The notes under the pieces: model-generated
Told to the model about the DNA's origin: nothing
Seen by the model: only the letters and a program-made list of their open reading frames with translations
The model's database searches: none
Source: an uncultured Deferribacteres bacterium
Lineage (GTDB): Bacteria; Zhuqueibacterota; JdFR-76; DREG01
Reading direction: 5' to 3'
NCBI GenBank assembly: GCA_913009825.1
Contig: CAJVYQ010000032.1
Coordinates: 1-57,019 of the forward strand
Length of the DNA stretch: 57,019 bases
Program-made: the position numbers and the translations under genes
Shown: one piece after another, positions 1 to 57,019 of the stretch
Layout: each line of letters opens with the position of its first letter
Position numbering within the stretch: position 1 is the stretch's first letter

Positions 1-335
1 CATCATTCTCTGCGTCCTTTGCGAACTCTGCGTTTAGAAACCTGCTATTATGTAAACCACTGCTTAGCAGATGATATGAACAGGTTAAAGTTTATCCCGG
101 CAAAACTTGTGATCAACCAAGGTTAAGGGAATAAAAAATTATTTTCCCCGGCAATTATCAATTGATCATCCATAATAAAAATAATTGCCAATTATTGAGG
201 GCTTATATGAGAATCTTTCTTAAGTTAACAACATTGGGGGGGATGGGGGTGTTCCTTCAATCTATCTGAATAGTTACCTTGAGTTATTATAAATGCGAAA
301 CTTGAGTTAAATTTACGTAAAAATGGGAGAATACT
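1..335. other. Intergenic stretch with repeat fragments
   Basis: No gene is visible. Positions 8-34 hold a fragment of the recurrent motif of the type TCTGCGTCCTTTGCG, seen again near 3150, 8825 and 57000. Positions 266-277 carry CTGAATAGTTAC, the reverse complement of the 12-mer that ends the MITE-like elements elsewhere in the window. The rest is AT-rich leader of the GPP34 gene. Confidence 0.6.
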
Positions 336-1022
336 ATGGAATATGAGTTACACCTACATGAAGAGATCATGCTTTTGGCGCTTCGGGACCGGGAAGGAAC
401 TATCGATCTGGGCGTCAACTATCAATGTGCCATCGGCGGGGCCATTCTGGCAGAGCTTTTAATGACGGGGCGAATTGCCGTGGAGCAGCTGAAAAAGAAA
501 AAAATGGTCAATGTTGTCAACAAAGAGAAATTGTTTGATCCCCTTATCGATGAATGTCTGGAGAAAATGAAGAGTGACAAAAGGCGGGCAACTTTGCAAA
601 CATGGGTCTCCCGTTTTGCCGGCGTAAAAAACATGAAACACCGGGTGGCAAAACAACTTTGCCGGCTGGATATCCTTCGTGAGGATGAGGACAGAGTCAT
701 GTTGATTTTTAAGAGAAAAATTTATCCCGAACTGAATCCGGCACCGGAAAAGAGACTGATTGAAAAGCTGCAAAACGCAATTTTCACTGATACGGAGACG
801 ATTAATCCCAAAACGATGGTGCTGATTTCGCTGGCCAAAAGCACGGATCTGTTGAAAATCATATTCGATAAAAAAGAGCTGAAAAACCGGAAAGAGCGGA
901 TCGAAATGATTATCAACGGAGAATTGGCGGGTAAAGCAACCAAAGAGGCGATTCAGGCTATGCAGGCGGCGGTGATGGTTGCCGTTTTTGTGCCGACAAT
1001 TGTTGCCGTCACCGGCAACTGA
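336..1022 (+). CDS. GPP34 (GOLPH3/VPS74-like) family protein
   Basis: The N-terminus LHLHEEIMLLALRDREGT matches the opening signature of the GPP34 family, the bacterial relatives of eukaryotic Golgi phosphoprotein 3, a phosphoinositide-binding peripheral membrane protein. The protein is 228 residues and mostly helical, the usual length. It has no signal peptide, so a cytosolic or membrane-peripheral location is inferred. A hydrophobic, alanine- and valine-rich stretch at about 205-225 could contact the membrane. The ATG at 336 follows GGGAGA at a good distance. It stands alone: a palindromic element follows and the next gene is 230 bp away. The bacterial function is poorly known, so no specific role is assigned. 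Family membership is fairly sure. Confidence 0.85.
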   Translation: MEYELHLHEEIMLLALRDREGTIDLGVNYQCAIGGAILAELLMTGRIAVEQLKKKKMVNVVNKEKLFDPLIDECLEKMKSDKRRATLQTWVSRFAGVKNMKHRVAKQLCRLDILREDEDRVMLIFKRKIYPELNPAPEKRLIEKLQNAIFTDTETINPKTMVLISLAKSTDLLKIIFDKKELKNRKERIEMIINGELAGKATKEAIQAMQAAVMVAVFVPTIVAVTGN

Positions 1023-1027
1023 TCTGT

Positions 1028-1207
1028 AATTAGAGTCTGTCCGAAAATACCCTTTTTTGTCATTTCGATCCGCCAAAAGGCGGAGAGAAATCTGTTTAAC
1101 CCTTTAAGTTATTGTAACATACAGATTCCTCGACTCCGTCCCGATAAAAACCGTCGGGACTTCGCTCGGAATGACATATTTCCCGAGTTTTCGGACGGAC
1201 TCTAATT
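1028..1207. repeat. MITE-like palindromic element, family A copy 1
   Basis: A 180-bp element bounded by 20-bp inverted ends: AATTAGAGTCTGTCCGAAAA on the left, and its reverse complement with one mismatch at 1188-1207. Inside are a second inverted pair, GTCATT and AATGAC, and short GC-rich hairpins. Copies with the same ends lie at 19965-20125 and, more diverged, at 3381-3577. No transposase is encoded. It sits directly behind the GPP34 gene and may also act as a transcription terminator. Confidence 0.75.
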
Positions 1208-1254
1208 AATCACAGGACAAAATAATCATAATAATTCAAGGGAGAACCATTCAA

Positions 1255-2748
1255 ATGGACTTAAAAAAAATGTTTCTTCTTTTGCCGATAGCCATCCTTT
1301 TTTCGGGCTGTTCAAATAATACGACGGGAAAGCCACAGGAGAAAAAATCTCCGGTTGGGCAGCTTGGTTTTACTTCGTCTGATAGTGCTTTAGTACAAAC
1401 ATTCCGCTGGGCAAAAAAACAGGCGTTAACTTATGTTTTTGAAAACGACCCGGTTGGTGATTGGTACGAAGCTGCGCTGCCGGGGAGAGAAGCGTTCTGT
1501 GTGCGGGATGTGTCTCATCAGGCAACCGGGGCGCATGCCCTCGGATTGCAACGCCACACTGCGAACATGCTGAAAAAGTTTGCCGCTAATATCTCCGCCC
1601 AAAAAGATTGGTGCACATACTGGGAAATTAACCGTTATAACAAGCCCGTTCCGGTTGATTACCGCAGCGATAAAGAATTTTGGTACAATCTGCCCGCAAA
1701 TTTTGATCTTCTGAATGCCTGTTACCGGATGTATCTCTGGAGCCGCAACCCGGTTTATTTGCACGATTCAACATTTATAAAATTTTACCGCCATACTGTT
1801 TCCGATTACGTGCAGCGCTGGGATCTTGGTCTGAACAGAATTTTAACAAGAAAACGCTTCATGAATCGTGAAAGTTACAATCCTGATGATCCGTACCAAT
1901 TTTGCCGCGGTATTCCCAGTTATTACGAAGGTCAGCCCGGCAAAACCCGGCTGGGAGTTGACCTGCCGGCATTTCAGACGGCCGGTTACAATGCTTATGC
2001 GCATATTCTCAACCTGCGGAATAGACCGGCAGAGGCGGCGGTTTTCATGCAGAAATCAGATTCGGTAAAAACGTTTATCGAACAACAATTCTGGGATCAA
2101 ACCGGCCGGAGATTTTATGATCTGCTGTCGACAAACGGAAAATTTGTCACCGGTGGAAGCATGTATATCTATTTGTTGTATAATGATTTGTTATGGAATC
2201 CGATCCAAATTGCCTCCGTGTTGCAGGCCATGAGTGATGGTGCGCCGATTGGGATCGAACTCCGCAGCCATTACCCGGAGATATTTTACCGCTACGGCGA
2301 CCCTGATCAGGGATATCGGGAACTGTTGCAGATCAGCGGTCCCAAGACAAAACGGCGGGAATATCCGGAAGTGTCTTTTGCCGTTATCGGCGCCATGGTT
2401 ACCGGCCTGATGGGCATCGAACCGGCAGAAGAAGCAAATTCTATCAGCACACTTTCTCGCCTTACCGCCAAAACTTCCATGGCTGAAATGACCGCCCTGC
2501 CTGTTGGCGAGTTTATCATCGATGTGCATCACTACGGCAGGGATGAAACCGTATTGACCAATCATGCTAAAAAATCTCTCATCTGGTCGGCACAATTTTA
2601 CGGTGCAAAAGATAAGTTGTTAATCGATGGCAAAACCACGCCGGCAAAAGTGAGAAAAGACCCGGCCGGACTGCCGGTAAGTTGGGTGAAAGTGACAGTT
2701 GCTCCGGGGCAATCGGTTTCGGTGCGAAATGCGGAGAAGGGAAAATGA
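1255..2748 (+). CDS. Lipoprotein with six-hairpin glycosidase-like domain
   Basis: Residues 1-18 form a lipoprotein signal with FSGC ending at Cys19, so the mature protein is probably membrane-anchored in the envelope. The 497-residue body resembles alpha/alpha six-hairpin glycosidases: regularly spaced aromatic-rich helices, an FCVRDVSHQATGAH segment near residue 81, an RxGxDLPAFQTAGYN-like segment near 235, and HHYGRDETV near the end. I cannot assign a GH family or substrate. The start follows AAGGGAG. The stop overlaps the next ATG (ATGA at 2745-2748), so the next reading frame, now a broken alcohol dehydrogenase, was once translationally coupled to it. Catalytic acids were not identified. 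Non-enzymatic glycan binding is an alternative. Confidence 0.6.
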   Translation: MDLKKMFLLLPIAILFSGCSNNTTGKPQEKKSPVGQLGFTSSDSALVQTFRWAKKQALTYVFENDPVGDWYEAALPGREAFCVRDVSHQATGAHALGLQRHTANMLKKFAANISAQKDWCTYWEINRYNKPVPVDYRSDKEFWYNLPANFDLLNACYRMYLWSRNPVYLHDSTFIKFYRHTVSDYVQRWDLGLNRILTRKRFMNRESYNPDDPYQFCRGIPSYYEGQPGKTRLGVDLPAFQTAGYNAYAHILNLRNRPAEAAVFMQKSDSVKTFIEQQFWDQTGRRFYDLLSTNGKFVTGGSMYIYLLYNDLLWNPIQIASVLQAMSDGAPIGIELRSHYPEIFYRYGDPDQGYRELLQISGPKTKRREYPEVSFAVIGAMVTGLMGIEPAEEANSISTLSRLTAKTSMAEMTALPVGEFIIDVHHYGRDETVLTNHAKKSLIWSAQFYGAKDKLLIDGKTTPAKVRKDPAGLPVSWVKVTVAPGQSVSVRNAEKGK

Positions 2749-3032
2749 ATTTTGAATTTGTTACCGCAACCCGGATCATCTTCGGCACCGGCATGGCCTG
2801 TCAAATAGAACAATTGGCCTGCCGGTTAGGCGTACGCGCATTTATCGTAACCGGCCGTGAACAAGCTGGATTTATGACTTGTGTGAATCCATTCATACTT
2901 CCGGCCTCGCCGATTTTGGAAGCGGATATTCCGACTGTTGTTGCAAAGTCCAAAAATGCAAGCAGCATGCTGGGGAATCCGGTGCAACTGACCGATAATG
3001 AAATGAGGGAGATATTGACAAGTGCACTGTAA
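2745..3032 (+). pseudogene. Iron-containing alcohol dehydrogenase, internally deleted
   Basis: The 95-residue frame opens with MNFEFVTATRIIFGTG, the typical beginning of group III iron-dependent alcohol dehydrogenases. It runs to VRAFIVTGR, then near residue 55 jumps to sequence ending DIPTVVAKSKNASSMLGNP and LTDNEMREIL, the usual extreme C-terminus. The family is normally about 380-400 residues. The central portion, including most of the NAD-binding region and all iron ligands, is therefore missing. The frame stays open across the join, which suggests an in-frame deletion. The ATG overlaps the stop of the glycosidase-like gene. Family identification is from both termini. The remnant cannot be catalytic. 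Confidence 0.85.
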
Positions 3033-3166
3033 AGGGAAGGATTCGGCGAGGCTGCCTGCTGCCAACTACGATTTACACACTTAAAAGGGAGATTAAGTAG
3101 AATTTTTCAGAAAACTAAAATGTTGTAACAGTTTAGTTTTTTGATAAAATCTGCGTCCTTTGCACT

Positions 3167-3234
3167 CTCTGCGTCTCCGCGCCTCTGCGTTAACAAACAG
3201 GCTCGCCAAAACGCAGAGGCGCAGAGACGCAGAG
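3167..3234. repeat. Long perfect-stem hairpin of the CTCTGCGTC type
   Basis: Positions 3167-3191 and 3210-3234 are reverse complements over 25 bases with one mismatch, separated by 18 bases. The arms are built from CTCTGCG repeats. Related unpaired fragments occur at 8-34, 8823-8850 and 57000-57019. It is an extragenic palindromic repeat and could fold as a strong cruciform or RNA hairpin. Confidence 0.8.
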
Positions 3235-3380
3235 AAATTGAAAAAATAGGTGGACTACTATTCAGCCCTTGAAACACCCAAAAAGTATTAATAACTTTTT
3301 TCGTGTTTTTTCGTGGATTACCCGAGTGGTTGCCATTTCTTTTAAATTTTTTTAGTGGTGTTATTTGTGATATTATTTTT

Positions 3381-3577
3381 TAGTGTCTGAACGAAAACCC
3401 CATTTTTCTGTCATTCCCGCCCTGCCTGAAGCAGACAGGCGGAAGCGGCCTGCCCGCCGCAGGCAGGGAATCTATAAGTTTGTGATTTTATTGGATTCCC
3501 GCTCCCCACTTTCGTGAGGACAAGCTGCGCAGGAATGACGTTTTTTACTGTTTTTCAAAGTGTTCGATCAGGCACTA
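3381..3577. repeat. MITE-like palindromic element, family A diverged copy
   Basis: It starts TAGTGTCTGAACGAAAA and ends GTTCGATCAGGCACTA, imperfect inverted ends. Inside is an inverted pair around GTCATTCCCGC and GGAATGACG with further GC-rich hairpins. The core resembles the 19965-20125 copy. It lies about 30 bp upstream of the transporter start. Confidence 0.65.
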
Positions 3578-3610
3578 TTTATGTGACCCCGGTTTTTGCG
3601 GAGATGAAAT

Positions 3611-5380
3611 TTGTTTGACATCTACTACACGGCAATTGTAATTTTATTGATGACTCTCTTTTTGATCAAAGAGATTTACAAACCTTCCATTTTACTGTTT
3701 TTTTCTCTGTTGTTGCTCTATCTGGGCAAAGTGATTTCCTTAGATGAGGCGTTTGCAGGTTTTTCCAACCATGGTATGCTGGCGGTTGGCGTTTTGTTCA
3801 TTCTGGCTACGGCTTTGCAAAGTTCTTCCGTTTTCGAAAAAATGATCACAAAAAGTCTGGGCGACGGCAAAAGCAAACTCATCTATTTTCGTCTGATGCT
3901 GCCTGTTTCCTTTGTCTCGGCTTTTCTCAACAACACACCGGTTGTCGCTTCGCTCATACCTTTGCTGAAAAAATGGAGCAAAAAAAACGACCTTCCGGTT
4001 TCAAAATTTCTCATTCCGCTCTCCTATGCCGCTATTTTGGGTGGTTTTTGTACGCTTATCGGTACCAGCACCAACCTGGTTGTGCACGGCATGTTGCTGG
4101 ATCACGGACTGTCCGGCTTTTCTTTTTTCGAATTAGGAAAAGTGGGCTACCCCGTCGCCATCGCCGGGATTCTTTATTTCGCTCTGGGCGGACACCGGCT
4201 TTTGCCGGCGAGAAAGGATTCGTTGGTTCAATTTGGTGAACACACTCGTGAATTTGTTGTGGCGTTAAAAGTGGATTCCCAATATCCCAGTCTTGGCAAA
4301 ACCATTGAAGAAGCAAATTTGCGTCATCTGAAAGGATTGTATCTGTTCCAGATTATCCGGGACGGAAAAGAGATCGCCCCGGTTTCTTCGCAGGAAAAGA
4401 TCAGATTGAGTGATCGTCTCTTTTTCACCGGATTGCCGGAAACCATTTATGAGCTGCAAAAAACGCCCGGTCTCCATGTATTGAAAGATGCCGACTTCGA
4501 TTTGAAAAATGTTGATTCGGACAAATTGAAAACTTTTGAAGCGGTGATCTCCAATTCATCCCCGTTGATTGGCCAGACAGTACGGGACTGCGATTTTCGC
4601 ACCAAGTACAACGCGGTAATTTTAGGTATTCATCGCGGCGGCGAACGGATCAAAAAGAAAGTAGGCGATATTGAACTGAAACCCAACGATACTCTGTTTC
4701 TCTTTGCCGATAAAGATTTCGGGGAAAAATGGTACCATTCCCGTGATTTTTCGCTGGTAAGCTTGAGCGTGGATGAATATTCCAAGCCGAAGAACAAAGG
4801 GAACTTTGCTTTCCTGCTGCTGTTTCTGATGGTAGCAGCCGTAACCGCGGGTCTGATTGAATCCATGCTCATTGCCGCTTCGCTCACCGCAGTAATTATG
4901 ATTATGAGCAAAATAATCAGTTTTACCGATGCAAAAAATTCCGTGGATTTTGATGTTCTTTTAGTGATCGCCTCGGCGCTTGGCATCGGTAAAGCGGTGG
5001 AAACTTCCGGTCTGGCGAATGTGGTTGTGCAGAACGTCGTTTATCCTCTGCACGGATTGGGGATTGTGGGCATAATAGCCGGCTTGTTTATCATTACCAA
5101 TATTTACACGCAATTTATCACCAACACCGCCGCTGTGGCGTTGATGTTTCCGGTTGCATTGGCTACCGCCCAGCTCATGAATGTTGCTGCCCGGCCGTTG
5201 ATTATTACCATTACCATTGCCGCATCGGCGTGCTTCACCTCCCCGCTGGGGTACCAGACCAACCTGATGGTTTATAACCCGGGCGGTTACAAGTTTTTGG
5301 ATTTTATCAAAGCAGGATTGTTATTAAATGTTTTAGTTGGCGCGGTTGTGACGTTGATGGTTTACATCCTCTATTTTTAA
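3611..5380 (+). CDS. SLC13-family permease with two RCK_C domains
   Basis: A 589-residue polytopic membrane protein of the ion transporter superfamily (SLC13/DASS type). Conserved substrate-site motifs are NNTPVV at 107-112 and GTSTNLVV at 151-158, repeated in the second half as TNIYTQFITNTAAV and GYQTNLMVYNPGGY. Roughly six helices precede and six follow a soluble insert at about 210-390. The insert holds two RCK_C (TrkA-C) units, the ligand-sensing domains usual in this branch. The likely role is Na+-coupled uptake of a di- or tricarboxylate, sulfate or similar anion; the substrate cannot be read from sequence. The start is TTG at 3611 behind GGAG. It appears monocistronic. Confidence 0.85.
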   Translation: MFDIYYTAIVILLMTLFLIKEIYKPSILLFFSLLLLYLGKVISLDEAFAGFSNHGMLAVGVLFILATALQSSSVFEKMITKSLGDGKSKLIYFRLMLPVSFVSAFLNNTPVVASLIPLLKKWSKKNDLPVSKFLIPLSYAAILGGFCTLIGTSTNLVVHGMLLDHGLSGFSFFELGKVGYPVAIAGILYFALGGHRLLPARKDSLVQFGEHTREFVVALKVDSQYPSLGKTIEEANLRHLKGLYLFQIIRDGKEIAPVSSQEKIRLSDRLFFTGLPETIYELQKTPGLHVLKDADFDLKNVDSDKLKTFEAVISNSSPLIGQTVRDCDFRTKYNAVILGIHRGGERIKKKVGDIELKPNDTLFLFADKDFGEKWYHSRDFSLVSLSVDEYSKPKNKGNFAFLLLFLMVAAVTAGLIESMLIAASLTAVIMIMSKIISFTDAKNSVDFDVLLVIASALGIGKAVETSGLANVVVQNVVYPLHGLGIVGIIAGLFIITNIYTQFITNTAAVALMFPVALATAQLMNVAARPLIITITIAASACFTSPLGYQTNLMVYNPGGYKFLDFIKAGLLLNVLVGAVVTLMVYILYF

Positions 5381-5785
5381 ATGATTTTTTTTCATATCTT
5401 TCCAATGTATCGTAACAAAGTTTAATCTCGCTTTCTATATTTTTTCTTGCCATTTTATTTTAGAATTTGATTATTCCTGTTAATTTTATTAATTTATTAC
5501 TATCCTATTCTCTAATGCGATGGAATTGCACTAGAAAACATTTGTAACTATTCAGGTATGCCGTTTTCCTGATGTGAGATAAGCCTTCGACTAAGTTTGT
5601 CCTGAGCTTGACGAAGGACTCGGTCCGGCTGGAAAAGCCATACGCTTTAGGCAAATAGTCGAAGCGTTTATTAAGTTGAAAGTTTGAACATTGCTGAGCA
5701 ATTACGCGCAATTTTACATTCAAACGTGGCAAAACCGGATCGATAGGTTTTGAAATAAATTATCCAGACTTTCAGGGAGGTTAAC
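5381..5785. other. Intergenic stretch with family C repeat
   Basis: No gene is visible. GTAACTATTCAG occurs at 5544-5555. Positions 5583-5668 hold a family C repeat running from CCTTCGACTAAG through CCTGAGCTTGACGAAGG to AGTCGAAGCG. Its flanks pair as an inverted repeat around CTTCGAC and GTCGAAG. The remainder is AT-rich leader of the GYD gene. Confidence 0.6.
5583..5668. repeat. Family C extragenic repeat, copy 1
   Basis: It begins with CCTTCGACTAAG, contains CCTGAGCTTGACGAAGG and ends with GTCGAAGCG. Related units lie at 19844-19964 and, inverted, at 42840-42950. The element is palindromic with no coding capacity. Confidence 0.65.
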
Positions 5786-6076
5786 ATGTCTACTTTTTTT
5801 ATGTTTGGCAAGTACAATTCTGTAGATTCCATGAAACAAATTTCCACCGAAAGGACAAAAAAGGTCGTTGATATTATCCGGGATTTTGGCGGAGAAGCAA
5901 AATCGATGTACGCTATGTTAGGTGCGTACGATTTAATTTTGATTGTCGATTTTATCAATATCAATGACGCTCTGCAAGCTTCCGTTGCCATCACTAAAGT
6001 TAGCGGCATCACGTTTTCCACACTGCCGGCGGTTCCTGTAGAAGAATTTGACGAGTTAGTAAATAACAAAAAGTGA
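5786..6076 (+). CDS. GYD domain-containing protein
   Basis: A 96-residue soluble protein with the GYD-family pattern: MSTFFMFGKYN at the start, a central GGEAKSMYAMLGAYDLILIVD at about 37-57, and a VSGITFSTLPAV tail. GYD proteins are small ferredoxin-fold alpha-beta dimers related to the Dabb/EthD group; their biochemical function is unknown. A strong ribosome site (AGGGAGG) lies seven bases before the ATG. It has its own flanking repeats and no obvious partner; the next gene starts about 150 bp later on the same strand. The family assignment is firm, the function is not. Confidence 0.85.
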   Translation: MSTFFMFGKYNSVDSMKQISTERTKKVVDIIRDFGGEAKSMYAMLGAYDLILIVDFININDALQASVAITKVSGITFSTLPAVPVEEFDELVNNKK

Positions 6077-6099
6077 TTCTTTCCATTTTATTATTTTCT

Positions 6100-6168
6100 G
6101 TAATTATTCAGGTCGCTTGAGGGTTCACTATCTAGCGGGGATATTTTACTAAATACCTGAATAGTTAC
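6100..6168. repeat. Inverted repeat with GTAACTATTCAG-type ends
   Basis: GTAATTATTCAGGT at 6100-6113 faces ACCTGAATAGTTAC at 6155-6168, inverted with one mismatch, enclosing 41 bases. It is a minimal version of the MITE-like element at 51055-51407 and could also terminate transcription of the GYD gene. Confidence 0.65.
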
Positions 6169-6222
6169 ATTTTTCTTATGACTACAACACACGGCTTTTG
6201 TTCCGGCGGCACCTAAAAATGG

Positions 6223-6729
6223 TTGATTCAAGAATTAATGAAACGAGGGATTTTCCTTTTGAATATCGAATGGTTGATTTCACAGTACGGTATCCATCTG
6301 ACGACTTTCATTGTTTGCCTGATCAGTGGCTTCATTCCCGTTGTTAATGCAGAACTTTATTTGGTGGCGGTGTCGGCACTTTCCTCGAAATCTGCGGCAA
6401 TCTATCTTGTTTTTATTTCCAGCAGTAGTCAAATGATTGCCAAAGCCATTATGTATCTCACCGGGAGAGGAAGCCTGAAATTACCCTTCAAAAGGCGTAA
6501 CGGAAAGCTGGAGGAGGTTCGGAAAAAATTTGCGAACTGGGAAAATAGAACGTACTTGTTTATTTTTATCAGCGCATCTACCGGTTTTCCTCCCTTTTAC
6601 TTTGTCAGTATTTTGGCCGGGATGCTAAAATTGAACTTCAAAATATTTTTAGTCTTTGGTTTTTTAGGAAGATTTGTGAGATTCTCTTTAATAGTCCTTT
6701 TCCCACAGCTTCTCAAAGGAATTTTTTGA
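6223..6729 (+). CDS. VTT-domain (SNARE-associated, YqaA/DedA-like) membrane protein
   Basis: An integral membrane protein of up to 168 residues. A hydrophobic segment with GFIPVVNAELYLVAVSAL (about 36-53), a second helix, a basic loop (LPFKRRNGKLEEVRKKF) and an FIFISASTGFPPFYFVSILAG segment fit the VTT fold found in YqaA and DedA proteins, now linked to lipid scrambling or transport. The start is uncertain: TTG 6223 and ATG 6238 lack a good ribosome site, whereas TTG 6259 has GAGGG ten bases upstream. Its stop overlaps the ATG of the broken phospholipase D-like gene (TGATG at 6727-6731), so the two were translationally coupled. That suggests a shared role in phospholipid handling. Confidence 0.7.
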   Translation: MIQELMKRGIFLLNIEWLISQYGIHLTTFIVCLISGFIPVVNAELYLVAVSALSSKSAAIYLVFISSSSQMIAKAIMYLTGRGSLKLPFKRRNGKLEEVRKKFANWENRTYLFIFISASTGFPPFYFVSILAGMLKLNFKIFLVFGFLGRFVRFSLIVLFPQLLKGIF

Positions 6730-7324
6730 TGGACATTCAAATCCTTGTTGACTCAAGTGAATTTCGGAACAATCTGAAAGGGTATATCTCCGCGGCAAAG
6801 AAACACGTTTTTCTGTAAACTTTTTCTCCGGAGGGCGATCGTGTCGGCATTATGTTGTTTGATTTGCTTTCCGCCATGAATTCTGTTGACACCCGGATTT
6901 TGGTTGATCCGTACACAAAATTCATGATCAGCGACAAATTCATCTACTCTCCCAAAACCCTGTTTGATCCCGAATTAATCCGGGAAGCAAAAGCAACCTA
7001 CGGTATGATAAAGCATCTCCGGGAAGAGGGAGTCGGCGTAAAATTTACAAAATCCCATCACACTAAATTAAAGGAATTCTTTGCCCGGGATCACAAAAAA
7101 TCAGTTATCATCGATGATATAATTGCCTATATCGGGGGAATAAATTTTTGCGATCACAATTTTTCCCGGCATGATATGATGGTCAGGATTAAAGATGAAT
7201 CCGTGGCACGGTTCCTGAAAGAGGATTTTTACAAACCTGGAACGGGAAGAATAATAGTTCGGGAAAGCAATTTGAGCGGATCAACCGCAACGGCGTTTCC
7301 GTTACACTTGTCACACCGGAATAA
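6729..7324 (+). pseudogene. Phospholipase D / cardiolipin synthase-like gene, broken
   Basis: Translation from ATG 6729 gives an N-terminus that stops at TAA 6816-6818. The same frame then continues with TFSPEGDRVGIML, DTRILVDPYTKF, an intact HKD motif (HKKSVIID), and AYIGGINFCDHNFSRHDMM. Family members read VFLQTFS at the stop, so one C-to-T change (CAA to TAA) explains it. Near 7250 the homology moves to another frame (KQFERINRNGVSVTLVTPE) and ends at TAA 7322. The second HKD half is absent. It is therefore a pseudogene with a nonsense codon, a frameshift and a C-terminal truncation. It overlaps the VTT gene stop, and the remaining frame runs openly into the next gene. Confidence 0.85.
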
Positions 7325-7346
7325 TCACAATCTGAAAGGAGTTGTC

Positions 7347-8747
7347 ATGAAAACTAAAAATTTTAGTTTGTTCATTTTTGTCCTGTCTCTCATACTTCCC
7401 ATTATTCTTCTTTCACAGACCGGGGGGAAAATCATATCACTCAGCCAATCTATTGGCACCGAAATTGATCCGGCTGAAAAAGAGTTTTACCAACTTTTCC
7501 CGGATATTGAAAGATTCCAATCGGCGCAGATTACCGAATTGCCCGGCGGGAAATATCGGATCGATTTTACCGTAAAGGATGAATTGGGGGTTCATCAAAA
7601 ATCCCGCAAGGTATCTGCGGAAGCGATCGAACTGACCCGATTGCATATTCAGCTAACCGATGAGTATGCGGCATTGAGCAAAACGGAACTGAAGGCAAAA
7701 GAGGCCGAGATGCTTTACCGCCTGGCTCTGAAATATGCCGCGCGAAAAAAATACAATGTTTCTTCCCTGCTTTTCAAAGATATCGTTTCTGATTATCCTC
7801 AATCGGATTATGCAGCGAGAGTAGAAAATTACCCGGAACAAACGGATCTCCTGTGGAAATCTAAAAAGGCGCTATTCCGGCGCGGCTCGCTGACGGATCA
7901 AAGCGGGCGTACGGAAATATTAATCTTCAGCGGTTATTACGGGTTATGGCTGGGGATTGCCACTCCTGTTTTCCTCGAAGCAAATTCACCTCAGGCCTCT
8001 GCTTTGGGTTTGCTTGTGGGCGGTCCTTTATCTGTGATGTTCACAAATGCAATTACAAAAGAAGTAAATATGAGCGATAGCCGGGCAACCATGATTTCCT
8101 TGGGGGGACATTTGGGTACCTGGCAGGGGATCGGATGGACAATTGTCGGGAATAGCGAAGGCAGTACCGTTATCGGAACGGGAGAAATATTAGGGTTGGC
8201 GGGAATTACCGCATCGGCGCTGCTGACCAATAGATTTGACTTTTCTACCGGCCATGCCGAACTTACCAGTTCCGGATTGCCGTGGGGCGCCTGGTTTGGT
8301 ATGGTTCTGGGGGGGATGGCGAAAATGAATGGTGACAATATTTTGCGCAGTATGCTGCTTGGCAGTGATGTCATGGTTTTGGGAACGGCATTGGCAGCTA
8401 AAAATGTACAGATGAGTAAAACCAGAGTGCGGCTCATTAATATGGCGGGAGCTTTAGGCGCGGTTTTTGGCTTTGGGGTGAATCTGTTGTTTGAAGTTGA
8501 TGATGCATCCGCGGCTTTTGCTATTGCCGGCGCTTCCAGCATTGCGGGATTGATAATCGGCAGGAACATGACACGCAATTTTGATAAAGGTAAAGAAGTA
8601 ACACTGCTGAAATTGAAAAAAAATTTTGCTTACAAAAACGGTAACGGTGGAAAACGATTCATGATATCACCAAAATTATCTCTGCTGCAGTATCCGGTTG
8701 AAAGGAACCGGTATATCCCTGCTGCCGGTTTGCAGTTTGATTTTTAA
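7347..8747 (+). CDS. Secreted or envelope protein of unknown function
   Basis: The 466-residue product starts at ATG 7347 behind AAAGGAG. Residues 1-24 are a signal peptide ending near LSQT. Residues 25-170 are soluble, helical and charged, with a TPR-like stretch around 110-150 (EAEMLYRLALKYAARKK, LFKDIVSDYPQSDYAARV). The second half consists of glycine- and alanine-rich hydrophobic segments interrupted by short polar loops, then a basic tail ending GLQFDF, which resembles an outer-membrane export ending. I do not recognise the family. The hydrophobic segments look more like membrane-inserted helices than beta strands. The open frame extends upstream through the broken phospholipase gene, but the signal peptide and ribosome site place the true start here. 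Confidence 0.65.
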   Translation: MKTKNFSLFIFVLSLILPIILLSQTGGKIISLSQSIGTEIDPAEKEFYQLFPDIERFQSAQITELPGGKYRIDFTVKDELGVHQKSRKVSAEAIELTRLHIQLTDEYAALSKTELKAKEAEMLYRLALKYAARKKYNVSSLLFKDIVSDYPQSDYAARVENYPEQTDLLWKSKKALFRRGSLTDQSGRTEILIFSGYYGLWLGIATPVFLEANSPQASALGLLVGGPLSVMFTNAITKEVNMSDSRATMISLGGHLGTWQGIGWTIVGNSEGSTVIGTGEILGLAGITASALLTNRFDFSTGHAELTSSGLPWGAWFGMVLGGMAKMNGDNILRSMLLGSDVMVLGTALAAKNVQMSKTRVRLINMAGALGAVFGFGVNLLFEVDDASAAFAIAGASSIAGLIIGRNMTRNFDKGKEVTLLKLKKNFAYKNGNGGKRFMISPKLSLLQYPVERNRYIPAAGLQFDF

Positions 8748-9088
8748 ACAACTGCATAAATTCGACATTCGACTTCGATGGTTTCGGGTTCAGAAATTCA
8801 TCGTTCAAAGTTTAAACCTAAAAACCTTTGCGCTCTTTGCGGCTCTGCGTTAAAAAAGAGGGTCAATAAACGCGGGGGACGCAGAAGCCGACCTTTTTTA
8901 AAAAGGCCGGCTTCTTGACCACCCCGGGGCGCTTCAGTGTCATTCCTGTTCTCAGCCCCGTTGTTAACCGCGGGGCGGTCTTGGTTAATTGCGTGTTCGC
9001 AAAGACCTAACCGAAACCTACTACTCTTGATTGTATTGCGATTCCCCCCCCGCTCCCTAAAAAATATTTTTACATTGCAAAAAAACAC
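8748..9088. other. Intergenic stretch with hairpins and repeat fragments
   Basis: No gene is visible. A fragment of the CTTTGCG/CTCTGCG repeat lies at 8823-8850. A strong hairpin at 8884-8914 pairs GAAGCCGACCTTTTT with its near complement. Positions 8920-9000 contain GC-rich palindromic pieces, including TTAACC facing GGTTAA. The hairpins may terminate transcription from the preceding gene. Confidence 0.55.
8884..8914. terminator. Strong hairpin, possible terminator
   Basis: GAAGCCGACCTTTTT (8884-8898) and AAAAAGGCCGGCTTC (8900-8914) pair over 14 of 15 positions with almost no loop. There is no clean T-run after the stem, so termination is only possible. It may simply be part of an extragenic repeat. 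Confidence 0.4.
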
Positions 9089-9117
9089 TTGACAAGATGT
9101 ATATTATGTTATACATT
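9089..9117 (+). promoter_or_regulatory. Sigma70-type promoter for the XRE regulator operon
   Basis: TTGACA at 9089-9094, a 17-base spacer and TACATT at 9112-9117 form a near-consensus promoter. The -10 box lies inside the first of three inverted repeats, an arrangement expected for autorepression. Confidence 0.7.
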
Positions 9118-9157
9118 GTGTATAGTGTCATATACATCTTGTATAGTGTGCTATTCA
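9098..9157. promoter_or_regulatory. Three phased operator sites
   Basis: TGTATA-N6-TATACA occurs perfectly at 9098-9115 and 9119-9136. A third copy, TGTATA-N6-TATTCA, lies at 9140-9157. The starts are exactly 21 bp apart, two helical turns, so all three face the same side of the DNA. They overlap the -10 box and the start of the transcript. The obvious ligand is the XRE regulator encoded 22 bp downstream. Confidence 0.75.
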
Positions 9158-9178
9158 CAATTAATATGGGAGGTATCT

Positions 9179-9394
9179 TTGAAGTTAGGGAATCATTTAA
9201 AACGTCTCAGGTTCGACGACAACAACCTGTCACAGGAGGCACTGGCTAAAGAGGTAGGCGTGATCCGTCAGACCATCATTTCAATTGAGAAGGGACGGTT
9301 TGTCCCCTCGACTTATTTAGCCTTAAAACTGGCGAAATATTTTAACAAACCGGTCGAGGAAATTTTTTACATCATTGAAGACAATGAAAACTAA
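9179..9394 (+). CDS. XRE-family (YozG-like) HTH regulator
   Basis: A 71-residue protein that is almost entirely one helix-turn-helix domain (QEALAKEVGVIRQTIISIEK, then FNKPVEEIFYI), the single-domain XRE type often paired with a membrane protein. TTG 9179 is the start because GGGAGG lies five bases upstream. A longer frame beginning at 9089 would put cysteine- and tyrosine-rich residues across the operator repeats, which is implausible. It probably binds the three operators and represses its own operon. The next gene, a four-helix membrane protein, starts 19 bp after the stop with its own AAAGGAG. Family call is firm; autoregulation is inferred from the operators. Confidence 0.9.
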   Translation: MKLGNHLKRLRFDDNNLSQEALAKEVGVIRQTIISIEKGRFVPSTYLALKLAKYFNKPVEEIFYIIEDNEN

Positions 9395-9413
9395 ATTGAA
9401 AGGAGATTGAAAA

Positions 9414-9908
9414 ATGGAACATCAGATTGAACAACTAATCAAATTCAGCCTTTTTTTTATCGTTGTAATTGCTCTGCTTTTATTTTGGCTGATTCCTAAA
9501 ACCAATTTTGCCAGGCGATTTAAAATGAGCACTAAAATTTTTATCCTGACCCAAATTGTTGGTGTACTTTGCGGAATGACCGGTCTGATTGTTACTTTTG
9601 TCTGGCCACACCTCATTGTGGAAATGCATTTATGGGAACTCATTGTACTTCCTTTTGCGCTGATGTATGCTTTCTGGGGATTAATTATCCGGATTCGGAA
9701 GAATGCGGAAATTATCGATGAAAAACAGGATTTTGATATGAGCATTGCCGGTGCGCTGACAATGGCTCTCACTATTCCAGCCATGGTAGTTATGTTTATT
9801 TTAGATTCGCATAATATGGTGCAGGAGCTCTTGTGGTTTCCTTATTATTTTTTTGTGACCATATTTTTATTTTCCGGCAGCATTTTGTTCCTGCATAAAA
9901 ACGCCTGA
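9414..9908 (+). CDS. Four-helix membrane protein paired with XRE regulator
   Basis: A 164-residue integral membrane protein. Predicted helices are at about 8-30, 44-66, 70-93 and 107-128, plus a last one at 136-158. The ribosome site AAAGGAG lies eight bases before the ATG. It is cotranscribed with the small XRE regulator, as in the common pairing of YozG-type regulators with DUF2975-like or similar membrane proteins. I could not place it confidently in DUF2975. The role is unknown. A membrane sensor or a toxin-like membrane protein under tight repression are two possibilities. A weak asymmetric charge distribution (K/R on one side of helix 1-2) suggests an N-out topology but cannot settle it. 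Confidence 0.7.
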   Translation: MEHQIEQLIKFSLFFIVVIALLLFWLIPKTNFARRFKMSTKIFILTQIVGVLCGMTGLIVTFVWPHLIVEMHLWELIVLPFALMYAFWGLIIRIRKNAEIIDEKQDFDMSIAGALTMALTIPAMVVMFILDSHNMVQELLWFPYYFFVTIFLFSGSILFLHKNA

Positions 9909-10416
9909 CAAATCTTTATTCGGTATTCTTCTGTCTGTGTTTGGTTGTTTGTTACTTGCCAGGCAGGAGATGTTTCGACTCCGTTTCGATAAAAAACATC
10001 GGAAATCTGCTTAACATAACATGATTGGATGTTATCAGCCTAACCGTCTGTCCCGATAAAATTTATTGGGATGGAGTCGATTGATCTCATACCTGTTTCT
10101 TCCGATTGCAAATCAGATGTTTTCAAAGCGTATCTATATTAGGAACATTTTTTTCTGTTTATCGCCGAATTTTCCCGGATAACTTACATATTTTTTTATT
10201 TTCCCGCCGCATAAATATTTTTTTTCATCTTTAGTATCATCCATCAGGATTGTAACTTTGCAAATTTTACTTCGTATGAGTATAGGTGATGAAAATGAAA
10301 TTGGAAATTCGTATAGTTTTTATTATATTTACATTTGATATCTATTTCAATCATATCCGGAATGTTTCATGACTCTTTTTCGATTAAAAGTCTTACTTTT
10401 TGTTTTGGAGGTTTAG
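9909..10416. other. Intergenic stretch with one palindromic repeat
   Basis: No gene is visible. A repeat at 9971-10084 is described separately. From about 10090 to 10400 the sequence is AT-rich, without a clear hairpin or consensus promoter, and leads to the ribosome site of the XpaC-like gene. Confidence 0.55.
9971..10084. repeat. Palindromic repeat sharing the core of family A
   Basis: TTTCGACTCC near 9974 faces GGAGTCGA at 10073-10080. Between them are TTCGATAAAA and CCCGATAAAATT, close to the interior of the 1028-1207 element (GACTCCGTCCCGATAAAA). The family A ends are absent, so it is a partial or related unit. Confidence 0.55.
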
Positions 10417-11007
10417 GTGGAAAAAATACGTATTTCCAGGAATGCGATTGTTGCAGCAGTAATCGGCGCGGTAGTTGGTTTTATCTTTAAAGCGCTGTTA
10501 GGTTCTCTGTTGCCTATTATCATCGGCGCAATTTTAGGACTGGTACTTGGCATGTTTCTTTTTCCGGCAAGCGGTAAGCGCCCGCAGATTGAGGTGGTGA
10601 AGACAACCGATCCTACGGAAAATTTATTGCGGGGACTGGTAATGTTCAACAAAAAACTCAGGTTAGACCCCTTTCTTCAGGAGGAAATTTTAGAAAAACT
10701 CGAAAAAATAGTTGATAAATTGGCTGAGATTGTTCCGCGCAGCAACAAAGAGCATCCCGGATCGGAATTAACCTATGTAGCTAACCGGATGGTAACAAAC
10801 TATCTGCCGGAATTGCTGGACCCTTATCTGGACTTATCGCCGCAAGCGAGGGAAGGCGAATTGGCTAAATTGATGAAAACGCTGCATTCGCTGGAAGAGG
10901 AGATTGACAATATCATCAATTTGGTGGATCAGCGAAAAGTCAATGAATTCCGGGTGCAGGACACTTTTCTGCGTCATAAATTTCATGAAAAGAGTGTGGA
11001 AGCTTGA
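10417..11007 (+). CDS. XpaC-like membrane-anchored protein
   Basis: The 196-residue product begins with two close transmembrane helices (about 9-28 and 30-48, small-residue rich) followed by a cytosolic helical domain. The segment ANRMVTNYLPELLDPYLDL near residue 127 matches the YYLP-type core of XpaC, the protein named for 5-bromo-4-chloroindolyl phosphate hydrolysis. XpaC genes usually sit next to telA, as here: TelA starts 58 bp downstream. The start is GTG 10417 behind GGAGG. TelA/XpaC pairs are associated with tellurite and envelope stress resistance, though the biochemistry is unclear. The assignment rests on the one motif plus context. Confidence 0.6.
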   Translation: MEKIRISRNAIVAAVIGAVVGFIFKALLGSLLPIIIGAILGLVLGMFLFPASGKRPQIEVVKTTDPTENLLRGLVMFNKKLRLDPFLQEEILEKLEKIVDKLAEIVPRSNKEHPGSELTYVANRMVTNYLPELLDPYLDLSPQAREGELAKLMKTLHSLEEEIDNIINLVDQRKVNEFRVQDTFLRHKFHEKSVEA

Positions 11008-11065
11008 TCTGTAAAACAAAGGGATCAATCGGAAAATCAGGAAAAATATAGAAGGAGAGATGAAT

Positions 11066-12202
11066 ATGAATGAAACGAATAGCGGCGCACAAACCACAGC
11101 AATTGTTCCCAAAGCGCCGGAGGCCCTGGAATTAAAGGAGCAACAGGAGCTCGAAATAAAATCAGGCGAACTGGTTGAAAAATTAGAGGGCGGCAAAAAC
11201 CGGGAACTGGTTCGGCAGCTGGAAAATCTGGGCGCGGATGCTCAGGCCGGCGCCGCACGGGAAACGGAACTGCTGAAAGTGCGCGTGGGCGAAATGATGA
11301 AGCAAATCGACGGCAAAGGTTCGGCAATTCCGAATGGAATGGTAAAACTCAGGATGACGCTGGATGAGATCAATCCCCATGTTTTAAGTCAGCCCGGGAA
11401 ATTTGGGCGACTGCTTGGCAAAACGCCGGCAATCGGTAAAATTCTCAAAAAAATTGCCATCAAATATGAATCGGTGCAAACCCAGATCGATGCGATTGTG
11501 GCCAATTTGCGCGCGGGCGGGGAGATGCTGGAAAAAGACAATATTTCGCTGGATCAACTTTACGAACAGGTGAAACAGCATCAATTGGCTGTCCAAAAAA
11601 ACGCCTATCTGGGTGAACTGATTCTGAACAAACTGGTGGAGAAACTAGTAACCAGTTCTCCGGAAGAGAAGCCGAAATTGGAAGCGGTGCAGCATGCGGT
11701 AGCCATGCGTGTGCAGGATTTACGCACCATGGAGCAGGTGAATTACCAGTTTTTCGTCAGCATTGATATGACCATCGACAACAATCGCCTCCTCAAACAA
11801 TCTGTTGGTCGCACCATCACCGTAACCACCGGTTTGCTGACCGTAGGGCTGGCTATTCAGGCGGCGCTCTCCCGGCAGAAACAGGTGCTGGAAGCAACCA
11901 AAGCAACACAGGAATACGCAGCGGATTTACTGCAGGCCAATGCGGCGGCTATTCGCCGGCAGAGTGCGGAAATCGGCGATCTGTACACCAATCCGGTTTT
12001 AGCCCTGGATAAGGTGAAAAAAGCCCACGATGATTTGCTGGCCGCCATCGAAGAGACCGAAGCAGTGAAGAGAAAAGGCGTGGAAAAAGCAAATGAAGGG
12101 ATTAAGGCGTTGACGGAAATGTCCCGCACCATGTCGCAAAAAGCAGGCGCTTTACGCCCGGAAGACAAGGAAGGTACTGCCGCGCCGTCGCTTGAGGCCT
12201 GA
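11066..12202 (+). CDS. telA: TelA/KlaA toxic-anion resistance family protein
   Basis: A soluble, almost wholly alpha-helical protein of 378 residues with the TelA pattern. It has a variable N-terminus, a core beginning INPHVLSQPGKFGRLLG, the repeated heptad-like helices QTQIDAIVANLRAGGEMLEK and LDQLYEQVKQHQLAVQKNAY, and a C-terminal helical stack. Length fits the family. ATG 11066 is preferred over ATG 11060 because AAGGAG lies at the right distance only for the former. TelA proteins are tied to tellurite, bacteriocin and cell-wall-antibiotic tolerance. It follows an XpaC-like gene and precedes the DUF4178 to K+ channel set, all on the same strand. A hairpin at 12331-12374 probably ends this two-gene transcript. 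Confidence 0.9.
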   Translation: MNETNSGAQTTAIVPKAPEALELKEQQELEIKSGELVEKLEGGKNRELVRQLENLGADAQAGAARETELLKVRVGEMMKQIDGKGSAIPNGMVKLRMTLDEINPHVLSQPGKFGRLLGKTPAIGKILKKIAIKYESVQTQIDAIVANLRAGGEMLEKDNISLDQLYEQVKQHQLAVQKNAYLGELILNKLVEKLVTSSPEEKPKLEAVQHAVAMRVQDLRTMEQVNYQFFVSIDMTIDNNRLLKQSVGRTITVTTGLLTVGLAIQAALSRQKQVLEATKATQEYAADLLQANAAAIRRQSAEIGDLYTNPVLALDKVKKAHDDLLAAIEETEAVKRKGVEKANEGIKALTEMSRTMSQKAGALRPEDKEGTAAPSLEA

Positions 12203-12330
12203 TCTGAATTTTCAAGCAGTCGATTTTGAATGAACGGCCCCGGACGAATAAAATGAGCGGCCTGTTGAATTTTAAAACGCAATCAGCCTTTGCTCACCGC
12301 CTGAATCGGACACACGCTCGGAATGGTCTC

Positions 12331-12374
12331 AAAAGAAAGCCACAGTTCGACTCCGCTCACGATGGCTTTCTTTT
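12331..12374 (+). terminator. Hairpin downstream of telA
   Basis: AAAAGAAAGCCA (12331-12342) and TGGCTTTCTTTT (12363-12374) are perfect 12-base complements around a 20-base loop. The arms end in A-run and T-run, so it can act as an intrinsic terminator on either strand. Confidence 0.6.
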
Positions 12375-12472
12375 GTAGCCGTCCACTCATTTAAGCAAGT
12401 TAAGGGTAAATTTAGTCGCAGACTGAATCCGTTTTAAAATTTTCATGCAAAATAACAAAAACGAGGTATTTT

Positions 12473-13156
12473 ATGGCACTGGATTTTCACAGCCGGTTAC
12501 GACTTGTCAGAATGTTTTCCAAACCGCTTCCGCCCAATGAGAGAGCCAATTTTTCTGTTACGGATGTTCACTCCGGCGGACTCCTGGATATTGAAGGCAA
12601 GGTTCATTACGTTGCCGGTAAAACGGAATATATGGAAGGCAAAACGCCCTATCAGGAGCTGGAACTGATCGATATAGATGACGGGAAAAAGAGATTCCTG
12701 GAATTCGGTGAGGAGGACGAGTTGGTGATCAACTTCTGGCACACAACCGGTATTCCGTTGTCCAAGTTAAAATTTGAAAGTGATTATTTTCTGGAAGATC
12801 ACGGCATCCCCGATGTCCGCGACATCAAACTGTTTCTTGATCTCTGCAATAAATACGATGACGGTGAAATTCAATATAATCATCAAATATTTTATTTCTA
12901 CGAAAGCCTGACGGCCACCTGGACCGGAAAAGGGAAAAAGGAGAGCCAGAAAGGATACAACGAACACCGTTACTGGGATTTCCTGCCTTTTGAATCCGAA
13001 GACGACACCGGAGTGGATTTTGATGTCCCTATTCTAAGCGTGGAACGGTGGTTCTCCGAAAAAGGGGCAGATGAGGACGAATTTGATGTGAATACCGGCT
13101 ACCGCATTCGGCCGGAGAAAATTTCTGTGCTAGCGCCGGGCAAGGAAGAGGAATAG
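12473..13156 (+). CDS. DUF4178 domain protein
   Basis: A 227-residue acidic soluble protein. Residues about 25-130 fit DUF4178, a small beta-rich domain: LLDIEGKVHYVAGKTEYMEG, then YQELELIDIDDGKKRFLEFG and a WHTTGIP segment. A second beta-rich section follows with FYFYESLTATWTGKGK and YWDFLPFES. DUF4178 genes recur next to DUF350, DUF2617 and membrane-linked spermidine synthase-like genes in diverse bacteria, and sometimes next to PspA-family genes; that neighbourhood is reproduced here. ATG 12473 follows GAGG. The next gene starts 6 bp after the stop, so they form an operon. Molecular function is unknown. Confidence 0.65.
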   Translation: MALDFHSRLRLVRMFSKPLPPNERANFSVTDVHSGGLLDIEGKVHYVAGKTEYMEGKTPYQELELIDIDDGKKRFLEFGEEDELVINFWHTTGIPLSKLKFESDYFLEDHGIPDVRDIKLFLDLCNKYDDGEIQYNHQIFYFYESLTATWTGKGKKESQKGYNEHRYWDFLPFESEDDTGVDFDVPILSVERWFSEKGADEDEFDVNTGYRIRPEKISVLAPGKEEE

Positions 13157-13162
13157 CTGATT

Positions 13163-13765
13163 ATGTTTCAGATGACTCCTGAAATATATGTGGATCAATC
13201 CGCTGCAATGTTGCGCCATACGATTGTGGCGGGGAAATTGGACTTGAACCAGTTCAAAATTCTGATAACAGACGAGATATTTTCCCAAACTCCCAAATTT
13301 ACTTTGACGGGAAGGATCATCGGCGCCAGTCATCTGCTCTCTTTTGAAATCAACGGCCAACAATATCACGAGATTTTTGCCTGCACGGGTTTTGTGGCGG
13401 AGGGCGACGAAATCGCTTCTTACGGGCCGTTGGGCAAAATCAGCGCCAATATGACCCTGAGACTGGACAGCACTACAACCTACTCTTTCAGCTCTCAAAC
13501 CCTTGATTCTGAAACTGCGGCGGCGTGGCTCGCCGTTTTTGAGGAAGAGACAAAGCAACTGAGAAAAAAGGGAGGAACACTTTCATTGGGCCTGCACTAC
13601 GATTTTCCGCGGGATGAAATCACCCGGCAGATTCCAAAAACCATAGTGCAGGCACGGTTCAGGCCGGAAAAAAACCGCATGGAAATTGAAACGGCGCATT
13701 CTTACTCTAACGAGCAAAAAATTGTACGCAGCGAAAGTATTTTAAAATTTGCAGACGGATTATAA
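13163..13765 (+). CDS. DUF2617-like protein
   Basis: A 200-residue soluble protein. The pattern GRIIGASHLLSFEINGQQ, then HEIFACTG, a YSFSSQTLD strand, and near the end AHSYSNEQKIVRSES follows the layout I recall for DUF2617: GASH, E-x-x-AC, a strand with TL, and a C-terminal H-x-Y segment. That family is found in actinobacterial operons with DUF4178, DUF350 and spermidine synthase-like genes. The same partners are present here, which supports the call. It lies 6 bp after the DUF4178 gene and 3 bp before the next one. No catalytic residues can be named; the conserved His and Cys are possible functional positions. Confidence 0.55.
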   Translation: MFQMTPEIYVDQSAAMLRHTIVAGKLDLNQFKILITDEIFSQTPKFTLTGRIIGASHLLSFEINGQQYHEIFACTGFVAEGDEIASYGPLGKISANMTLRLDSTTTYSFSSQTLDSETAAAWLAVFEEETKQLRKKGGTLSLGLHYDFPRDEITRQIPKTIVQARFRPEKNRMEIETAHSYSNEQKIVRSESILKFADGL

Positions 13766-13768
13766 CAG

Positions 13769-14416
13769 ATGACGCGAAAACGTTACAGTTTGAATAGTGA
13801 AGATAGAATCCGGTACGCCGGAATTTTACTGCTCCAGTATATGGCAAAACAGAAGAATGAATTTCCCCTTTTGCTTAGCGGGAATAATTTGCAGTTGGAA
13901 CCCATTCTTCAACAGTTGGTAAAACACGGTTTTGTTGCCGTGATAAATGAAAGATATGTGTTAGCGGAGAATGGTCGCGAAGAATTAGTAGCCTTTCAGT
14001 CCGGTTATACGGATTTTCTGAAAGAGTTCGAAGTCTATCAAGCGGTCGATTTAACAGCCGGTGAATTTGCCTGGTCTGCTTATTTCGATTTCGACGATGA
14101 GGAAGAATTTCAGCGATTTCTAAATGATGAAAGATGGGAAGATGTGCGTTTTGCCGTGCTGGAGTACAAAAATCAAAAAAAGTTTTTTAAAAGGAACCGG
14201 CTGAAGGGGGAAGAAATAGTTTTCATGTCGTTTCTGAATGAAAACCGGTTCGATTTTACCGAAACCGGATGGCAGGAGAAACTGTTAGCCGGCCGGATTT
14301 GGGATGAAATATTGGATATTTGCAACGGGATGCTGCAGTGTCAGGATCTGGGCGGAGAGGATGTAATCGAAGACATCATTGATCAGGGGGAGAGATTAAC
14401 AGAAGAGCTTTCGTAA
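13769..14416 (+). CDS. Unknown protein in DUF4178/DUF350 operon
   Basis: A 215-residue acidic soluble protein that I do not recognise. Residues 1-75 look like a winged-helix fold (EDRIRYAGILLLQYMAKQ, LQLEPILQQLVKHGFVAV, then YVLAENGREELVAF). The remainder is rich in aromatic and acidic residues, with YFDFDDEEEFQRFL and a helical C-terminus. It starts 3 bp after the DUF2617-like gene, without a strong ribosome site, suggesting translational coupling. A lipoprotein gene follows after about 50 bp. A regulatory or adaptor role in the module is possible, but nothing in the sequence proves DNA binding. Confidence 0.6.
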   Translation: MTRKRYSLNSEDRIRYAGILLLQYMAKQKNEFPLLLSGNNLQLEPILQQLVKHGFVAVINERYVLAENGREELVAFQSGYTDFLKEFEVYQAVDLTAGEFAWSAYFDFDDEEEFQRFLNDERWEDVRFAVLEYKNQKKFFKRNRLKGEEIVFMSFLNENRFDFTETGWQEKLLAGRIWDEILDICNGMLQCQDLGGEDVIEDIIDQGERLTEELS

Positions 14417-14467
14417 TGTTCATTTAAACGCAATAGAGAATTTTAACATAAACAAGGAGATAGAATT

Positions 14468-15295
14468 ATGAAGAATCACAATTATCTCGTATTGCTGCTC
14501 ATGACGGCCTTTCTCTTTTCCATCGTCGGCTGCAATGACAATTATTCCCGCACGGATACTCGCATAACGGCTTATGCAGCAGACGGCCTGGATTTGAAAG
14601 CGGTCGGGGAACTTTTGAAGACGGCCAAAGATGCCAAAGACCTGGAAAAAAAGCTGAACAAACCCGGCGGTGTGAATAATCTTGATCTGGATGAAGATGG
14701 GAAAGTGGATTTCATCAAAGTTGCCAGCGCAGATCAGCAGGGCATCCGGGTGATGAAGCTGAGCGCTATGCTTTCCGGGAGCGGTGACTTGCAGGATGTT
14801 GCCACCATCGAAATTGAAAAGAGTAATCAAAATGCAAATGTTCAGATCCGCGGCAACGAGCAAATTTATGGTAGTAATCATTATTATCACTCAAGTTTTG
14901 GTCTGACGGATGCGCTGATTTTATACTGGCTGTTCGGGCGCAGCTACAGGCCCTACTACTCACCGTGGGGCTGGGGCAGTTATCCCGGTTATTACGGCCG
15001 TGGTTATGCGCCGGTGCCGGTAAGAAACTACCGGACACGCACCGGTACACTGGACAGAAAATCCACCTTTGCACGCTCAAACAGAAACCGTCTTTCCAGA
15101 GAAGTCGCACCCTCTTCCCGAAATGTTTCTTCCAGAGTGAAGGCGCCTTTAAAGCGACCCACATCGAGCCAAAAAGCGTTTCAGGCAAGAAATCCGTCCA
15201 AACAGGTTCGCCGTGGCGGTTTTGGTTCCAGAAGCACCCGGACAACCCGGTCTTCACGCTTTTCCAGAAGCCGCAGTTCCCGTTTTGGTAAATAA
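14468..15295 (+). CDS. Lipoprotein with Ca-binding-like loop and Arg/Ser-rich tail
   Basis: A lipoprotein signal ends at Cys22 (FSIVGC). A D-x-D-x-D-G loop (LDLDEDGKVDFIKV, about 76-89) resembles an EF-hand or thrombospondin-3 calcium loop. A hydrophobic, aromatic segment (about 140-160) leads into a Tyr/Gly/Pro-rich stretch, then a strongly basic, low-complexity tail rich in Arg and Ser (about 190-275). In related operons of other phyla a small lipoprotein with a Gly- or Arg-rich tail occupies the same place beside DUF350 (for example the YjfM or DUF4247 type). I infer an analogous envelope role, not homology. AAGGAG precedes ATG 14468; DUF350 follows 31 bp later. Confidence 0.65.
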   Translation: MKNHNYLVLLLMTAFLFSIVGCNDNYSRTDTRITAYAADGLDLKAVGELLKTAKDAKDLEKKLNKPGGVNNLDLDEDGKVDFIKVASADQQGIRVMKLSAMLSGSGDLQDVATIEIEKSNQNANVQIRGNEQIYGSNHYYHSSFGLTDALILYWLFGRSYRPYYSPWGWGSYPGYYGRGYAPVPVRNYRTRTGTLDRKSTFARSNRNRLSREVAPSSRNVSSRVKAPLKRPTSSQKAFQARNPSKQVRRGGFGSRSTRTTRSSRFSRSRSSRFGK

Positions 15296-15326
15296 ATATC
15301 GTATAAACTGATTGGAGGAGAATTCC

Positions 15327-16172
15327 ATGATTCAGGATATCATTACAGATTCGTGGCAAATGGTGTGGTTTGTTGTGGAAGCGCTGCTAATCGCTTTCAT
15401 CGGCATTTTTCTTTTCGATGCACGAACCAAATTCGATGAAAACAAACTGGTCATCGAAGACAGCAATTTAGCCGTTGCCTTGCGGAAAGGCGCCATTTTG
15501 CTCGGACTGGGCATAGGATTGTCCAGCTCCCTTGCCGGCCCGGTTGAACACTTGTGGCGCGACACACTGGATGTAGCTATTTACGGTGTGATTACACTGA
15601 TCTGCCTGTTTGTTGCCGGTTGGATCAATGATAAGTTTTTGTTAACCGGTGTGAAAAATGACACTGAGATTGAAGCGGGAAACAGCGCAGTTGGGTTTTT
15701 TGAGATTGGCAGCTATTTGGCAACCGGAATGATTTTAAGGGAATCGCTTGCCGGTGAAAACGGCTCCATCTTGAATGCACTCATTTTCTTTTTAGAGGGG
15801 CAGCTTGCGTTGATCATTTTCTTCAAACTTTACGAATGGGTTACGCCGTACAATTTGGTCAATCTGGTGAAAGACCGCAATGATGCTGCCGGTGTGGCCG
15901 TAGGCGCCATGATGACTTCGCTTGGTTTTATCCTGGCCGCCGGCATCGCCGGTCCGTACACCGGACTTTGGCAGGATGTGCTCGCCATCGCTGTCGCCGC
16001 GGTTCAGGGAATTATTTTGTTGCTGTTGGTCCGGCTGATAGCTGCCCGCCTGTTTTTGCCGAAGGCCAGTCTGCAGGAGGAGATTGTGCGCGACCGTAAC
16101 GCCGCCGCGATAGTTCAGATGGATGGTTTCATCATTGCTGCCGCTTTGCTTATTGCAGCAGTAGTGCTGTGA
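15327..16172 (+). CDS. DUF350 family membrane protein
   Basis: A 281-residue membrane protein with the internal duplication typical of DUF350 (YjfL relatives). There are about eight helices. Repeated signatures are FDARTKFDENKLVIEDSNLA followed by AVALRKGAILLGLGIGLSS, and later VKDRNDAAGVAVGAMMTSLG and IVRDRNAAAIVQMDGFIIA. ATG 15327 is the start because GGAGGAG lies just upstream; a TTG at 15312 would place that site inside the gene. DUF350 proteins are proposed membrane-stress components, and their genes recur with PspA-type, spermidine synthase-like and glutathionylspermidine synthase genes. A transport role has been suggested but not shown. Here it links the lipoprotein to the spermidine synthase-like gene. 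Confidence 0.85.
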   Translation: MIQDIITDSWQMVWFVVEALLIAFIGIFLFDARTKFDENKLVIEDSNLAVALRKGAILLGLGIGLSSSLAGPVEHLWRDTLDVAIYGVITLICLFVAGWINDKFLLTGVKNDTEIEAGNSAVGFFEIGSYLATGMILRESLAGENGSILNALIFFLEGQLALIIFFKLYEWVTPYNLVNLVKDRNDAAGVAVGAMMTSLGFILAAGIAGPYTGLWQDVLAIAVAAVQGIILLLLVRLIAARLFLPKASLQEEIVRDRNAAAIVQMDGFIIAAALLIAAVVL

Positions 16173-16542
16173 TTGTGAATGATGAGTAAACAGTGGATAT
16201 CAAAAATGCCGAATGAACAAATTATCAGCCTTGCTAAATTTACAAAGGATGCAAATAAATTTGTCAGTAAGCTAAATATGTAAAAACCGCTGATTTTAAC
16301 CAAAAATGGAAACTGAATAGTAATTTTTAGAGAACACCCCCCGTACCCCCCCCTCAAGGGGTGACTTTAGAAATCCCCCCTTTGAGAAGGGTATGGGAGT
16401 GTAAATAATCGCCGACTTTAAATATGAACCTGAATCTTTACAAAAAATCGTTTTAAGAGATACCAGATAAATTAATACTCTACTCACATATCCAACCCGA
16501 TTCCCTCTTTTCCTTCCCCGTTGAGCAGATGATGGATTTTTT
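16173..16542. other. Intergenic stretch with CCCCT-rich palindrome
   Basis: No gene is visible. Positions 16329-16405 contain C-runs and G-runs that fold back on each other (CCCCTCAAGGGG, then CCCCCTTTGAGAAGGG). This is an extragenic repeat found in many genomes as a hairpin. It separates the DUF350 gene from the spermidine synthase-like gene and may attenuate transcription. Confidence 0.5.
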
Positions 16543-18348
16543 ATGGCAACGATAACAAGACCTGAAGACAGACAAAACAGAACCGCCCGCTGGTACATTG
16601 CTTCTTCCATGTTTTTAACCGGCCTGTGCGGTTTTGTTTTCGAGTGCATCCTCAGCACATCCGCTACACATATTTTCGGCAATTCCACCAAAGAATGGTC
16701 ATTCACTATCTCGTTCATGATGCTGACCATGGGACTTGCCAGTTATCTGCAAAAATTCAAATCGTTCATGAAAAATGAAAAGCTCATCGAAAAATTCATC
16801 ATCATTGAGATGAGTCTGGCGATTTTGGGGGCCTTTGCACCTCTGCTACTGTTTACCACACACGCTTTTGCACCGGAGAAAGTTGGGGTCATTCAGGTAT
16901 TGCTGGTTGGCGGCATCGGTTTTCTTATTGGGCTGGAGATACCGGTTGCACAGCGGATCAACGAGCGCTATGCCAGTTTGGCTAAAAATATTTCCGATAC
17001 GCTGGCGCTGGATTACTTTGGCGCTTTTGTCGGCGCGCAACTGTTTTACAGATTTTTCCTCAAAGAAATTCCTCTGGAGCAGATCAGCTTTGTTGTGGCG
17101 GGGTTCAATTATCTGGTGGCGGTGATGGCCTTTCTCTATTTTTACCGCAGCGGGAGTTTACAAAACATCCGCCAAACCCGTGTGCTGATCGGTGTTACGG
17201 CTGTGGTTTTGCTTGCCGGGTTTCTGATTACGCCCAAAATCACTATGTCCGAACGGCAGAAGTTCTTTCGCGATCACATCGTGGTGGAGAAACAGACGGA
17301 GTACCAGCATATTGTGGTGACGCAAAATCCCCGTACCCAAGAATACGACCTGTTTTTAAATGCCCATTTGCAATTTTCCGGTGACGATCAGGAACGTTAC
17401 CATGAACCGCTGGTTCACCCGGCAATGGCTTTGCGCCTGGCGGAAAACCGGCAGGATAGTTTGAATGTGCTCATTTTAGGCGGCGGCGATGGCCTGGCAG
17501 CCAATCTTGTGCGGCGATATGCCAATGTGAAATCCATCACACTGGTGGATATCGACCCGGAAATGGTGAAATTCTGCGCCACCCGGCCTGAAGTGACCCG
17601 CTACAATCAGGATGTGTTCAGAGATGCAAAACTGGCTGTGCTGCGCTCGGGTGCCATTGTTCCGGTGGATACGATCCCGCTTTTTTACGAAAATGAAAGC
17701 GCCGGCGACAACAGAGAATTGTATCGTCGGGAAGAAATCACGAAAGTGGTTGATTTCAAGCTGAAAATTGATAAATTATTTGCGGAATTGACGGATCCCG
17801 CAGCAACACCCCAATTCATCGTTTTGAATTATGACGCCGACCGGTTTGTTGATAAAGTGAAAAACCGCAAATGGGATGTGGTGATCATCGATTTCCCGGA
17901 TCCGCAAACCATTGAGTTAGCCAAGCTGTACAGCTATGAATTTTATGTGAAAGTGCACAGCGTGCTGGCAAAGAATGGCGTTATCGTAACGCAGGCGACG
18001 TCTCCCTATTACGCCAAAGATGTTTTTCTCTGCATCAAAAGAACCATGGAGGCGGCGGGTTTTAAAACCATTCCGTATCAGGGATTTGTGGGCAGTTTTG
18101 GCGGCAATTGGGGCTGGATTATCGGCCATACATTTTCAGCAGTCGAATTGGCGCGAAGAATGGCTTTTTTCAAAGACAACCGTTCGTTTGCGGTAAAAAC
18201 AAGATATCTGACGCCGCGCATGTTTCCCATGATGCAACTGTTTGGCAAAGAAGATCTGATTGCCGATGAATTCCCCGGTGTCATCAATTATCTGACCTCA
18301 ACCCCCACGCTGGATATAATCTACGAAAAAGCATGGAAAAAAATTTAA
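16543..18348 (+). CDS. Membrane-fused spermidine synthase-like protein
   Basis: Residues 1-230 carry about seven transmembrane helices. Residues 240-600 form a spermidine synthase fold with LILGGGDGLAANL (SAM-site GGGDG), ITLVDIDPEMV, and the IIDFPDPQTIE motif in place of the usual DSTDP, then LYSYEFY and a TSPYYAKD segment. The predicted reaction is aminopropyl transfer or a related polyamine modification at the membrane. An unusual insertion of about 60-70 residues lies between the VDID strand and the DADRF segment. The K+ channel gene follows 170 bp later. Substrate is unknown; a non-polyamine methyltransferase-fold activity remains possible. Confidence 0.85.
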   Translation: MATITRPEDRQNRTARWYIASSMFLTGLCGFVFECILSTSATHIFGNSTKEWSFTISFMMLTMGLASYLQKFKSFMKNEKLIEKFIIIEMSLAILGAFAPLLLFTTHAFAPEKVGVIQVLLVGGIGFLIGLEIPVAQRINERYASLAKNISDTLALDYFGAFVGAQLFYRFFLKEIPLEQISFVVAGFNYLVAVMAFLYFYRSGSLQNIRQTRVLIGVTAVVLLAGFLITPKITMSERQKFFRDHIVVEKQTEYQHIVVTQNPRTQEYDLFLNAHLQFSGDDQERYHEPLVHPAMALRLAENRQDSLNVLILGGGDGLAANLVRRYANVKSITLVDIDPEMVKFCATRPEVTRYNQDVFRDAKLAVLRSGAIVPVDTIPLFYENESAGDNRELYRREEITKVVDFKLKIDKLFAELTDPAATPQFIVLNYDADRFVDKVKNRKWDVVIIDFPDPQTIELAKLYSYEFYVKVHSVLAKNGVIVTQATSPYYAKDVFLCIKRTMEAAGFKTIPYQGFVGSFGGNWGWIIGHTFSAVELARRMAFFKDNRSFAVKTRYLTPRMFPMMQLFGKEDLIADEFPGVINYLTSTPTLDIIYEKAWKKI

Positions 18349-18520
18349 TGCAGTTGTTCAGATATGCTCGCCGGTTGTTGCTTAGAAATTATTCTATTTC
18401 TGCCGGGCAGGGAAAATCGCTATCCGCCTCAGCCGGAGAATCGAAGCGTGATTATTGTTTATATGCAGGCCGCACCCGAATAGTAATGAAATAATGTAAA
18501 ACAGAATCAGGAAGTCCCGT

Positions 18521-19588
18521 GTGATCACTTTATTTTTACCGGAAAGAATCAGAAAAAAAATTGAGAACAATCAACCGGTTGTCTGGTTGATTAATCTATC
18601 GGTTGTGTTTATTCTTCTGTTTTTTTGCCATTTGCTACTCTACAGGATAATTGAACATGTCACCTGGGGAGACGCTCTTTGGGTCACGTGGGCTACGTTC
18701 AGCACCGTCGGTTACGGGGATATTTCGGCAAAATCTACTTTGGGACGGTTGATCTCTATTTTGATGGGAACCACGGGAATTGCGTTGCTGGGCACTCTGT
18801 TCGCCGCCGTTTTTGAGGCGATTCAATACAGAAAAGATCAAAGGAGGTTTGGATACATGGAAAACCCTTTTAAAAACGGATATATCATTTTTCACTATCC
18901 GGGCGAAAATACGTTGAAGTTGTTCCTGCGGGAAATAAGTGCCGTTGAAGGAAAAATAGGCGTCTGTGTGATCGATGAAAGTGTTGAGCAATTGCCAACC
19001 GGAATTGTGCAGGAATTTAACGGCAAAGTTCATTTTATCCGTGGCAGCAGTCTGAACAAACAAACGTACCAGCGGGCAAAAATTGCGCAGAACAAAGCAG
19101 TGATCATTTTTCCCAAGGATCCAACCTCAAGCGATTCCGACGGCACTACCAACACGGTGGTAAAACTGGTTCTCTCTTTTGTAGCAGAGAAAACCCGCGT
19201 CCTTTACATCTTAGTGGATCAGAAAAATGCCTGGATGTTTGATAAGCGGGCGGTTTCCGTTTCGCAAGATCTGGAGATTCTTGCCATTGTGCAGGAGTGC
19301 CAGGATCAGGGAACAGCTATTATGATTGAACGACTGCTCATGAATACAAAAGGGGCCAATCCTAGAAGCGTAGTGCCGCAAAAAATTATCGGCTACACCT
19401 GGCAGCAGCTTCAACTTGGTTTGGCGCAGAGGGAAATACACGCAAATCCCCTTGCTCTGATTCACGACGGCGAACCGGATTCCTGCCCGAATCCCCGCAC
19501 AACTATTCAGGATGGCGACCGCATTTTGATCGCCGCCCATGCCGATGAAGACTGGGGGAAAATTGAAGCACAATTGGTGTCGCAATGA
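18521..19588 (+). CDS. Two-helix potassium channel with C-terminal RCK-like region
   Basis: A 355-residue protein. One helix at about 23-45, a pore loop with the K+ selectivity filter TVGYGD (about 65-70), and a second helix at about 76-100 form a KcsA-type pore. The cytosolic remainder has the length of one TrkA-N/RCK_N plus RCK_C unit. However, the first strand reads NGYIIFHYPGENTLKL, without the GxGxxG nucleotide loop, so NAD/ATP binding there is doubtful. GTG 18521 is the start, with AGGAAG upstream. Single-pore channels of this type recur beside DUF350 and spermidine synthase-like genes; polyamines block K+ pores, so a functional link is attractive but inferred. Confidence 0.85.
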   Translation: MITLFLPERIRKKIENNQPVVWLINLSVVFILLFFCHLLLYRIIEHVTWGDALWVTWATFSTVGYGDISAKSTLGRLISILMGTTGIALLGTLFAAVFEAIQYRKDQRRFGYMENPFKNGYIIFHYPGENTLKLFLREISAVEGKIGVCVIDESVEQLPTGIVQEFNGKVHFIRGSSLNKQTYQRAKIAQNKAVIIFPKDPTSSDSDGTTNTVVKLVLSFVAEKTRVLYILVDQKNAWMFDKRAVSVSQDLEILAIVQECQDQGTAIMIERLLMNTKGANPRSVVPQKIIGYTWQQLQLGLAQREIHANPLALIHDGEPDSCPNPRTTIQDGDRILIAAHADEDWGKIEAQLVSQ

Positions 19589-19682
19589 GTATAATATAGA
19601 CGATCTGTTATGATTGACACTCCAAGGACCACGCTAAATATACGAAAGGACAACTGAAACATCGGGTTTCGCTTGTTGATTT

Positions 19683-19768
19683 AAAGCCTCCCGCAGGTTT
19701 TTTTCCGATAATAAATTCAAATAGTCAAGCAAAGATTAATTAACTCCAAATAACCTGCGGGAGGCTTT
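19683..19768. repeat. 17-bp perfect inverted repeat
   Basis: AAAGCCTCCCGCAGGTT (19683-19699) and its exact reverse complement (19752-19768) enclose 52 AT-rich bases. A T-run follows the left arm. It may be a terminator for the channel gene or a small palindromic element. Confidence 0.7.
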
Positions 19769-19843
19769 GAGCAACAGAATTATCGATTAATCAAAGAAAA
19801 GTAACTACTCAGCTATGCTTATTGTTTTGGGGTGTTGGAGGCC

Positions 19844-19964
19844 CCTTCGACTGAGTTCATCCTGAGCTTGTCGGAGGGCTCAGACCGGTTTAAATAGCTA
19901 TGCTGAACGCCTGCCTGCTGCGGCCTGCCTGCTGCGGGCATGGAGTCGAAGCGTGATTACAATT
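19844..19964. repeat. Family C extragenic repeat, copy 2
   Basis: It begins CCTTCGACTGAG, contains CCTGAGCTTGTCGG and GCCTGCTGCGGGCA pieces, and ends GTCGAAGCGTGATTACAATT. The end is an inverted match to the start of the 42840-42950 copy (AATTGTAATCACGCTTCGAC). Confidence 0.7.
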
Positions 19965-20125
19965 AATTAGTGTCTGTCCGAAAATTACTTTTTTCCGTCA
20001 TTCCCGCGAAAGCGGGAATCCATAACCCCCTGTTATTTTTAAATCCCCTGCCTGCTGCGGGCAGGCTGCTTTTGCAGGAATGACATTTTTTGTAATCTTT
20101 CATAGTTTTCGGACAGACTCTAATT
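19965..20125. repeat. MITE-like palindromic element, family A copy 2
   Basis: Ends AATTAGTGTCTGTCCGAAAA (19965-19984) and TTTTCGGACAGACTCTAATT (20106-20125) are inverted with one mismatch. The interior has GTCATTCCCGCG and GGAATGAC as an inner inverted pair. It is 161 bp long with no coding capacity. Confidence 0.75.
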
Positions 20126-20166
20126 AAAAGGAAATATTAATTTTATAAAATTAGCACGGAGAGATC

Positions 20167-22656
20167 ATGAAACGTTTATTGCTGTTATTGTTTCTGCTGC
20201 TGTATGCAGCCACGCTGTTCGGTCGGGATGTTGTGGAAGAAAAGAAAGTGCCGACTATTGAGCAAAAAACTGTTAATATGAAAAAGATGCCCGGTTTTTT
20301 TACCTGTTACTGGGAGGAAAAAACAGGCAAAATATGGTTGCAAATTGACAAATTTAACCAGGAATTTCTGTATATCAATTCTCTGGCAGCGGGAGTTGGT
20401 TCCAATGATATCGGTTTGGATCGCGGCCAACTGGGGAGTACCAGGATTGTCAAATTTCAACGGGTCGGGCCAAAGGTTATTCTGCTTCAGCCCAATTATT
20501 CTTTCCGGGCCATCAGCAGCAACCCGGATGAAGGGCGCGCCGTTGAAGATGCGTTTGCGCAATCTGTTCTCTGGGGTTTTCCTGTTGCGGCAGTGTCGGG
20601 GAACCGCGTTTTAGTGGACGCCGGCGACTTTTTCTTACGGGACGCTCATCATATTGTAAGCCGGTTAAAACAGATGAAACAGGGTAATTACAAATTGGCG
20701 CCGTCGCGCGCCGTTTTCTATCTGCCGCGCACAAAAAATTTCCCGTTAAATTCCGAATTTGAAGTGATGTTAACTTATGTGGGCGAGCCGTCACAAAGAT
20801 CGTTTTTACGTTCTGTAACGCCCACTCCGGAGGCGGTTACCGTACGCCTGCATCATTCGTTTGTGCAATTGCCGGATAACCAATATGAACCACGTGCTTT
20901 CGATCCCCGCAGCGGCTATATGGGGATCAAGTACATGGATTTTGCCGCGCCCATCAGCCAACCGCTCGTCAAACGTTTCATCGCCCGGCACCGGCTTAAA
21001 AAGAAGGACCCGACGGCCAAAATCAGCGAGCCGGTAAAACCGATCATCTACTACATCGATCGCGGCGCGCCGGAGCCCATCCGATCCGCACTGATGGAGG
21101 GTGTGAGCTGGTGGAACCAGGCATTTGAAGCGGCGGGTTACAAAAACGCATTTCAGGTGAAACTGATGCCGAAAGGTGCAGATATGCTGGATGTGCGCTA
21201 CAATGTGGTGCAGTGGGTGCATCGTTCCACCCGCGGCTGGTCCTACGGCGGCGGCGTAACCGATCCGCGTACCGGGGAAATTATCAAAGGGCATGTCTCT
21301 CTGGGCTCCCAGCGCGTGCGGCAGGATTTTCTGATTGCACAGGGTTTACTGGCGCCGTACGAGGAAGGGAAACCGGTTCTCAAAGCGATGAAAGAAATAG
21401 CGCTGGCCCGGATTCGTCAGTTGGGTGCTCATGAAGTGGGGCATACATTGGGATTGGTTCACAATTACGCTGCCAGTGTGATGAACCGTGCGTCGGTGAT
21501 GGATTATCCCCAGCCGCTGATCAAAATTGATCGTAACGGCAATCTGGATTGGTCGGATGCTTACGCCACGGGGATTGGCGAATGGGACAAAGTTGCCATT
21601 GCCTACGGATATCAGGATTTTCCGGCAGGCGCCAACGAAAAACAGGCACTGAACAAAATCATTACAGACGCCGCGGCGAAAGGATTGTATCTGCTCACCG
21701 ATCAGGACGCCCGGTCGCCGGGAAGCGTCCATCCGCTGGCGCATCTCTGGGATAACGGCCAAAATGCCGTGGAAGAATTGATGCGTGTGATGAAAGTTCG
21801 CGCCATTGCGCTGGCGCATTTTTCGGAGAAAAATATTCCTGTGGGGATGCCCATGGCTTCGTTGGAAGATGTTTTGGTGCCGGTTTATTTTTTCCATCGT
21901 TACCAGACCACGGCGGCCGCAAAAACGCTGGGCGGGCTTTTTTACAATCATGCTCTGCGCGGAGACGGGCAGCAAATAACCGCAATGGTTCCCGCCGCAG
22001 AACAAAATCGCGCGTTGTCGGTTTTATTACAAACCGTACAGCCGGAAGCGTTGGCCATACCCGGGCGGATTATAAATCTGATCCCGCCTCATGCCCCCGG
22101 ATATCCGCGTTCACGGGAGTCATTTAAGGTTCATACCGGCCTCACATTCGATCCTCTGGCCGCTGCCGAAGCCGCGGCGGACCATACGGTTTCGTTGATT
22201 TTTAATCCGGAACGCGCGGCGCGGCTAGTGGAATTTCAGGCCAGGGACAAGCAGTATCCCGGTTTGGCAGAGGTAATCGACAGGGTACTGCAAGCGACCT
22301 GGGAAGCCAAACGCAAATCAGGCTACTTCGGTGAGATCCAGAGGGTGGTAGACCAGGTGGTTCTCTACCGGTTAATGACGTTATGCGCAAACGAAAACGC
22401 CGCCGCCCAGGTGCGGGCGATGACTTATCTGAAATTGGATGAATTACAGGACTGGCTGGAAAAACAGGCGACCAAAAATAAAATAGTTAAAGACGAGAAT
22501 CTACGCGCTCACTTCATTTTTGCCCTGGCGCAGATCAAACGGTTCAAAGAAAATCCCGGTAAAATTCATCTCATCAAACCGGTTGCTCCGCCGCCGGGCT
22601 CGCCCATCGGTACGGATGAGGAATGGTTTGGCTTTTTCCGGGAGAACCCAATGTAG
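20167..22656 (+). CDS. Secreted zinc metalloprotease, DUF5117/DUF5118 type
   Basis: An 829-residue protein with a signal peptide (1-18). The N-terminal third carries the conserved FDQEFLY-like segment (KFNQEFLYINSLAAGVGSND) and GLDRGQLG of this large exported family. The catalytic metzincin signature HEVGHTLGLVHN has His422, Glu423, His426 and His432, followed by a Met-turn region (SVMDYPQP). A long helical C-terminal domain follows. It is expected to cleave proteins in the periplasm or at the outer surface. The family is abundant in Bacteroidota relatives. GGAGAG precedes ATG 20167. It stands alone, flanked by repeats; its substrate is unknown. Confidence 0.9.
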   Translation: MKRLLLLLFLLLYAATLFGRDVVEEKKVPTIEQKTVNMKKMPGFFTCYWEEKTGKIWLQIDKFNQEFLYINSLAAGVGSNDIGLDRGQLGSTRIVKFQRVGPKVILLQPNYSFRAISSNPDEGRAVEDAFAQSVLWGFPVAAVSGNRVLVDAGDFFLRDAHHIVSRLKQMKQGNYKLAPSRAVFYLPRTKNFPLNSEFEVMLTYVGEPSQRSFLRSVTPTPEAVTVRLHHSFVQLPDNQYEPRAFDPRSGYMGIKYMDFAAPISQPLVKRFIARHRLKKKDPTAKISEPVKPIIYYIDRGAPEPIRSALMEGVSWWNQAFEAAGYKNAFQVKLMPKGADMLDVRYNVVQWVHRSTRGWSYGGGVTDPRTGEIIKGHVSLGSQRVRQDFLIAQGLLAPYEEGKPVLKAMKEIALARIRQLGAHEVGHTLGLVHNYAASVMNRASVMDYPQPLIKIDRNGNLDWSDAYATGIGEWDKVAIAYGYQDFPAGANEKQALNKIITDAAAKGLYLLTDQDARSPGSVHPLAHLWDNGQNAVEELMRVMKVRAIALAHFSEKNIPVGMPMASLEDVLVPVYFFHRYQTTAAAKTLGGLFYNHALRGDGQQITAMVPAAEQNRALSVLLQTVQPEALAIPGRIINLIPPHAPGYPRSRESFKVHTGLTFDPLAAAEAAADHTVSLIFNPERAARLVEFQARDKQYPGLAEVIDRVLQATWEAKRKSGYFGEIQRVVDQVVLYRLMTLCANENAAAQVRAMTYLKLDELQDWLEKQATKNKIVKDENLRAHFIFALAQIKRFKENPGKIHLIKPVAPPPGSPIGTDEEWFGFFRENPM

Positions 22657-22960
22657 GACGGGAATCCGTTCCGTCCCCGGGTCGATTTAACAAATCGCCC
22701 TACATTGAAATCTGCTCCGGCAACTTTTTCGGATACAATCCGTTCTGTTACGCAAAGAAACAGTGACCCATTTTCTCCGACAGAACGTTTTATAAAAAAA
22801 AGAAATGAAAAAGAATTTATCAGAAGACTAAAATACTACGATTTTTGTTACGGGCAATAATGGAAAATTTGAAATCAGACCGGGAGGGGAGGATGCTGTC
22901 TTTTGTGTAATACTGTCTCAAAACAAAATGAACAGATCGTACTTTACGTTTGCAGAAAAA
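22657..22960. other. Convergent intergenic region
   Basis: No gene is visible. A weak stem (GGACGG facing CCGTCC, 22656-22676) just after the protease stop may help termination. The plus-strand protease and the minus-strand PATAN operon converge here. Confidence 0.45.
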
Positions 22961-23365
22961 CTATTTCCGAACCGCCGGCGGTTCCGTCTCCTCCAGCCAT
23001 TGCTGCACGGCGCCCTGCATGGCGCTGAGGTGACCGTGGATTTTATTCCTTGCGCACTCGGGATTTGAATGAATGCACATGACGCCTTTGCAGTAGTAAA
23101 CGCGTTCCGAGCATTTTTGTTGGCGTTGATAGGTGGGTGTGGGAATCATTCGCTTGGTAATATCCTTGCGCGTAAATGATTTCCCTTTCAGGCGGAGGCC
23201 GATTTCAACCGTTTTATCCCAGACAAATTTTTGCAGCGCCACCACTTCTACATTGCTCAGCTTACCCATAAATTCTATAAACGGTTTATTCATAACCAGA
23301 TAAACCATCACTTCGATACGGACGGACAATGGCAGTTCTTTTTGGCGTACTTGTAATCTATTCAT
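22961..23365 (-). CDS. Small Cys-containing protein at the end of the PATAN operon
   Basis: A 134-residue soluble basic protein that I do not recognise. It has a cluster of four cysteines between about residues 84 and 105 (CSERVYYCKGVMC, then C eight residues later) that could bind metal or form a redox site. The N-terminal half is helical, with VRIEVMVYLVMNKPFIEF. It lies 9 bp downstream of the degenerate GTPase-like gene and is the last gene of a four-gene minus-strand operon, so it probably belongs to the same signalling unit. No function is assigned. Confidence 0.65.
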   Translation of the reverse strand: MNRLQVRQKELPLSVRIEVMVYLVMNKPFIEFMGKLSNVEVVALQKFVWDKTVEIGLRLKGKSFTRKDITKRMIPTPTYQRQQKCSERVYYCKGVMCIHSNPECARNKIHGHLSAMQGAVQQWLEETEPPAVRK

Positions 23366-23374
23366 TGTTCGGTT

Positions 23375-23863
23375 TCAATCCTTTGCAATAACTTCAAGAT
23401 TAATATTGATTAAACCGACGATCAATTCACGCATGGAATCCGGCGATTCCGCATTGTAAAATGAAAAACGACTGGCTGAAGTTACGGATAATCCACCCCG
23501 GTACAGCTTTGCCGGGAATTTTTCATGTTCACTGTTCAGATTGGCGGCAATCATCAACGGTAATTCGAAATTCTCTCCGAAATAATCCAGTATCTGCTGC
23601 ATTTTTTCCATCGATTTTTCATCGTGCCAGTCGAACAGGACGAGGGAACCCAGCGCTTTCCGCGCTAAACTTTTCCAGGCATAATCGCCGGCCTGCGCCT
23701 CCCATTCCACTGCGTAGAGATGGATTTCGAACTGATCATCGATGGGCAGAAAGCCAAAAATGATCTTGTTGTTTGTTTCGATGATCTCTTTGCAGATTTT
23801 GCGAAACAAGTTTAGTGAAAGATTGGAATCCGTTGTAACTACCAGTATTTCAGCATTTCGCAT
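23375..23863 (-). CDS. Degenerate Ras-like GTPase domain without P-loop
   Basis: The 162-residue protein aligns by eye with the C-terminal GTPase domain of the 25073-26662 gene. ILVVTTDSNLSLNL sits where the other has LILGVSASGKNE, GSLVLFDWHDEKSMEKM aligns with GYIILVNAAEPETFEYL, and LPLMIAANLN aligns with IPYSIAVSRLRD. The Gly-Lys of the P-loop is missing and the base-recognition motif is not intact, so nucleotide hydrolysis is unlikely. It probably acts as a binding or scaffold partner. It starts 14 bp after the pseudo-receiver/PATAN gene; together the two equal the length and layout of the fused neighbour. Confidence 0.65.
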   Translation of the reverse strand: MRNAEILVVTTDSNLSLNLFRKICKEIIETNNKIIFGFLPIDDQFEIHLYAVEWEAQAGDYAWKSLARKALGSLVLFDWHDEKSMEKMQQILDYFGENFELPLMIAANLNSEHEKFPAKLYRGGLSVTSASRFSFYNAESPDSMRELIVGLININLEVIAKD

Positions 23864-23877
23864 GGTATGTCCGGTTA

Positions 23878-25062
23878 TTATAAAAGTTTCCGCTTGATAT
23901 ATTGAAGTTCCACTTTGTCAAATTGCGGTGCGGGTCTGATTTTCCCCCGCTCGCCGTTTGTCCCTCCCGATTGGTATTTCGCATCCGGGTAGTTCATCAT
24001 CTCCCCTGCATTTCGTTTACCTAAAAATCCTTCCATGTACGCATTGATGGAACCCTGCAATTTGTCTGCGCCAATGGCCGATTGCTGCTCAGGCAGCATC
24101 CCGGACGTCAAATTCAACTCTTCTTCCAGCTCCAAAAGGTTCTCGGAGAGGTAGCCCTGAATATGCATCTGCCGTATAAATGTCAAGGTTTGCATTTCAT
24201 CAACCGGACTCAGTTCGATGATGCGCTGCAAATTTCTTATGCCATCGATCAGGGAAACAATTTTGTGCCAATCCGGCTTCACATCGTCTTCCTCGAAGCT
24301 CTGTTCCATTTGAGGAACCATGTTGAAATTGGGAAAATCGTTCCTGAGCTTTTCCCATTCTTCCAGTATCTTCAAGCCACGCATGGTGAGTTCGGGAGCG
24401 GAAATCCGGATTTGCCTGTCTCTGTTGACCGGTTCAAAAGTAACGGAAAAATACCCTTCCGTCCATGTAAAAAGTCGGAATAACGCTTCTTCGCCCACTT
24501 GGTTGTCCCATTCGGCATCGTAAACCAATCCATCCACTATGTGAACTTTAGCTTCATACAAATTCCGCTGCAGATGAACGACGCCGGTTTTTCTGCCCAA
24601 TTCCAGGGTTTGAAGCAGATCCAGCAGATTCATTTCAGCCAAATCGCCGGAAAAGCCCTTGGCAGCGCTGCGGCGAATGCTGGTGATGCTGTATATTTCG
24701 CGCAGTAGAATTCGGGCGCGAACCTCAAGCTCCCGGGGATTGAAAGGGAGGATAAAATAATCGTCCGTACCTTCCATCATCTGCTGAATTCTGATTTTGT
24801 AATTGGGTTCATCCGATAAAATGATAACCGGAACCTTTTCGCTGCCATGAATCTGACCTTTTTTAACGAGAAATTCTTCGCTCTCCATATCCGATAATTG
24901 ATTCGCCAGATAAATCAGATGCACCGGTTGTTCCTTTAAGTAGGACAGGCCTTCCTGTCCCGAAGCGCAAACTTCAACGGAGAATTCTTCTCCCCAATCG
25001 ATGGTGTTAAATATATCGATTACTTCCTGGCGGGAGTCAATTAGCAGAATAGTGTAATCCAT
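23878..25062 (-). CDS. Pseudo-receiver fused to PATAN (DUF4388) domain
   Basis: A 394-residue protein. Residues 1-120 are a receiver fold, but the phosphoacceptor position has Ala (HLIYLANQLSDM against LILMDTELQDL in the neighbour), the acidic pocket keeps only Asp9, and the conserved Lys is Leu (YFILPF). It cannot be phosphorylated in the standard way. Residues about 137-240 form a PATAN/DUF4388 domain (FSGDLAEMNLLDLLQTLELG, GVVHLQ, VDGLVYDAEW). A helical region and a disordered tail follow. It starts 10 bp after the upstream gene stop. A role as constitutive or ligand-gated partner of the intact receiver is inferred. Confidence 0.8.
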   Translation of the reverse strand: MDYTILLIDSRQEVIDIFNTIDWGEEFSVEVCASGQEGLSYLKEQPVHLIYLANQLSDMESEEFLVKKGQIHGSEKVPVIILSDEPNYKIRIQQMMEGTDDYFILPFNPRELEVRARILLREIYSITSIRRSAAKGFSGDLAEMNLLDLLQTLELGRKTGVVHLQRNLYEAKVHIVDGLVYDAEWDNQVGEEALFRLFTWTEGYFSVTFEPVNRDRQIRISAPELTMRGLKILEEWEKLRNDFPNFNMVPQMEQSFEEDDVKPDWHKIVSLIDGIRNLQRIIELSPVDEMQTLTFIRQMHIQGYLSENLLELEEELNLTSGMLPEQQSAIGADKLQGSINAYMEGFLGKRNAGEMMNYPDAKYQSGGTNGERGKIRPAPQFDKVELQYIKRKLL

Positions 25063-25072
25063 CTTTGTCCTG

Positions 25073-26662
25073 TCAGTTTGTTACCTGCCCGATTTTATGC
25101 TGTGCTCTGATTTGAGATTTGCTCGAACGGGAGAACCGCATATTCAATAAGAGGATTTTAATGCTGTCCAGATCGGAAGCATTGCAGGGCATCAACTCCT
25201 CGTACGATTCCAGTCCCAATTGCCGGGTTAAACTCTCAATGCTGACCGCTTTCGGATCCCGCAGCCTGGAAACCGCAATGGAATAGGGAATCTGATACCG
25301 GTTGCGAAAGGTTTTGATGAGATAATTCAGATATTCGAAAGTTTCGGGTTCGGCGGCATTTACCAGAATAATGTAGCCCAACATGTATTTTTGCAGGGAA
25401 TCCACAAACAGGTGCAGGTTTTTTTCTACTGGGATACCGATGATATTCAGTTCGGCCTCATCGGAAATGGGAACTTTGCCCAGATCGACCGGATGGGGAA
25501 ATTGACTTTTTAACGATTTTACCTGGTAGGTTGGTCCGGTCAATAAGTGTACGATTTCGTTTTTACCGCTGGCGGAAACACCCAGAATGAGTACCGTATT
25601 TCTGTTTCTGTCCAGATGTTCGATTATCCGGCTGCGAAATGTTTGAAATTCTTCTTCGGTAAAAATGGGTACACGGATTTTTCCCGGCGCTGTGGATTTT
25701 AGTTCCGGCGCCTCGGGCGTAACTTTGTTCAGAAACCCCTGCTGGTACATTTTTGCCACCCGTTCCAGCGTTACCAAATCTTTATGGAAACTGTCGTCGA
25801 TGATTTTCTGTAACGTCCTCTGTCCATCGAACAATTGAATGAAGCGCATCACATCGCCGGACATTTCCCGTTTTTCAATAATTTTTAAAAAAGTGGAGCT
25901 GAGTATGAAAACCGTATTCAGACTCGGCAAAGATTTCAGAAATTCCGCCCGTTTTTCCAGTCGCTTTTTGGCCTGAAGCAGCAATCCCAAATTACTGATG
26001 TTGATTTCATCCTTGATGTTGATATCCTGATACACCATGGTGTATTTGCCGCGTCCCCAGGGGATCATCTGGTAGACGGCACGTTCACCGCGGAAATTGC
26101 CGACAATGGCGTTAATTACCTGGCCGTCACAAAAAAACACCTGGCCGCTTTTACTGGTAATGCTGGTAATTGTCAAAATACCGGTTGCATGGTTCATGGA
26201 AAATTCTTCGATCAGCCCGGATAATGGTTTATCTTCCAGAAGGCCATTCACTTTTCCAACTTTCGTTTCTTTTTCAAAAGTGCGTTTTTCAATCCGGGAC
26301 AGGGTCATTTTAATACGGGAAATGATTTCGCTAACATGCAGCGGTTTGATAATGTAATCTTTCACTCCCGCTTCATAAGCTTTTAAACGGTCTTGTATGC
26401 CTTCCCGTGTGGAGAGCAAAATAACCGGAATATCCTCAATCTGAGAATTCGCCTTCAGTTTTTGCGTGAACTCAATACCGCTCAAATCCTGCAGCTCGGT
26501 GTCCATGAGAATCAGATCGGGATTCAATTTTCGCGCCTTCTCTAAACCACCGTAACCGGACGTAGCTGTGACAACCTGAAATTGATTGTTGACCAGCCCG
26601 CCGATTAAAACCTCCAGGTTTTTGGCCTCGTCATCGATAACCAAAATAGTTTTGGAATTCAT
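25073..26662 (-). CDS. Response regulator: receiver, PATAN, Ras-like GTPase fusion
   Basis: First gene of the operon, 529 residues. The receiver (1-122) has the acid pair Asp10-Asp11, phosphoacceptor Asp54 in LILMDTEL, and the YIIKP lysine. PATAN/DUF4388 follows at about 138-240 (LSGLIEEFSMNHATGILTIT, VFFCDGQVINAIVG). A helical linker leads to a small GTPase domain (about 345-520) with a P-loop-like GVSASGKNEI, a hydrophobic strand ELNIIGIP in place of the DxxG site, SRLRD for base recognition and a CNASD end. It is predicted to couple a phosphorelay input to nucleotide-dependent protein contacts. No kinase gene is adjacent. Confidence 0.85.
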   Translation of the reverse strand: MNSKTILVIDDEAKNLEVLIGGLVNNQFQVVTATSGYGGLEKARKLNPDLILMDTELQDLSGIEFTQKLKANSQIEDIPVILLSTREGIQDRLKAYEAGVKDYIIKPLHVSEIISRIKMTLSRIEKRTFEKETKVGKVNGLLEDKPLSGLIEEFSMNHATGILTITSITSKSGQVFFCDGQVINAIVGNFRGERAVYQMIPWGRGKYTMVYQDINIKDEINISNLGLLLQAKKRLEKRAEFLKSLPSLNTVFILSSTFLKIIEKREMSGDVMRFIQLFDGQRTLQKIIDDSFHKDLVTLERVAKMYQQGFLNKVTPEAPELKSTAPGKIRVPIFTEEEFQTFRSRIIEHLDRNRNTVLILGVSASGKNEIVHLLTGPTYQVKSLKSQFPHPVDLGKVPISDEAELNIIGIPVEKNLHLFVDSLQKYMLGYIILVNAAEPETFEYLNYLIKTFRNRYQIPYSIAVSRLRDPKAVSIESLTRQLGLESYEELMPCNASDLDSIKILLLNMRFSRSSKSQIRAQHKIGQVTN

Positions 26663-27042
26663 AGCTATCCCCAGAAATTTTTGAGAATTTCTAAATTATT
26701 CGAAGTTTTTAATATTTGTCAGCCCCAAACCGGGATATTGGCCAAGTGCCGAGGGAATCTATATCAATATACAATTTTTATTTTTAATCGCAATAAAAAA
26801 TTTTTGTGATTGTTTAATATTTGTACTCGAGGTCGTCCATAGCGGGGTTTGCCGGGGGAATATCATTCAGCAGGATTAGGTCGATGAAGATTCCTGCTGA
26901 ATGAACTCACATTATTTACTGAAAACAGGTAACTATTCAGTTGGGTTTTATAAGCGCCAAAATAAGGCAACACCCGGTTTGGCAATCAAAATCTTATTGT
27001 TAAACATACAATTAGTGTACATAAATGGTTGCATTTATTGGG
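26663..27042. other. Intergenic stretch with possible promoter and MITE end
   Basis: No gene is visible. A possible minus-strand promoter for the PATAN operon lies at 26766-26793. GTAACTATTCAG occurs at 26929-26940 without a recognisable opposite end nearby, so it may be a solo terminus of the MITE-like family. Confidence 0.5.
26766..26793 (-). promoter_or_regulatory. Possible promoter of the PATAN operon
   Basis: Read on the minus strand, TTGCGA (26793-26788), a 16-base AT-rich spacer and TATATT (26771-26766) resemble a sigma70 promoter about 105 bp before the start codon. The -35 box is weak. Confidence 0.35.
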
Positions 27043-28593
27043 TTAATAAATTTTTTTCAATTCAGCAGCTGCGTAATAATGTTTCAGAATTTGCTGATCG
27101 GTGTACCCTTCCTCGCCCATTACAGCCGCCCCCACCTGGCACAAACCGACGCCATGGCCCCAACCGGCGCCGTGCAGCGTCAGTTGAATTGTCTTCCCGC
27201 CGGCATCCGTTTCTTTGTCAACATAAAAGCAGGAGCTGTACAAATGAGATTCCGACAGTACACGACGAATTTCCAGCTCTTTGCCGATAGTTGCTTCGCC
27301 ATTTTCGACCACAAGTTTCACATAAATCAACCTGCCGGAATACCCTCTTTTAAGAGGAAGAATATCCAGGATCGGGCCTATATCATCATATTTCTTCGCA
27401 ACAATTTTTCCCAGCTCCTCCGGAGAATAGATAACCTGCCAGCGGAAATATTGCTCCGTATAATCCAGATATGATGGCATTTTATGCCTGGCCGGATTAC
27501 AGAAAACATCGGGACTGGAAGCGATAAATGGCCGGATTTTATCTTCCGAATTTATCGGCTCATAAAGATCCCGTTGATCCGGCCCGTCATAAAATTGATC
27601 CAGATAGGGCAGATGGCGATCATCCCACACATTCCGGTGGGTTTCCCCGACACCGCCGCAAACTTTGGCGTAGCGGGTATCGCAAATGCGCTGATCGAAC
27701 CATAAAATCTCTCCTTCCGTTTCTTTCGCTGCCTGGATGGATGTGGACTTAATGGCGCCGGAACCGTGGAAGCATTGACAGTGATCATCGGCGCACAGAT
27801 CAAAAGGATCGCCGTAATGATGTTTACCCGCAGTAGCAAAAACCGTACACCTTGCCACGGTGGTTTGTGCTTTCAGGAACTCCAGACTACAGTCGGCCGC
27901 CATTTCCGATGAATTGACACTGGCAAGATAGTGTTCAATATCCAGCACATTGATCACCGTTATCAGCCCTTTTTTATCGATCTGGAATTCCAGAATATTT
28001 TCCATCTGTTGATCTTCACGATGATCCCAGTGGAAGCCGATGCCAACCCGCACATCATGCAGCGTAAACGGGAGCGGCATATCTTCCGAAGGGATAAGCC
28101 GGAAACCGGACTGGATCTCATGCCTCTGCAGTATCAAACTGCCTTCCGCCGGTTTTTCCGGGATCATAAATACCCGATAACTGCCGAAATCAGCCAATTC
28201 CCGCCGCTGATTTTCCGCTTCTTCCGGTGAAGAAAAACCGGATGCCAGTACCCAGTATTCCCGGTTGTCGATGGTTTCATTTTTGCTGATTTGGGTATTT
28301 TCACCCACGCGGAGCAATTGGATATTCAATCCCACCTTCTCCCATTTTTTCACCTGTTGCCCGGCTTCCTCATTGTGATAGGCGATAGCCAGACGGATCA
28401 TCGGCTTTATTTCAGCCGGCCGGCTTTTCCCAATGGTCACTTCATAAGTCTCACCCTCTTTCCCGGCCATAATCAAAGTTCCGGAAAGATCAACCATATT
28501 AAAGGCAGCATGGCTGGTAAAGCGGATGCTTTTTTCGGATTGTAATGAACCGATCCTTACCAGGGGTCTTCCTGTTTTATAATCAAATTCCAT
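27043..28593 (-). CDS. SpoIID/LytB-domain protein with SPOR-like segment
   Basis: A 516-residue protein. Residues about 100-150 contain a SPOR-like unit (REYWVLASGFSSPEEAENQR). A SpoIID domain follows, with VLDIEHYLASVNSSEMAA, then EFLKAQTTVARCTV, and the terminal GAGWGHGVGLCQVGAA signature. SpoIID proteins cleave denuded peptidoglycan glycans or activate amidases. No signal peptide is visible, which is odd for that role. ATG 28593 is preferred because AAAGGG lies upstream; ATG 28620 would add nine lysine-rich residues. It overlaps the end of the CPBP gene by 11 bp and is probably coupled to it. Multiple cysteines in the middle are unusual. Confidence 0.8.
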   Translation of the reverse strand: MEFDYKTGRPLVRIGSLQSEKSIRFTSHAAFNMVDLSGTLIMAGKEGETYEVTIGKSRPAEIKPMIRLAIAYHNEEAGQQVKKWEKVGLNIQLLRVGENTQISKNETIDNREYWVLASGFSSPEEAENQRRELADFGSYRVFMIPEKPAEGSLILQRHEIQSGFRLIPSEDMPLPFTLHDVRVGIGFHWDHREDQQMENILEFQIDKKGLITVINVLDIEHYLASVNSSEMAADCSLEFLKAQTTVARCTVFATAGKHHYGDPFDLCADDHCQCFHGSGAIKSTSIQAAKETEGEILWFDQRICDTRYAKVCGGVGETHRNVWDDRHLPYLDQFYDGPDQRDLYEPINSEDKIRPFIASSPDVFCNPARHKMPSYLDYTEQYFRWQVIYSPEELGKIVAKKYDDIGPILDILPLKRGYSGRLIYVKLVVENGEATIGKELEIRRVLSESHLYSSCFYVDKETDAGGKTIQLTLHGAGWGHGVGLCQVGAAVMGEEGYTDQQILKHYYAAAELKKIY

Positions 28594-29461
28594 TGTTTTT
28601 CCCTTTTTTATCTGTTTCATTCAGTACAAAAACGTGTGGGCTTTGCCAAATTCTCAGACCGGCAAAAACAAAAACGGCAATAGCAATGATCACGATAACC
28701 GGATTAACAAGCTCATTTCGCAGGTAGACGGCATCGATTGCCGGCGTGGCATAACGGATATAGATCATGGCGATAAAATTATTTAAAAAATGAACACTGA
28801 TGGCAGGGTAAATACTGTTTGTTCGCCAGGCCAAAAGTCCCAATACGATGCCAAGAATAGATATCTGGAGGATTGCCCAAACATTAAAATGAAGAATGCC
28901 AAACAGCAGCGCAGGGATGAGGATAGCGCCGTAAATGTGAAATTTCTTTTCCAAAATTTTTTGCAGAAATCCCCGGAACAACATCTCTTCACATACTCCT
29001 GCGCCGATGGTGCCGATAAAAACGATCAGAACGAAGTCCACCAGATTTGGTGTCCGGAATACGGCTAACATCCCTTCCGTAATAGTATCCGGCATGGGTA
29101 ACCAGATTTGCATAATTCTGTCCAACTGATCGCCAATGACCGCCACGGCAGCGCCGAGAATAAAACTCCATCCCAACAACGACGGCGACACGGGATTAAG
29201 GCGAAAAGCGCGCAGCAATGAAAACCGGTAACGCCGGACAATCAAAGCCGCCGGCAGCGCAGTGAACAGCTCGACGAAAAAAATCGGGCTGTTCCAATCG
29301 GTTTGACCCAAAACCAATTGGATCGTTATTTTGATGAGAAGGCCAAAAATAAGGATGCCCAAAATGGAAAGAATTACAATGATGATTGCCTGCATGGGTG
29401 AGACAGGCAAGTCATTCTCTTCCTTATTTTGAACCGTTCTGTTTTGCGGGAAATTACTCAA
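28583..29461 (-). CDS. CPBP-family intramembrane metalloprotease
   Basis: A membrane protein of up to 292 residues with about seven helices. The CPBP (Abi/Rce1-like) signatures are GVCEEMLFRGFLQKI, with the catalytic Glu pair and Arg, and the later FGILHFNVW with the metal-ligand His. A further SVHFLNNF motif lies near the end. Such proteases cleave within membranes and in bacteria act in peptide maturation, immunity or signalling. The first codon would be TTG 29461 without a clear ribosome site; an internal ATG about 22 codons later (MQAIIIVIL) is an alternative. It overlaps the SpoIID-like gene, which suggests an envelope-related function. Confidence 0.85.
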   Translation of the reverse strand: MSNFPQNRTVQNKEENDLPVSPMQAIIIVILSILGILIFGLLIKITIQLVLGQTDWNSPIFFVELFTALPAALIVRRYRFSLLRAFRLNPVSPSLLGWSFILGAAVAVIGDQLDRIMQIWLPMPDTITEGMLAVFRTPNLVDFVLIVFIGTIGAGVCEEMLFRGFLQKILEKKFHIYGAILIPALLFGILHFNVWAILQISILGIVLGLLAWRTNSIYPAISVHFLNNFIAMIYIRYATPAIDAVYLRNELVNPVIVIIAIAVFVFAGLRIWQSPHVFVLNETDKKGKNNGI

Positions 29462-29547
29462 ATTTTCACTATCTTATTTTTTTAGGAAGTACTGTTAATT
29501 TGTTTTGCAGCATGCAGCCTGACATTTTTTAGCCGCAAGCAAGCAGA

Positions 29548-30333
29548 TCAGGAACCATGGCCAACAGCGTATGTTAGAATAATCGATGCGGCGACCCCGG
29601 CGTTTAAAGAGTCCCCTTTGCCGTGCCGCGGGATGGAAATTTTCTGCACCGGTAACTGATTAAAAGCCGCCTGCACCCCGTGCCGTTCACTGCCGACAAT
29701 CAAAGCATAAGGAACGGAAAAATCAGCTTCCCGGTAGGATGTTTTCCCGGAGGAATCTGCCGCATAAAGTTGGTAGCCCCTCGCAGCCAGTTCAGCGGAC
29801 AGGGAAAGGATTTCCACATCGGTGTAAATTTGCGGTATGTAAAAAACGGAACCGGCCGATGAACGCAGCACTTTAGCATTGTAAAGATCGACACATCGAT
29901 CGCTGCAAATCACAGCAGACAAACCAAACCAGGCCGCCGACCGGATGATAGTCCCTAAATTCCCTGGATCGGCAATTTTATCTAAAATAATTAGTTGGTG
30001 AGGACTGCTATCCCACAGTTCGGTTAATTTAAGCTCGGGCATTTTTACTACAGCAACAACGCCCTGCGGAGAAACAGCATCACTCAACTGCATGATTGTT
30101 TTGTCGGCAATAATTTCCAGGTCGATTCCCTTCCCGGAGGCAAGCTGCTGCAGCGCGGCGAAGGGTTCTTTTTCTGCAACACTTTCTCCAAACAAAAACA
30201 ACTCGGTCCTGTAGTAGCTTTCGATTGCGGCCCGGCACAAATTGAGTCCTTCGATCAGGAATTTCTTTTCCTGCTTTCTGTATTTTTTTTGTTGTAAAGA
30301 CCGAAGAAGTTTTAGCTGGTTTTTTGAAATCAT
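29548..30333 (-). CDS. TrmH/SpoU-family RNA 2'-O-methyltransferase
   Basis: A 261-residue SPOUT methylase. The N-terminal RNA-binding part has KKFLIEGLNLCRAAIES, usual for RlmB/TsnR-like members. The catalytic part has motif 1 IADPGNLGTIIRSAAWFG, motif 2 LIVGSERHGV and motif 3 ISIPRHGKGDSLNAGVAAS, which build the trefoil-knot SAM site. It is expected to methylate a ribose in rRNA or tRNA; the exact target is not readable. It is the last chromosomal-type gene before the AT-rich defence module and has normal base composition. Motif 2 has GSERHG in place of the common GNEGxG. Confidence 0.9.
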   Translation of the reverse strand: MISKNQLKLLRSLQQKKYRKQEKKFLIEGLNLCRAAIESYYRTELFLFGESVAEKEPFAALQQLASGKGIDLEIIADKTIMQLSDAVSPQGVVAVVKMPELKLTELWDSSPHQLIILDKIADPGNLGTIIRSAAWFGLSAVICSDRCVDLYNAKVLRSSAGSVFYIPQIYTDVEILSLSAELAARGYQLYAADSSGKTSYREADFSVPYALIVGSERHGVQAAFNQLPVQKISIPRHGKGDSLNAGVAASIILTYAVGHGS

Positions 30334-30379
30334 AAAAATAAGTTTTTTGTAAATACCTATCAGTCAGATAATATTTAGT

Positions 30380-33300
30380 TTAATTGTAAGTTCTTGATAA
30401 ATTATCGTTCAAGTTTATTGTATCGGTTTGCCTTCCTTCCTTTTTATTCTCAACCGCAATAATTATGTCATCATCAATATTTGATGTTCTTTTTAAAATT
30501 ATTTCCAAATAATCACTACCAATTTTTCGTCTTAAACTTTCTACATTATATATTAATTTATCGTACGGTTCATTGCCGGATTTTTCGGGTAAAACGAGTT
30601 TTCTTAATGTATATTTCGGTAATGTTTTATATCGTTTTATATCTTTTAACAAAGTATCGATAAACGAAATAAGTGTTTGATTTAATTCGTCTTTCTTTTG
30701 TTTTAGTAAAGATTTCAAACTATTTATTGCTTTCTTTTCTAATGCAATTTCAGAACTACCCGAACTATATTGCGGTTTATACTCTTTAATTTTTTCATAA
30801 GCTTTCCAGAATTGTTTACTCAACGGAAGTCTTTTTTCCTCATAAGAACATTTTACCAAATTAAACAATTCCTGAAATGTTGTTTCTGAAATTTTAATTT
30901 TATCAGTTTCATAATTTGCAATTACCGAAAACAAAGCCATCCCTTTTTTCCGCAGAACCACTGTATTTTCTTCTGTATAAGCTTTTGCTGTTTTTGTTCG
31001 GTTGGGGAATTCTTTTATTCTATCAAGTACTTCCGGGTGTTTTTCCCGTATTTTGTTATACTCATTTCTAACAATAGTTACAATATTCAAATCATCCTTT
31101 TCATCCGGATTTGAATTTATTTTTTTGAATAAACCGCTTGCTGTTGGTTCTTCGTCAGGGTCAAGTATTTTTGCATCTTCGCCAAGCGCATTATGAATTA
31201 AAAACATTTTTTGTTCTGCAATTTCCCTGATTTTAACCTGATTAGCGCCTTGTTCGGTAGGGAAGAAATTGTAGATATAAAGTTCCTCAAATACTTTTGT
31301 TCCAATACGGTTTATACGACCGACACGTTGAATTACCCGCGTGGGATTCCACGGAATATCATAATTGATTGTTAAGCCTGCCCGGTTCAGGTTGACACCT
31401 TCCGAAAGTTTATCACTGGTAACCAAAACATCGTAGTCGTCCTTTTGTTCCTGGTATTTTGCATTGAAATTTGTATCTAATTCAACTGCAAATTTTTTAG
31501 TAATACTGCCGTCACAAAATAAAACTCTGCCCAATAATTCTTTATTAAAATAATCTTTCAAATGGCGAACCGTGTCGGCATATTCCGTAAATAAAATGAT
31601 TTTTCTTTTCGGATTATTTTCCTGGCTTAAAACTTTTTTTACTTCATTTAAAACTGTTTTTCGTTTGGGGTCATCATTGACCAAATTAAGCGCTTTTATT
31701 TCCCTTTTTATCTGTTCAAATAAAGCGATATCATTATCTATATCTTTTAAAAATTTATCTTTAAATTCAAATTTATCTATTTCATAAATTTTAGTGTGTT
31801 TAGGCGACGTTTTACCTTCGGCATTCCTTTTAAATTCTTTCAAAGCTTCTTCAATAGCTTCCATTGTAAAGTCACCGGCACCATCTTCGTCATTGTAGAT
31901 TGAATCTATCACTTTACGGTCTAAAACATATTTCCCTGAACTTTCAATAAATGATTTTACCATTTTATGTGTTCGTAAAAAGCGTTCAATACTTTTATTA
32001 AAAGCGCCAAAAGAACTTTCAAATCGTTTTACTAACAGTCGCCGCATAAAGTCGAATAAGTTACGTTGTTGTTGATAGGTTCTGTTTGCTTCCTCGTCTT
32101 TTTTCTCTTTTGGTTTGGTCTCATATTCAAAAGGCCGGTAAATAGAACCTTTAAATAGCCCGTCTTCGCTGAAATAATCTTTAATTATTCTGTCGTAAAA
32201 TTCCGACTGTTCTTTGCTTAATTCATAAAACAATTCTAGCGGATCTTTTGCATCCGACAGGTTTTGTATCTCTTTTTTATATTCAAAGTCGCTCTTCAGG
32301 TCTAAGCGGTTCCGTCTGATAATTACAGGTGTGATCACATTTTTTATATCGTTTGCCATTAAAGCAACATTTTCTTTTACAAGAGAAATATCAACAGGCG
32401 GTTTAAGACCAAACATTATCGTATAATTTTTTTCTGCTTTTAGTCTCTTTTCAGGATTTGTAGAATGGTAATTTTTTAGAATAAAAGAAAGATTTCTGAA
32501 TCTGTAATTATATGAATTAAATCTACCTTCCAAATCCGGTTCGATAGTTATGCCCGATTGGCCGGGAACAATAAACAATTTGAGTAAAGAAAAAATATCT
32601 GCAGGCGAATTGTTAAAAGGCGTTGCCGTTAATAAAATAACCTGTCTTCCTCTGCAAATATCTGCCAATGCCTCATAAGCCGAAGTATCCTGGTTGCGGA
32701 ACCGGTGTGCCTCATCAATAATAACAACTTTATATTCCAAGTTATTTTTTCGGACAGATTCGGCTAACGCTTCAATGTTTCCGGAGCTTTCAATATCCCA
32801 ATCGTATAATTTGAATTTATTCCAATACTCATACCAACCCGAATTTTCTTTCTTATCACCTATTAATCCGGGCGGGCAAAGAATTAAGCCTCTTTTTCCC
32901 AATTGATTGGCAATGAGTGAAGCAACAACCGATTTTCCAAGTCCAACCACATCTGCAATAATAACGCCGTTATAGGTTTCAATAATATTTAACGCCTGAT
33001 TCACTGCATCTAACTGATAGGTATATTTTTCAAAACCATTTTCTTCAAGAATCCGGTCAATAAAAGAATTGATCTTTTTGTTTTCTTGTAAATCAATATA
33101 GGTTTTTAAAATATATGCATAGGCTTCGTATGGAGTAATTAAAGATGATTGGGTTCTATTTTTTAGAAAATCAATTATTGCTTTTTTACCGTTTTCGGCT
33201 TCGGTTATTGGTATGGCAGATTCCCAAAGTTCGTCAAAATAGTTTTCTGCCGTATCAAATCCATAATCTCGAATTTCAACATTAAATTCTTCCTGTCCGT

Positions 33301-33802
33301 GCAAACCCGCTTTGGTAAGATTACTGCTGCCGGTTATAAATTGTCCTTTTGTATTAAATAAGTCTTGAAATTGGCTGTCTAATTTAAATATATAAACCTT
33401 GGCGTGATTAGGGTTAATAGTTTTTTTGATGATTAATCTTTCGTCTTCCAAAAGTTTGATGAAAAATTCTATTTGATTGTAAAACTCTTCATTATCCATT
33501 TCGGCGTTGTTGATAGCATAACCGAGTGATTTAATAAATTGTGTAAAATATTCTTCCCTGCTTAAACTATTATCTTTATTTTCAACTTCAACAATACCGG
33601 AGAGATATTTATCTACTTTTAAACCAACCAATATCTTCAAAATAATAGTATCGTTTTTTCGCAGATTTTTATATATTTCCTGCCAACCGGAGAAGTAAAA
33701 GAAACCAACCAAAAATTTTAGTTCGCTGCTTGCACTTATCAATTTTTGCAAACGATTTTTTAATGATATTGTTTCTTTGGAGTTGGTTATAAAATTATTC
33801 AT
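30380..33802 (-). CDS. PLD-nuclease/SNF2-helicase fusion of a defence module
   Basis: A 1140-residue protein. The N-terminal domain has one phospholipase D-type HxK site (NHAKVYIFK, His133 and Lys135) with GSSNLTKAGL, a likely nuclease. A superfamily 2 helicase follows: Walker A ADVVGLGKS (283-291), DEAH (363-366), LLTATPFNNSP, and the C-terminal DKLSEGVNLNRA and IQRVGRINRIG motifs. The last 300 residues are helical. With the N6-adenine methylase about 1.6 kb upstream on the same strand it would form a restriction-modification-like system: methylase marks self, helicase-nuclease cuts. The layout recalls DISARM components (SNF2 helicase, PLD, adenine methylase), but drmA and drmB are absent. 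Confidence 0.85.
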   Translation of the reverse strand: MNNFITNSKETISLKNRLQKLISASSELKFLVGFFYFSGWQEIYKNLRKNDTIILKILVGLKVDKYLSGIVEVENKDNSLSREEYFTQFIKSLGYAINNAEMDNEEFYNQIEFFIKLLEDERLIIKKTINPNHAKVYIFKLDSQFQDLFNTKGQFITGSSNLTKAGLHGQEEFNVEIRDYGFDTAENYFDELWESAIPITEAENGKKAIIDFLKNRTQSSLITPYEAYAYILKTYIDLQENKKINSFIDRILEENGFEKYTYQLDAVNQALNIIETYNGVIIADVVGLGKSVVASLIANQLGKRGLILCPPGLIGDKKENSGWYEYWNKFKLYDWDIESSGNIEALAESVRKNNLEYKVVIIDEAHRFRNQDTSAYEALADICRGRQVILLTATPFNNSPADIFSLLKLFIVPGQSGITIEPDLEGRFNSYNYRFRNLSFILKNYHSTNPEKRLKAEKNYTIMFGLKPPVDISLVKENVALMANDIKNVITPVIIRRNRLDLKSDFEYKKEIQNLSDAKDPLELFYELSKEQSEFYDRIIKDYFSEDGLFKGSIYRPFEYETKPKEKKDEEANRTYQQQRNLFDFMRRLLVKRFESSFGAFNKSIERFLRTHKMVKSFIESSGKYVLDRKVIDSIYNDEDGAGDFTMEAIEEALKEFKRNAEGKTSPKHTKIYEIDKFEFKDKFLKDIDNDIALFEQIKREIKALNLVNDDPKRKTVLNEVKKVLSQENNPKRKIILFTEYADTVRHLKDYFNKELLGRVLFCDGSITKKFAVELDTNFNAKYQEQKDDYDVLVTSDKLSEGVNLNRAGLTINYDIPWNPTRVIQRVGRINRIGTKVFEELYIYNFFPTEQGANQVKIREIAEQKMFLIHNALGEDAKILDPDEEPTASGLFKKINSNPDEKDDLNIVTIVRNEYNKIREKHPEVLDRIKEFPNRTKTAKAYTEENTVVLRKKGMALFSVIANYETDKIKISETTFQELFNLVKCSYEEKRLPLSKQFWKAYEKIKEYKPQYSSGSSEIALEKKAINSLKSLLKQKKDELNQTLISFIDTLLKDIKRYKTLPKYTLRKLVLPEKSGNEPYDKLIYNVESLRRKIGSDYLEIILKRTSNIDDDIIIAVENKKEGRQTDTINLNDNLSRTYN

Positions 33803-33884
33803 GTTTTTTTCTTCTTTCGCCGCGAATGCACTAATATTTTTTTATCTCTAAATTAATAGCTTGCATTTTATGTTAATAATTTAT

Positions 33885-34238
33885 TTACAATAAATACCGA
33901 ATAAAGAGGAATATTGACAAATTTTTTGTATTGGATAAAATTCGTTTCATTATTTTATCTCCAAAAAAGTGTTGTAAACATGTATAATATACTCCACAAA
34001 AGCGCTGGTTGGTATGTCGGAAATTCCGACACACCTCTTTTTCATTAAGTTCACCTTCCTTAAAGATGTTGCCAATATGTTCGGCTATGGTTGATCTTCC
34101 TTTACCAAATAATAAAGCCATTTGCTCCTGGGTAAGCCAAACTGTTTCATCTTGCAAACGGGTTTGTATGCGGGTTTCATTCTCCGTTGTTTGGTAGATT
34201 ACAATTTCTGAGTTTTGTTCCATATCTTTATTTTTCAT
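33885..34238 (-). pseudogene. RhuM-family protein, truncated
   Basis: Residues 1-75 match the N-terminus of virulence RhuM-family proteins, with a YQTTENETRIQTRL start, DETVWLTQEQMALLFG, then IGNIFKEGELNEKEVCRNF. The family normally continues for over 200 further residues. Here the homology ends after FRHT and the frame runs through unrelated AT-rich sequence to a stop at residue 118. RhuM genes are common passengers in restriction-modification loci. Its ATG overlaps the stop of a methylase-tail fragment (34228-34365), so it was once translationally coupled to a methylase gene. Confidence 0.8.
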
Positions 34239-34365
34239 ATTCCTCTTTGCTCATCCAAAAGGCGGGCTCAACAATCTTTACCTCTTCATAAGTTAATTCA
34301 TAAAGTCTGTAAACCATTAAATCTATTTTGTTCTCGAGCTGTTGCGTGTCTTTGTCTGATTTTTG
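34228..34365 (-). pseudogene. C-terminal remnant of a second DNA methylase
   Basis: The open stretch reads DKDTQQLENKIDLMVYRLYE, then LTYEEVKIVEPAFWM and SKEEYEK before the stop. This is the usual extreme C-terminus of Eco57I/TaqI-type adenine methylases, which ends with an ID-x-x-VY-x-LY-x-LT-x-EE pattern. Everything upstream is missing; the BRO-N gene stop lies 13 bp before it. A homologous tail lies at 35260-35370. Together they show loss of at least one more methylase-like gene. Confidence 0.75.
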
Positions 34366-34377
34366 TTAGATAAATTT

Positions 34378-35223
34378 TTATTCATTTTCAATCTCTTTAT
34401 TATTGGATTTATCCAAAATATTTTTGGCATTCTTTGAGGTTACAATTGGTTTACCTGTTTGTTTTTCAATTTCAACTCTTGCTTTTTTGGCGGCGTTTCC
34501 ACCTTTACGAGCAACACTCTTATTTGCTTCCAAACCTTTGGGTTTTTTCTCTTTTGAAATTTCTGTAGTAGAAGCTTCAGCGAGCATATTTAAAACCAAT
34601 TCCAAATTTGACATATTATCGCGCAGATTTTCTTTTTTCAGTCCTTTCAGTTTTTTATAATCTTTTATTGTTTTATCTGACCAGGCTTTGGTTATTTCAT
34701 TGGTTAAAATGGCATATTCCAAACCTATTTCCATCCCTCTTTCTTGCCATTCGTCGGTAAGTTCTTTTCTAACTTCAATGCTTTTTAAACGCTGGTTTAT
34801 CCATTCTTTGGAATATCCTTTTTTCAGATAGGTTGCCATTGCTCGATCAAATGCAAGTTCGGGGTCTTCGGTTTCTTCAATCCTTTCATAACCAACTTTT
34901 GCGAGCCATAACTTAAAAGGTTCTGCCTTTGGTGAAGGGATTGATTGGATAAGTCTCAATAAATTTTCTGTATCCAAAACATCTGTATTATAAAACTTTC
35001 CATCAGATGACTGCATTTTCAGTTGTCCGATTTTTTCGGACAACTGGCTTCCTTCAAGCAACAATTTCTTTTTTAAATCATTCCAATATTTTCTCGGTCT
35101 TTTATTGCCCGTTAAAACTTCAATCACATCAATAATAGAAAAATACCAAATTTCTTTTTCTTCATCCCAATGAGTTCTTACTTTTTGCGCCTGGAATAGT
35201 TGGATTTTATTTTGTTTGCTCAT
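34378..35223 (-). CDS. BRO-N/DinD-like regulator
   Basis: A 281-residue protein. Residues 10-105 form a BRO-N-like domain (EKEIWYFSIIDVIEVLTGNK, RKYWNDLKKKL, TENLLRLIQSIPSPKAEPFK). The basic C-terminus has GGNAAKKARVEIEKQTGKP, the tail seen in DinD and related BRO proteins. These are DNA-binding proteins of phages and restriction loci, often passengers between methylase and nuclease genes. ATG 35223 is chosen since GAGG lies at proper spacing; ATG 35235 abuts it. It is flanked by two related methylase-tail remnants in direct orientation. It may regulate the module; that is inference. Confidence 0.75.
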   Translation of the reverse strand: MSKQNKIQLFQAQKVRTHWDEEKEIWYFSIIDVIEVLTGNKRPRKYWNDLKKKLLLEGSQLSEKIGQLKMQSSDGKFYNTDVLDTENLLRLIQSIPSPKAEPFKLWLAKVGYERIEETEDPELAFDRAMATYLKKGYSKEWINQRLKSIEVRKELTDEWQERGMEIGLEYAILTNEITKAWSDKTIKDYKKLKGLKKENLRDNMSNLELVLNMLAEASTTEISKEKKPKGLEANKSVARKGGNAAKKARVEIEKQTGKPIVTSKNAKNILDKSNNKEIENE

Positions 35224-35259
35224 ATCATTCCTCAATTTATTTTATAACTTCCGAATGTA

Positions 35260-35443
35260 TCACAACTCAAAATTCTCATATTCCTCTTTGCGCATCCAAA
35301 ATTCCGGGTCTATTATTTTTACTTCTTCGTAAGTTAATTCGTAAAGTTTGTAAATCATTACATCTATTTTTTATTCTTAGCAGATTTTAATACTCTTCGG
35401 CCTGCTCATTTACCGCAAGTTTATCTAATTTTCCTTTACTCAT
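35260..35443 (-). pseudogene. Short decayed gene behind the methylase, two frameshifts
   Basis: An ATG overlapping the methylase stop (TAATG) begins MSKGKLDKLAVNEQAEEY and stops at once. A shifted frame gives LKSAKNKK, and a third gives KIDVMIYKLYELTYEEVKII, DPEFWMRKEEYENFEL and a stop. Joined, they make about 60 residues whose end is the methylase-tail pattern also found at 34228-34365. It could be a deletion relic of a larger specificity or methylase gene, or a once-genuine small protein. Confidence 0.65.
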
Positions 35444-38400
35444 TATTTTTCTCCGCTAATGATTTTTACAACTTTTACTGTTCTGCGATGGATTAATCCG
35501 TGAAAAACCGTTTTGTCTTTCCGGCAAAATTCGTAAAACTTTTTAATATACTCTGTTTTTTCTTTATCTGTTTCGTTGTCTTCGAACGGCTCAATGACTT
35601 CGCTTATCCTATCAGTAATATAACAATTTGCTTCTTTCATTTCCTCTTCAAAATACAAATCGTAAACCATGCCGTCTATTACCGATTCAAAGGTTTCAGC
35701 CTCATTTTCCAAACCGTTTTCTTTGGCAAAAAGGATGAAATCTACAAGTGCTTCAAAGGGCTTTTGGGCTGATGATGAGATTTTAGGGATTGGGAGATTT
35801 TCAAAAAAAGTATGTTTCATTCTTACACCTAAACTACCTAACCCACCACCACCGTAAAATGATTTAACAGCAAAAAAAAATAAATTTGAATTAAAAATAG
35901 AAAGTAAGAACTTTAGATGCTCACCAGTAATTATGCGACCTGTATCTAAGCAAAAATAATTACTCTTATCGTCATAAATAAAAGACGATTTTTGAACCAT
36001 TTCTTGATACAAAATCTTCTCTTTTTCAAATTCTTTAAGGTATTTATCTGTTGGACTGTTATCAATTTCAATCCAATGGTGACTGCCTGCATGAACTTGT
36101 CCTCTATTTTTAAGTTCTATTTCATATTGAGCAACAAAATTATATAATATTGGGTAGTTTAGCTTAAATTCATTATGAAAACTTTTTTTCACTATAATCA
36201 CCCACAAATCGGCAAACGCCGCTTTATATCTTTTTATATCTCTACCTCGCAAAATAGGTTTAATAATTTCGGCATTTTTAGAGTCTTTAACAATAAGTTC
36301 ATCTTTAGTTTTGCCGTCGATAATAAATGCTTTATTTAATCCCGTTCTTATTCCGTATGAAATTTTTATATCCCACTCTTTTAACGGTGTACCAATGCTT
36401 TCTATTCTCTGTTTTATCTTGTATTCTTCTTTATTTAGAATAATCCAGCTATCTTCGGACAATTTGTTTAATGTGATAAAATCATTGTCGGCAAGTTGGT
36501 TTATCTTTTCTTTGTCTGTAAGGGTGAGCGCTTTTAAATTATCTTGTTGGGGGTTACTTTTTTCTATTAATAAAATATTGGTGTCAACAGTAGCGGTGTT
36601 AAACACGCCGGGTCCCAAATCAATAAGTTTAAGCGGATTTTTTCGGCTGAAAAATTTTCGCAGGGACTTTCCGTAATTTGCCCGCATCCATTTATTGGAA
36701 GTGATGTAGCAAAGCAATCCGTTCTCGCTCAAGATAGTTGTCCCTTTTTCATAGAAAAGGGCGTAAATATCTCCGGTTCGTTCAAAGGTTTCATAGTTTT
36801 CGTTTTTGTAAAGGTCTGCAAATTTCAGTTTGCCGTTAATTGCCCTTTGCAGTTGAATATACGGAGGATTCCCAATCACAATATCAAACCCGCTCTTTTG
36901 TGAAAACACTTCGGCAAAATAGATATTCCACAAAAAGAAATCTTTAGCCTTTCTTCCTTCTGTGTAGGCAATTAAATCTTTTTTTGCCTGTTCAATATCA
37001 AAGCCGAGTTTTTTAGTGAGCTGCTGCTTTTCCCGGGCAATGGCTTGTTCCCGCTGCTGCTTGTTGGTTATTGTCGCATACTTTTGTTCAATCCTTTTAA
37101 ACTGCGGCAGGTGTTGGTCTATTTTTTCTTCAAATATTTTCAGGATGGTTTTTTCAATTTTATCACGCAGTTGGTCTTTAGTTTCCTTATCGGATTCGTT
37201 TTGATATTCGTTTTTCAGTTCTTCAAATCTTTTAATCAAGCTCCGGTAGGGTTCATTGTCGTCAAACAAAAGATTTTCGGTTTTATTAGCTGTGTTGTTA
37301 AAATCTATTCCGGCATAAGAAGAAATCAGGCTATTTCCCTGCATCAGCTTAAAATCGAGATTGGGCAAGGGTTCAATGCCGTAGTTGTTTTCGGGTTTAT
37401 CAAAATCAATTTTTTCATCCACCAGCAAAGAGATAAAAAACCGCAGCTTGGCGATTTCAACGGCAATTTGCTGAATATCCACGCCGTAAATACATTTTTC
37501 GATCAAATAAAGTTTACGTCCATAGTCGGCATTTTTTTCTTTAAACTGTCTGTTAATGTGTTCAATAAGTTTGCGTTGTAAAAGCGGATCGCTGATTGAT
37601 TGTCTGATTCCGTCAATTTGTGATTGCTGCCAGAAGGTATTTTCAGGGTCGAGTTTGCCGAGAATAAAAACAAGTTTATTGAGTATTGCCATAGGAAAAG
37701 CACCTGAACCAACTGCCGGATCAACCACTCTTAAATCGTTTATCAGACGGATTAGATTTTTTGTATTTCCTTCGTCAAACGGATTATCGTAATTACCGGA
37801 AGTTACGAGGGTTTTTAATTTTTCATCCAAATTGGAGATATTACTATCTTGCAAATGGGTTTTAAAATATTGTTTCAAACTTTCGGTCGTCATATAATTT
37901 ACAATTTCGCGCGGCGTGTAAAAACTTCCGGTAGCTTTTCTGGCTGTGGTGGCAGTTTCGGGATTATAGCTGGCGAGCAGATTTTCAAAAACACTTCCAA
38001 GCAATTCCGGGTCAAGTGCAATTTCAATATCGTCAGGTTCGTTTTCATCAATTGTAAAATTGTAGTTGTTCAGTAAATTGATTAAACCCTGCACTTCATA
38101 AGTCTTATTAGATGTACCAAAAAAATTACTTATGTCAACTTTTTGTGTATCGGAAAAAAACAGAAAATTTGGAATGCTGGGTTGATGTTCTTTTGTGTCG
38201 GTAAATCCATCAATATATTTACGTTTTTCGCATTCTTTCGTTTTATAGTCTAAACACTCAAATAAGCCACCATTAAGAAATGGAATATTGCCAAACAATT
38301 TTATAAGAGAATCATTATTTTTGAATAAATTATAATACCGATAAACATGATGATTGCCAAAATCCGGGTTGTAACCCTTCGCCCCTCTTGCCTCACTACG

Positions 38401-39222
38401 GAATTTCCTTTCCTTCTGTTTAGTGTTTAAGGTGGAAAAAAACAGATTTTGCAATATGGCTTTATAATAGGTTGATTTTTCGGGAGAGAGATCTTTTAAT
38501 ATTTCAATGATATTTTCTTCATCAAAAAGATTACTTGTTACGAGATTCCGTACTTTCATAAACCAGATGAACATTAACCTTGTAATGAGTCGAATAATGG
38601 CTACTTCCCGCCCGTTTTTTTCGCGTTCCGCATGGTCAGGAAATTTTACATTGTTTATGGCCCAGAAATACCAGTGTTGTAATTTTTCATAAAATTGCTT
38701 TGTAATTGGCTCAACACTAAATGCTTCCTGAATGCTGTCTAAATCGTTAAAATCGGCTTTTGAGATTTGGCTTTTGAATGTTTTATTTGTTAGCTCGGGA
38801 CTAACAAAATAAGTATATCTCCTGAAATCTGTAAAATCTCTTTTTGCCCCAAGAAAGTTAGCACGAATCAAACTGAAACGGAAATTACCGTTATCATCGT
38901 AAAAAATAAAAAATGCCGCGTCTTTGTTTTCTTCTTTCAGGATTTTCTTGGCAATTTCAAATTGTCTTTTTTTTCCCGTTCTGTTTGTAAGCGGCGCTAA
39001 TGTTTTTGCAGTAATAGCGATTAAATCATCAGAATTTGTTAAATCGGCCTCACCTATTTTTATAATGTCTTCGTAGTTATCGGTTATATTTTCATTGTCT
39101 TCAAACAGATATTCGTAATTTCCTTCGTCAGGTTTGAATGTGCTTATTTTTTGTCTAAAAAACTGTTTAAGTTTATCAACTGAAAAACCTGTAATTAAGT
39201 TGTTTAAAGTAGCCATTATCAT
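35443..39222 (-). CDS. N6-adenine DNA methyltransferase with TaqI-like specificity region
   Basis: A 1259-residue Eco57I-type class I methylase. Motif I is VVDPAVGSGAFPMAIL (Asp501); motif IV is IVIGNPPYIQLQ with Asn785 to Tyr788, the NPPY adenine methylase signature. At about 985-1110, LRGRDIKRYKAAFADLW belongs to a TaqI-like C-terminal specificity region. The first 480 residues are a helical and beta region without a nuclease motif I can name. It should methylate adenine at host sites and protect them from the linked PLD-helicase protein. The start could be ATG 39222 or 39216. Low-GC codon use contrasts with hisS next door, which suggests transfer. Some relatives are IIG enzymes; here cutting probably resides in the partner. 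Confidence 0.85.
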   Translation of the reverse strand: MIMATLNNLITGFSVDKLKQFFRQKISTFKPDEGNYEYLFEDNENITDNYEDIIKIGEADLTNSDDLIAITAKTLAPLTNRTGKKRQFEIAKKILKEENKDAAFFIFYDDNGNFRFSLIRANFLGAKRDFTDFRRYTYFVSPELTNKTFKSQISKADFNDLDSIQEAFSVEPITKQFYEKLQHWYFWAINNVKFPDHAEREKNGREVAIIRLITRLMFIWFMKVRNLVTSNLFDEENIIEILKDLSPEKSTYYKAILQNLFFSTLNTKQKERKFRSEARGAKGYNPDFGNHHVYRYYNLFKNNDSLIKLFGNIPFLNGGLFECLDYKTKECEKRKYIDGFTDTKEHQPSIPNFLFFSDTQKVDISNFFGTSNKTYEVQGLINLLNNYNFTIDENEPDDIEIALDPELLGSVFENLLASYNPETATTARKATGSFYTPREIVNYMTTESLKQYFKTHLQDSNISNLDEKLKTLVTSGNYDNPFDEGNTKNLIRLINDLRVVDPAVGSGAFPMAILNKLVFILGKLDPENTFWQQSQIDGIRQSISDPLLQRKLIEHINRQFKEKNADYGRKLYLIEKCIYGVDIQQIAVEIAKLRFFISLLVDEKIDFDKPENNYGIEPLPNLDFKLMQGNSLISSYAGIDFNNTANKTENLLFDDNEPYRSLIKRFEELKNEYQNESDKETKDQLRDKIEKTILKIFEEKIDQHLPQFKRIEQKYATITNKQQREQAIAREKQQLTKKLGFDIEQAKKDLIAYTEGRKAKDFFLWNIYFAEVFSQKSGFDIVIGNPPYIQLQRAINGKLKFADLYKNENYETFERTGDIYALFYEKGTTILSENGLLCYITSNKWMRANYGKSLRKFFSRKNPLKLIDLGPGVFNTATVDTNILLIEKSNPQQDNLKALTLTDKEKINQLADNDFITLNKLSEDSWIILNKEEYKIKQRIESIGTPLKEWDIKISYGIRTGLNKAFIIDGKTKDELIVKDSKNAEIIKPILRGRDIKRYKAAFADLWVIIVKKSFHNEFKLNYPILYNFVAQYEIELKNRGQVHAGSHHWIEIDNSPTDKYLKEFEKEKILYQEMVQKSSFIYDDKSNYFCLDTGRIITGEHLKFLLSIFNSNLFFFAVKSFYGGGGLGSLGVRMKHTFFENLPIPKISSSAQKPFEALVDFILFAKENGLENEAETFESVIDGMVYDLYFEEEMKEANCYITDRISEVIEPFEDNETDKEKTEYIKKFYEFCRKDKTVFHGLIHRRTVKVVKIISGEK

Positions 39223-39272
39223 AATTTATTTTCAATTCCTAAAAAATGGCGATCTTCAAATTTATCTTAAAT

Positions 39273-39418
39273 CCAAAATTGAGCGATCCTCAACTTAAAT
39301 CCCCGACTACCGGGTGGAATGCCACTCAGTAGGAATCTTATTAGCTTATTGCTTGGATTTGATAAGATTCTTTCCCGCCTGAGCAGGCTGAATGACATGA
39401 GAATCGTTCATTTTAGGT
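39273..39418. repeat. MITE-like palindromic element, family B copy 1
   Basis: AAAATTGAGCGATCCTC near 39276 faces GAGAATCGTTCATTTTAGG near 39399. The interior has GGAATCTTATTAGC and GATAAGATTCTTTC as an inner pair. It separates the defence module from hisS. Confidence 0.7.
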
Positions 39419-39478
39419 TTTGATAAAAATATTTTTCACCTGAGCATATAACTATGATTTATTTGCTTCAAAGAAGAG

Positions 39479-40753
39479 TTACGATCTTCCTACAGATTTG
39501 ATGATCTCCCCCGCAAAAACTTCAATGGGGATATCGCTCTGCTCGCCGGTTTCCATCTTCTTCAGGGGAATGCTGCCGTTCTTCAGTTCATTTTCTCCCA
39601 CAATGGCCGTAAACCCGGCGTTCAACCGGTTTGCTTCCCGCATCTGTGCTTTCAGACTGCGCTGTTGATAATCGATTTCGCAGATCAGGTTGTTGCGTCT
39701 TAGCTGCATTGCCGTGCGATATACCCAGGATCTTGCCGCATCTCCCAGACCGATCAGGTAAAGATCCAAATGTGGGTCTGTTTCCGGAAACAGACCGGCT
39801 TTGTCCATGACGGTAATGAGGCGTTCCAAACCTGCGGCAAAACCGACACCCGGGACAGCATCTCCGCCAATTTCCTTAGCGAGCATATCGTAACGGCCGC
39901 CGCCGCAAATAGCATCCTGAGAACCCAGTTGATCAGTAATAATTTCAAAAGCGGTTTTTGTGTAATAATCCAGGCCGCGCACCAGCCGCTTATCCGGTTC
40001 AAAGGGAATTTTTACTTCAGTTAACAATGCTTTCACTTCGCCGAAATGGGATTTGCATTCATCGCAAAGATAGTTGTCGATGGGATCTACTTCTTCAGTC
40101 AGGGCACGACAGTTTTCTTTTTTACAATCCAAAATGCGCAGGGGATTAGTGTGAAACCGGTTCCGGCAGTCGCCGCAAAGTTGTTCCAACACCGGCCGCA
40201 GTTGATTTTGCAGTTCCAGTTTGTAAACAGGACGGCAGACAAGACACCCCACACTGTTTAATTTCAGGTGGATATCTTTAAGGCCCAGCCGGCGCAAAAA
40301 TTCCACGCCAACGGTAATGATTTCCACATCGGCCAACGGAGCCTGAGTTCCCATAATTTCCACACCGTACTGATGAAACTGACGAAAGCGCCCGGCCTGC
40401 GGTCGTTCCTGGCGAAACATGGGCGCAATGTAATACATTTTCTGCAAGGCTTTTGTCTGCCCCAGATGGTGCTGCAGATAAGCCCGTACGACGGGAGCGG
40501 TCATTTCCGGTCGTAGTGTGTAACTTTTTCCGCCTTTGTCCAGGAATGTGTACATCTCTTTCTGCACGATATCCGTTGTCCCGCCAATGCCGCGGGCAAA
40601 TAAATCGGTATCCTCGAATACCGGCGTTCTTATCTCCCGGAAGTTGTATTTAGTAAAAATATCACGTAAAACATGTTCAAGATAGTGCCATTTTGGCATC
40701 TCCCCGGGCAGGATATCTTTTGTCCCTCTTGGTGTTTGAAATTGTAGCGTCAT
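39479..40753 (-). CDS. hisS: Histidyl-tRNA synthetase
   Basis: A 424-residue class II aminoacyl-tRNA synthetase that charges tRNA-His. PRGTKDILPGEM opens the protein. TLRPEMTAPVVRAYL and motif 2 FRQERPQAGRFRQFHQYG are present, as are the histidine-specific motif LVRGLDYYTKTAFE and motif 3 GVGFAAGLERL. The C-terminal anticodon-binding domain holds YLIGLGDAA. Several Cys pairs (CxxC, about 200-260) in the insertion domain match the variant common in Bacteroidota-like and deltaproteobacterial HisS and may bind zinc. It appears to be transcribed alone, flanked by repeats. Confidence 0.97.
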   Translation of the reverse strand: MTLQFQTPRGTKDILPGEMPKWHYLEHVLRDIFTKYNFREIRTPVFEDTDLFARGIGGTTDIVQKEMYTFLDKGGKSYTLRPEMTAPVVRAYLQHHLGQTKALQKMYYIAPMFRQERPQAGRFRQFHQYGVEIMGTQAPLADVEIITVGVEFLRRLGLKDIHLKLNSVGCLVCRPVYKLELQNQLRPVLEQLCGDCRNRFHTNPLRILDCKKENCRALTEEVDPIDNYLCDECKSHFGEVKALLTEVKIPFEPDKRLVRGLDYYTKTAFEIITDQLGSQDAICGGGRYDMLAKEIGGDAVPGVGFAAGLERLITVMDKAGLFPETDPHLDLYLIGLGDAARSWVYRTAMQLRRNNLICEIDYQQRSLKAQMREANRLNAGFTAIVGENELKNGSIPLKKMETGEQSDIPIEVFAGEIIKSVGRS

Positions 40754-41508
40754 ATTATTTTCTAAATTTTATTCGGCTTGATTTTTACTTGGTTTACTTG
40801 TAAAATGTAAAAGAAAATTTGTATCTATTCGACTTGGTTTCGTTTTGCTGTGAAGCCACGAAGTTTCATAAAGAGAACCATTATTGTTTTTTATGTTCAG
40901 CCCTCGTTAAATCAGGTGTTTTATTGTTCATTAAGTTCTTGCTTACTAGTCAATTGTGAGAAAATCCATGAATAATTGAACACTGCATGTTTGATTTTAA
41001 GCTAAAAAACAGGTAATTACGCAACATATAGTGCAAATTCATGATGATTTTTATCAGGTTATTCAACCTAATATTTATCAAATTTAGCGAGGTCTGATGT
41101 TATCCGATACATCATGTTTCATGTTTTATTACGACCTGAATTGAGCGATTCTCATGTCATTCCGTAGGAATCTTGTTGGTTTAGTGCACAGAACTAACAA
41201 GATTCTTTCAGAATGACAAAACTCTTTGGGTGGTTATTTCAAATTAAGAATCGCTCAATTTAGGTACGAAGCAAAATCCACCGCCGCGAGCAGTGATAAT
41301 TTGACTAATTTCTTTTTCTTTGTGTTTTTTAGTGTCTTCCCTGCCCGATGCAGGCAGGGAGACTTTGTGGTTGAATAGTTAAAAATTTTTATAATTCGCG
41401 GTACACTCGATAACCTTCGCCGGTTTTTCCTGATCCAAAATATTGAATATTCCGTTTTAGATGACTCAATCAAACATAGCCTGCGGGAGATTGTTGAGGG
41501 CAATAAAT
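40754..41508. other. Long intergenic region occupied by a MITE-like element
   Basis: No gene is visible in about 755 bp. Most of it (40821-41382) is an element homologous, in inverted orientation, to 51055-51407. The remaining flanks are AT-rich and short. Confidence 0.65.
40821..41382 (-). repeat. MITE-like element, GTAACTATTCAG family, long diverged copy
   Basis: Its reverse complement matches 51055-51407 in order. It has an end TTAACTATTCAACC, then CACAAAGTCTCCCTGCCTGC and ATTAGTCAAATTAT, a nested family B hairpin (41135-41264), then TAATAAAACATGAAACATGA, then GCAAAACGAAACCAA and a decayed end GTCGAATAGATAC at 40821-40833. It has about 210 extra bases between the last two parts. No transposase. 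Confidence 0.7.
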
Positions 41509-41757
41509 TTAAATATGATCGATCATTTCCACCGCAATTTGTTCCGCTCGTTCCCGGTTGTCTTCGGTGAGCCAAATGGTCACCTTTCCCGGGGAAGAAC
41601 TCCCGTATACGCTCCCGCCCAGAATGCCAACATCTTCCCCTTTGATCACGCAATAGATTCCCTGTTTTTGCAAAGCTTCGGCAACCATTTCCGCATAAAG
41701 CCGGCCGGGAAAAGTGCGCCATTTTATAATTTTGCTTTCTGCCTGATTATTTTTCAT
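41509..41757 (-). CDS. DUF2007 putative signal-transducing protein
   Basis: An 82-residue soluble protein with the DUF2007 layout, a ferredoxin-like fold related to PII. The sequence WRTFPGRLYAEMVAEALQKQ is followed by GIYCVIKGEDVG, a glycine- and serine-rich loop with VYGSSSPGKVTIWL, and a helical end. ATG 41757 has AGGA at a good distance, while the GTG one codon earlier does not. It lies 10 bp after a PII-like gene, so the two small regulators form an operon. In related proteins this domain binds partners or small ligands; no function is proven. Confidence 0.8.
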   Translation of the reverse strand: MKNNQAESKIIKWRTFPGRLYAEMVAEALQKQGIYCVIKGEDVGILGGSVYGSSSPGKVTIWLTEDNRERAEQIAVEMIDHI

Positions 41758-41767
41758 CACATTTTTC

Positions 41768-42130
41768 CTAACTTAACGGATTTTCGGCCAATCCTTTTAC
41801 AAATTCCACCGGCATTGTAAACATAACTCCCGTGCCCGGTTGGGAAAAATCCCCGCAGATCTGTTCGATGGCATTGACTAACGGTTCAAGAATGGTTGTG
41901 TTGATGATGGTAAAAATGGTTTTATTGTACGGTCGGCTGCCGGGAATGATGCTGCGCAGACCGGCGAAGATAGGGATTTCGTAAGCTAAAATTCGCCCCA
42001 TGCCGACACTGTCCAAAACGGTAGCGCCGCGGATGTCCAGTTCAAGAAATGCTTCCAGCACTTCATCCAGAAAATCCTCCTTTATGATTAGGAAAAAACA
42101 TTGCATTTGGGGGCGTTGTTGATCAGTCAT
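41768..42130 (-). CDS. PII-like family protein
   Basis: A 120-residue protein with a ferredoxin-like double fold, typical of the PII superfamily: QCFFLIIKEDFLDEVLEAFL, then ELDIRGATVLDSVGMG, and TGVMFTMPVEFVKGL at the end. The T-loop region (about 50-70) lacks the uridylylation tyrosine context of GlnB, so it is a PII-like protein rather than GlnB or GlnK. It is probably a small trimeric sensor of nucleotide or ion state. It precedes DUF2007 and follows a PTS EIIA gene at 150 bp on the same strand, suggesting a regulatory cluster. Confidence 0.75.
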   Translation of the reverse strand: MTDQQRPQMQCFFLIIKEDFLDEVLEAFLELDIRGATVLDSVGMGRILAYEIPIFAGLRSIIPGSRPYNKTIFTIINTTILEPLVNAIEQICGDFSQPGTGVMFTMPVEFVKGLAENPLS

Positions 42131-42277
42131 GTTTTTTTTAGATTAAAAATTTCCGATATTTGTTTTTGCAATGGAATGCTGCCTGCGGATTGGACAAACC
42201 CTGCTCCGGTGCAACAAACCGCTTTAAAGCAAACTCCGGGAATTTGGTTCGATGTTTCCAAACCGGAAGATGAAAGA

Positions 42278-42748
42278 TCAGATTTCGAAATAGATTTTTT
42301 CTTCGTCCCTGATCAGGTCCATTACTTCCGCGGCGGAATTGACCTGAATCAATTTCTCTCTGAATTCTTGTTTATTCAGCAAGCGGGAAACCCGGCTGAG
42401 GGCTTTTAAGTGAGGCCCTGTGGCGTCCGGTGAGGCTACAAGGAGAAAGACCAGATGAACCGGCCTTTCATCGATTGATTGAAAATCTATTTCTTCTTTG
42501 GAGATACCAAACGCGGCCACAACATCTGTAATTCCATCCGCTTTGCCATGGGGAATTGCCACACCGTCACCAACGCCGGTGCTCATCACTTTTTCTCTTT
42601 CCATCACCGCTTTAAAGATAACGTCGCGGTTATTCACCAAATCATTTGCCACCAATATATCAATTAATTCACCGATAATTTCTTCTTTTTCTCTCTTTTC
42701 CAGGGGAATCTTGATCAAATTTTCGTTGAGCAAGTCGGTCAATTTCAT
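42278..42748 (-). CDS. PTS EIIA (PtsN-like) protein
   Basis: A 156-residue EIIA domain of the fructose/mannitol/nitrogen type. The phosphorylated histidine is His67 in GVAIPHGKA. TGVGDG precedes it and HLVFLLVASPDATGPHLK follows. With no sugar permease nearby it is more likely a regulatory EIIA (PtsN-like) than a transporter subunit. ATG 42748 is the start because TTGGAGG lies just upstream; reading from the TTG inside that site would be wrong. The PII-like gene downstream fits a regulatory role in nitrogen or potassium balance, as known for PtsN; that link is inferred. Confidence 0.9.
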   Translation of the reverse strand: MKLTDLLNENLIKIPLEKREKEEIIGELIDILVANDLVNNRDVIFKAVMEREKVMSTGVGDGVAIPHGKADGITDVVAAFGISKEEIDFQSIDERPVHLVFLLVASPDATGPHLKALSRVSRLLNKQEFREKLIQVNSAAEVMDLIRDEEKIYFEI

Positions 42749-43150
42749 TATTGCCTCCAAGAAACGACAAGCTTCTTCAGTTTAAAGTTCCAAAAATCTT
42801 TTTAATTGTCTGCACGTAATTATTCAAGTGTGCTTCCTGAATTAATTGTAATCACGCTTCGACACACTGCCCGCAGCAGGCAGGCGCTCAGCATGGCTGT
42901 TTTAGCCAGCCTGAGCTCTTCGTCAAGCTCAGGATACACCCGGTCGAAGGCTTTCCCTTTGCATATCAAAAAAACAAGCACACCTAAGTGGTTTTAAAGC
43001 TCTCATTCTGCAATTTCCCCAAATGCCTATCTAATTTACACGAAATCTGCAAAATTTCAACTAAAATTTTGTCATGAAAGTATTTATTGAAAAAAGAGGC
43101 CGGAATCAAATCCTTTTGTTCCAATCTGATAGTGTTCCGGTTTTTCTTCC
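42749..43150. other. Intergenic stretch with family C repeat
   Basis: No gene is visible. A family C repeat lies at 42840-42950. GTAATTATTCAAG at 42817-42829 resembles the MITE terminus. Confidence 0.6.
42840..42950 (-). repeat. Family C extragenic repeat, inverted copy
   Basis: AATTAATTGTAATCACGCTT at its start is the reverse complement of the end of the 19844-19964 copy. The rest contains CAGCAGGCAGGCG and CGTCAAGCTCAGGAT, and it ends CGGTCGAAGG. Confidence 0.7.
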
Positions 43151-44422
43151 TTAATCAACTTTGATAATTTTCACTTTCATAATTCGTTGCCGCTCCACAT
43201 TGTCAATGATGAAATCATAATTAAAATAATGTATTTTATCATTGAGGCTGGGTACACTACCGGTAATTTGGTAAATTAATCCGCCAAGAGTTTCGTAATC
43301 TTCCTCCTCAATTGGCAACGGTTCGGGCAAAATGTCATTTAGTTCCTCGATGCTGATCCGTCCGTCGACAATGAATGTTTTGTCGTCCATAATCCGGTAG
43401 AGAGGAAGTTCCTTGTCATATTCATCCTGAATCTCACCGACGATTTCTTCGATTACATCTTCCAGCGTAGCCAGACCTGCGGTGCCGCCATATTCGTCGA
43501 CAACAATGGCCATGTGAGTTTTCTCTTTTTGAAATTCCCGTAACAGATCATCTATTTTTTTGCTTGCCGGGACAAAATAAGCCTGACGGGCTAATTCCTG
43601 TAAATTGATTTTTTCCGATTTGGATTCAAGAATGGGAATTAAATCTTTGGCATGAATGATCCCTTTAATGTTATCGATGCGATCATCATAAACCGGGATG
43701 CGTGAATGCCCATTCTCGCGAATGATTTTTATTAAATCATCGATGGTTGCATGAACCTCCAGACAGATCATATCGATACGCGGTACCATGATTTCCCGGA
43801 CGTACGTTTCCCCGAATTCGAAAATCGAATCGATCATCTCTTTTTCTTCCTCATGAATGGCGCCTTGTTCTTCCCCTAATTCGATTAATGTTTTGATCTC
43901 TTCTTCGGAAAACAGAGTTTTTTTGCCGCTCACTTTGAGTAGCCTGGTAAACAATTTGGTCAGGTTTGCCAGTGCAGTTGAAATGGGATAGAAAATAATG
44001 TAAAAAATTTCGATGGTAAAAGATACCCGCAGGGCGAAAGATTGCGAATTGCGCACAGCGATGATTTTAGGTAATATTTCACTGAAGGTGAGCAGGAGAA
44101 ATGTTACGACAACAATTTCTAAAAACAGCGCCGGTGTTTCACTGAATTGAAAGTCGCGGCTCAATTTTACTACGAAAATGGTAGCAACCGTGGCGGCACA
44201 AATATTCACAACCGTGTTCCCGATGAGTATGGTGATAAGCAAACGGCGGGAATCGGACATTAATTTGACAACTTTTTCCGCATTTTTAGTGTGATCTTTA
44301 CGAAACTTGGCCAGATCAACCTGGGAAAGGGCAAAAAATGCGGTTTCCGTGCCGGAGAAAAAACCGGAGGCAATGGCAAAAACAATGAACAAAATGATGT
44401 CAATCAAATAACTGATTTCCAA
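43151..44422 (-). CDS. CNNM/HlyC/CorC family transporter
   Basis: A 423-residue protein with the standard three parts. A DUF21/CNNM membrane domain (about 1-180, four helices) contains SGFFSGTETAFFALS. Two CBS domains (about 200-320) include IMVPRIDMICLE and IVVDEYGGTAGLATLEDVIE. A CorC_HlyC domain (about 335-415) holds YETLGGLIYQITGSVP. Relatives move Mg2+ or Co2+. The start is TTG 44422 immediately after the YbeY stop, with AGGAGA inside ybeY as ribosome site. It ends the phoH-pgpH-ybeY operon, the common arrangement in which a hemolysin-like gene follows ybeY. Confidence 0.95.
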   Translation of the reverse strand: MEISYLIDIILFIVFAIASGFFSGTETAFFALSQVDLAKFRKDHTKNAEKVVKLMSDSRRLLITILIGNTVVNICAATVATIFVVKLSRDFQFSETPALFLEIVVVTFLLLTFSEILPKIIAVRNSQSFALRVSFTIEIFYIIFYPISTALANLTKLFTRLLKVSGKKTLFSEEEIKTLIELGEEQGAIHEEEKEMIDSIFEFGETYVREIMVPRIDMICLEVHATIDDLIKIIRENGHSRIPVYDDRIDNIKGIIHAKDLIPILESKSEKINLQELARQAYFVPASKKIDDLLREFQKEKTHMAIVVDEYGGTAGLATLEDVIEEIVGEIQDEYDKELPLYRIMDDKTFIVDGRISIEELNDILPEPLPIEEEDYETLGGLIYQITGSVPSLNDKIHYFNYDFIIDNVERQRIMKVKIIKVD

Positions 44423-44863
44423 TTAGTTTGCTCTCCTCTGTTCGGGTGAAAAAATCTTCAGATACTGATCTTCTTTCTGTGACATGATGCGGCGCTCATC
44501 GGCAGTTTGGTCGTCATAACCCATGAGATGTAACACGCCATGAATGATGAGCCGAATTACCTCCCCCGAAAATTTGACGCCATATTCTGCTGCCTGTTCC
44601 ATTGCCCGGTCCAGACCGATATAAATTTCTCCCTCGCTAAAATTTAGCTCCTCCCCGAGGGGAAAAGAGATCACATCTGTCGGGTAATCATGGTTCAGAA
44701 AAGTCCGGTTAAGAGCATGAATCTGTTCATCATCGGCAAAAATAATCCGTAATTCAAAATCCCAACCGGGTTTTTCATTCCGGCAGATTTTTTTAACCAC
44801 CTGCTTTATTTTTGGCGCAGCAACAGGTGACCGTTTTAACGGATCGAAGCAATTAATTTGCAT
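44423..44863 (-). CDS. ybeY: Endoribonuclease YbeY, Asp at third metal position
   Basis: A 146-residue metalloprotein for 16S rRNA 3'-end maturation and ribosome quality control. The signature reads HGVLHLMGYDDQTADE: His108 and His112 are present, but the third ligand, His in the HGxLHLxGYDH consensus, is Asp118. I recall the same His-to-Asp change in Bacteroidota YbeY, so it is probably a lineage trait, not decay. TDVISFPLG is intact. It lies 9 bp after the pgpH-like gene and directly before the CNNM gene in the phoH operon. Confidence 0.95.
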   Translation of the reverse strand: MQINCFDPLKRSPVAAPKIKQVVKKICRNEKPGWDFELRIIFADDEQIHALNRTFLNHDYPTDVISFPLGEELNFSEGEIYIGLDRAMEQAAEYGVKFSGEVIRLIIHGVLHLMGYDDQTADERRIMSQKEDQYLKIFSPEQRRAN

Positions 44864-44872
44864 TGGCCGGCC

Positions 44873-47167
44873 TTATTTCCCACCGGTTCTGACTGCCTGT
44901 TTTATCAACTCTTTTTGGCCGGGATATTCCAATCTGCCGTGATGGATGCCAATTAGAACCTTGGAAAAAGTCTCCACAATAATGGCCAGGTCTTTCAATG
45001 TCAAAGGACAATCGTCCAATTCGCCGCTTCTTATTTTACCATCGACAATGTTCCGGATAACATTGCGGATTTTTCCCAGCGCAGGTTCTTTCACAGACCG
45101 GACAGAAGCTTCAACAGAATCGGCTAACATTAAAATTCCGGTTTCTTTGGATTGCGGTTTGGTTCCCGGATAGCGGAAATCGGTTTCAAGGACACCTTCG
45201 TCTCCCGATTTCTCCCTGGCTTTTTCATAAAAAAATTGCATCAAACTTGAACCGTGATGTTCCACGATGAATTTGCAGACATCGGATGGTATTTTATTCT
45301 CTTTGGCGAATTCATACCCTTTACGCACGTGATTGATTAAAATTAAACTGCTCAAACGGGGAGTCAACCGGTCATGGGGATTTTTGCCGCCTTTTTGATT
45401 TTCAACAAAATATTCCGGCATAAACATTTTGCCGATATCATGGTAGTAAGCTCCCACTTTGGTCAACAGGGCATTGGCCCCGATAGCCTCCGCCGCCGCT
45501 TCCGAAATATGACTCACCTGTAAACTGTGGTGATAGGAGCCGGGAGACCGAATGGAGAACATTTTTAACAATGGATTATTCAGGTCGCTTAATTCCATTA
45601 ATTTAAATTCGGAAGTAACATCGAAAATGCCATCAAACAGCATGATAAAGCTGTAAGCAATAAAAGGAGTAAGAATGCTGGCAATAACAGCGCTTCCCCA
45701 GGCAACCCAGATAGTGTGAAAATCCTCATATTTGATGATGCCTATAACGGCAATTGCCACAAAACAGGCCAGGAAAATGAAGATGGCGGCATTGGCCAAT
45801 TTCCTGCGATATTTGGAAAATCCCAGGGCAAAAATAGCTGCGGCGGTGGTTAGCAACCCAAGCAGGGCAATTTCATAATCGTTGCCGTTTTGTGCGCCAA
45901 TCAATATGCTTAAACTCAGGCCGACAAAAATACCTGTTCGCGTATCCTGGTAGGAGGTAATAATAATGGGAATCGCGGCAATCGGTAATAGGAATTTGGA
46001 GTAATGGTAGTGAAGCAAAATACCGGACATGATTACCAGGAAGAGCATAGAGCCGAAGATAATGAACATGAACCTGCGGTCATTCCATATCCGTTTTCTT
46101 TGAAAAAACAGAAAGAGGACTAGAGGGGTAATGGTTAGAATGATCAAAATTAACTTGCTGAACCAGACCAAAATCAGCGAAAAAATGTTGGCCTGTGCCT
46201 GATGTTTCACAATCTCCTTCGACAGCGCTTGCAGGATTTCCACATGTTTTGCTTCCACGGGATCATGGCTGTCGATGATTCTCTGACCTTTGAGAATGCG
46301 GTATTTTATGAGCGGAACTTTGGATCTGGCGTCCTCGATTAATTGTTCCGTTTTCTTGCGTTCATAGATTAAATTCGGTTGAATAAAATTGTCCAGCAGG
46401 GCATAGCCGACACTTACGGAATCACTGTTTTCTCCATATTGGTTGCGCAGTTTTTCCAACATGCGCTCTTTGGCGCTTTCAATTTCATAAGTTGTCGCTA
46501 TCGGTTTTTTAATCGCTTTCTTTTCTGTTTTTACCAAAATATCGGTGTCTGACCCCGGTATTTCCTGTTTTGAAATATCGAGGATGCCGTAAGAAAACAG
46601 ATCAATAAGAATCTTCCGGATTTGTTCAATATAGATGTTTAATTTTTCAATATCCGGAGTTTTAACACCGTGAGCTGTCGCTGCCCGCGTGAGGTGGGTA
46701 AAAAAGGGCAGATCGTCATTGCTGAGAATAATCCGGCTATTGCTGAACAGACTCCGTATTTTAGAAATTTTCGTCGAATCTGTGGTGGAAGCCAAAAGAA
46801 TCGGTGTCAATTGGTTGTAAATTTCTTCCAACTGGTGAACAGAATTTATTGCCACAGAATCCACTTGCTGAAATATGGAGAAAACACTCTTTGCCGCGGT
46901 TTTTTGTTCCGCTTCAACTTCATCGGCAGTTTTATAAACATAAAAGGTAAAAGGGGCAATAATTTCTTCATCGGAAATACTGCCCTCTTTCAGTTCTGCA
47001 AATTTGTAATTTGCGGCCCGCGGGAAAAAAATAAAAGTAACAAGAATAAATACCCCAAACAGTACTCCCAGGAAAAAGGAATTCTTTTTATACCAGGGAA
47101 TCATTTCTTGTTCGGAAGCAGATTTTTTGCCCTCTTCCTTCTGGCTATATTTAAAAAAATTAGCCAT
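44873..47167 (-). CDS. 7TM-HD domain c-di-AMP phosphodiesterase, PgpH-like
   Basis: A 764-residue membrane protein. A first helix (about 27-48) is followed by an extracytoplasmic domain of about 280 residues, then seven helices (about 340-525) and a cytosolic HD domain. HHSLQVSHISEAAAEA, then YYHDIGKMFMPEYFVENQ with His576-Asp577, and VEHHGSS are the metal-binding positions. PgpH-type proteins degrade c-di-AMP. ATG 47167 is chosen because GGAG lies just upstream and the frame upstream overlaps phoH. It overlaps the phoH stop by 8 bp, so the two are coupled. The phoH-pgpH-ybeY order is widely conserved. Confidence 0.9.
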   Translation of the reverse strand: MANFFKYSQKEEGKKSASEQEMIPWYKKNSFFLGVLFGVFILVTFIFFPRAANYKFAELKEGSISDEEIIAPFTFYVYKTADEVEAEQKTAAKSVFSIFQQVDSVAINSVHQLEEIYNQLTPILLASTTDSTKISKIRSLFSNSRIILSNDDLPFFTHLTRAATAHGVKTPDIEKLNIYIEQIRKILIDLFSYGILDISKQEIPGSDTDILVKTEKKAIKKPIATTYEIESAKERMLEKLRNQYGENSDSVSVGYALLDNFIQPNLIYERKKTEQLIEDARSKVPLIKYRILKGQRIIDSHDPVEAKHVEILQALSKEIVKHQAQANIFSLILVWFSKLILIILTITPLVLFLFFQRKRIWNDRRFMFIIFGSMLFLVIMSGILLHYHYSKFLLPIAAIPIIITSYQDTRTGIFVGLSLSILIGAQNGNDYEIALLGLLTTAAAIFALGFSKYRRKLANAAIFIFLACFVAIAVIGIIKYEDFHTIWVAWGSAVIASILTPFIAYSFIMLFDGIFDVTSEFKLMELSDLNNPLLKMFSIRSPGSYHHSLQVSHISEAAAEAIGANALLTKVGAYYHDIGKMFMPEYFVENQKGGKNPHDRLTPRLSSLILINHVRKGYEFAKENKIPSDVCKFIVEHHGSSLMQFFYEKAREKSGDEGVLETDFRYPGTKPQSKETGILMLADSVEASVRSVKEPALGKIRNVIRNIVDGKIRSGELDDCPLTLKDLAIIVETFSKVLIGIHHGRLEYPGQKELIKQAVRTGGK

Positions 47168-48182
47168 CTGTCTTTTCTCCGGAATTATTATCCTTGTCCC
47201 CTTCGCTTTCCCCGCTTTCCCCGTTCTGCCGTTTTCTTTTTTGACCATCATAATGATCATAAGCCAGAATAATATCCCGGACAAGTTTATGTCGCGCCAC
47301 ATCCCGCTCATCTAAAAAGACAAACCGAATGCCATCGATATTTTGCAGCACTTTTTGAATCTGCACCAGACCAGACCGATTTTTTTCGGGAATATCAATC
47401 TGGGTCACATCGCCGGTCACAATCGCCTTCGAATTTACTCCCAGTCGGGTCAAAAACATTTTCATCTGATTTTCCGAGGTGTTCTGGGCTTCATCTAAAA
47501 TAACAAAGGCATTATTCAGTGTGCGCCCGCGCATATAAGCAAGGGGCACAATTTCCACTTCACTCCGTTCCAGCATTTTTCGCAGCTTGTCGCTGGGCAG
47601 CATATCGTGCAGGGCATCGTACAGAGGGCGCAGATAAGGATCGACTTTTTCGCGGAAATCACCAGGCAAAAAACCCAGATTTTCCCCTGCTTCAACAGCT
47701 GGGCGGGTTAAAACAATCCGGTCCACTTCATGAGATTTTAAATGGGCGACCGCCATCGCTACAGCCAGGTAAGTCTTTCCGGTTCCGGCCGGCCCGATGG
47801 CAAAAACAATATCGTTTTCAAAAATTGCCCGATAGTATCGTTTTTGTCCTTCCGATTTGGGGCGAATAAAATCCTTTTTCCCATCGACCACAATCTGGTT
47901 CAAATCAACCGATTTCTTTTGTGGACCTTCCGATTTCAGTAGATTGATCAGAGCATCCACATCTTTTGGGGATATACCGCCGTTCCGGTTGATGAGAAGA
48001 ATCAGTTCGGAAAAAAGTTTTTCGATGATGCGTACTTCATTAGGTTCACCTTCTAAAACCAAATTGTTGCCGCGGACAACAATTTTCGCATCAAATTTAT
48101 CCTGAATGAGACGTAAATGAGCATCCTGAGAGCCCAACAGGGTAAGCTGGTCGATTCCTTTCAGTGTGAATTTCTTTTGCAT
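47160..48182 (-). CDS. phoH: PhoH family ATPase
   Basis: A 340-residue protein. A KH-like N-terminal domain (KIVVRGNNLVLEGEPNEV) precedes a P-loop ATPase domain with Walker A GPAGTGKT (130-137), Walker B FVILDEAQNTSENQM and TRLGVNSKAIVTGD. It ends in a lysine-, glutamate- and glycine-rich tail. PhoH proteins are thought to act in RNA metabolism, consistent with the downstream ybeY. The start lies only about 10 bases after the T-run of the 48200-48237 hairpin, leaving no room for an independent promoter between them. Expression must depend on readthrough or on a promoter overlapping the hairpin. Confidence 0.95.
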   Translation of the reverse strand: MQKKFTLKGIDQLTLLGSQDAHLRLIQDKFDAKIVVRGNNLVLEGEPNEVRIIEKLFSELILLINRNGGISPKDVDALINLLKSEGPQKKSVDLNQIVVDGKKDFIRPKSEGQKRYYRAIFENDIVFAIGPAGTGKTYLAVAMAVAHLKSHEVDRIVLTRPAVEAGENLGFLPGDFREKVDPYLRPLYDALHDMLPSDKLRKMLERSEVEIVPLAYMRGRTLNNAFVILDEAQNTSENQMKMFLTRLGVNSKAIVTGDVTQIDIPEKNRSGLVQIQKVLQNIDGIRFVFLDERDVARHKLVRDIILAYDHYDGQKRKRQNGESGESEGDKDNNSGEKTDG

Positions 48183-48199
48183 TTAACACCATAAAAAAA

Positions 48200-48237
48200 G
48201 GCTCTAGCCTTGAGCAAACGCCCAAAAAGCTAGAGCC
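48200..48237 (-). terminator. Intrinsic terminator or attenuator before phoH
   Basis: On the minus strand GGCTCTAGC (48237-48229), a 20-base loop, GCTAGAGCC (48208-48200) and seven T residues form a textbook terminator. It ends the LysM transcript but directly abuts phoH. Confidence 0.8.
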
Positions 48238-48325
48238 GAAACCTGTAAAACCTTAAATATGAATCAGCGTCCATACAGAATCGTTTAAATCAAAACAAGG
48301 ACACAATTTGTTGACATAAAACAGA

Positions 48326-48366
48326 TCCACAGGAAGGCTGCCACAAACAGACAACATTCCTGTGGA
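48326..48366. terminator. Second hairpin between LysM gene and phoH
   Basis: TCCACAGGAA (48326-48335) and TTCCTGTGGA (48357-48366) are perfect complements around a 21-base loop. It begins 20 bases after the LysM gene stop. No T-run follows, so it may be a 3'-stabilising or leader structure. Confidence 0.55.
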
Positions 48367-48385
48367 AAAACAGACCGGGCCGAAT

Positions 48386-49237
48386 TTAGTTTTTAGGAAT
48401 AACAAAGATCTGATACGGATAGATCGTATTTGGATCGGAAATGACGCCTTTATTGGCTTCGTAAATCTTTGTCCATCCGGCCGGATCACCGAAAACATCC
48501 GGATTTGAGGCAATTTTGCGCAGAAAATCACCTTTAACCACCATGTATTCATTAGGCCCGATTTGACGCGGAATCTTAAGAATCCAATCAGGATAGATCA
48601 AATCAGGATTTTTAATCATTTCCCGGTTGTAAGTATAAATTTTCATCCACTGCATCGGATCGCTATAAATATCCGGTTTTTTCGAGATTCTCCAGAGATA
48701 GTCACCGTGAAGAACCGTGTAATTATCGTATATCGATTTCGGCAGTTTGTTTTTCAGACGCATCAATTTGCCTTCGATTGTGGCGACTTTATCCTGCATT
48801 TCGGAAAGCAGATAGATTTTGTTCTTTTTCATCCCGGCCAGTTTTTCTTCAATTGTCTTAATCTCATCCCGGCGCTGGAACAATTCTTCGGATGAAAGAG
48901 CACTTAAGCCATCGACCTGGCTTTCCAAATCGTCTAAATTCCGGCGGTAAGTGTCCACAGCCGCCTTATCCGCTCCGAGCATCTGGTAAATACTTGTCCA
49001 TTCATTATCGACATCGGTGGTTAAACCGGCGATTTCCCGGTTCAGGCCCTCGATATCTTTTTGCAGTTGATCAATTTTTGTTCTCGCATCAGCTTCTCTC
49101 TTTTGCCAATCAGCCAACTGGATTCTGTAAGCATCCATTCTGATTTTACCAGCTTCCTGGCCAAAGGAGATGCTGGCGAGCAGTAGAACCGCTAGTACTG
49201 AAACCAGCAGTACTGTAACAAATCTTTTTGTTTTCAT
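48386..49237 (-). CDS. Exported coiled-coil protein with two LysM domains
   Basis: A 283-residue protein. It has a signal peptide (1-26, cleavage near SFGQ), a long coiled coil (about 30-165) with regular heptads, and two LysM-like domains: YTVLHGDYLWRISKKPDIYS followed by PDLIYPDWILKIP, and YMVVKGDFLRKIASNPDVFG followed by NTIYPYQIFVIP. LysM binds peptidoglycan, so it probably links the wall to the outer membrane or a trans-envelope complex. It follows a small Lpp-like lipoprotein at 32 bp and shares its promoter. A terminator lies downstream. The pair resembles the LysM and coiled-coil lipoprotein pairs common in related FCB phyla. Confidence 0.85.
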   Translation of the reverse strand: MKTKRFVTVLLVSVLAVLLLASISFGQEAGKIRMDAYRIQLADWQKREADARTKIDQLQKDIEGLNREIAGLTTDVDNEWTSIYQMLGADKAAVDTYRRNLDDLESQVDGLSALSSEELFQRRDEIKTIEEKLAGMKKNKIYLLSEMQDKVATIEGKLMRLKNKLPKSIYDNYTVLHGDYLWRISKKPDIYSDPMQWMKIYTYNREMIKNPDLIYPDWILKIPRQIGPNEYMVVKGDFLRKIASNPDVFGDPAGWTKIYEANKGVISDPNTIYPYQIFVIPKN

Positions 49238-49269
49238 CGTTATTTATTCACCTCCTAATTTGGTGCAAC

Positions 49270-49548
49270 TTATTCATTCCAATTGGATAAACGTTCTTTC
49301 ACTTTCTCTTTTTCGGCTTTTACACTTTTAAGCTCCGCTTTCTTTGCATTACGATCCTTTACCAGGTTCGCCTTTTGGGTTTCTAAGTCCTTAACTTTTT
49401 TCTCCGCTGCTAACGCTGCAGTTTTTGTTTCATCTAACACTTGCAGTTGGTCATTGTTCGCATACTTTGTACAACCTGTGAATGCCAGAGTGCCCAACAT
49501 GAAGGCCAACAAAACAAACGTCGACACACTTTTCATGAATTTAGTCAT
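49270..49548 (-). CDS. Small coiled-coil lipoprotein, Lpp-like
   Basis: A 92-residue protein with a lipoprotein signal (cysteine in LAFTGCTK, about residue 26) followed by a continuous alpha-helical heptad region to the end, rich in Lys, Glu and Ala. It resembles Lpp in design but lacks a clear C-terminal Lys-x-x-Lys anchor. ATG 49548 is preferred because GGAGG lies ten bases upstream; GTG 49557 would be too close. A strong promoter lies about 55-85 bp upstream. The role is probably structural in the periplasm, together with the LysM protein. Confidence 0.8.
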   Translation of the reverse strand: MTKFMKSVSTFVLLAFMLGTLAFTGCTKYANNDQLQVLDETKTAALAAEKKVKDLETQKANLVKDRNAKKAELKSVKAEKEKVKERLSNWNE

Positions 49549-49603
49549 CGAGATCACACCTCCTTCTTTTTGTTTTTGTAATGGGGATTACAGATTCGAT
49601 CAA

Positions 49604-49632
49604 ATAGTAAGAAAAATATATAACTTTGTCAA
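49604..49632 (-). promoter_or_regulatory. Strong sigma70-type promoter
   Basis: On the minus strand TTGACA (49632-49627), a 17-base AT-rich spacer and TACTAT (49609-49604) match consensus closely. It drives the lipoprotein-LysM pair, consistent with abundant structural proteins. Confidence 0.75.
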
Positions 49633-49893
49633 GAAAAAAATTACATAAAGTTAAGATTTTTAAGAAATCAGAGACATTTTTTGGAAAAAATAATGCTGTT
49701 GTTTTTCAATTTATGGCCCGGTAGCACTTATTCCAAATTTTAGGTTGATGAAAGAAAAAGGAAGTCCTATATTTTATGGTTCATTTTTTAGTCGTATCTA
49801 AATTTGAACTTGACTTCGAAGAAGGTTGATTAACCGGATTGAAACGGTTCAGTTATGCTTGTAATTTGTTGATTTTCTGTGGAGTTGTGCCGG

Positions 49894-50055
49894 TTTCATA
49901 GTAACCAATCACGGGATTGCAGATTATCATAATTGTGAAGTTGAGTAACTATTATGTCATTCAGGAGGGATCTTGTTGATTTCAACCACAGAACTAACAA
50001 GATTCCTACGGGATGACATTTTATACTCACACCCCTGCGATTGGTTACGTTTCAT
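49894..50055. repeat. Palindromic element with family B core
   Basis: GTAACCAATC (49901-49910) and GATTGGTTAC (50039-50048) are perfect inverted ends, extended by TTTCATA and CGGG-type matches. The interior (49955-50019) shares GATCTTGTTG and ACAGAACTAACAAGATTC with the family B unit at 41135-41264. It is a nested composite. Confidence 0.65.
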
Positions 50056-50082
50056 AAATAGTTGTCTCGAAAAGGATCTGTA

Positions 50083-51036
50083 GTGAACAGTAAGCAATTA
50101 TTTGATCGACAGAGTCGGAAATTTCCCATTATTGTTTTGCTATTGGTTGTTTTGTTTTTTATCGTCATTAACCAGATCACCAAATTACGGCCGGATCACG
50201 CTTTTTTGGCTTTACTTATTGTTTCACTGTCTCTGGGCAAAGAACGCTCCCGGCGTTTTTTAGTCGATTGGGCACCGCTGATTCTCTACTGGTTTGCCTA
50301 CGATATGATGCGGGGATATGCTGATAATGTGCGCGGAGTGATCCATGTTACAGCGCCGTTCCATGCGGAACATGTTCTGTTTTCACATTTTTTTGCCGGT
50401 GAAATTCCTTCTTTCTGGTTTCAGGATTTTCAGGCATGGATTGGCAATTCTGTATTCCACCGATTGCTGGACCTGATTGGCGCCAATTTTTACACCCTTC
50501 ATTTTGCCATTCCATTGGTGGTCGGATGGGTCTTTTGGCATACTACCGATGATCGTAAAACTTTTTATCGCTATTTTTACACCCTTACGGTTCTGAATGT
50601 GATGGCATTGCTCACATTTATGATTTATCCGGCAGCACCACCCTGGTATGTTTACAATTACGGCTTTGTGCAGCCTGCACACACCTCCTTTTTCGGATTG
50701 AGCGCCGGATCGCTTATCAATGTGGATAAACTGTTTGGCACTTCTTTTTTTTCCACAATCTGGGACACTTTTAACCCTAATCATTTTGCCGCGATTCCCT
50801 CGCTGCACGGCGCTTACCCCATTGTGACAGCCATTTTTCTGTATCAAAAATTCCACCGTTTCAAAATTTGGTTGATTGTATACTGTGCGGCGGTTTGGTG
50901 GAGTGCGGTTTATCTGAATCAGCATTACATCGTTGATTTAATGATAGGCGCTGGGTATGTGGTGATTGCCTATGCTGTAATGGAAAACGTGTTGTACCGG
51001 TTTATTTTCAGCCGGTTTTTGGCAAAAGCCGGATAA
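50083..51036 (+). CDS. PAP2/inositolphosphotransferase-like membrane protein
   Basis: A 317-residue membrane protein with about six helices. The active-site motifs of the PAP2 superfamily (Aur1/IPC synthase-like branch) are AAIPSLHGAYPIV, with the SxxH-type His, and LNQHYIVDLMIGAGYV with the second His-Tyr-x-x-Asp. It may remove phosphate from lipid phosphates or transfer a phospho-alcohol headgroup. GTG 50083 has AAGGA at good spacing and is preferred over TTG 50062. It is flanked by repeats and transcribed alone. The exact substrate cannot be told. Confidence 0.8.
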   Translation: MNSKQLFDRQSRKFPIIVLLLVVLFFIVINQITKLRPDHAFLALLIVSLSLGKERSRRFLVDWAPLILYWFAYDMMRGYADNVRGVIHVTAPFHAEHVLFSHFFAGEIPSFWFQDFQAWIGNSVFHRLLDLIGANFYTLHFAIPLVVGWVFWHTTDDRKTFYRYFYTLTVLNVMALLTFMIYPAAPPWYVYNYGFVQPAHTSFFGLSAGSLINVDKLFGTSFFSTIWDTFNPNHFAAIPSLHGAYPIVTAIFLYQKFHRFKIWLIVYCAAVWWSAVYLNQHYIVDLMIGAGYVVIAYAVMENVLYRFIFSRFLAKAG

Positions 51037-51054
51037 TTAATTCCTGATTTTTTT

Positions 51055-51407
51055 GTAACTATTCAGCCACAAAGTCTCCCTGCCTGCATCGGGCAGGGAA
51101 GGCACTAAGAGACACAAAGAAAAAGAAATTAGTCAAATTATTACTGCTCACAGCGGTGGATTTTATCTCGTTCTAAATTGAGTGATTCTCTTGTTTTTGA
51201 GCTTGTTTTTATTACTAAACAGATTTTCATTTTTAATGTAAATTAGGTTGGCGATTCAGCGAATCGCCCTACAATCGCTCGATTAAGGTTCGTAATAAAA
51301 CATGAAACATGATGTATTTGACAAAATAAAAAACTATAATGATTTTCTTTGTAAAACTTTATGGCTTCGTGTCTTCGTGGCAAAATGAAACCAGGCTGAA
51401 TAGTTAC
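51055..51407 (+). repeat. MITE-like element with perfect 14-bp terminal inverted repeats
   Basis: GTAACTATTCAGCC (51055-51068) and GGCTGAATAGTTAC (51394-51407) are perfect inverted ends of a 353-bp non-coding element. A nested family B hairpin lies at 51172-51288. A second, inverted copy is at 40821-41382 and a partial one at 56851. The right end contributes the stop codon of the aldolase gene. Confidence 0.8.
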
Positions 51408-52432
51408 ATTTTTTTAAAACGGTCCGTTACCACATCGATGTCATGATCCGTGATATGCAGATGGGTAACCATTCTGACCCGGTCATAGCCGAACGGCAGC
51501 ATCAAAATGTCTTCCTCTTTCATCAGGCGGCACCAATTGCCGGGAGAGCGTTTTGCCACATCGACTTTAAAAATGACCAGGTTGGTTTCAACCTCCGCCG
51601 GATCAATTTCGATGCCGGGCAGTCTGCTCAATTCATCGGCCAACTGTTTGGCACGGCGGTGATCATCAGCCAATCGCTGGTAATGATGGTCGATAGCATA
51701 AATCCCAGCCGCGGCTAAAATGCCGGCCTGGCGCATGCCGCCGCCGTAAATTTTGCGGTAACGGTGTGCCCGGTCGATAAAATCCGCACTGCCGACAACC
51801 ACCGAACCCACCGGTGCGCCCAATCCTTTAGACAGACAGACGCTGATTGAATCTACGCATTTTCCGTATTTCGACAGGGGGGTGCCGGTGGCAATGGCCG
51901 CATGCCAGATACGCGCGCCGTCAAGATGAACTTTTAATCGATGCTTTTGCGCCAATTTATAAATGTCCTGCATCTTCTGCAAAGGGAAAATGGCGCCGCC
52001 GCCCCGGTTGTGTGTGTTTTCGATGGCAATCAATTTAGAATGGGCGTAGTGATGATCGGCGGGACGGATCACGGCTTCAATCTGAGAAGCATCGATGATG
52101 CCCCGTTTGCCGGGAATGGGATGGAGCTGCACGCCGGAGAGCACGGCCGGTGCTCCGCCTTCGTAATTGAAAATGTGTGAGTTATAATCGCAAATGACTT
52201 CATCGCCGGGTTGGGTGTACGCATTGAGACAGACCTGATTCCCCATGGTTCCACTGGCGACAAACAGAGCGGCTTCTTTGCCAAACAGGACTGCAACTTT
52301 TTCCTGTAAACGGTTGACGGTGGGATCTTCGCCAAAAACATCGTCTCCAACTTCCGCCCGGGCCATGACCGCCCGCATTTCTTCGGTGGGTTTTGTCAGT
52401 GTGTCGCTTCTCAGATCAATGAGTTGTATCAT
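51404..52432 (-). CDS. ltaE: Low-specificity L-threonine aldolase
   Basis: A 342-residue fold-type I PLP enzyme that cleaves L-threonine and L-allo-threonine to glycine and acetaldehyde. It opens LIDLRSDTLTKPTEEMR, then has GDDVFGEDPTVNRLQ, SGTMGNQVCL, and the PLP lysine Lys202 in VCLSKGLGAPVGS. ATG 52432 is the family-typical start, behind an A/G-rich ribosome site. It overlaps a 37-codon membrane peptide gene upstream by 17 bp, so the two are coupled. Its stop codon lies within the right end of the MITE-like element 51055-51407. The length is normal. Confidence 0.95.
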   Translation of the reverse strand: MIQLIDLRSDTLTKPTEEMRAVMARAEVGDDVFGEDPTVNRLQEKVAVLFGKEAALFVASGTMGNQVCLNAYTQPGDEVICDYNSHIFNYEGGAPAVLSGVQLHPIPGKRGIIDASQIEAVIRPADHHYAHSKLIAIENTHNRGGGAIFPLQKMQDIYKLAQKHRLKVHLDGARIWHAAIATGTPLSKYGKCVDSISVCLSKGLGAPVGSVVVGSADFIDRAHRYRKIYGGGMRQAGILAAAGIYAIDHHYQRLADDHRRAKQLADELSRLPGIEIDPAEVETNLVIFKVDVAKRSPGNWCRLMKEEDILMLPFGYDRVRMVTHLHITDHDIDVVTDRFKKM

Positions 52433-52529
52433 CCTTTTTCTTTCCTTTTTTTCCGATGAAAAATTGATTAAACAGCCAACCGATAAAAACCAAAATGGCA
52501 AAATACGAAAGCAGTTTTTCCAAATCCAT
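52416..52529 (-). CDS. 37-residue single-pass membrane peptide upstream of ltaE
   Basis: The frame starts at ATG 52529 with AGAGGA eight bases upstream. It encodes a charged start (MDLEKL), one helix (about 7-27, SYFAILVFIGWLFNQFFI) and a lysine-rich end, then stops 17 bp inside the aldolase gene. Its organised layout (short N-terminus, one helix, positive C-terminus) and coupling to ltaE suggest a real small protein, but homology cannot be judged at this length. Confidence 0.5.
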   Translation of the reverse strand: MDLEKLLSYFAILVFIGWLFNQFFIGKKGKKKDDTTH

Positions 52530-53069
52530 CTTCGAATCCTCTCAAATAGTGTGGCAAATTTACACCGCCAAAAAATAGCGCCGGGCCGTTTTTAACCTAA
52601 ATTGAGCGATTCCCAACCCCAAATTGCCGCCTAATAGGTGTAATGTCATTCAGCAGGAATCTTGTTGCTTCATTGCTTGATATTGACAAGATTCCTCCTG
52701 AATGACAAGATTCCTCCCCGCCTGCAGCGGGCAAGCTGAATGACAAGAGAATCGCTCAATTCAGATTTAAATAAAATCACTTGTTTTTTTGAGGAAAAAA
52801 TACTATCTATTCTTAGTAGTTTATGTTCAACAGAGAAACATTACCGGGGTGATTAAAAAAATCAAAACAGATCTTTATTCACCTCCAATAAATTAATTGT
52901 GGCGTTCGTTTGCCTGAATTCGGCGGTAGCGCTAAAATGGTACCTTCCGCTTTTCCGAACCATTGGCATAGCGCTGAATTGATGAATGTTCTTTATCCTG
53001 AATTAGCGGGGTTAAATTATTTTTGTAGTACAAATCAAACGGTTTTTATAAAATGCAATATGTGAACCG
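52530..53069. other. Intergenic stretch with family B repeat
   Basis: No gene is visible. A family B element lies at 52596-52764. The right part is AT-rich, with a loose palindrome around AGCGCT near 52930-52975. Nothing else is recognised. Confidence 0.55.
52596..52764. repeat. MITE-like palindromic element, family B copy
   Basis: CCTAAATTGAGCGATTCC (52596-52613) faces GAGAATCGCTCAATTCAG (52747-52764). Inside, GTCATTCAGCAGGAATCTTG faces CAAGATTCCTCCTGAATGAC. It is closely related to units at 39273-39418, 41135-41264 and 51172-51288. Confidence 0.75.
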
Positions 53070-53921
53070 TTATCGATTTTCGTAAGCATCTTTATGATCG
53101 GGGTCTATTTTAATGAGCGTATCGAAAACATCCTGATAGTTTTCATCATCTTTAAAAATATTAATGATATCTGTTCTGTGACCGTCGATGAATTGAGCCG
53201 GCAGTTTAAATTCGTGATTTGTCAAGATCAGATTAGCCAGTAAGTCGATGGCTTTTTTACAATACTTACGTGTGACGCCGATATCCTCGCTGGAGTAGGA
53301 GATGCCTAAAAAATAGGAATCCAATGCCAGACGGTACGGCTCGTTTTCCCTGGCCAATATTCTATCGATGACAATTTTGCGCTCGTCCCAGCCGTTAATA
53401 TATTTGGAAAACCGGGCCTGCTGGCTGATATTATCTGCTTTTTTATAGTACGGGCTTCCTTCTAATTTCCCGAATTTGTCGAATTCACCGCCCAGCAGGA
53501 TATTGACGTAAAAATCCAGCACGGAAGTGAGAGGATGGAATTGAGATTCATCTTTGATCAGCGGCTCCAGGGAATTATAGCTGAACAGCCATCTTTTATC
53601 GTAGAATTGCATGTCGGAATTATTGGAGATCAACAACGTGCCCCGGTAACGGTCTTCGTAACTTACGCTGGCATCGGAGAGGAAAATCTGAATTTTTACA
53701 TGCAGCTCGGTTCCGTACCGGTCTTCGCACCAGTCCATCTCATTGATATAATCGGTTAGTTTTTGTTCAAAATCAGCCAGTTTTTCCCGTTTCTCGAGAG
53801 GGAGTTTTTTCAAAATAATTTTAACTTCCGCCACTACTTTTTGCGCGAAGATTGGTCCCGGCAGGGTGAATGCGGCAAGTAAAAAAATCAGGATAAGGAT
53901 TGGGCTGTTTTTCTTAAACAT
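53070..53921 (-). CDS. DUF4835 family exported protein
   Basis: A 283-residue protein with a signal peptide (1-26, cleavage near IFAQ). The body follows DUF4835: a strand-rich part with VKIQIFLSDASVSYEDRYRG, an F-x-LTSVLDFYVNILLGGEFD segment, then helices ending DIINIFKDDENYQDVF. The family is characteristic of Bacteroidota and their relatives, where members sit near envelope genes; the role is unknown. A good ribosome site (GGAGG) precedes ATG 53921. Its promoter at 53952-53979 lies between it and the divergent barrel gene. Confidence 0.8.
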   Translation of the reverse strand: MFKKNSPILILIFLLAAFTLPGPIFAQKVVAEVKIILKKLPLEKREKLADFEQKLTDYINEMDWCEDRYGTELHVKIQIFLSDASVSYEDRYRGTLLISNNSDMQFYDKRWLFSYNSLEPLIKDESQFHPLTSVLDFYVNILLGGEFDKFGKLEGSPYYKKADNISQQARFSKYINGWDERKIVIDRILARENEPYRLALDSYFLGISYSSEDIGVTRKYCKKAIDLLANLILTNHEFKLPAQFIDGHRTDIINIFKDDENYQDVFDTLIKIDPDHKDAYENR

Positions 53922-53951
53922 GTTCTTTCCTCCGTATTAAATGCTTTCTAA

Positions 53952-53979
53952 AAATTAACAAATAAAATATATTTGTCAA
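53952..53979 (-). promoter_or_regulatory. Promoter of the DUF4835 gene
   Basis: On the minus strand TTGACA (53979-53974), a 16-base spacer and TAATTT (53957-53952) resemble a sigma70 promoter about 30 bp before the start codon. The region is shared with the divergent plus-strand gene. Confidence 0.55.
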
Positions 53980-53993
53980 GGGATTCCTTACAA

Positions 53994-54818
53994 ATGAATA
54001 AGTTCATCTTTTTTCCGTTTGAAATTATTTTACTCTGTGTTGCGGTGCAAAGTTCATCCCGGGCGGCACCGGACGACCGGCCGTTGAGTGTGCAGCAATT
54101 GAGCATGGGTTTTGTCTCAACGGTAAATCGGGCGGATCCGCTGCTTTTGACGGCCACACCGGTTTCCGTTGCTTCCGTTAAAAACTGGAGCGGCGCCACT
54201 TCCTGCAATCGCCTCTATGGTTTGAAGGAGCTCAATCTTTCGGCAGCCGCTTTTGCCGGACGGTTCGGGAAAACGGTTCTTGCTGCATCCCTGTCCCGTT
54301 TCGGATTTGAACTCTACAAAGAACAGAAAATAGCCATTGGCTTTGCGACGCAGGTTTTTTCCCGGCTGCAAGCGGGAATCGTTGTCCGCTACCAACAAAT
54401 CAGTATAAAAAATTATGGGCAGGCAGGAACGGTTGTTCTGGATGCCGGCTGGCAATATTCACTGTCATCGGCTACTACTATCACAGGAGCATTTCACAAC
54501 ATTCACCGGGCTACAATCGGCAAAGGGAAACAGCCGTTGCCGCAGGTATTGCAGGTCGGTATTCGATACTCTCCCGTGAGCAAAATTTGCACCGTTGCGG
54601 AAATTTATAAAGATGTTTCGTACACACCGGAAGTAAGATTTGGTGTGGAAGCTAATCTGCTTGCGTCTTTGTCTTTGCGTGCCGGATTCACCAGAAATCC
54701 GGCACGGTTCACCGGGGGCTTTGGCCTTCATTTTGCGGAATTTTCACTAGATTATGCTTTCGCTTATCACCCGGTTTTGGGTTATACCCATGCTTTAGGA
54801 ATTTCGATTTCCCGATGA
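53994..54818 (+). CDS. PorV/PorQ-like outer-membrane beta-barrel protein
   Basis: A 274-residue protein with a signal peptide (about 1-23). The body consists of alternating amphipathic strands with frequent aromatic strand ends: LNLSAAAFAGRFGKTVLAAS, then KIAIGFATQVFSRLQAGIVV and LSLRAGFTRNPARFTGGFG. This is the layout of PorV/PorQ and related barrels of FCB bacteria. ATG 53994 is preferred over TTG 53973 because AAGGGA lies between them. Its end overlaps the start of the next gene (ATGA at 54815-54818), so it is translationally coupled to the helix-hairpin-helix protein. Confidence 0.65.
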   Translation: MNKFIFFPFEIILLCVAVQSSSRAAPDDRPLSVQQLSMGFVSTVNRADPLLLTATPVSVASVKNWSGATSCNRLYGLKELNLSAAAFAGRFGKTVLAASLSRFGFELYKEQKIAIGFATQVFSRLQAGIVVRYQQISIKNYGQAGTVVLDAGWQYSLSSATTITGAFHNIHRATIGKGKQPLPQVLQVGIRYSPVSKICTVAEIYKDVSYTPEVRFGVEANLLASLSLRAGFTRNPARFTGGFGLHFAEFSLDYAFAYHPVLGYTHALGISISR

Positions 54819-56824
54819 ACAGTTTAAACAAAATTGTTTTGCTGCTTTTTTTCGGATTGACCGGCCTAAACTTCACTCCCCTCAATTTGTTTGCTCAGAC
54901 CCTTCATCCCGGTTGGGAAAAGTACCTGGAACAGTCCGACGACGCAATTGAACAGTCCCAATTATTGGAACAGTTGGAAGACTGGCTGAAAAATCCGCTG
55001 GACTTGAATACCGCTTCGGCGCGGGAATTATTGCTTATCCCCGGTTTCCCGGAAATAGGCGTCAAATCGATTTTGCGGTTCAGAGAAAAACAGGGCAAGC
55101 TTCGCTCCCCGGAACAAGCAAAAGGGCTGATTACCGACGATGACGAACTTTGGCGGTGGATTTCGCAATTTGTCACGGTTCGAACTAAAAGAGTTAAACT
55201 GAAGCTGCAGATGGACGGCAGGGTCAGGTTGTCTTTAACACAGGAAAAGGCGCGCGGTTTCCTAAAAGAAAAATTTTCCGGCAATCCGGTCAGGCTCTAC
55301 CAGCGCTACCGGATCCGCTCCCCCGGTTCCTTTCAATTCGGTGTTCTGACAGAAAAAGACCCGGGTGAACTCAGTTATCGCGATCATGCCGTTCTTAACC
55401 TGATGTACCATTGGCAGCGGTGGTCGTCCCGGTTCATCTTCGGGAATTACACACTCAATCTGGGGATGGGACTGATGGTCTGGTCGCCTTTTACGGTGAG
55501 CAAAAACAGCGCCCCTTTTTATGCCGTCATGCGCAACGACCGGGTTATCCGGCCTTATTTGTCTTCCTACGAAGCGGATTATTTTCAGGGCGCCGCTTTT
55601 CATGCCGCACCGGGAATCTGGCGCATCAGCGGATGGTATTCGGGAGCGAAACAGGATGCCGGGCTCACCGAAACGGGCGAGATCTCCGGTTTTTATGAAG
55701 CCGGTTTACACCGAACCATCAGTGAAAAAAACAAAATGAACCGCGCTCAAATTGAAGTAATGGGCGGCGCCGCGGGCGTGAATATTGCCGGTGTGTGCCA
55801 ATTTTCCGTGCAAAGCATGTTACTGCATTTCAAACCCAAAATTGCTTTGAACCGTGAAACTCCCGATGTATTTCAACTGGCCGGCGGTAAAACCCAAATT
55901 GCGGGATTCTATTTTTTGGGTGAATTCGGCGCCGTTACAGCATTTGGGGAAGCGGCGTTTCAGCAAAATCACGGGTTCGCTTTTACATCCGGCCTAAAGG
56001 GGTTGTTTGGAAAACAAAAACTGCTTATCCTGTACCGCGACTATTCTCCTGCCTATTTGAACCCCTTCGCCAACGGGTTCGGTGAATGGTCCGGAACCCG
56101 AAACGAAAAGGGCTGGTATATTGCCTGGCAATTTTTGCCAAAAAGAACAAGTAAATTTACATTGGCCGCCGATCAATTTGCCACGCCGTGGAAAACTTTT
56201 TCTTCCTACCTGCCGTACTCCGGCGCCGATCTCTATTTTCAATGGGAACAACGTGTGACGCGAAAATGCCGTTTTTACCTGCGCTATACAACCGAAAATA
56301 AAACCGAAACGGAGAAAAGAAAAACAGCGGCGCCCCTTTTACGCCAATTAACCGTTCCGGCCACAAAGGAGAGGCTGCGTTTCCATCTGCGTATTTCACT
56401 GCCTCACGATTCGGAAATGAGCAGCCGGTTGGAAACGGTGCGATACGCTCTTCACTCGGCCGGCAATGATCCGTTGCGGGAAAATACCGAAACCGGTTGG
56501 TTGTTGTTTTGGGATTTTCGCTGGAAACCGATCCCCGGTCTGCGCGCAGTTTCCCGGGTGACCCTTTTCGACACGCCGGGTTTTGTTAGTCGACTCTATC
56601 AATTCGAGATCGATGTTCCCGGCATTCTGCGTAACCAGTTGTTGTACGGCCGGGGATTGCGGTTCTATTTTTTAATCAATTGGCAAATGGGGCGTAAGTT
56701 GAGACTCTCTGCCAAATATGCCGGCACCCGTTATGAAAATCGCAGCACAATCGGCAGCGGTTGGGATGAAATCGATTCACCCGTCCGGCATTATTTATCA
56801 CTGCAACTGGATGTGACATTCTGA
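54815..56824 (+). CDS. ComEA-like helix-hairpin-helix protein with outer-membrane barrel
   Basis: A 669-residue exported protein with a signal peptide (1-27). Residues about 52-85 form a ComEA-type helix-hairpin-helix (LDLNTASARELLLIPGFPE, then IGVKSILRFREKQGKL), a non-specific DNA-binding module. The remaining 570 residues are beta-strand rich with many Tyr, Trp and Arg, ending in YLSLQLDVTF, a typical outer-membrane C-terminal Phe. It therefore probably displays or handles DNA at the outer membrane; DNA uptake is one hypothesis. It is coupled to the PorV-like gene upstream. Similar fused proteins are common in FCB phyla but not characterised, to my knowledge. Confidence 0.75.
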   Translation: MNSLNKIVLLLFFGLTGLNFTPLNLFAQTLHPGWEKYLEQSDDAIEQSQLLEQLEDWLKNPLDLNTASARELLLIPGFPEIGVKSILRFREKQGKLRSPEQAKGLITDDDELWRWISQFVTVRTKRVKLKLQMDGRVRLSLTQEKARGFLKEKFSGNPVRLYQRYRIRSPGSFQFGVLTEKDPGELSYRDHAVLNLMYHWQRWSSRFIFGNYTLNLGMGLMVWSPFTVSKNSAPFYAVMRNDRVIRPYLSSYEADYFQGAAFHAAPGIWRISGWYSGAKQDAGLTETGEISGFYEAGLHRTISEKNKMNRAQIEVMGGAAGVNIAGVCQFSVQSMLLHFKPKIALNRETPDVFQLAGGKTQIAGFYFLGEFGAVTAFGEAAFQQNHGFAFTSGLKGLFGKQKLLILYRDYSPAYLNPFANGFGEWSGTRNEKGWYIAWQFLPKRTSKFTLAADQFATPWKTFSSYLPYSGADLYFQWEQRVTRKCRFYLRYTTENKTETEKRKTAAPLLRQLTVPATKERLRFHLRISLPHDSEMSSRLETVRYALHSAGNDPLRENTETGWLLFWDFRWKPIPGLRAVSRVTLFDTPGFVSRLYQFEIDVPGILRNQLLYGRGLRFYFLINWQMGRKLRLSAKYAGTRYENRSTIGSGWDEIDSPVRHYLSLQLDVTF

Positions 56825-56850
56825 AGTGATGAGCTATAAAAAAGTTTTTA

Positions 56851-57019
56851 GTAACTATTCAGCTCACGTCTGTCTGACACAGGCAGAAAGCTCACGAAAC
56901 AATCGAATGATCTCATCTAACTTTTTTCCTGTTTTTTTTTGAGTCTTTCGCGGGCTGCCTGAGTAGTGACAATACCGTAACACTTTAGTTTTTTGAACAA
57001 ATCCGCTTCCTTTGCGCTC
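56851..57019. repeat. Partial MITE-like and CTTTGCG repeat at the window end
   Basis: GTAACTATTCAGCTCA at 56851 matches the MITE terminus. A later part, from GTAACACTTTAGTTTTTTGA to TCCTTTGCGCTC, matches the sequence at about 3125-3165. The window ends inside it. Confidence 0.6.

Follow-up and report, generated by a model that had tools for sequence, protein, structure and literature searches.

Nine co-directional genes of an uncultured bacterium are best explained, with modest confidence on our part, as a polyamine-linked envelope-stress operon of the PSP kind; the place of PspA and a CesT-like chaperone would here be taken by TelA with a small membrane partner. The genes lie in the window analyzed here, the whole stretch of DNA of 57,019 nucleotides, which is a complete 57-kb contig from a 5.1-Mb draft genome (G000, 96% complete). 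Published polyamine-linked variants of the PSP envelope-stress system (PMC11237479) already contain most of the module (DUF4178, the DUF350 protein, a lipoprotein, the membrane SpeE, DUF2617 and the K+ channel), as a rule together with PspA and CesT, and publications combining TelA with DUF4178 were not found in the literature searched.

A conserved nine-gene unit

All nine open reading frames (9/9) were found on the plus strand between 10417 and 19588 (Table 1), and the families assigned in the initial annotation were recovered for every gene except the first. This gene had been called XpaC; no XpaC-type match was obtained for its product in Pfam (even at E<=10) or NCBIfam, and the name is kept here as a positional analogy.

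Table 1. Genes and repeat element of the nine-gene block
Feature	Position	Strand	Basis
Small membrane protein (gene 1), 196 aa	10417..11007	+	N-terminal hydrophobic hairpin, C-terminal soluble domain (hydropathy); XpaC-like by position only
TelA, toxic anion resistance family, 380 aa	11060..12202	+	PF05816 3.4e-47
Perfect 13-bp inverted repeat, 20-nt loop, TTCGACTCCGCTCA core	12330..12375	.	TelA-DUF4178 gap; z -3.5
DUF4178 protein, 227 aa, predicted cytosolic	12473..13156	+	PF13785 6.5e-7, above cut-off
DUF2617 protein, 200 aa	13163..13765	+	PF10936 6e-14
U215, 215-aa protein	13769..14416	+	N-terminal winged helix and helical C-terminal domain (AF2, pLDDT 94)
Lipoprotein, DxDxDG(x)2[DE] loop, 275 aa	14468..15295	+	Lipobox-type N-terminus, Cys22 invariant (alignment)
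DUF350 (YjfL-like) membrane protein, 286 aa, about 8 TM	15312..16172	+	PF03994 1.3e-48; hydropathy
SpeE-like aminopropyltransferase, N-terminal membrane domain, 601 aa	16543..18348	+	Spermine_synth 9.6e-27; NF002956
2TM K+ channel with RCK domain, MthK/BK-like, 355 aa	18521..19588	+	TVGYGD filter; Ion_trans_2 7e-14

The identical nine genes, with order and strand kept and at 45-77% identity, are present in G002, a genome (98% complete) from another genus of the same family. When all window ORFs were compared with the 17-kb G002 locus by BLAST, nine matches were obtained, to these genes only, and none of the genes flanking the block is common to the window and G002. The nine-only match indicates that the block is a conserved unit with the ends originally drawn for it, and this synteny upholds the proposal of one coherent module. 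A lack of co-occurrence outside this genome had been named beforehand as grounds for rejecting that proposal; co-occurrence was found both in G002 and in an operon on an Alteromonas plasmid.

Relatives with and without PspA

None of the nine genes encodes PspA (PF04012), and no match was found in the G000, G001 or G002 genomes. The initial observation that PspA is missing here is thus borne out for the window genome, where absences are strong, not absolute, since the draft is about 96% complete. The CesT family is likewise not represented among the nine proteins; the PspA-type relatives do have CesT-like proteins. Three genomes of the phylum to which the window belongs (G015, G034 and G030) carry the order DUF4178-lipoprotein-DUF350-SpeE-channel-DnaJ-like-CesT-like-PspA. 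The window DUF4178 aligns with the DUF4178 of PspA-type operons, and the window lipoprotein aligns weakly with theirs (19-21% identity). In G033, another genome of the phylum, the module is represented by its SpeE-channel end, and neither PspA nor TelA is detectable, so that neither may be obligatory.

Some of the operons described by Ravi et al. 2024 unite CesT/Tir-PspA with DUF4178, DUF350, a lipoprotein and a membrane-fused SpeE; others combine DUF350 with a K+ channel and a lipoprotein that chelates metal; and in variants that lack PspA the dyad is replaced by a band-7 protein or by DUF4247 together with DUF2617 (PMC11237479). Their main text makes no mention of TelA (PMC11237479). Like the second CesT group of that study (for example AAN56744-AAN56747; PMC11237479), the window has DUF4178, DUF350 (8TM), the membrane-fused SpeE and a lipoprotein, but it lacks PspA and CesT and has TelA with its small membrane protein, DUF2617, U215 and the K+ channel. 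The lipoprotein of the published group is of the Ctha_1186 type, of which the window protein is a candidate member. With the PspA-less DUF2617/DUF4247 variant (Ravi et al. 2024; for example CCP45394/CCP45395) it has in common DUF2617, DUF350 and the absence of PspA, and a K+ channel is listed for that group; unlike that variant, the window operon has the TelA pair and lacks both AdoMet decarboxylase and DUF4247, for which Pfam gave no match among the nine proteins. The band-7 type is seen on a Novosphingobium plasmid, in the order SPFH-DUF4178-DUF4178-DUF350-SpeE-oxidoreductase-SpeD. The earlier statement that parts of the module recur in other phyla, sometimes with PspA, holds, and relatives there often carry PspA. 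The published DUF4247 and band-7 variants show that the slot is exchangeable (PMC11237479), and the simplest reading is a single membrane-maintenance module whose submembrane effector can be PspA-CesT, a band-7 protein, DUF4247 or, as here, TelA with its small membrane partner.

U215 had been regarded as an addition to this module. Neither U215 nor the lipoprotein has a Pfam family match, and relatives of U215 were collected by scanning a genome collection with a six-member alignment as query, which returned 104 relatives, of which 80 were kept. The source records carry the labels Bacteroidetes, Verrucomicrobia, Calditrichota, Deltaproteobacteria, Nitrospinia, Cloacimonadota, Chloracidobacterium and others. 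As for such labels, members of the window's phylum bear several at NCBI, for example Calditrichota (L077) and Actinomycetota (L037; apparently wrong). Within 4 kb on the same strand, the neighbors at the 80 loci were the lipoprotein (69), PspA (62), DUF350 (29), a CesT-like protein (25), the channel (25), SpeE (23) and SpeD (20), with TelA at none; a sample of the PspA, CesT, SpeD and AAA neighbors was confirmed by Pfam. Far from being an addition, U215 is a common partner of PspA and of the lipoprotein, and these neighborhoods identify it as an ordinary, unnamed member of PspA operons, retained here although PspA itself was not.

The composition of the U215 loci varies. Bacteroidota have a minimal lipoprotein-PspA-U215 trio, also in the culturable Mucilaginibacter and Pedobacter, and many of their U215 operons consist of this trio only, with the enzyme missing. 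In G049 (L077), a genome of the window's phylum, U215 is found with the channel, a CesT-like protein, PspA and SpeD, while Verrucomicrobia and others have the order SpeE-lipoprotein-DUF350-U215-channel-CesT-PspA-SpeD-AAA. Operons of this Verrucomicrobia type (L042, L049 and others) resemble the window in the lipoprotein, DUF350, the U215 family, the channel and SpeE; they differ in having PspA, CesT, SpeD and an AAA ATPase, where the window has DUF4178, DUF2617 and the TelA pair. The AlphaFold model of U215, built from 33 sequences, is a confident one and predicts an N-terminal winged helix with a helical domain behind it; the Foldseek matches were limited to weak ones with winged helices, all at E values of 0.08 or more, with no clear PDB match. 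In the lipoprotein, the "Ca loop" of the initial annotation corresponds to a motif that is conserved in the alignment, DxDxDG(x)2[DE], and is not a full EF hand.

TelA and its small membrane partner

TelA matches PF05816 at 161.6 bits (cut-off 30), and no hydrophobic segment was found in it. Above the curated cut-off, TelA occurs in 2/82 genomes of the window's phylum, both times inside this operon, in agreement with the original view that its junction with the module is unusual. Both in G002 (70%) and on the Alteromonas plasmid (E=1e-9), telA is directly preceded by a homologue of gene 1. In Firmicutes, xpaC-telA pairs are envelope-stress genes controlled by LiaSR or CesSR, and a Listeria telA mutant shows raised nisin sensitivity (PMC12791056, PMC3139573). 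The window pair resembles the xpaC-telA (yaaN) pair of Firmicutes, whose regulation by envelope stress is known, in having a gene for a small partner ahead of telA; the Firmicutes pair stands alone, however, and the small protein of the window has no detectable XpaC sequence match.

The plasmid, pAMCP48-600 of Alteromonas mediterranea (L148), has the order speE-speD-XpaC-like (169 aa)-telA-DUF4178-lipoprotein (510 aa)-DUF350, in which the last five genes, from the XpaC-like gene to DUF350, follow the order of the window. SpeE, SpeD, TelA, DUF4178 and DUF350 of this locus are confirmed by Pfam. Homology to the window was found for TelA (9e-21), for the 169-aa protein against gene 1 (at the E value given above) and for DUF4178, and the 510-aa protein has a lipoprotein N-terminus and a short C-terminal motif common to module lipoproteins. 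Besides the five ordered genes the two loci share SpeE; the plasmid locus differs in having SpeD, in lacking DUF2617, U215 and the channel, and in identities of 24-36%. No published description of it was found in the literature searched. Judged by gene order and homology, the TelA variant recurs in another phylum.

Recurrence outside the window's phylum was sampled through phylum searches and plasmids. In 297, 289 and 296 genomes of the phyla that include L036 (labelled Deltaproteobacteria), L042 (Verrucomicrobiota) and L066 (Bacteroidota), respectively, TelA is rare or absent, and it was not seen beside module genes in the stretches read from these phyla; two further phylum searches for the TelA-module, run without a positive control, were empty. 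The combination is so far seen in one family plus one plasmid type. In a TelA tree drawn for a module-specific clade, the window and G002 group firmly and Alteromonas is unplaced; with long branches and one misframed row, the tree is not counted as evidence. TelA as a homologue of PspA was rejected after profile comparison (hhalign probability 0.5%, three-sequence profile). A single-sequence structure model of TelA had a pLDDT of 44, which is unusable, and was discarded, and no TelA relatives were found in the viral contigs in which they were sought for alignment.

Spacing within the block raises the alternative that the TelA pair is an independent tellurite/toxic-anion or antimicrobial-peptide tolerance unit, a chance neighbor of a polyamine/DUF350/K+ channel operon. 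The genes for DUF4178, DUF2617, U215, the lipoprotein and DUF350 lie 3-51 bp apart. The TelA-DUF4178 gap (12203-12472) is 270 bp long and contains the 13-bp inverted repeat of Table 1, which looks like either a terminator or a REP palindrome; transcription could still stop there in the window genome. TelA in other bacteria adjoins TerD or other genes, which with its absence from all 80 U215-family loci also speaks for independence. Nonetheless, gene order is kept in G002, and the matching gap there, of 697 bp, holds three copies of the TTCGACTCCGCTCA core (REP palindromes) and a GIY-YIG nuclease frame with a frameshift. These repeats and the broken nuclease make the TelA-DUF4178 gap look like an insertion site for REP-type repeats. 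TelA in the phylum is confined to this operon, and the Alteromonas plasmid has telA overlapping DUF4178 by 1 nt within one gene run. We therefore consider an independent TelA unit unlikely, and the gene arrangement suggests that the TelA pair is likely co-transcribed with the other seven genes. The DUF350-SpeE gap (16173-16542) is 370 bp long with a repeat-like C-rich stretch, and about 100 bp long in G002.

The membrane enzyme, the channel and a possible mechanism

The SpeE-like protein scores 482 bits against the NCBIfam polyamine aminopropyltransferase model NF002956 (cut-off 472). It keeps the GGGDG, YHE and DxPDP (D-x-x-DP) motifs in a PDB alignment, has an insert of about 60 residues, and shows the fusion of the SpeE domain to an N-terminal TM region. 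A search for AdoMet decarboxylase/SpeD (PF02675) gave nothing in the window genome and, in G002, a match that was both weak and partial. As no SpeD was detected in G000, the donor and product of the SpeE-like enzyme are uncertain, and hence so is the term "polyamine". The case for the "polyamine-like molecules" of the initial annotation is accordingly weaker than it appears. The channel has two TM segments, an RCK domain and a TVGYGD selectivity filter, with matches to MthK and BK.

The block could instead have a metabolic core. The product of the SpeE-like enzyme would then be a modified amine (or some other substrate that it aminopropylates), to be exported or handled by DUF350, and the cell would be shielded from the resulting cationic load by TelA and the K+ channel. 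The retained motifs and the NCBIfam score above cut-off are consistent with this, as are the SpeD members of the operons in Verrucomicrobia, Alteromonas and Novosphingobium and the induction of YaaN expression by poly-L-lysine in Firmicutes (PMC12791056). The failure to detect SpeD in G000 and its weak, partial match in G002 argue against it, however, and the many Bacteroidota trios that do without the enzyme show that it is not the invariant core, which leaves this explanation rather improbable. An antiphage or other defence operon with a membrane-depolarising channel as effector is very improbable, since the K+ channel and membrane enzyme and a restriction/helicase region about 11 kb away are set against the lack of PADLOC matches for TelA, U215 and the channel and against close relatives that are published PSP partners.

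A PSP-kind operon with TelA in the place of PspA remains the favored explanation. Of the function first proposed, the envelope-stress part agrees with what is published on related operons (PMC11237479) and with the Lia/Ces control of xpaC-telA in Firmicutes (PMC12791056, PMC3139573); sensing of membrane potential is unsupported. Position and regulation suggest that TelA may perform the job of PspA. More specifically, we put forward, tentatively and as a possibility that falls short of an even chance, that TelA and its partner are a non-homologous functional substitute for PspA, acting as a membrane-remodelling coiled-coil effector of the same sensor/enzyme/channel module.

In such an operon, changes of the envelope would be reported by the lipoprotein on the outside and by the DUF350 and SpeE membrane proteins, and the SpeE-like enzyme would act at the inner membrane face, making or modifying a cationic product there. 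U215, with its winged helix, and the DUF4178 and DUF2617 proteins may pass this state on. TelA, tethered by the small membrane protein, would assemble on the membrane as a coiled-coil effector. The RCK channel would tune K+ flux and hence the membrane potential. This signalling order, the enzyme product, the role of the channel and the co-expression of the nine genes are what we infer from the arrangement as a whole.

TelA is widespread yet unexplained, and its occurrence at the usual position of PspA, among the usual partners of PspA and in two phyla, points to a testable role in membrane protection, one that fits the Lia/Ces-type regulation of TelA in Firmicutes. U215 is newly defined as a recurrent partner of PspA in Bacteroidota, Verrucomicrobiota and other phyla. 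If the TelA pair is indeed a substitute for PspA, the "toxic anion resistance" family would finally be given a cellular role.

The SpeE-like enzyme and partial modules

Within the SpeE domain of the SpeE-like protein (16543-18348), an insert of ~60 residues lies at residues about 364-425, between VDIDP and the NYDAD motif. It is common to the window, to G002 (another genus of the same family) and to a further genome, G042; the PspA-type SpeE of the window's phylum lacks it. The SpeE-channel end of the module is also carried by a locus in G033 (L117), a genome of the same phylum in which PspA, TelA, DUF4178 and SpeD were all undetectable.

PspA-type operons in other genomes

A minimal three-gene operon, lipoprotein-PspA-U215 (U215 being the 215-aa winged-helix protein), was found in L052, L053, L066, L082 and other Bacteroidota loci, with Mucilaginibacter, Pedobacter and Chitinophagaceae as hosts. 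The passages of Ravi 2024 (PMC11237479) examined make no mention of this trio. In two Calditrichota-labelled operons (L041 and L043), an RNA pseudouridine synthase-like gene separates the CesT-like gene from the PspA gene; of these two, its PF00849 assignment was tested in L043. The U215 match of L037, recorded as an Actinomycetota MAG, agrees with contig G048:C303 of the window's phylum, and the Actinomycetota record is likely mislabelled.

Intergenic repeats and a low-GC region

Features of the window and of the G002 operon locus (L007)
Feature	Location	Strand	Context
GPP34 (Golgi phosphoprotein 3 family) protein	336-1022		contig start
VTT-domain membrane protein, then PLD-family protein	6223-8747		upstream of operon
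REP-type palindrome, TTCGACTCCGCTCA core	12330-12375		window
REP-type palindromes, TTCGACTCCGCTCA core	L007:8690-9400		gap of G002 operon
C-rich repeat-like stretch, CCCCCTCAAGGGG...	16330-16390		DUF350-SpeE gap
Low-GC stretch (GC 32-36%)	30380-39222	-	window

The C-rich stretch occurs as a single copy within the window. In the G002 gap, three palindrome copies surround a frame-broken GIY-YIG nuclease reading frame, an arrangement reminiscent of a small mobile unit. The low-GC stretch, probably a defence island, encodes a PLD-helicase similar to DrmD/HKD+Snf2 and a type IIG restriction-modification-like methylase, as well as a Bro-N protein that matches the PADLOC candidate PDC-S13 (2.6e-133).
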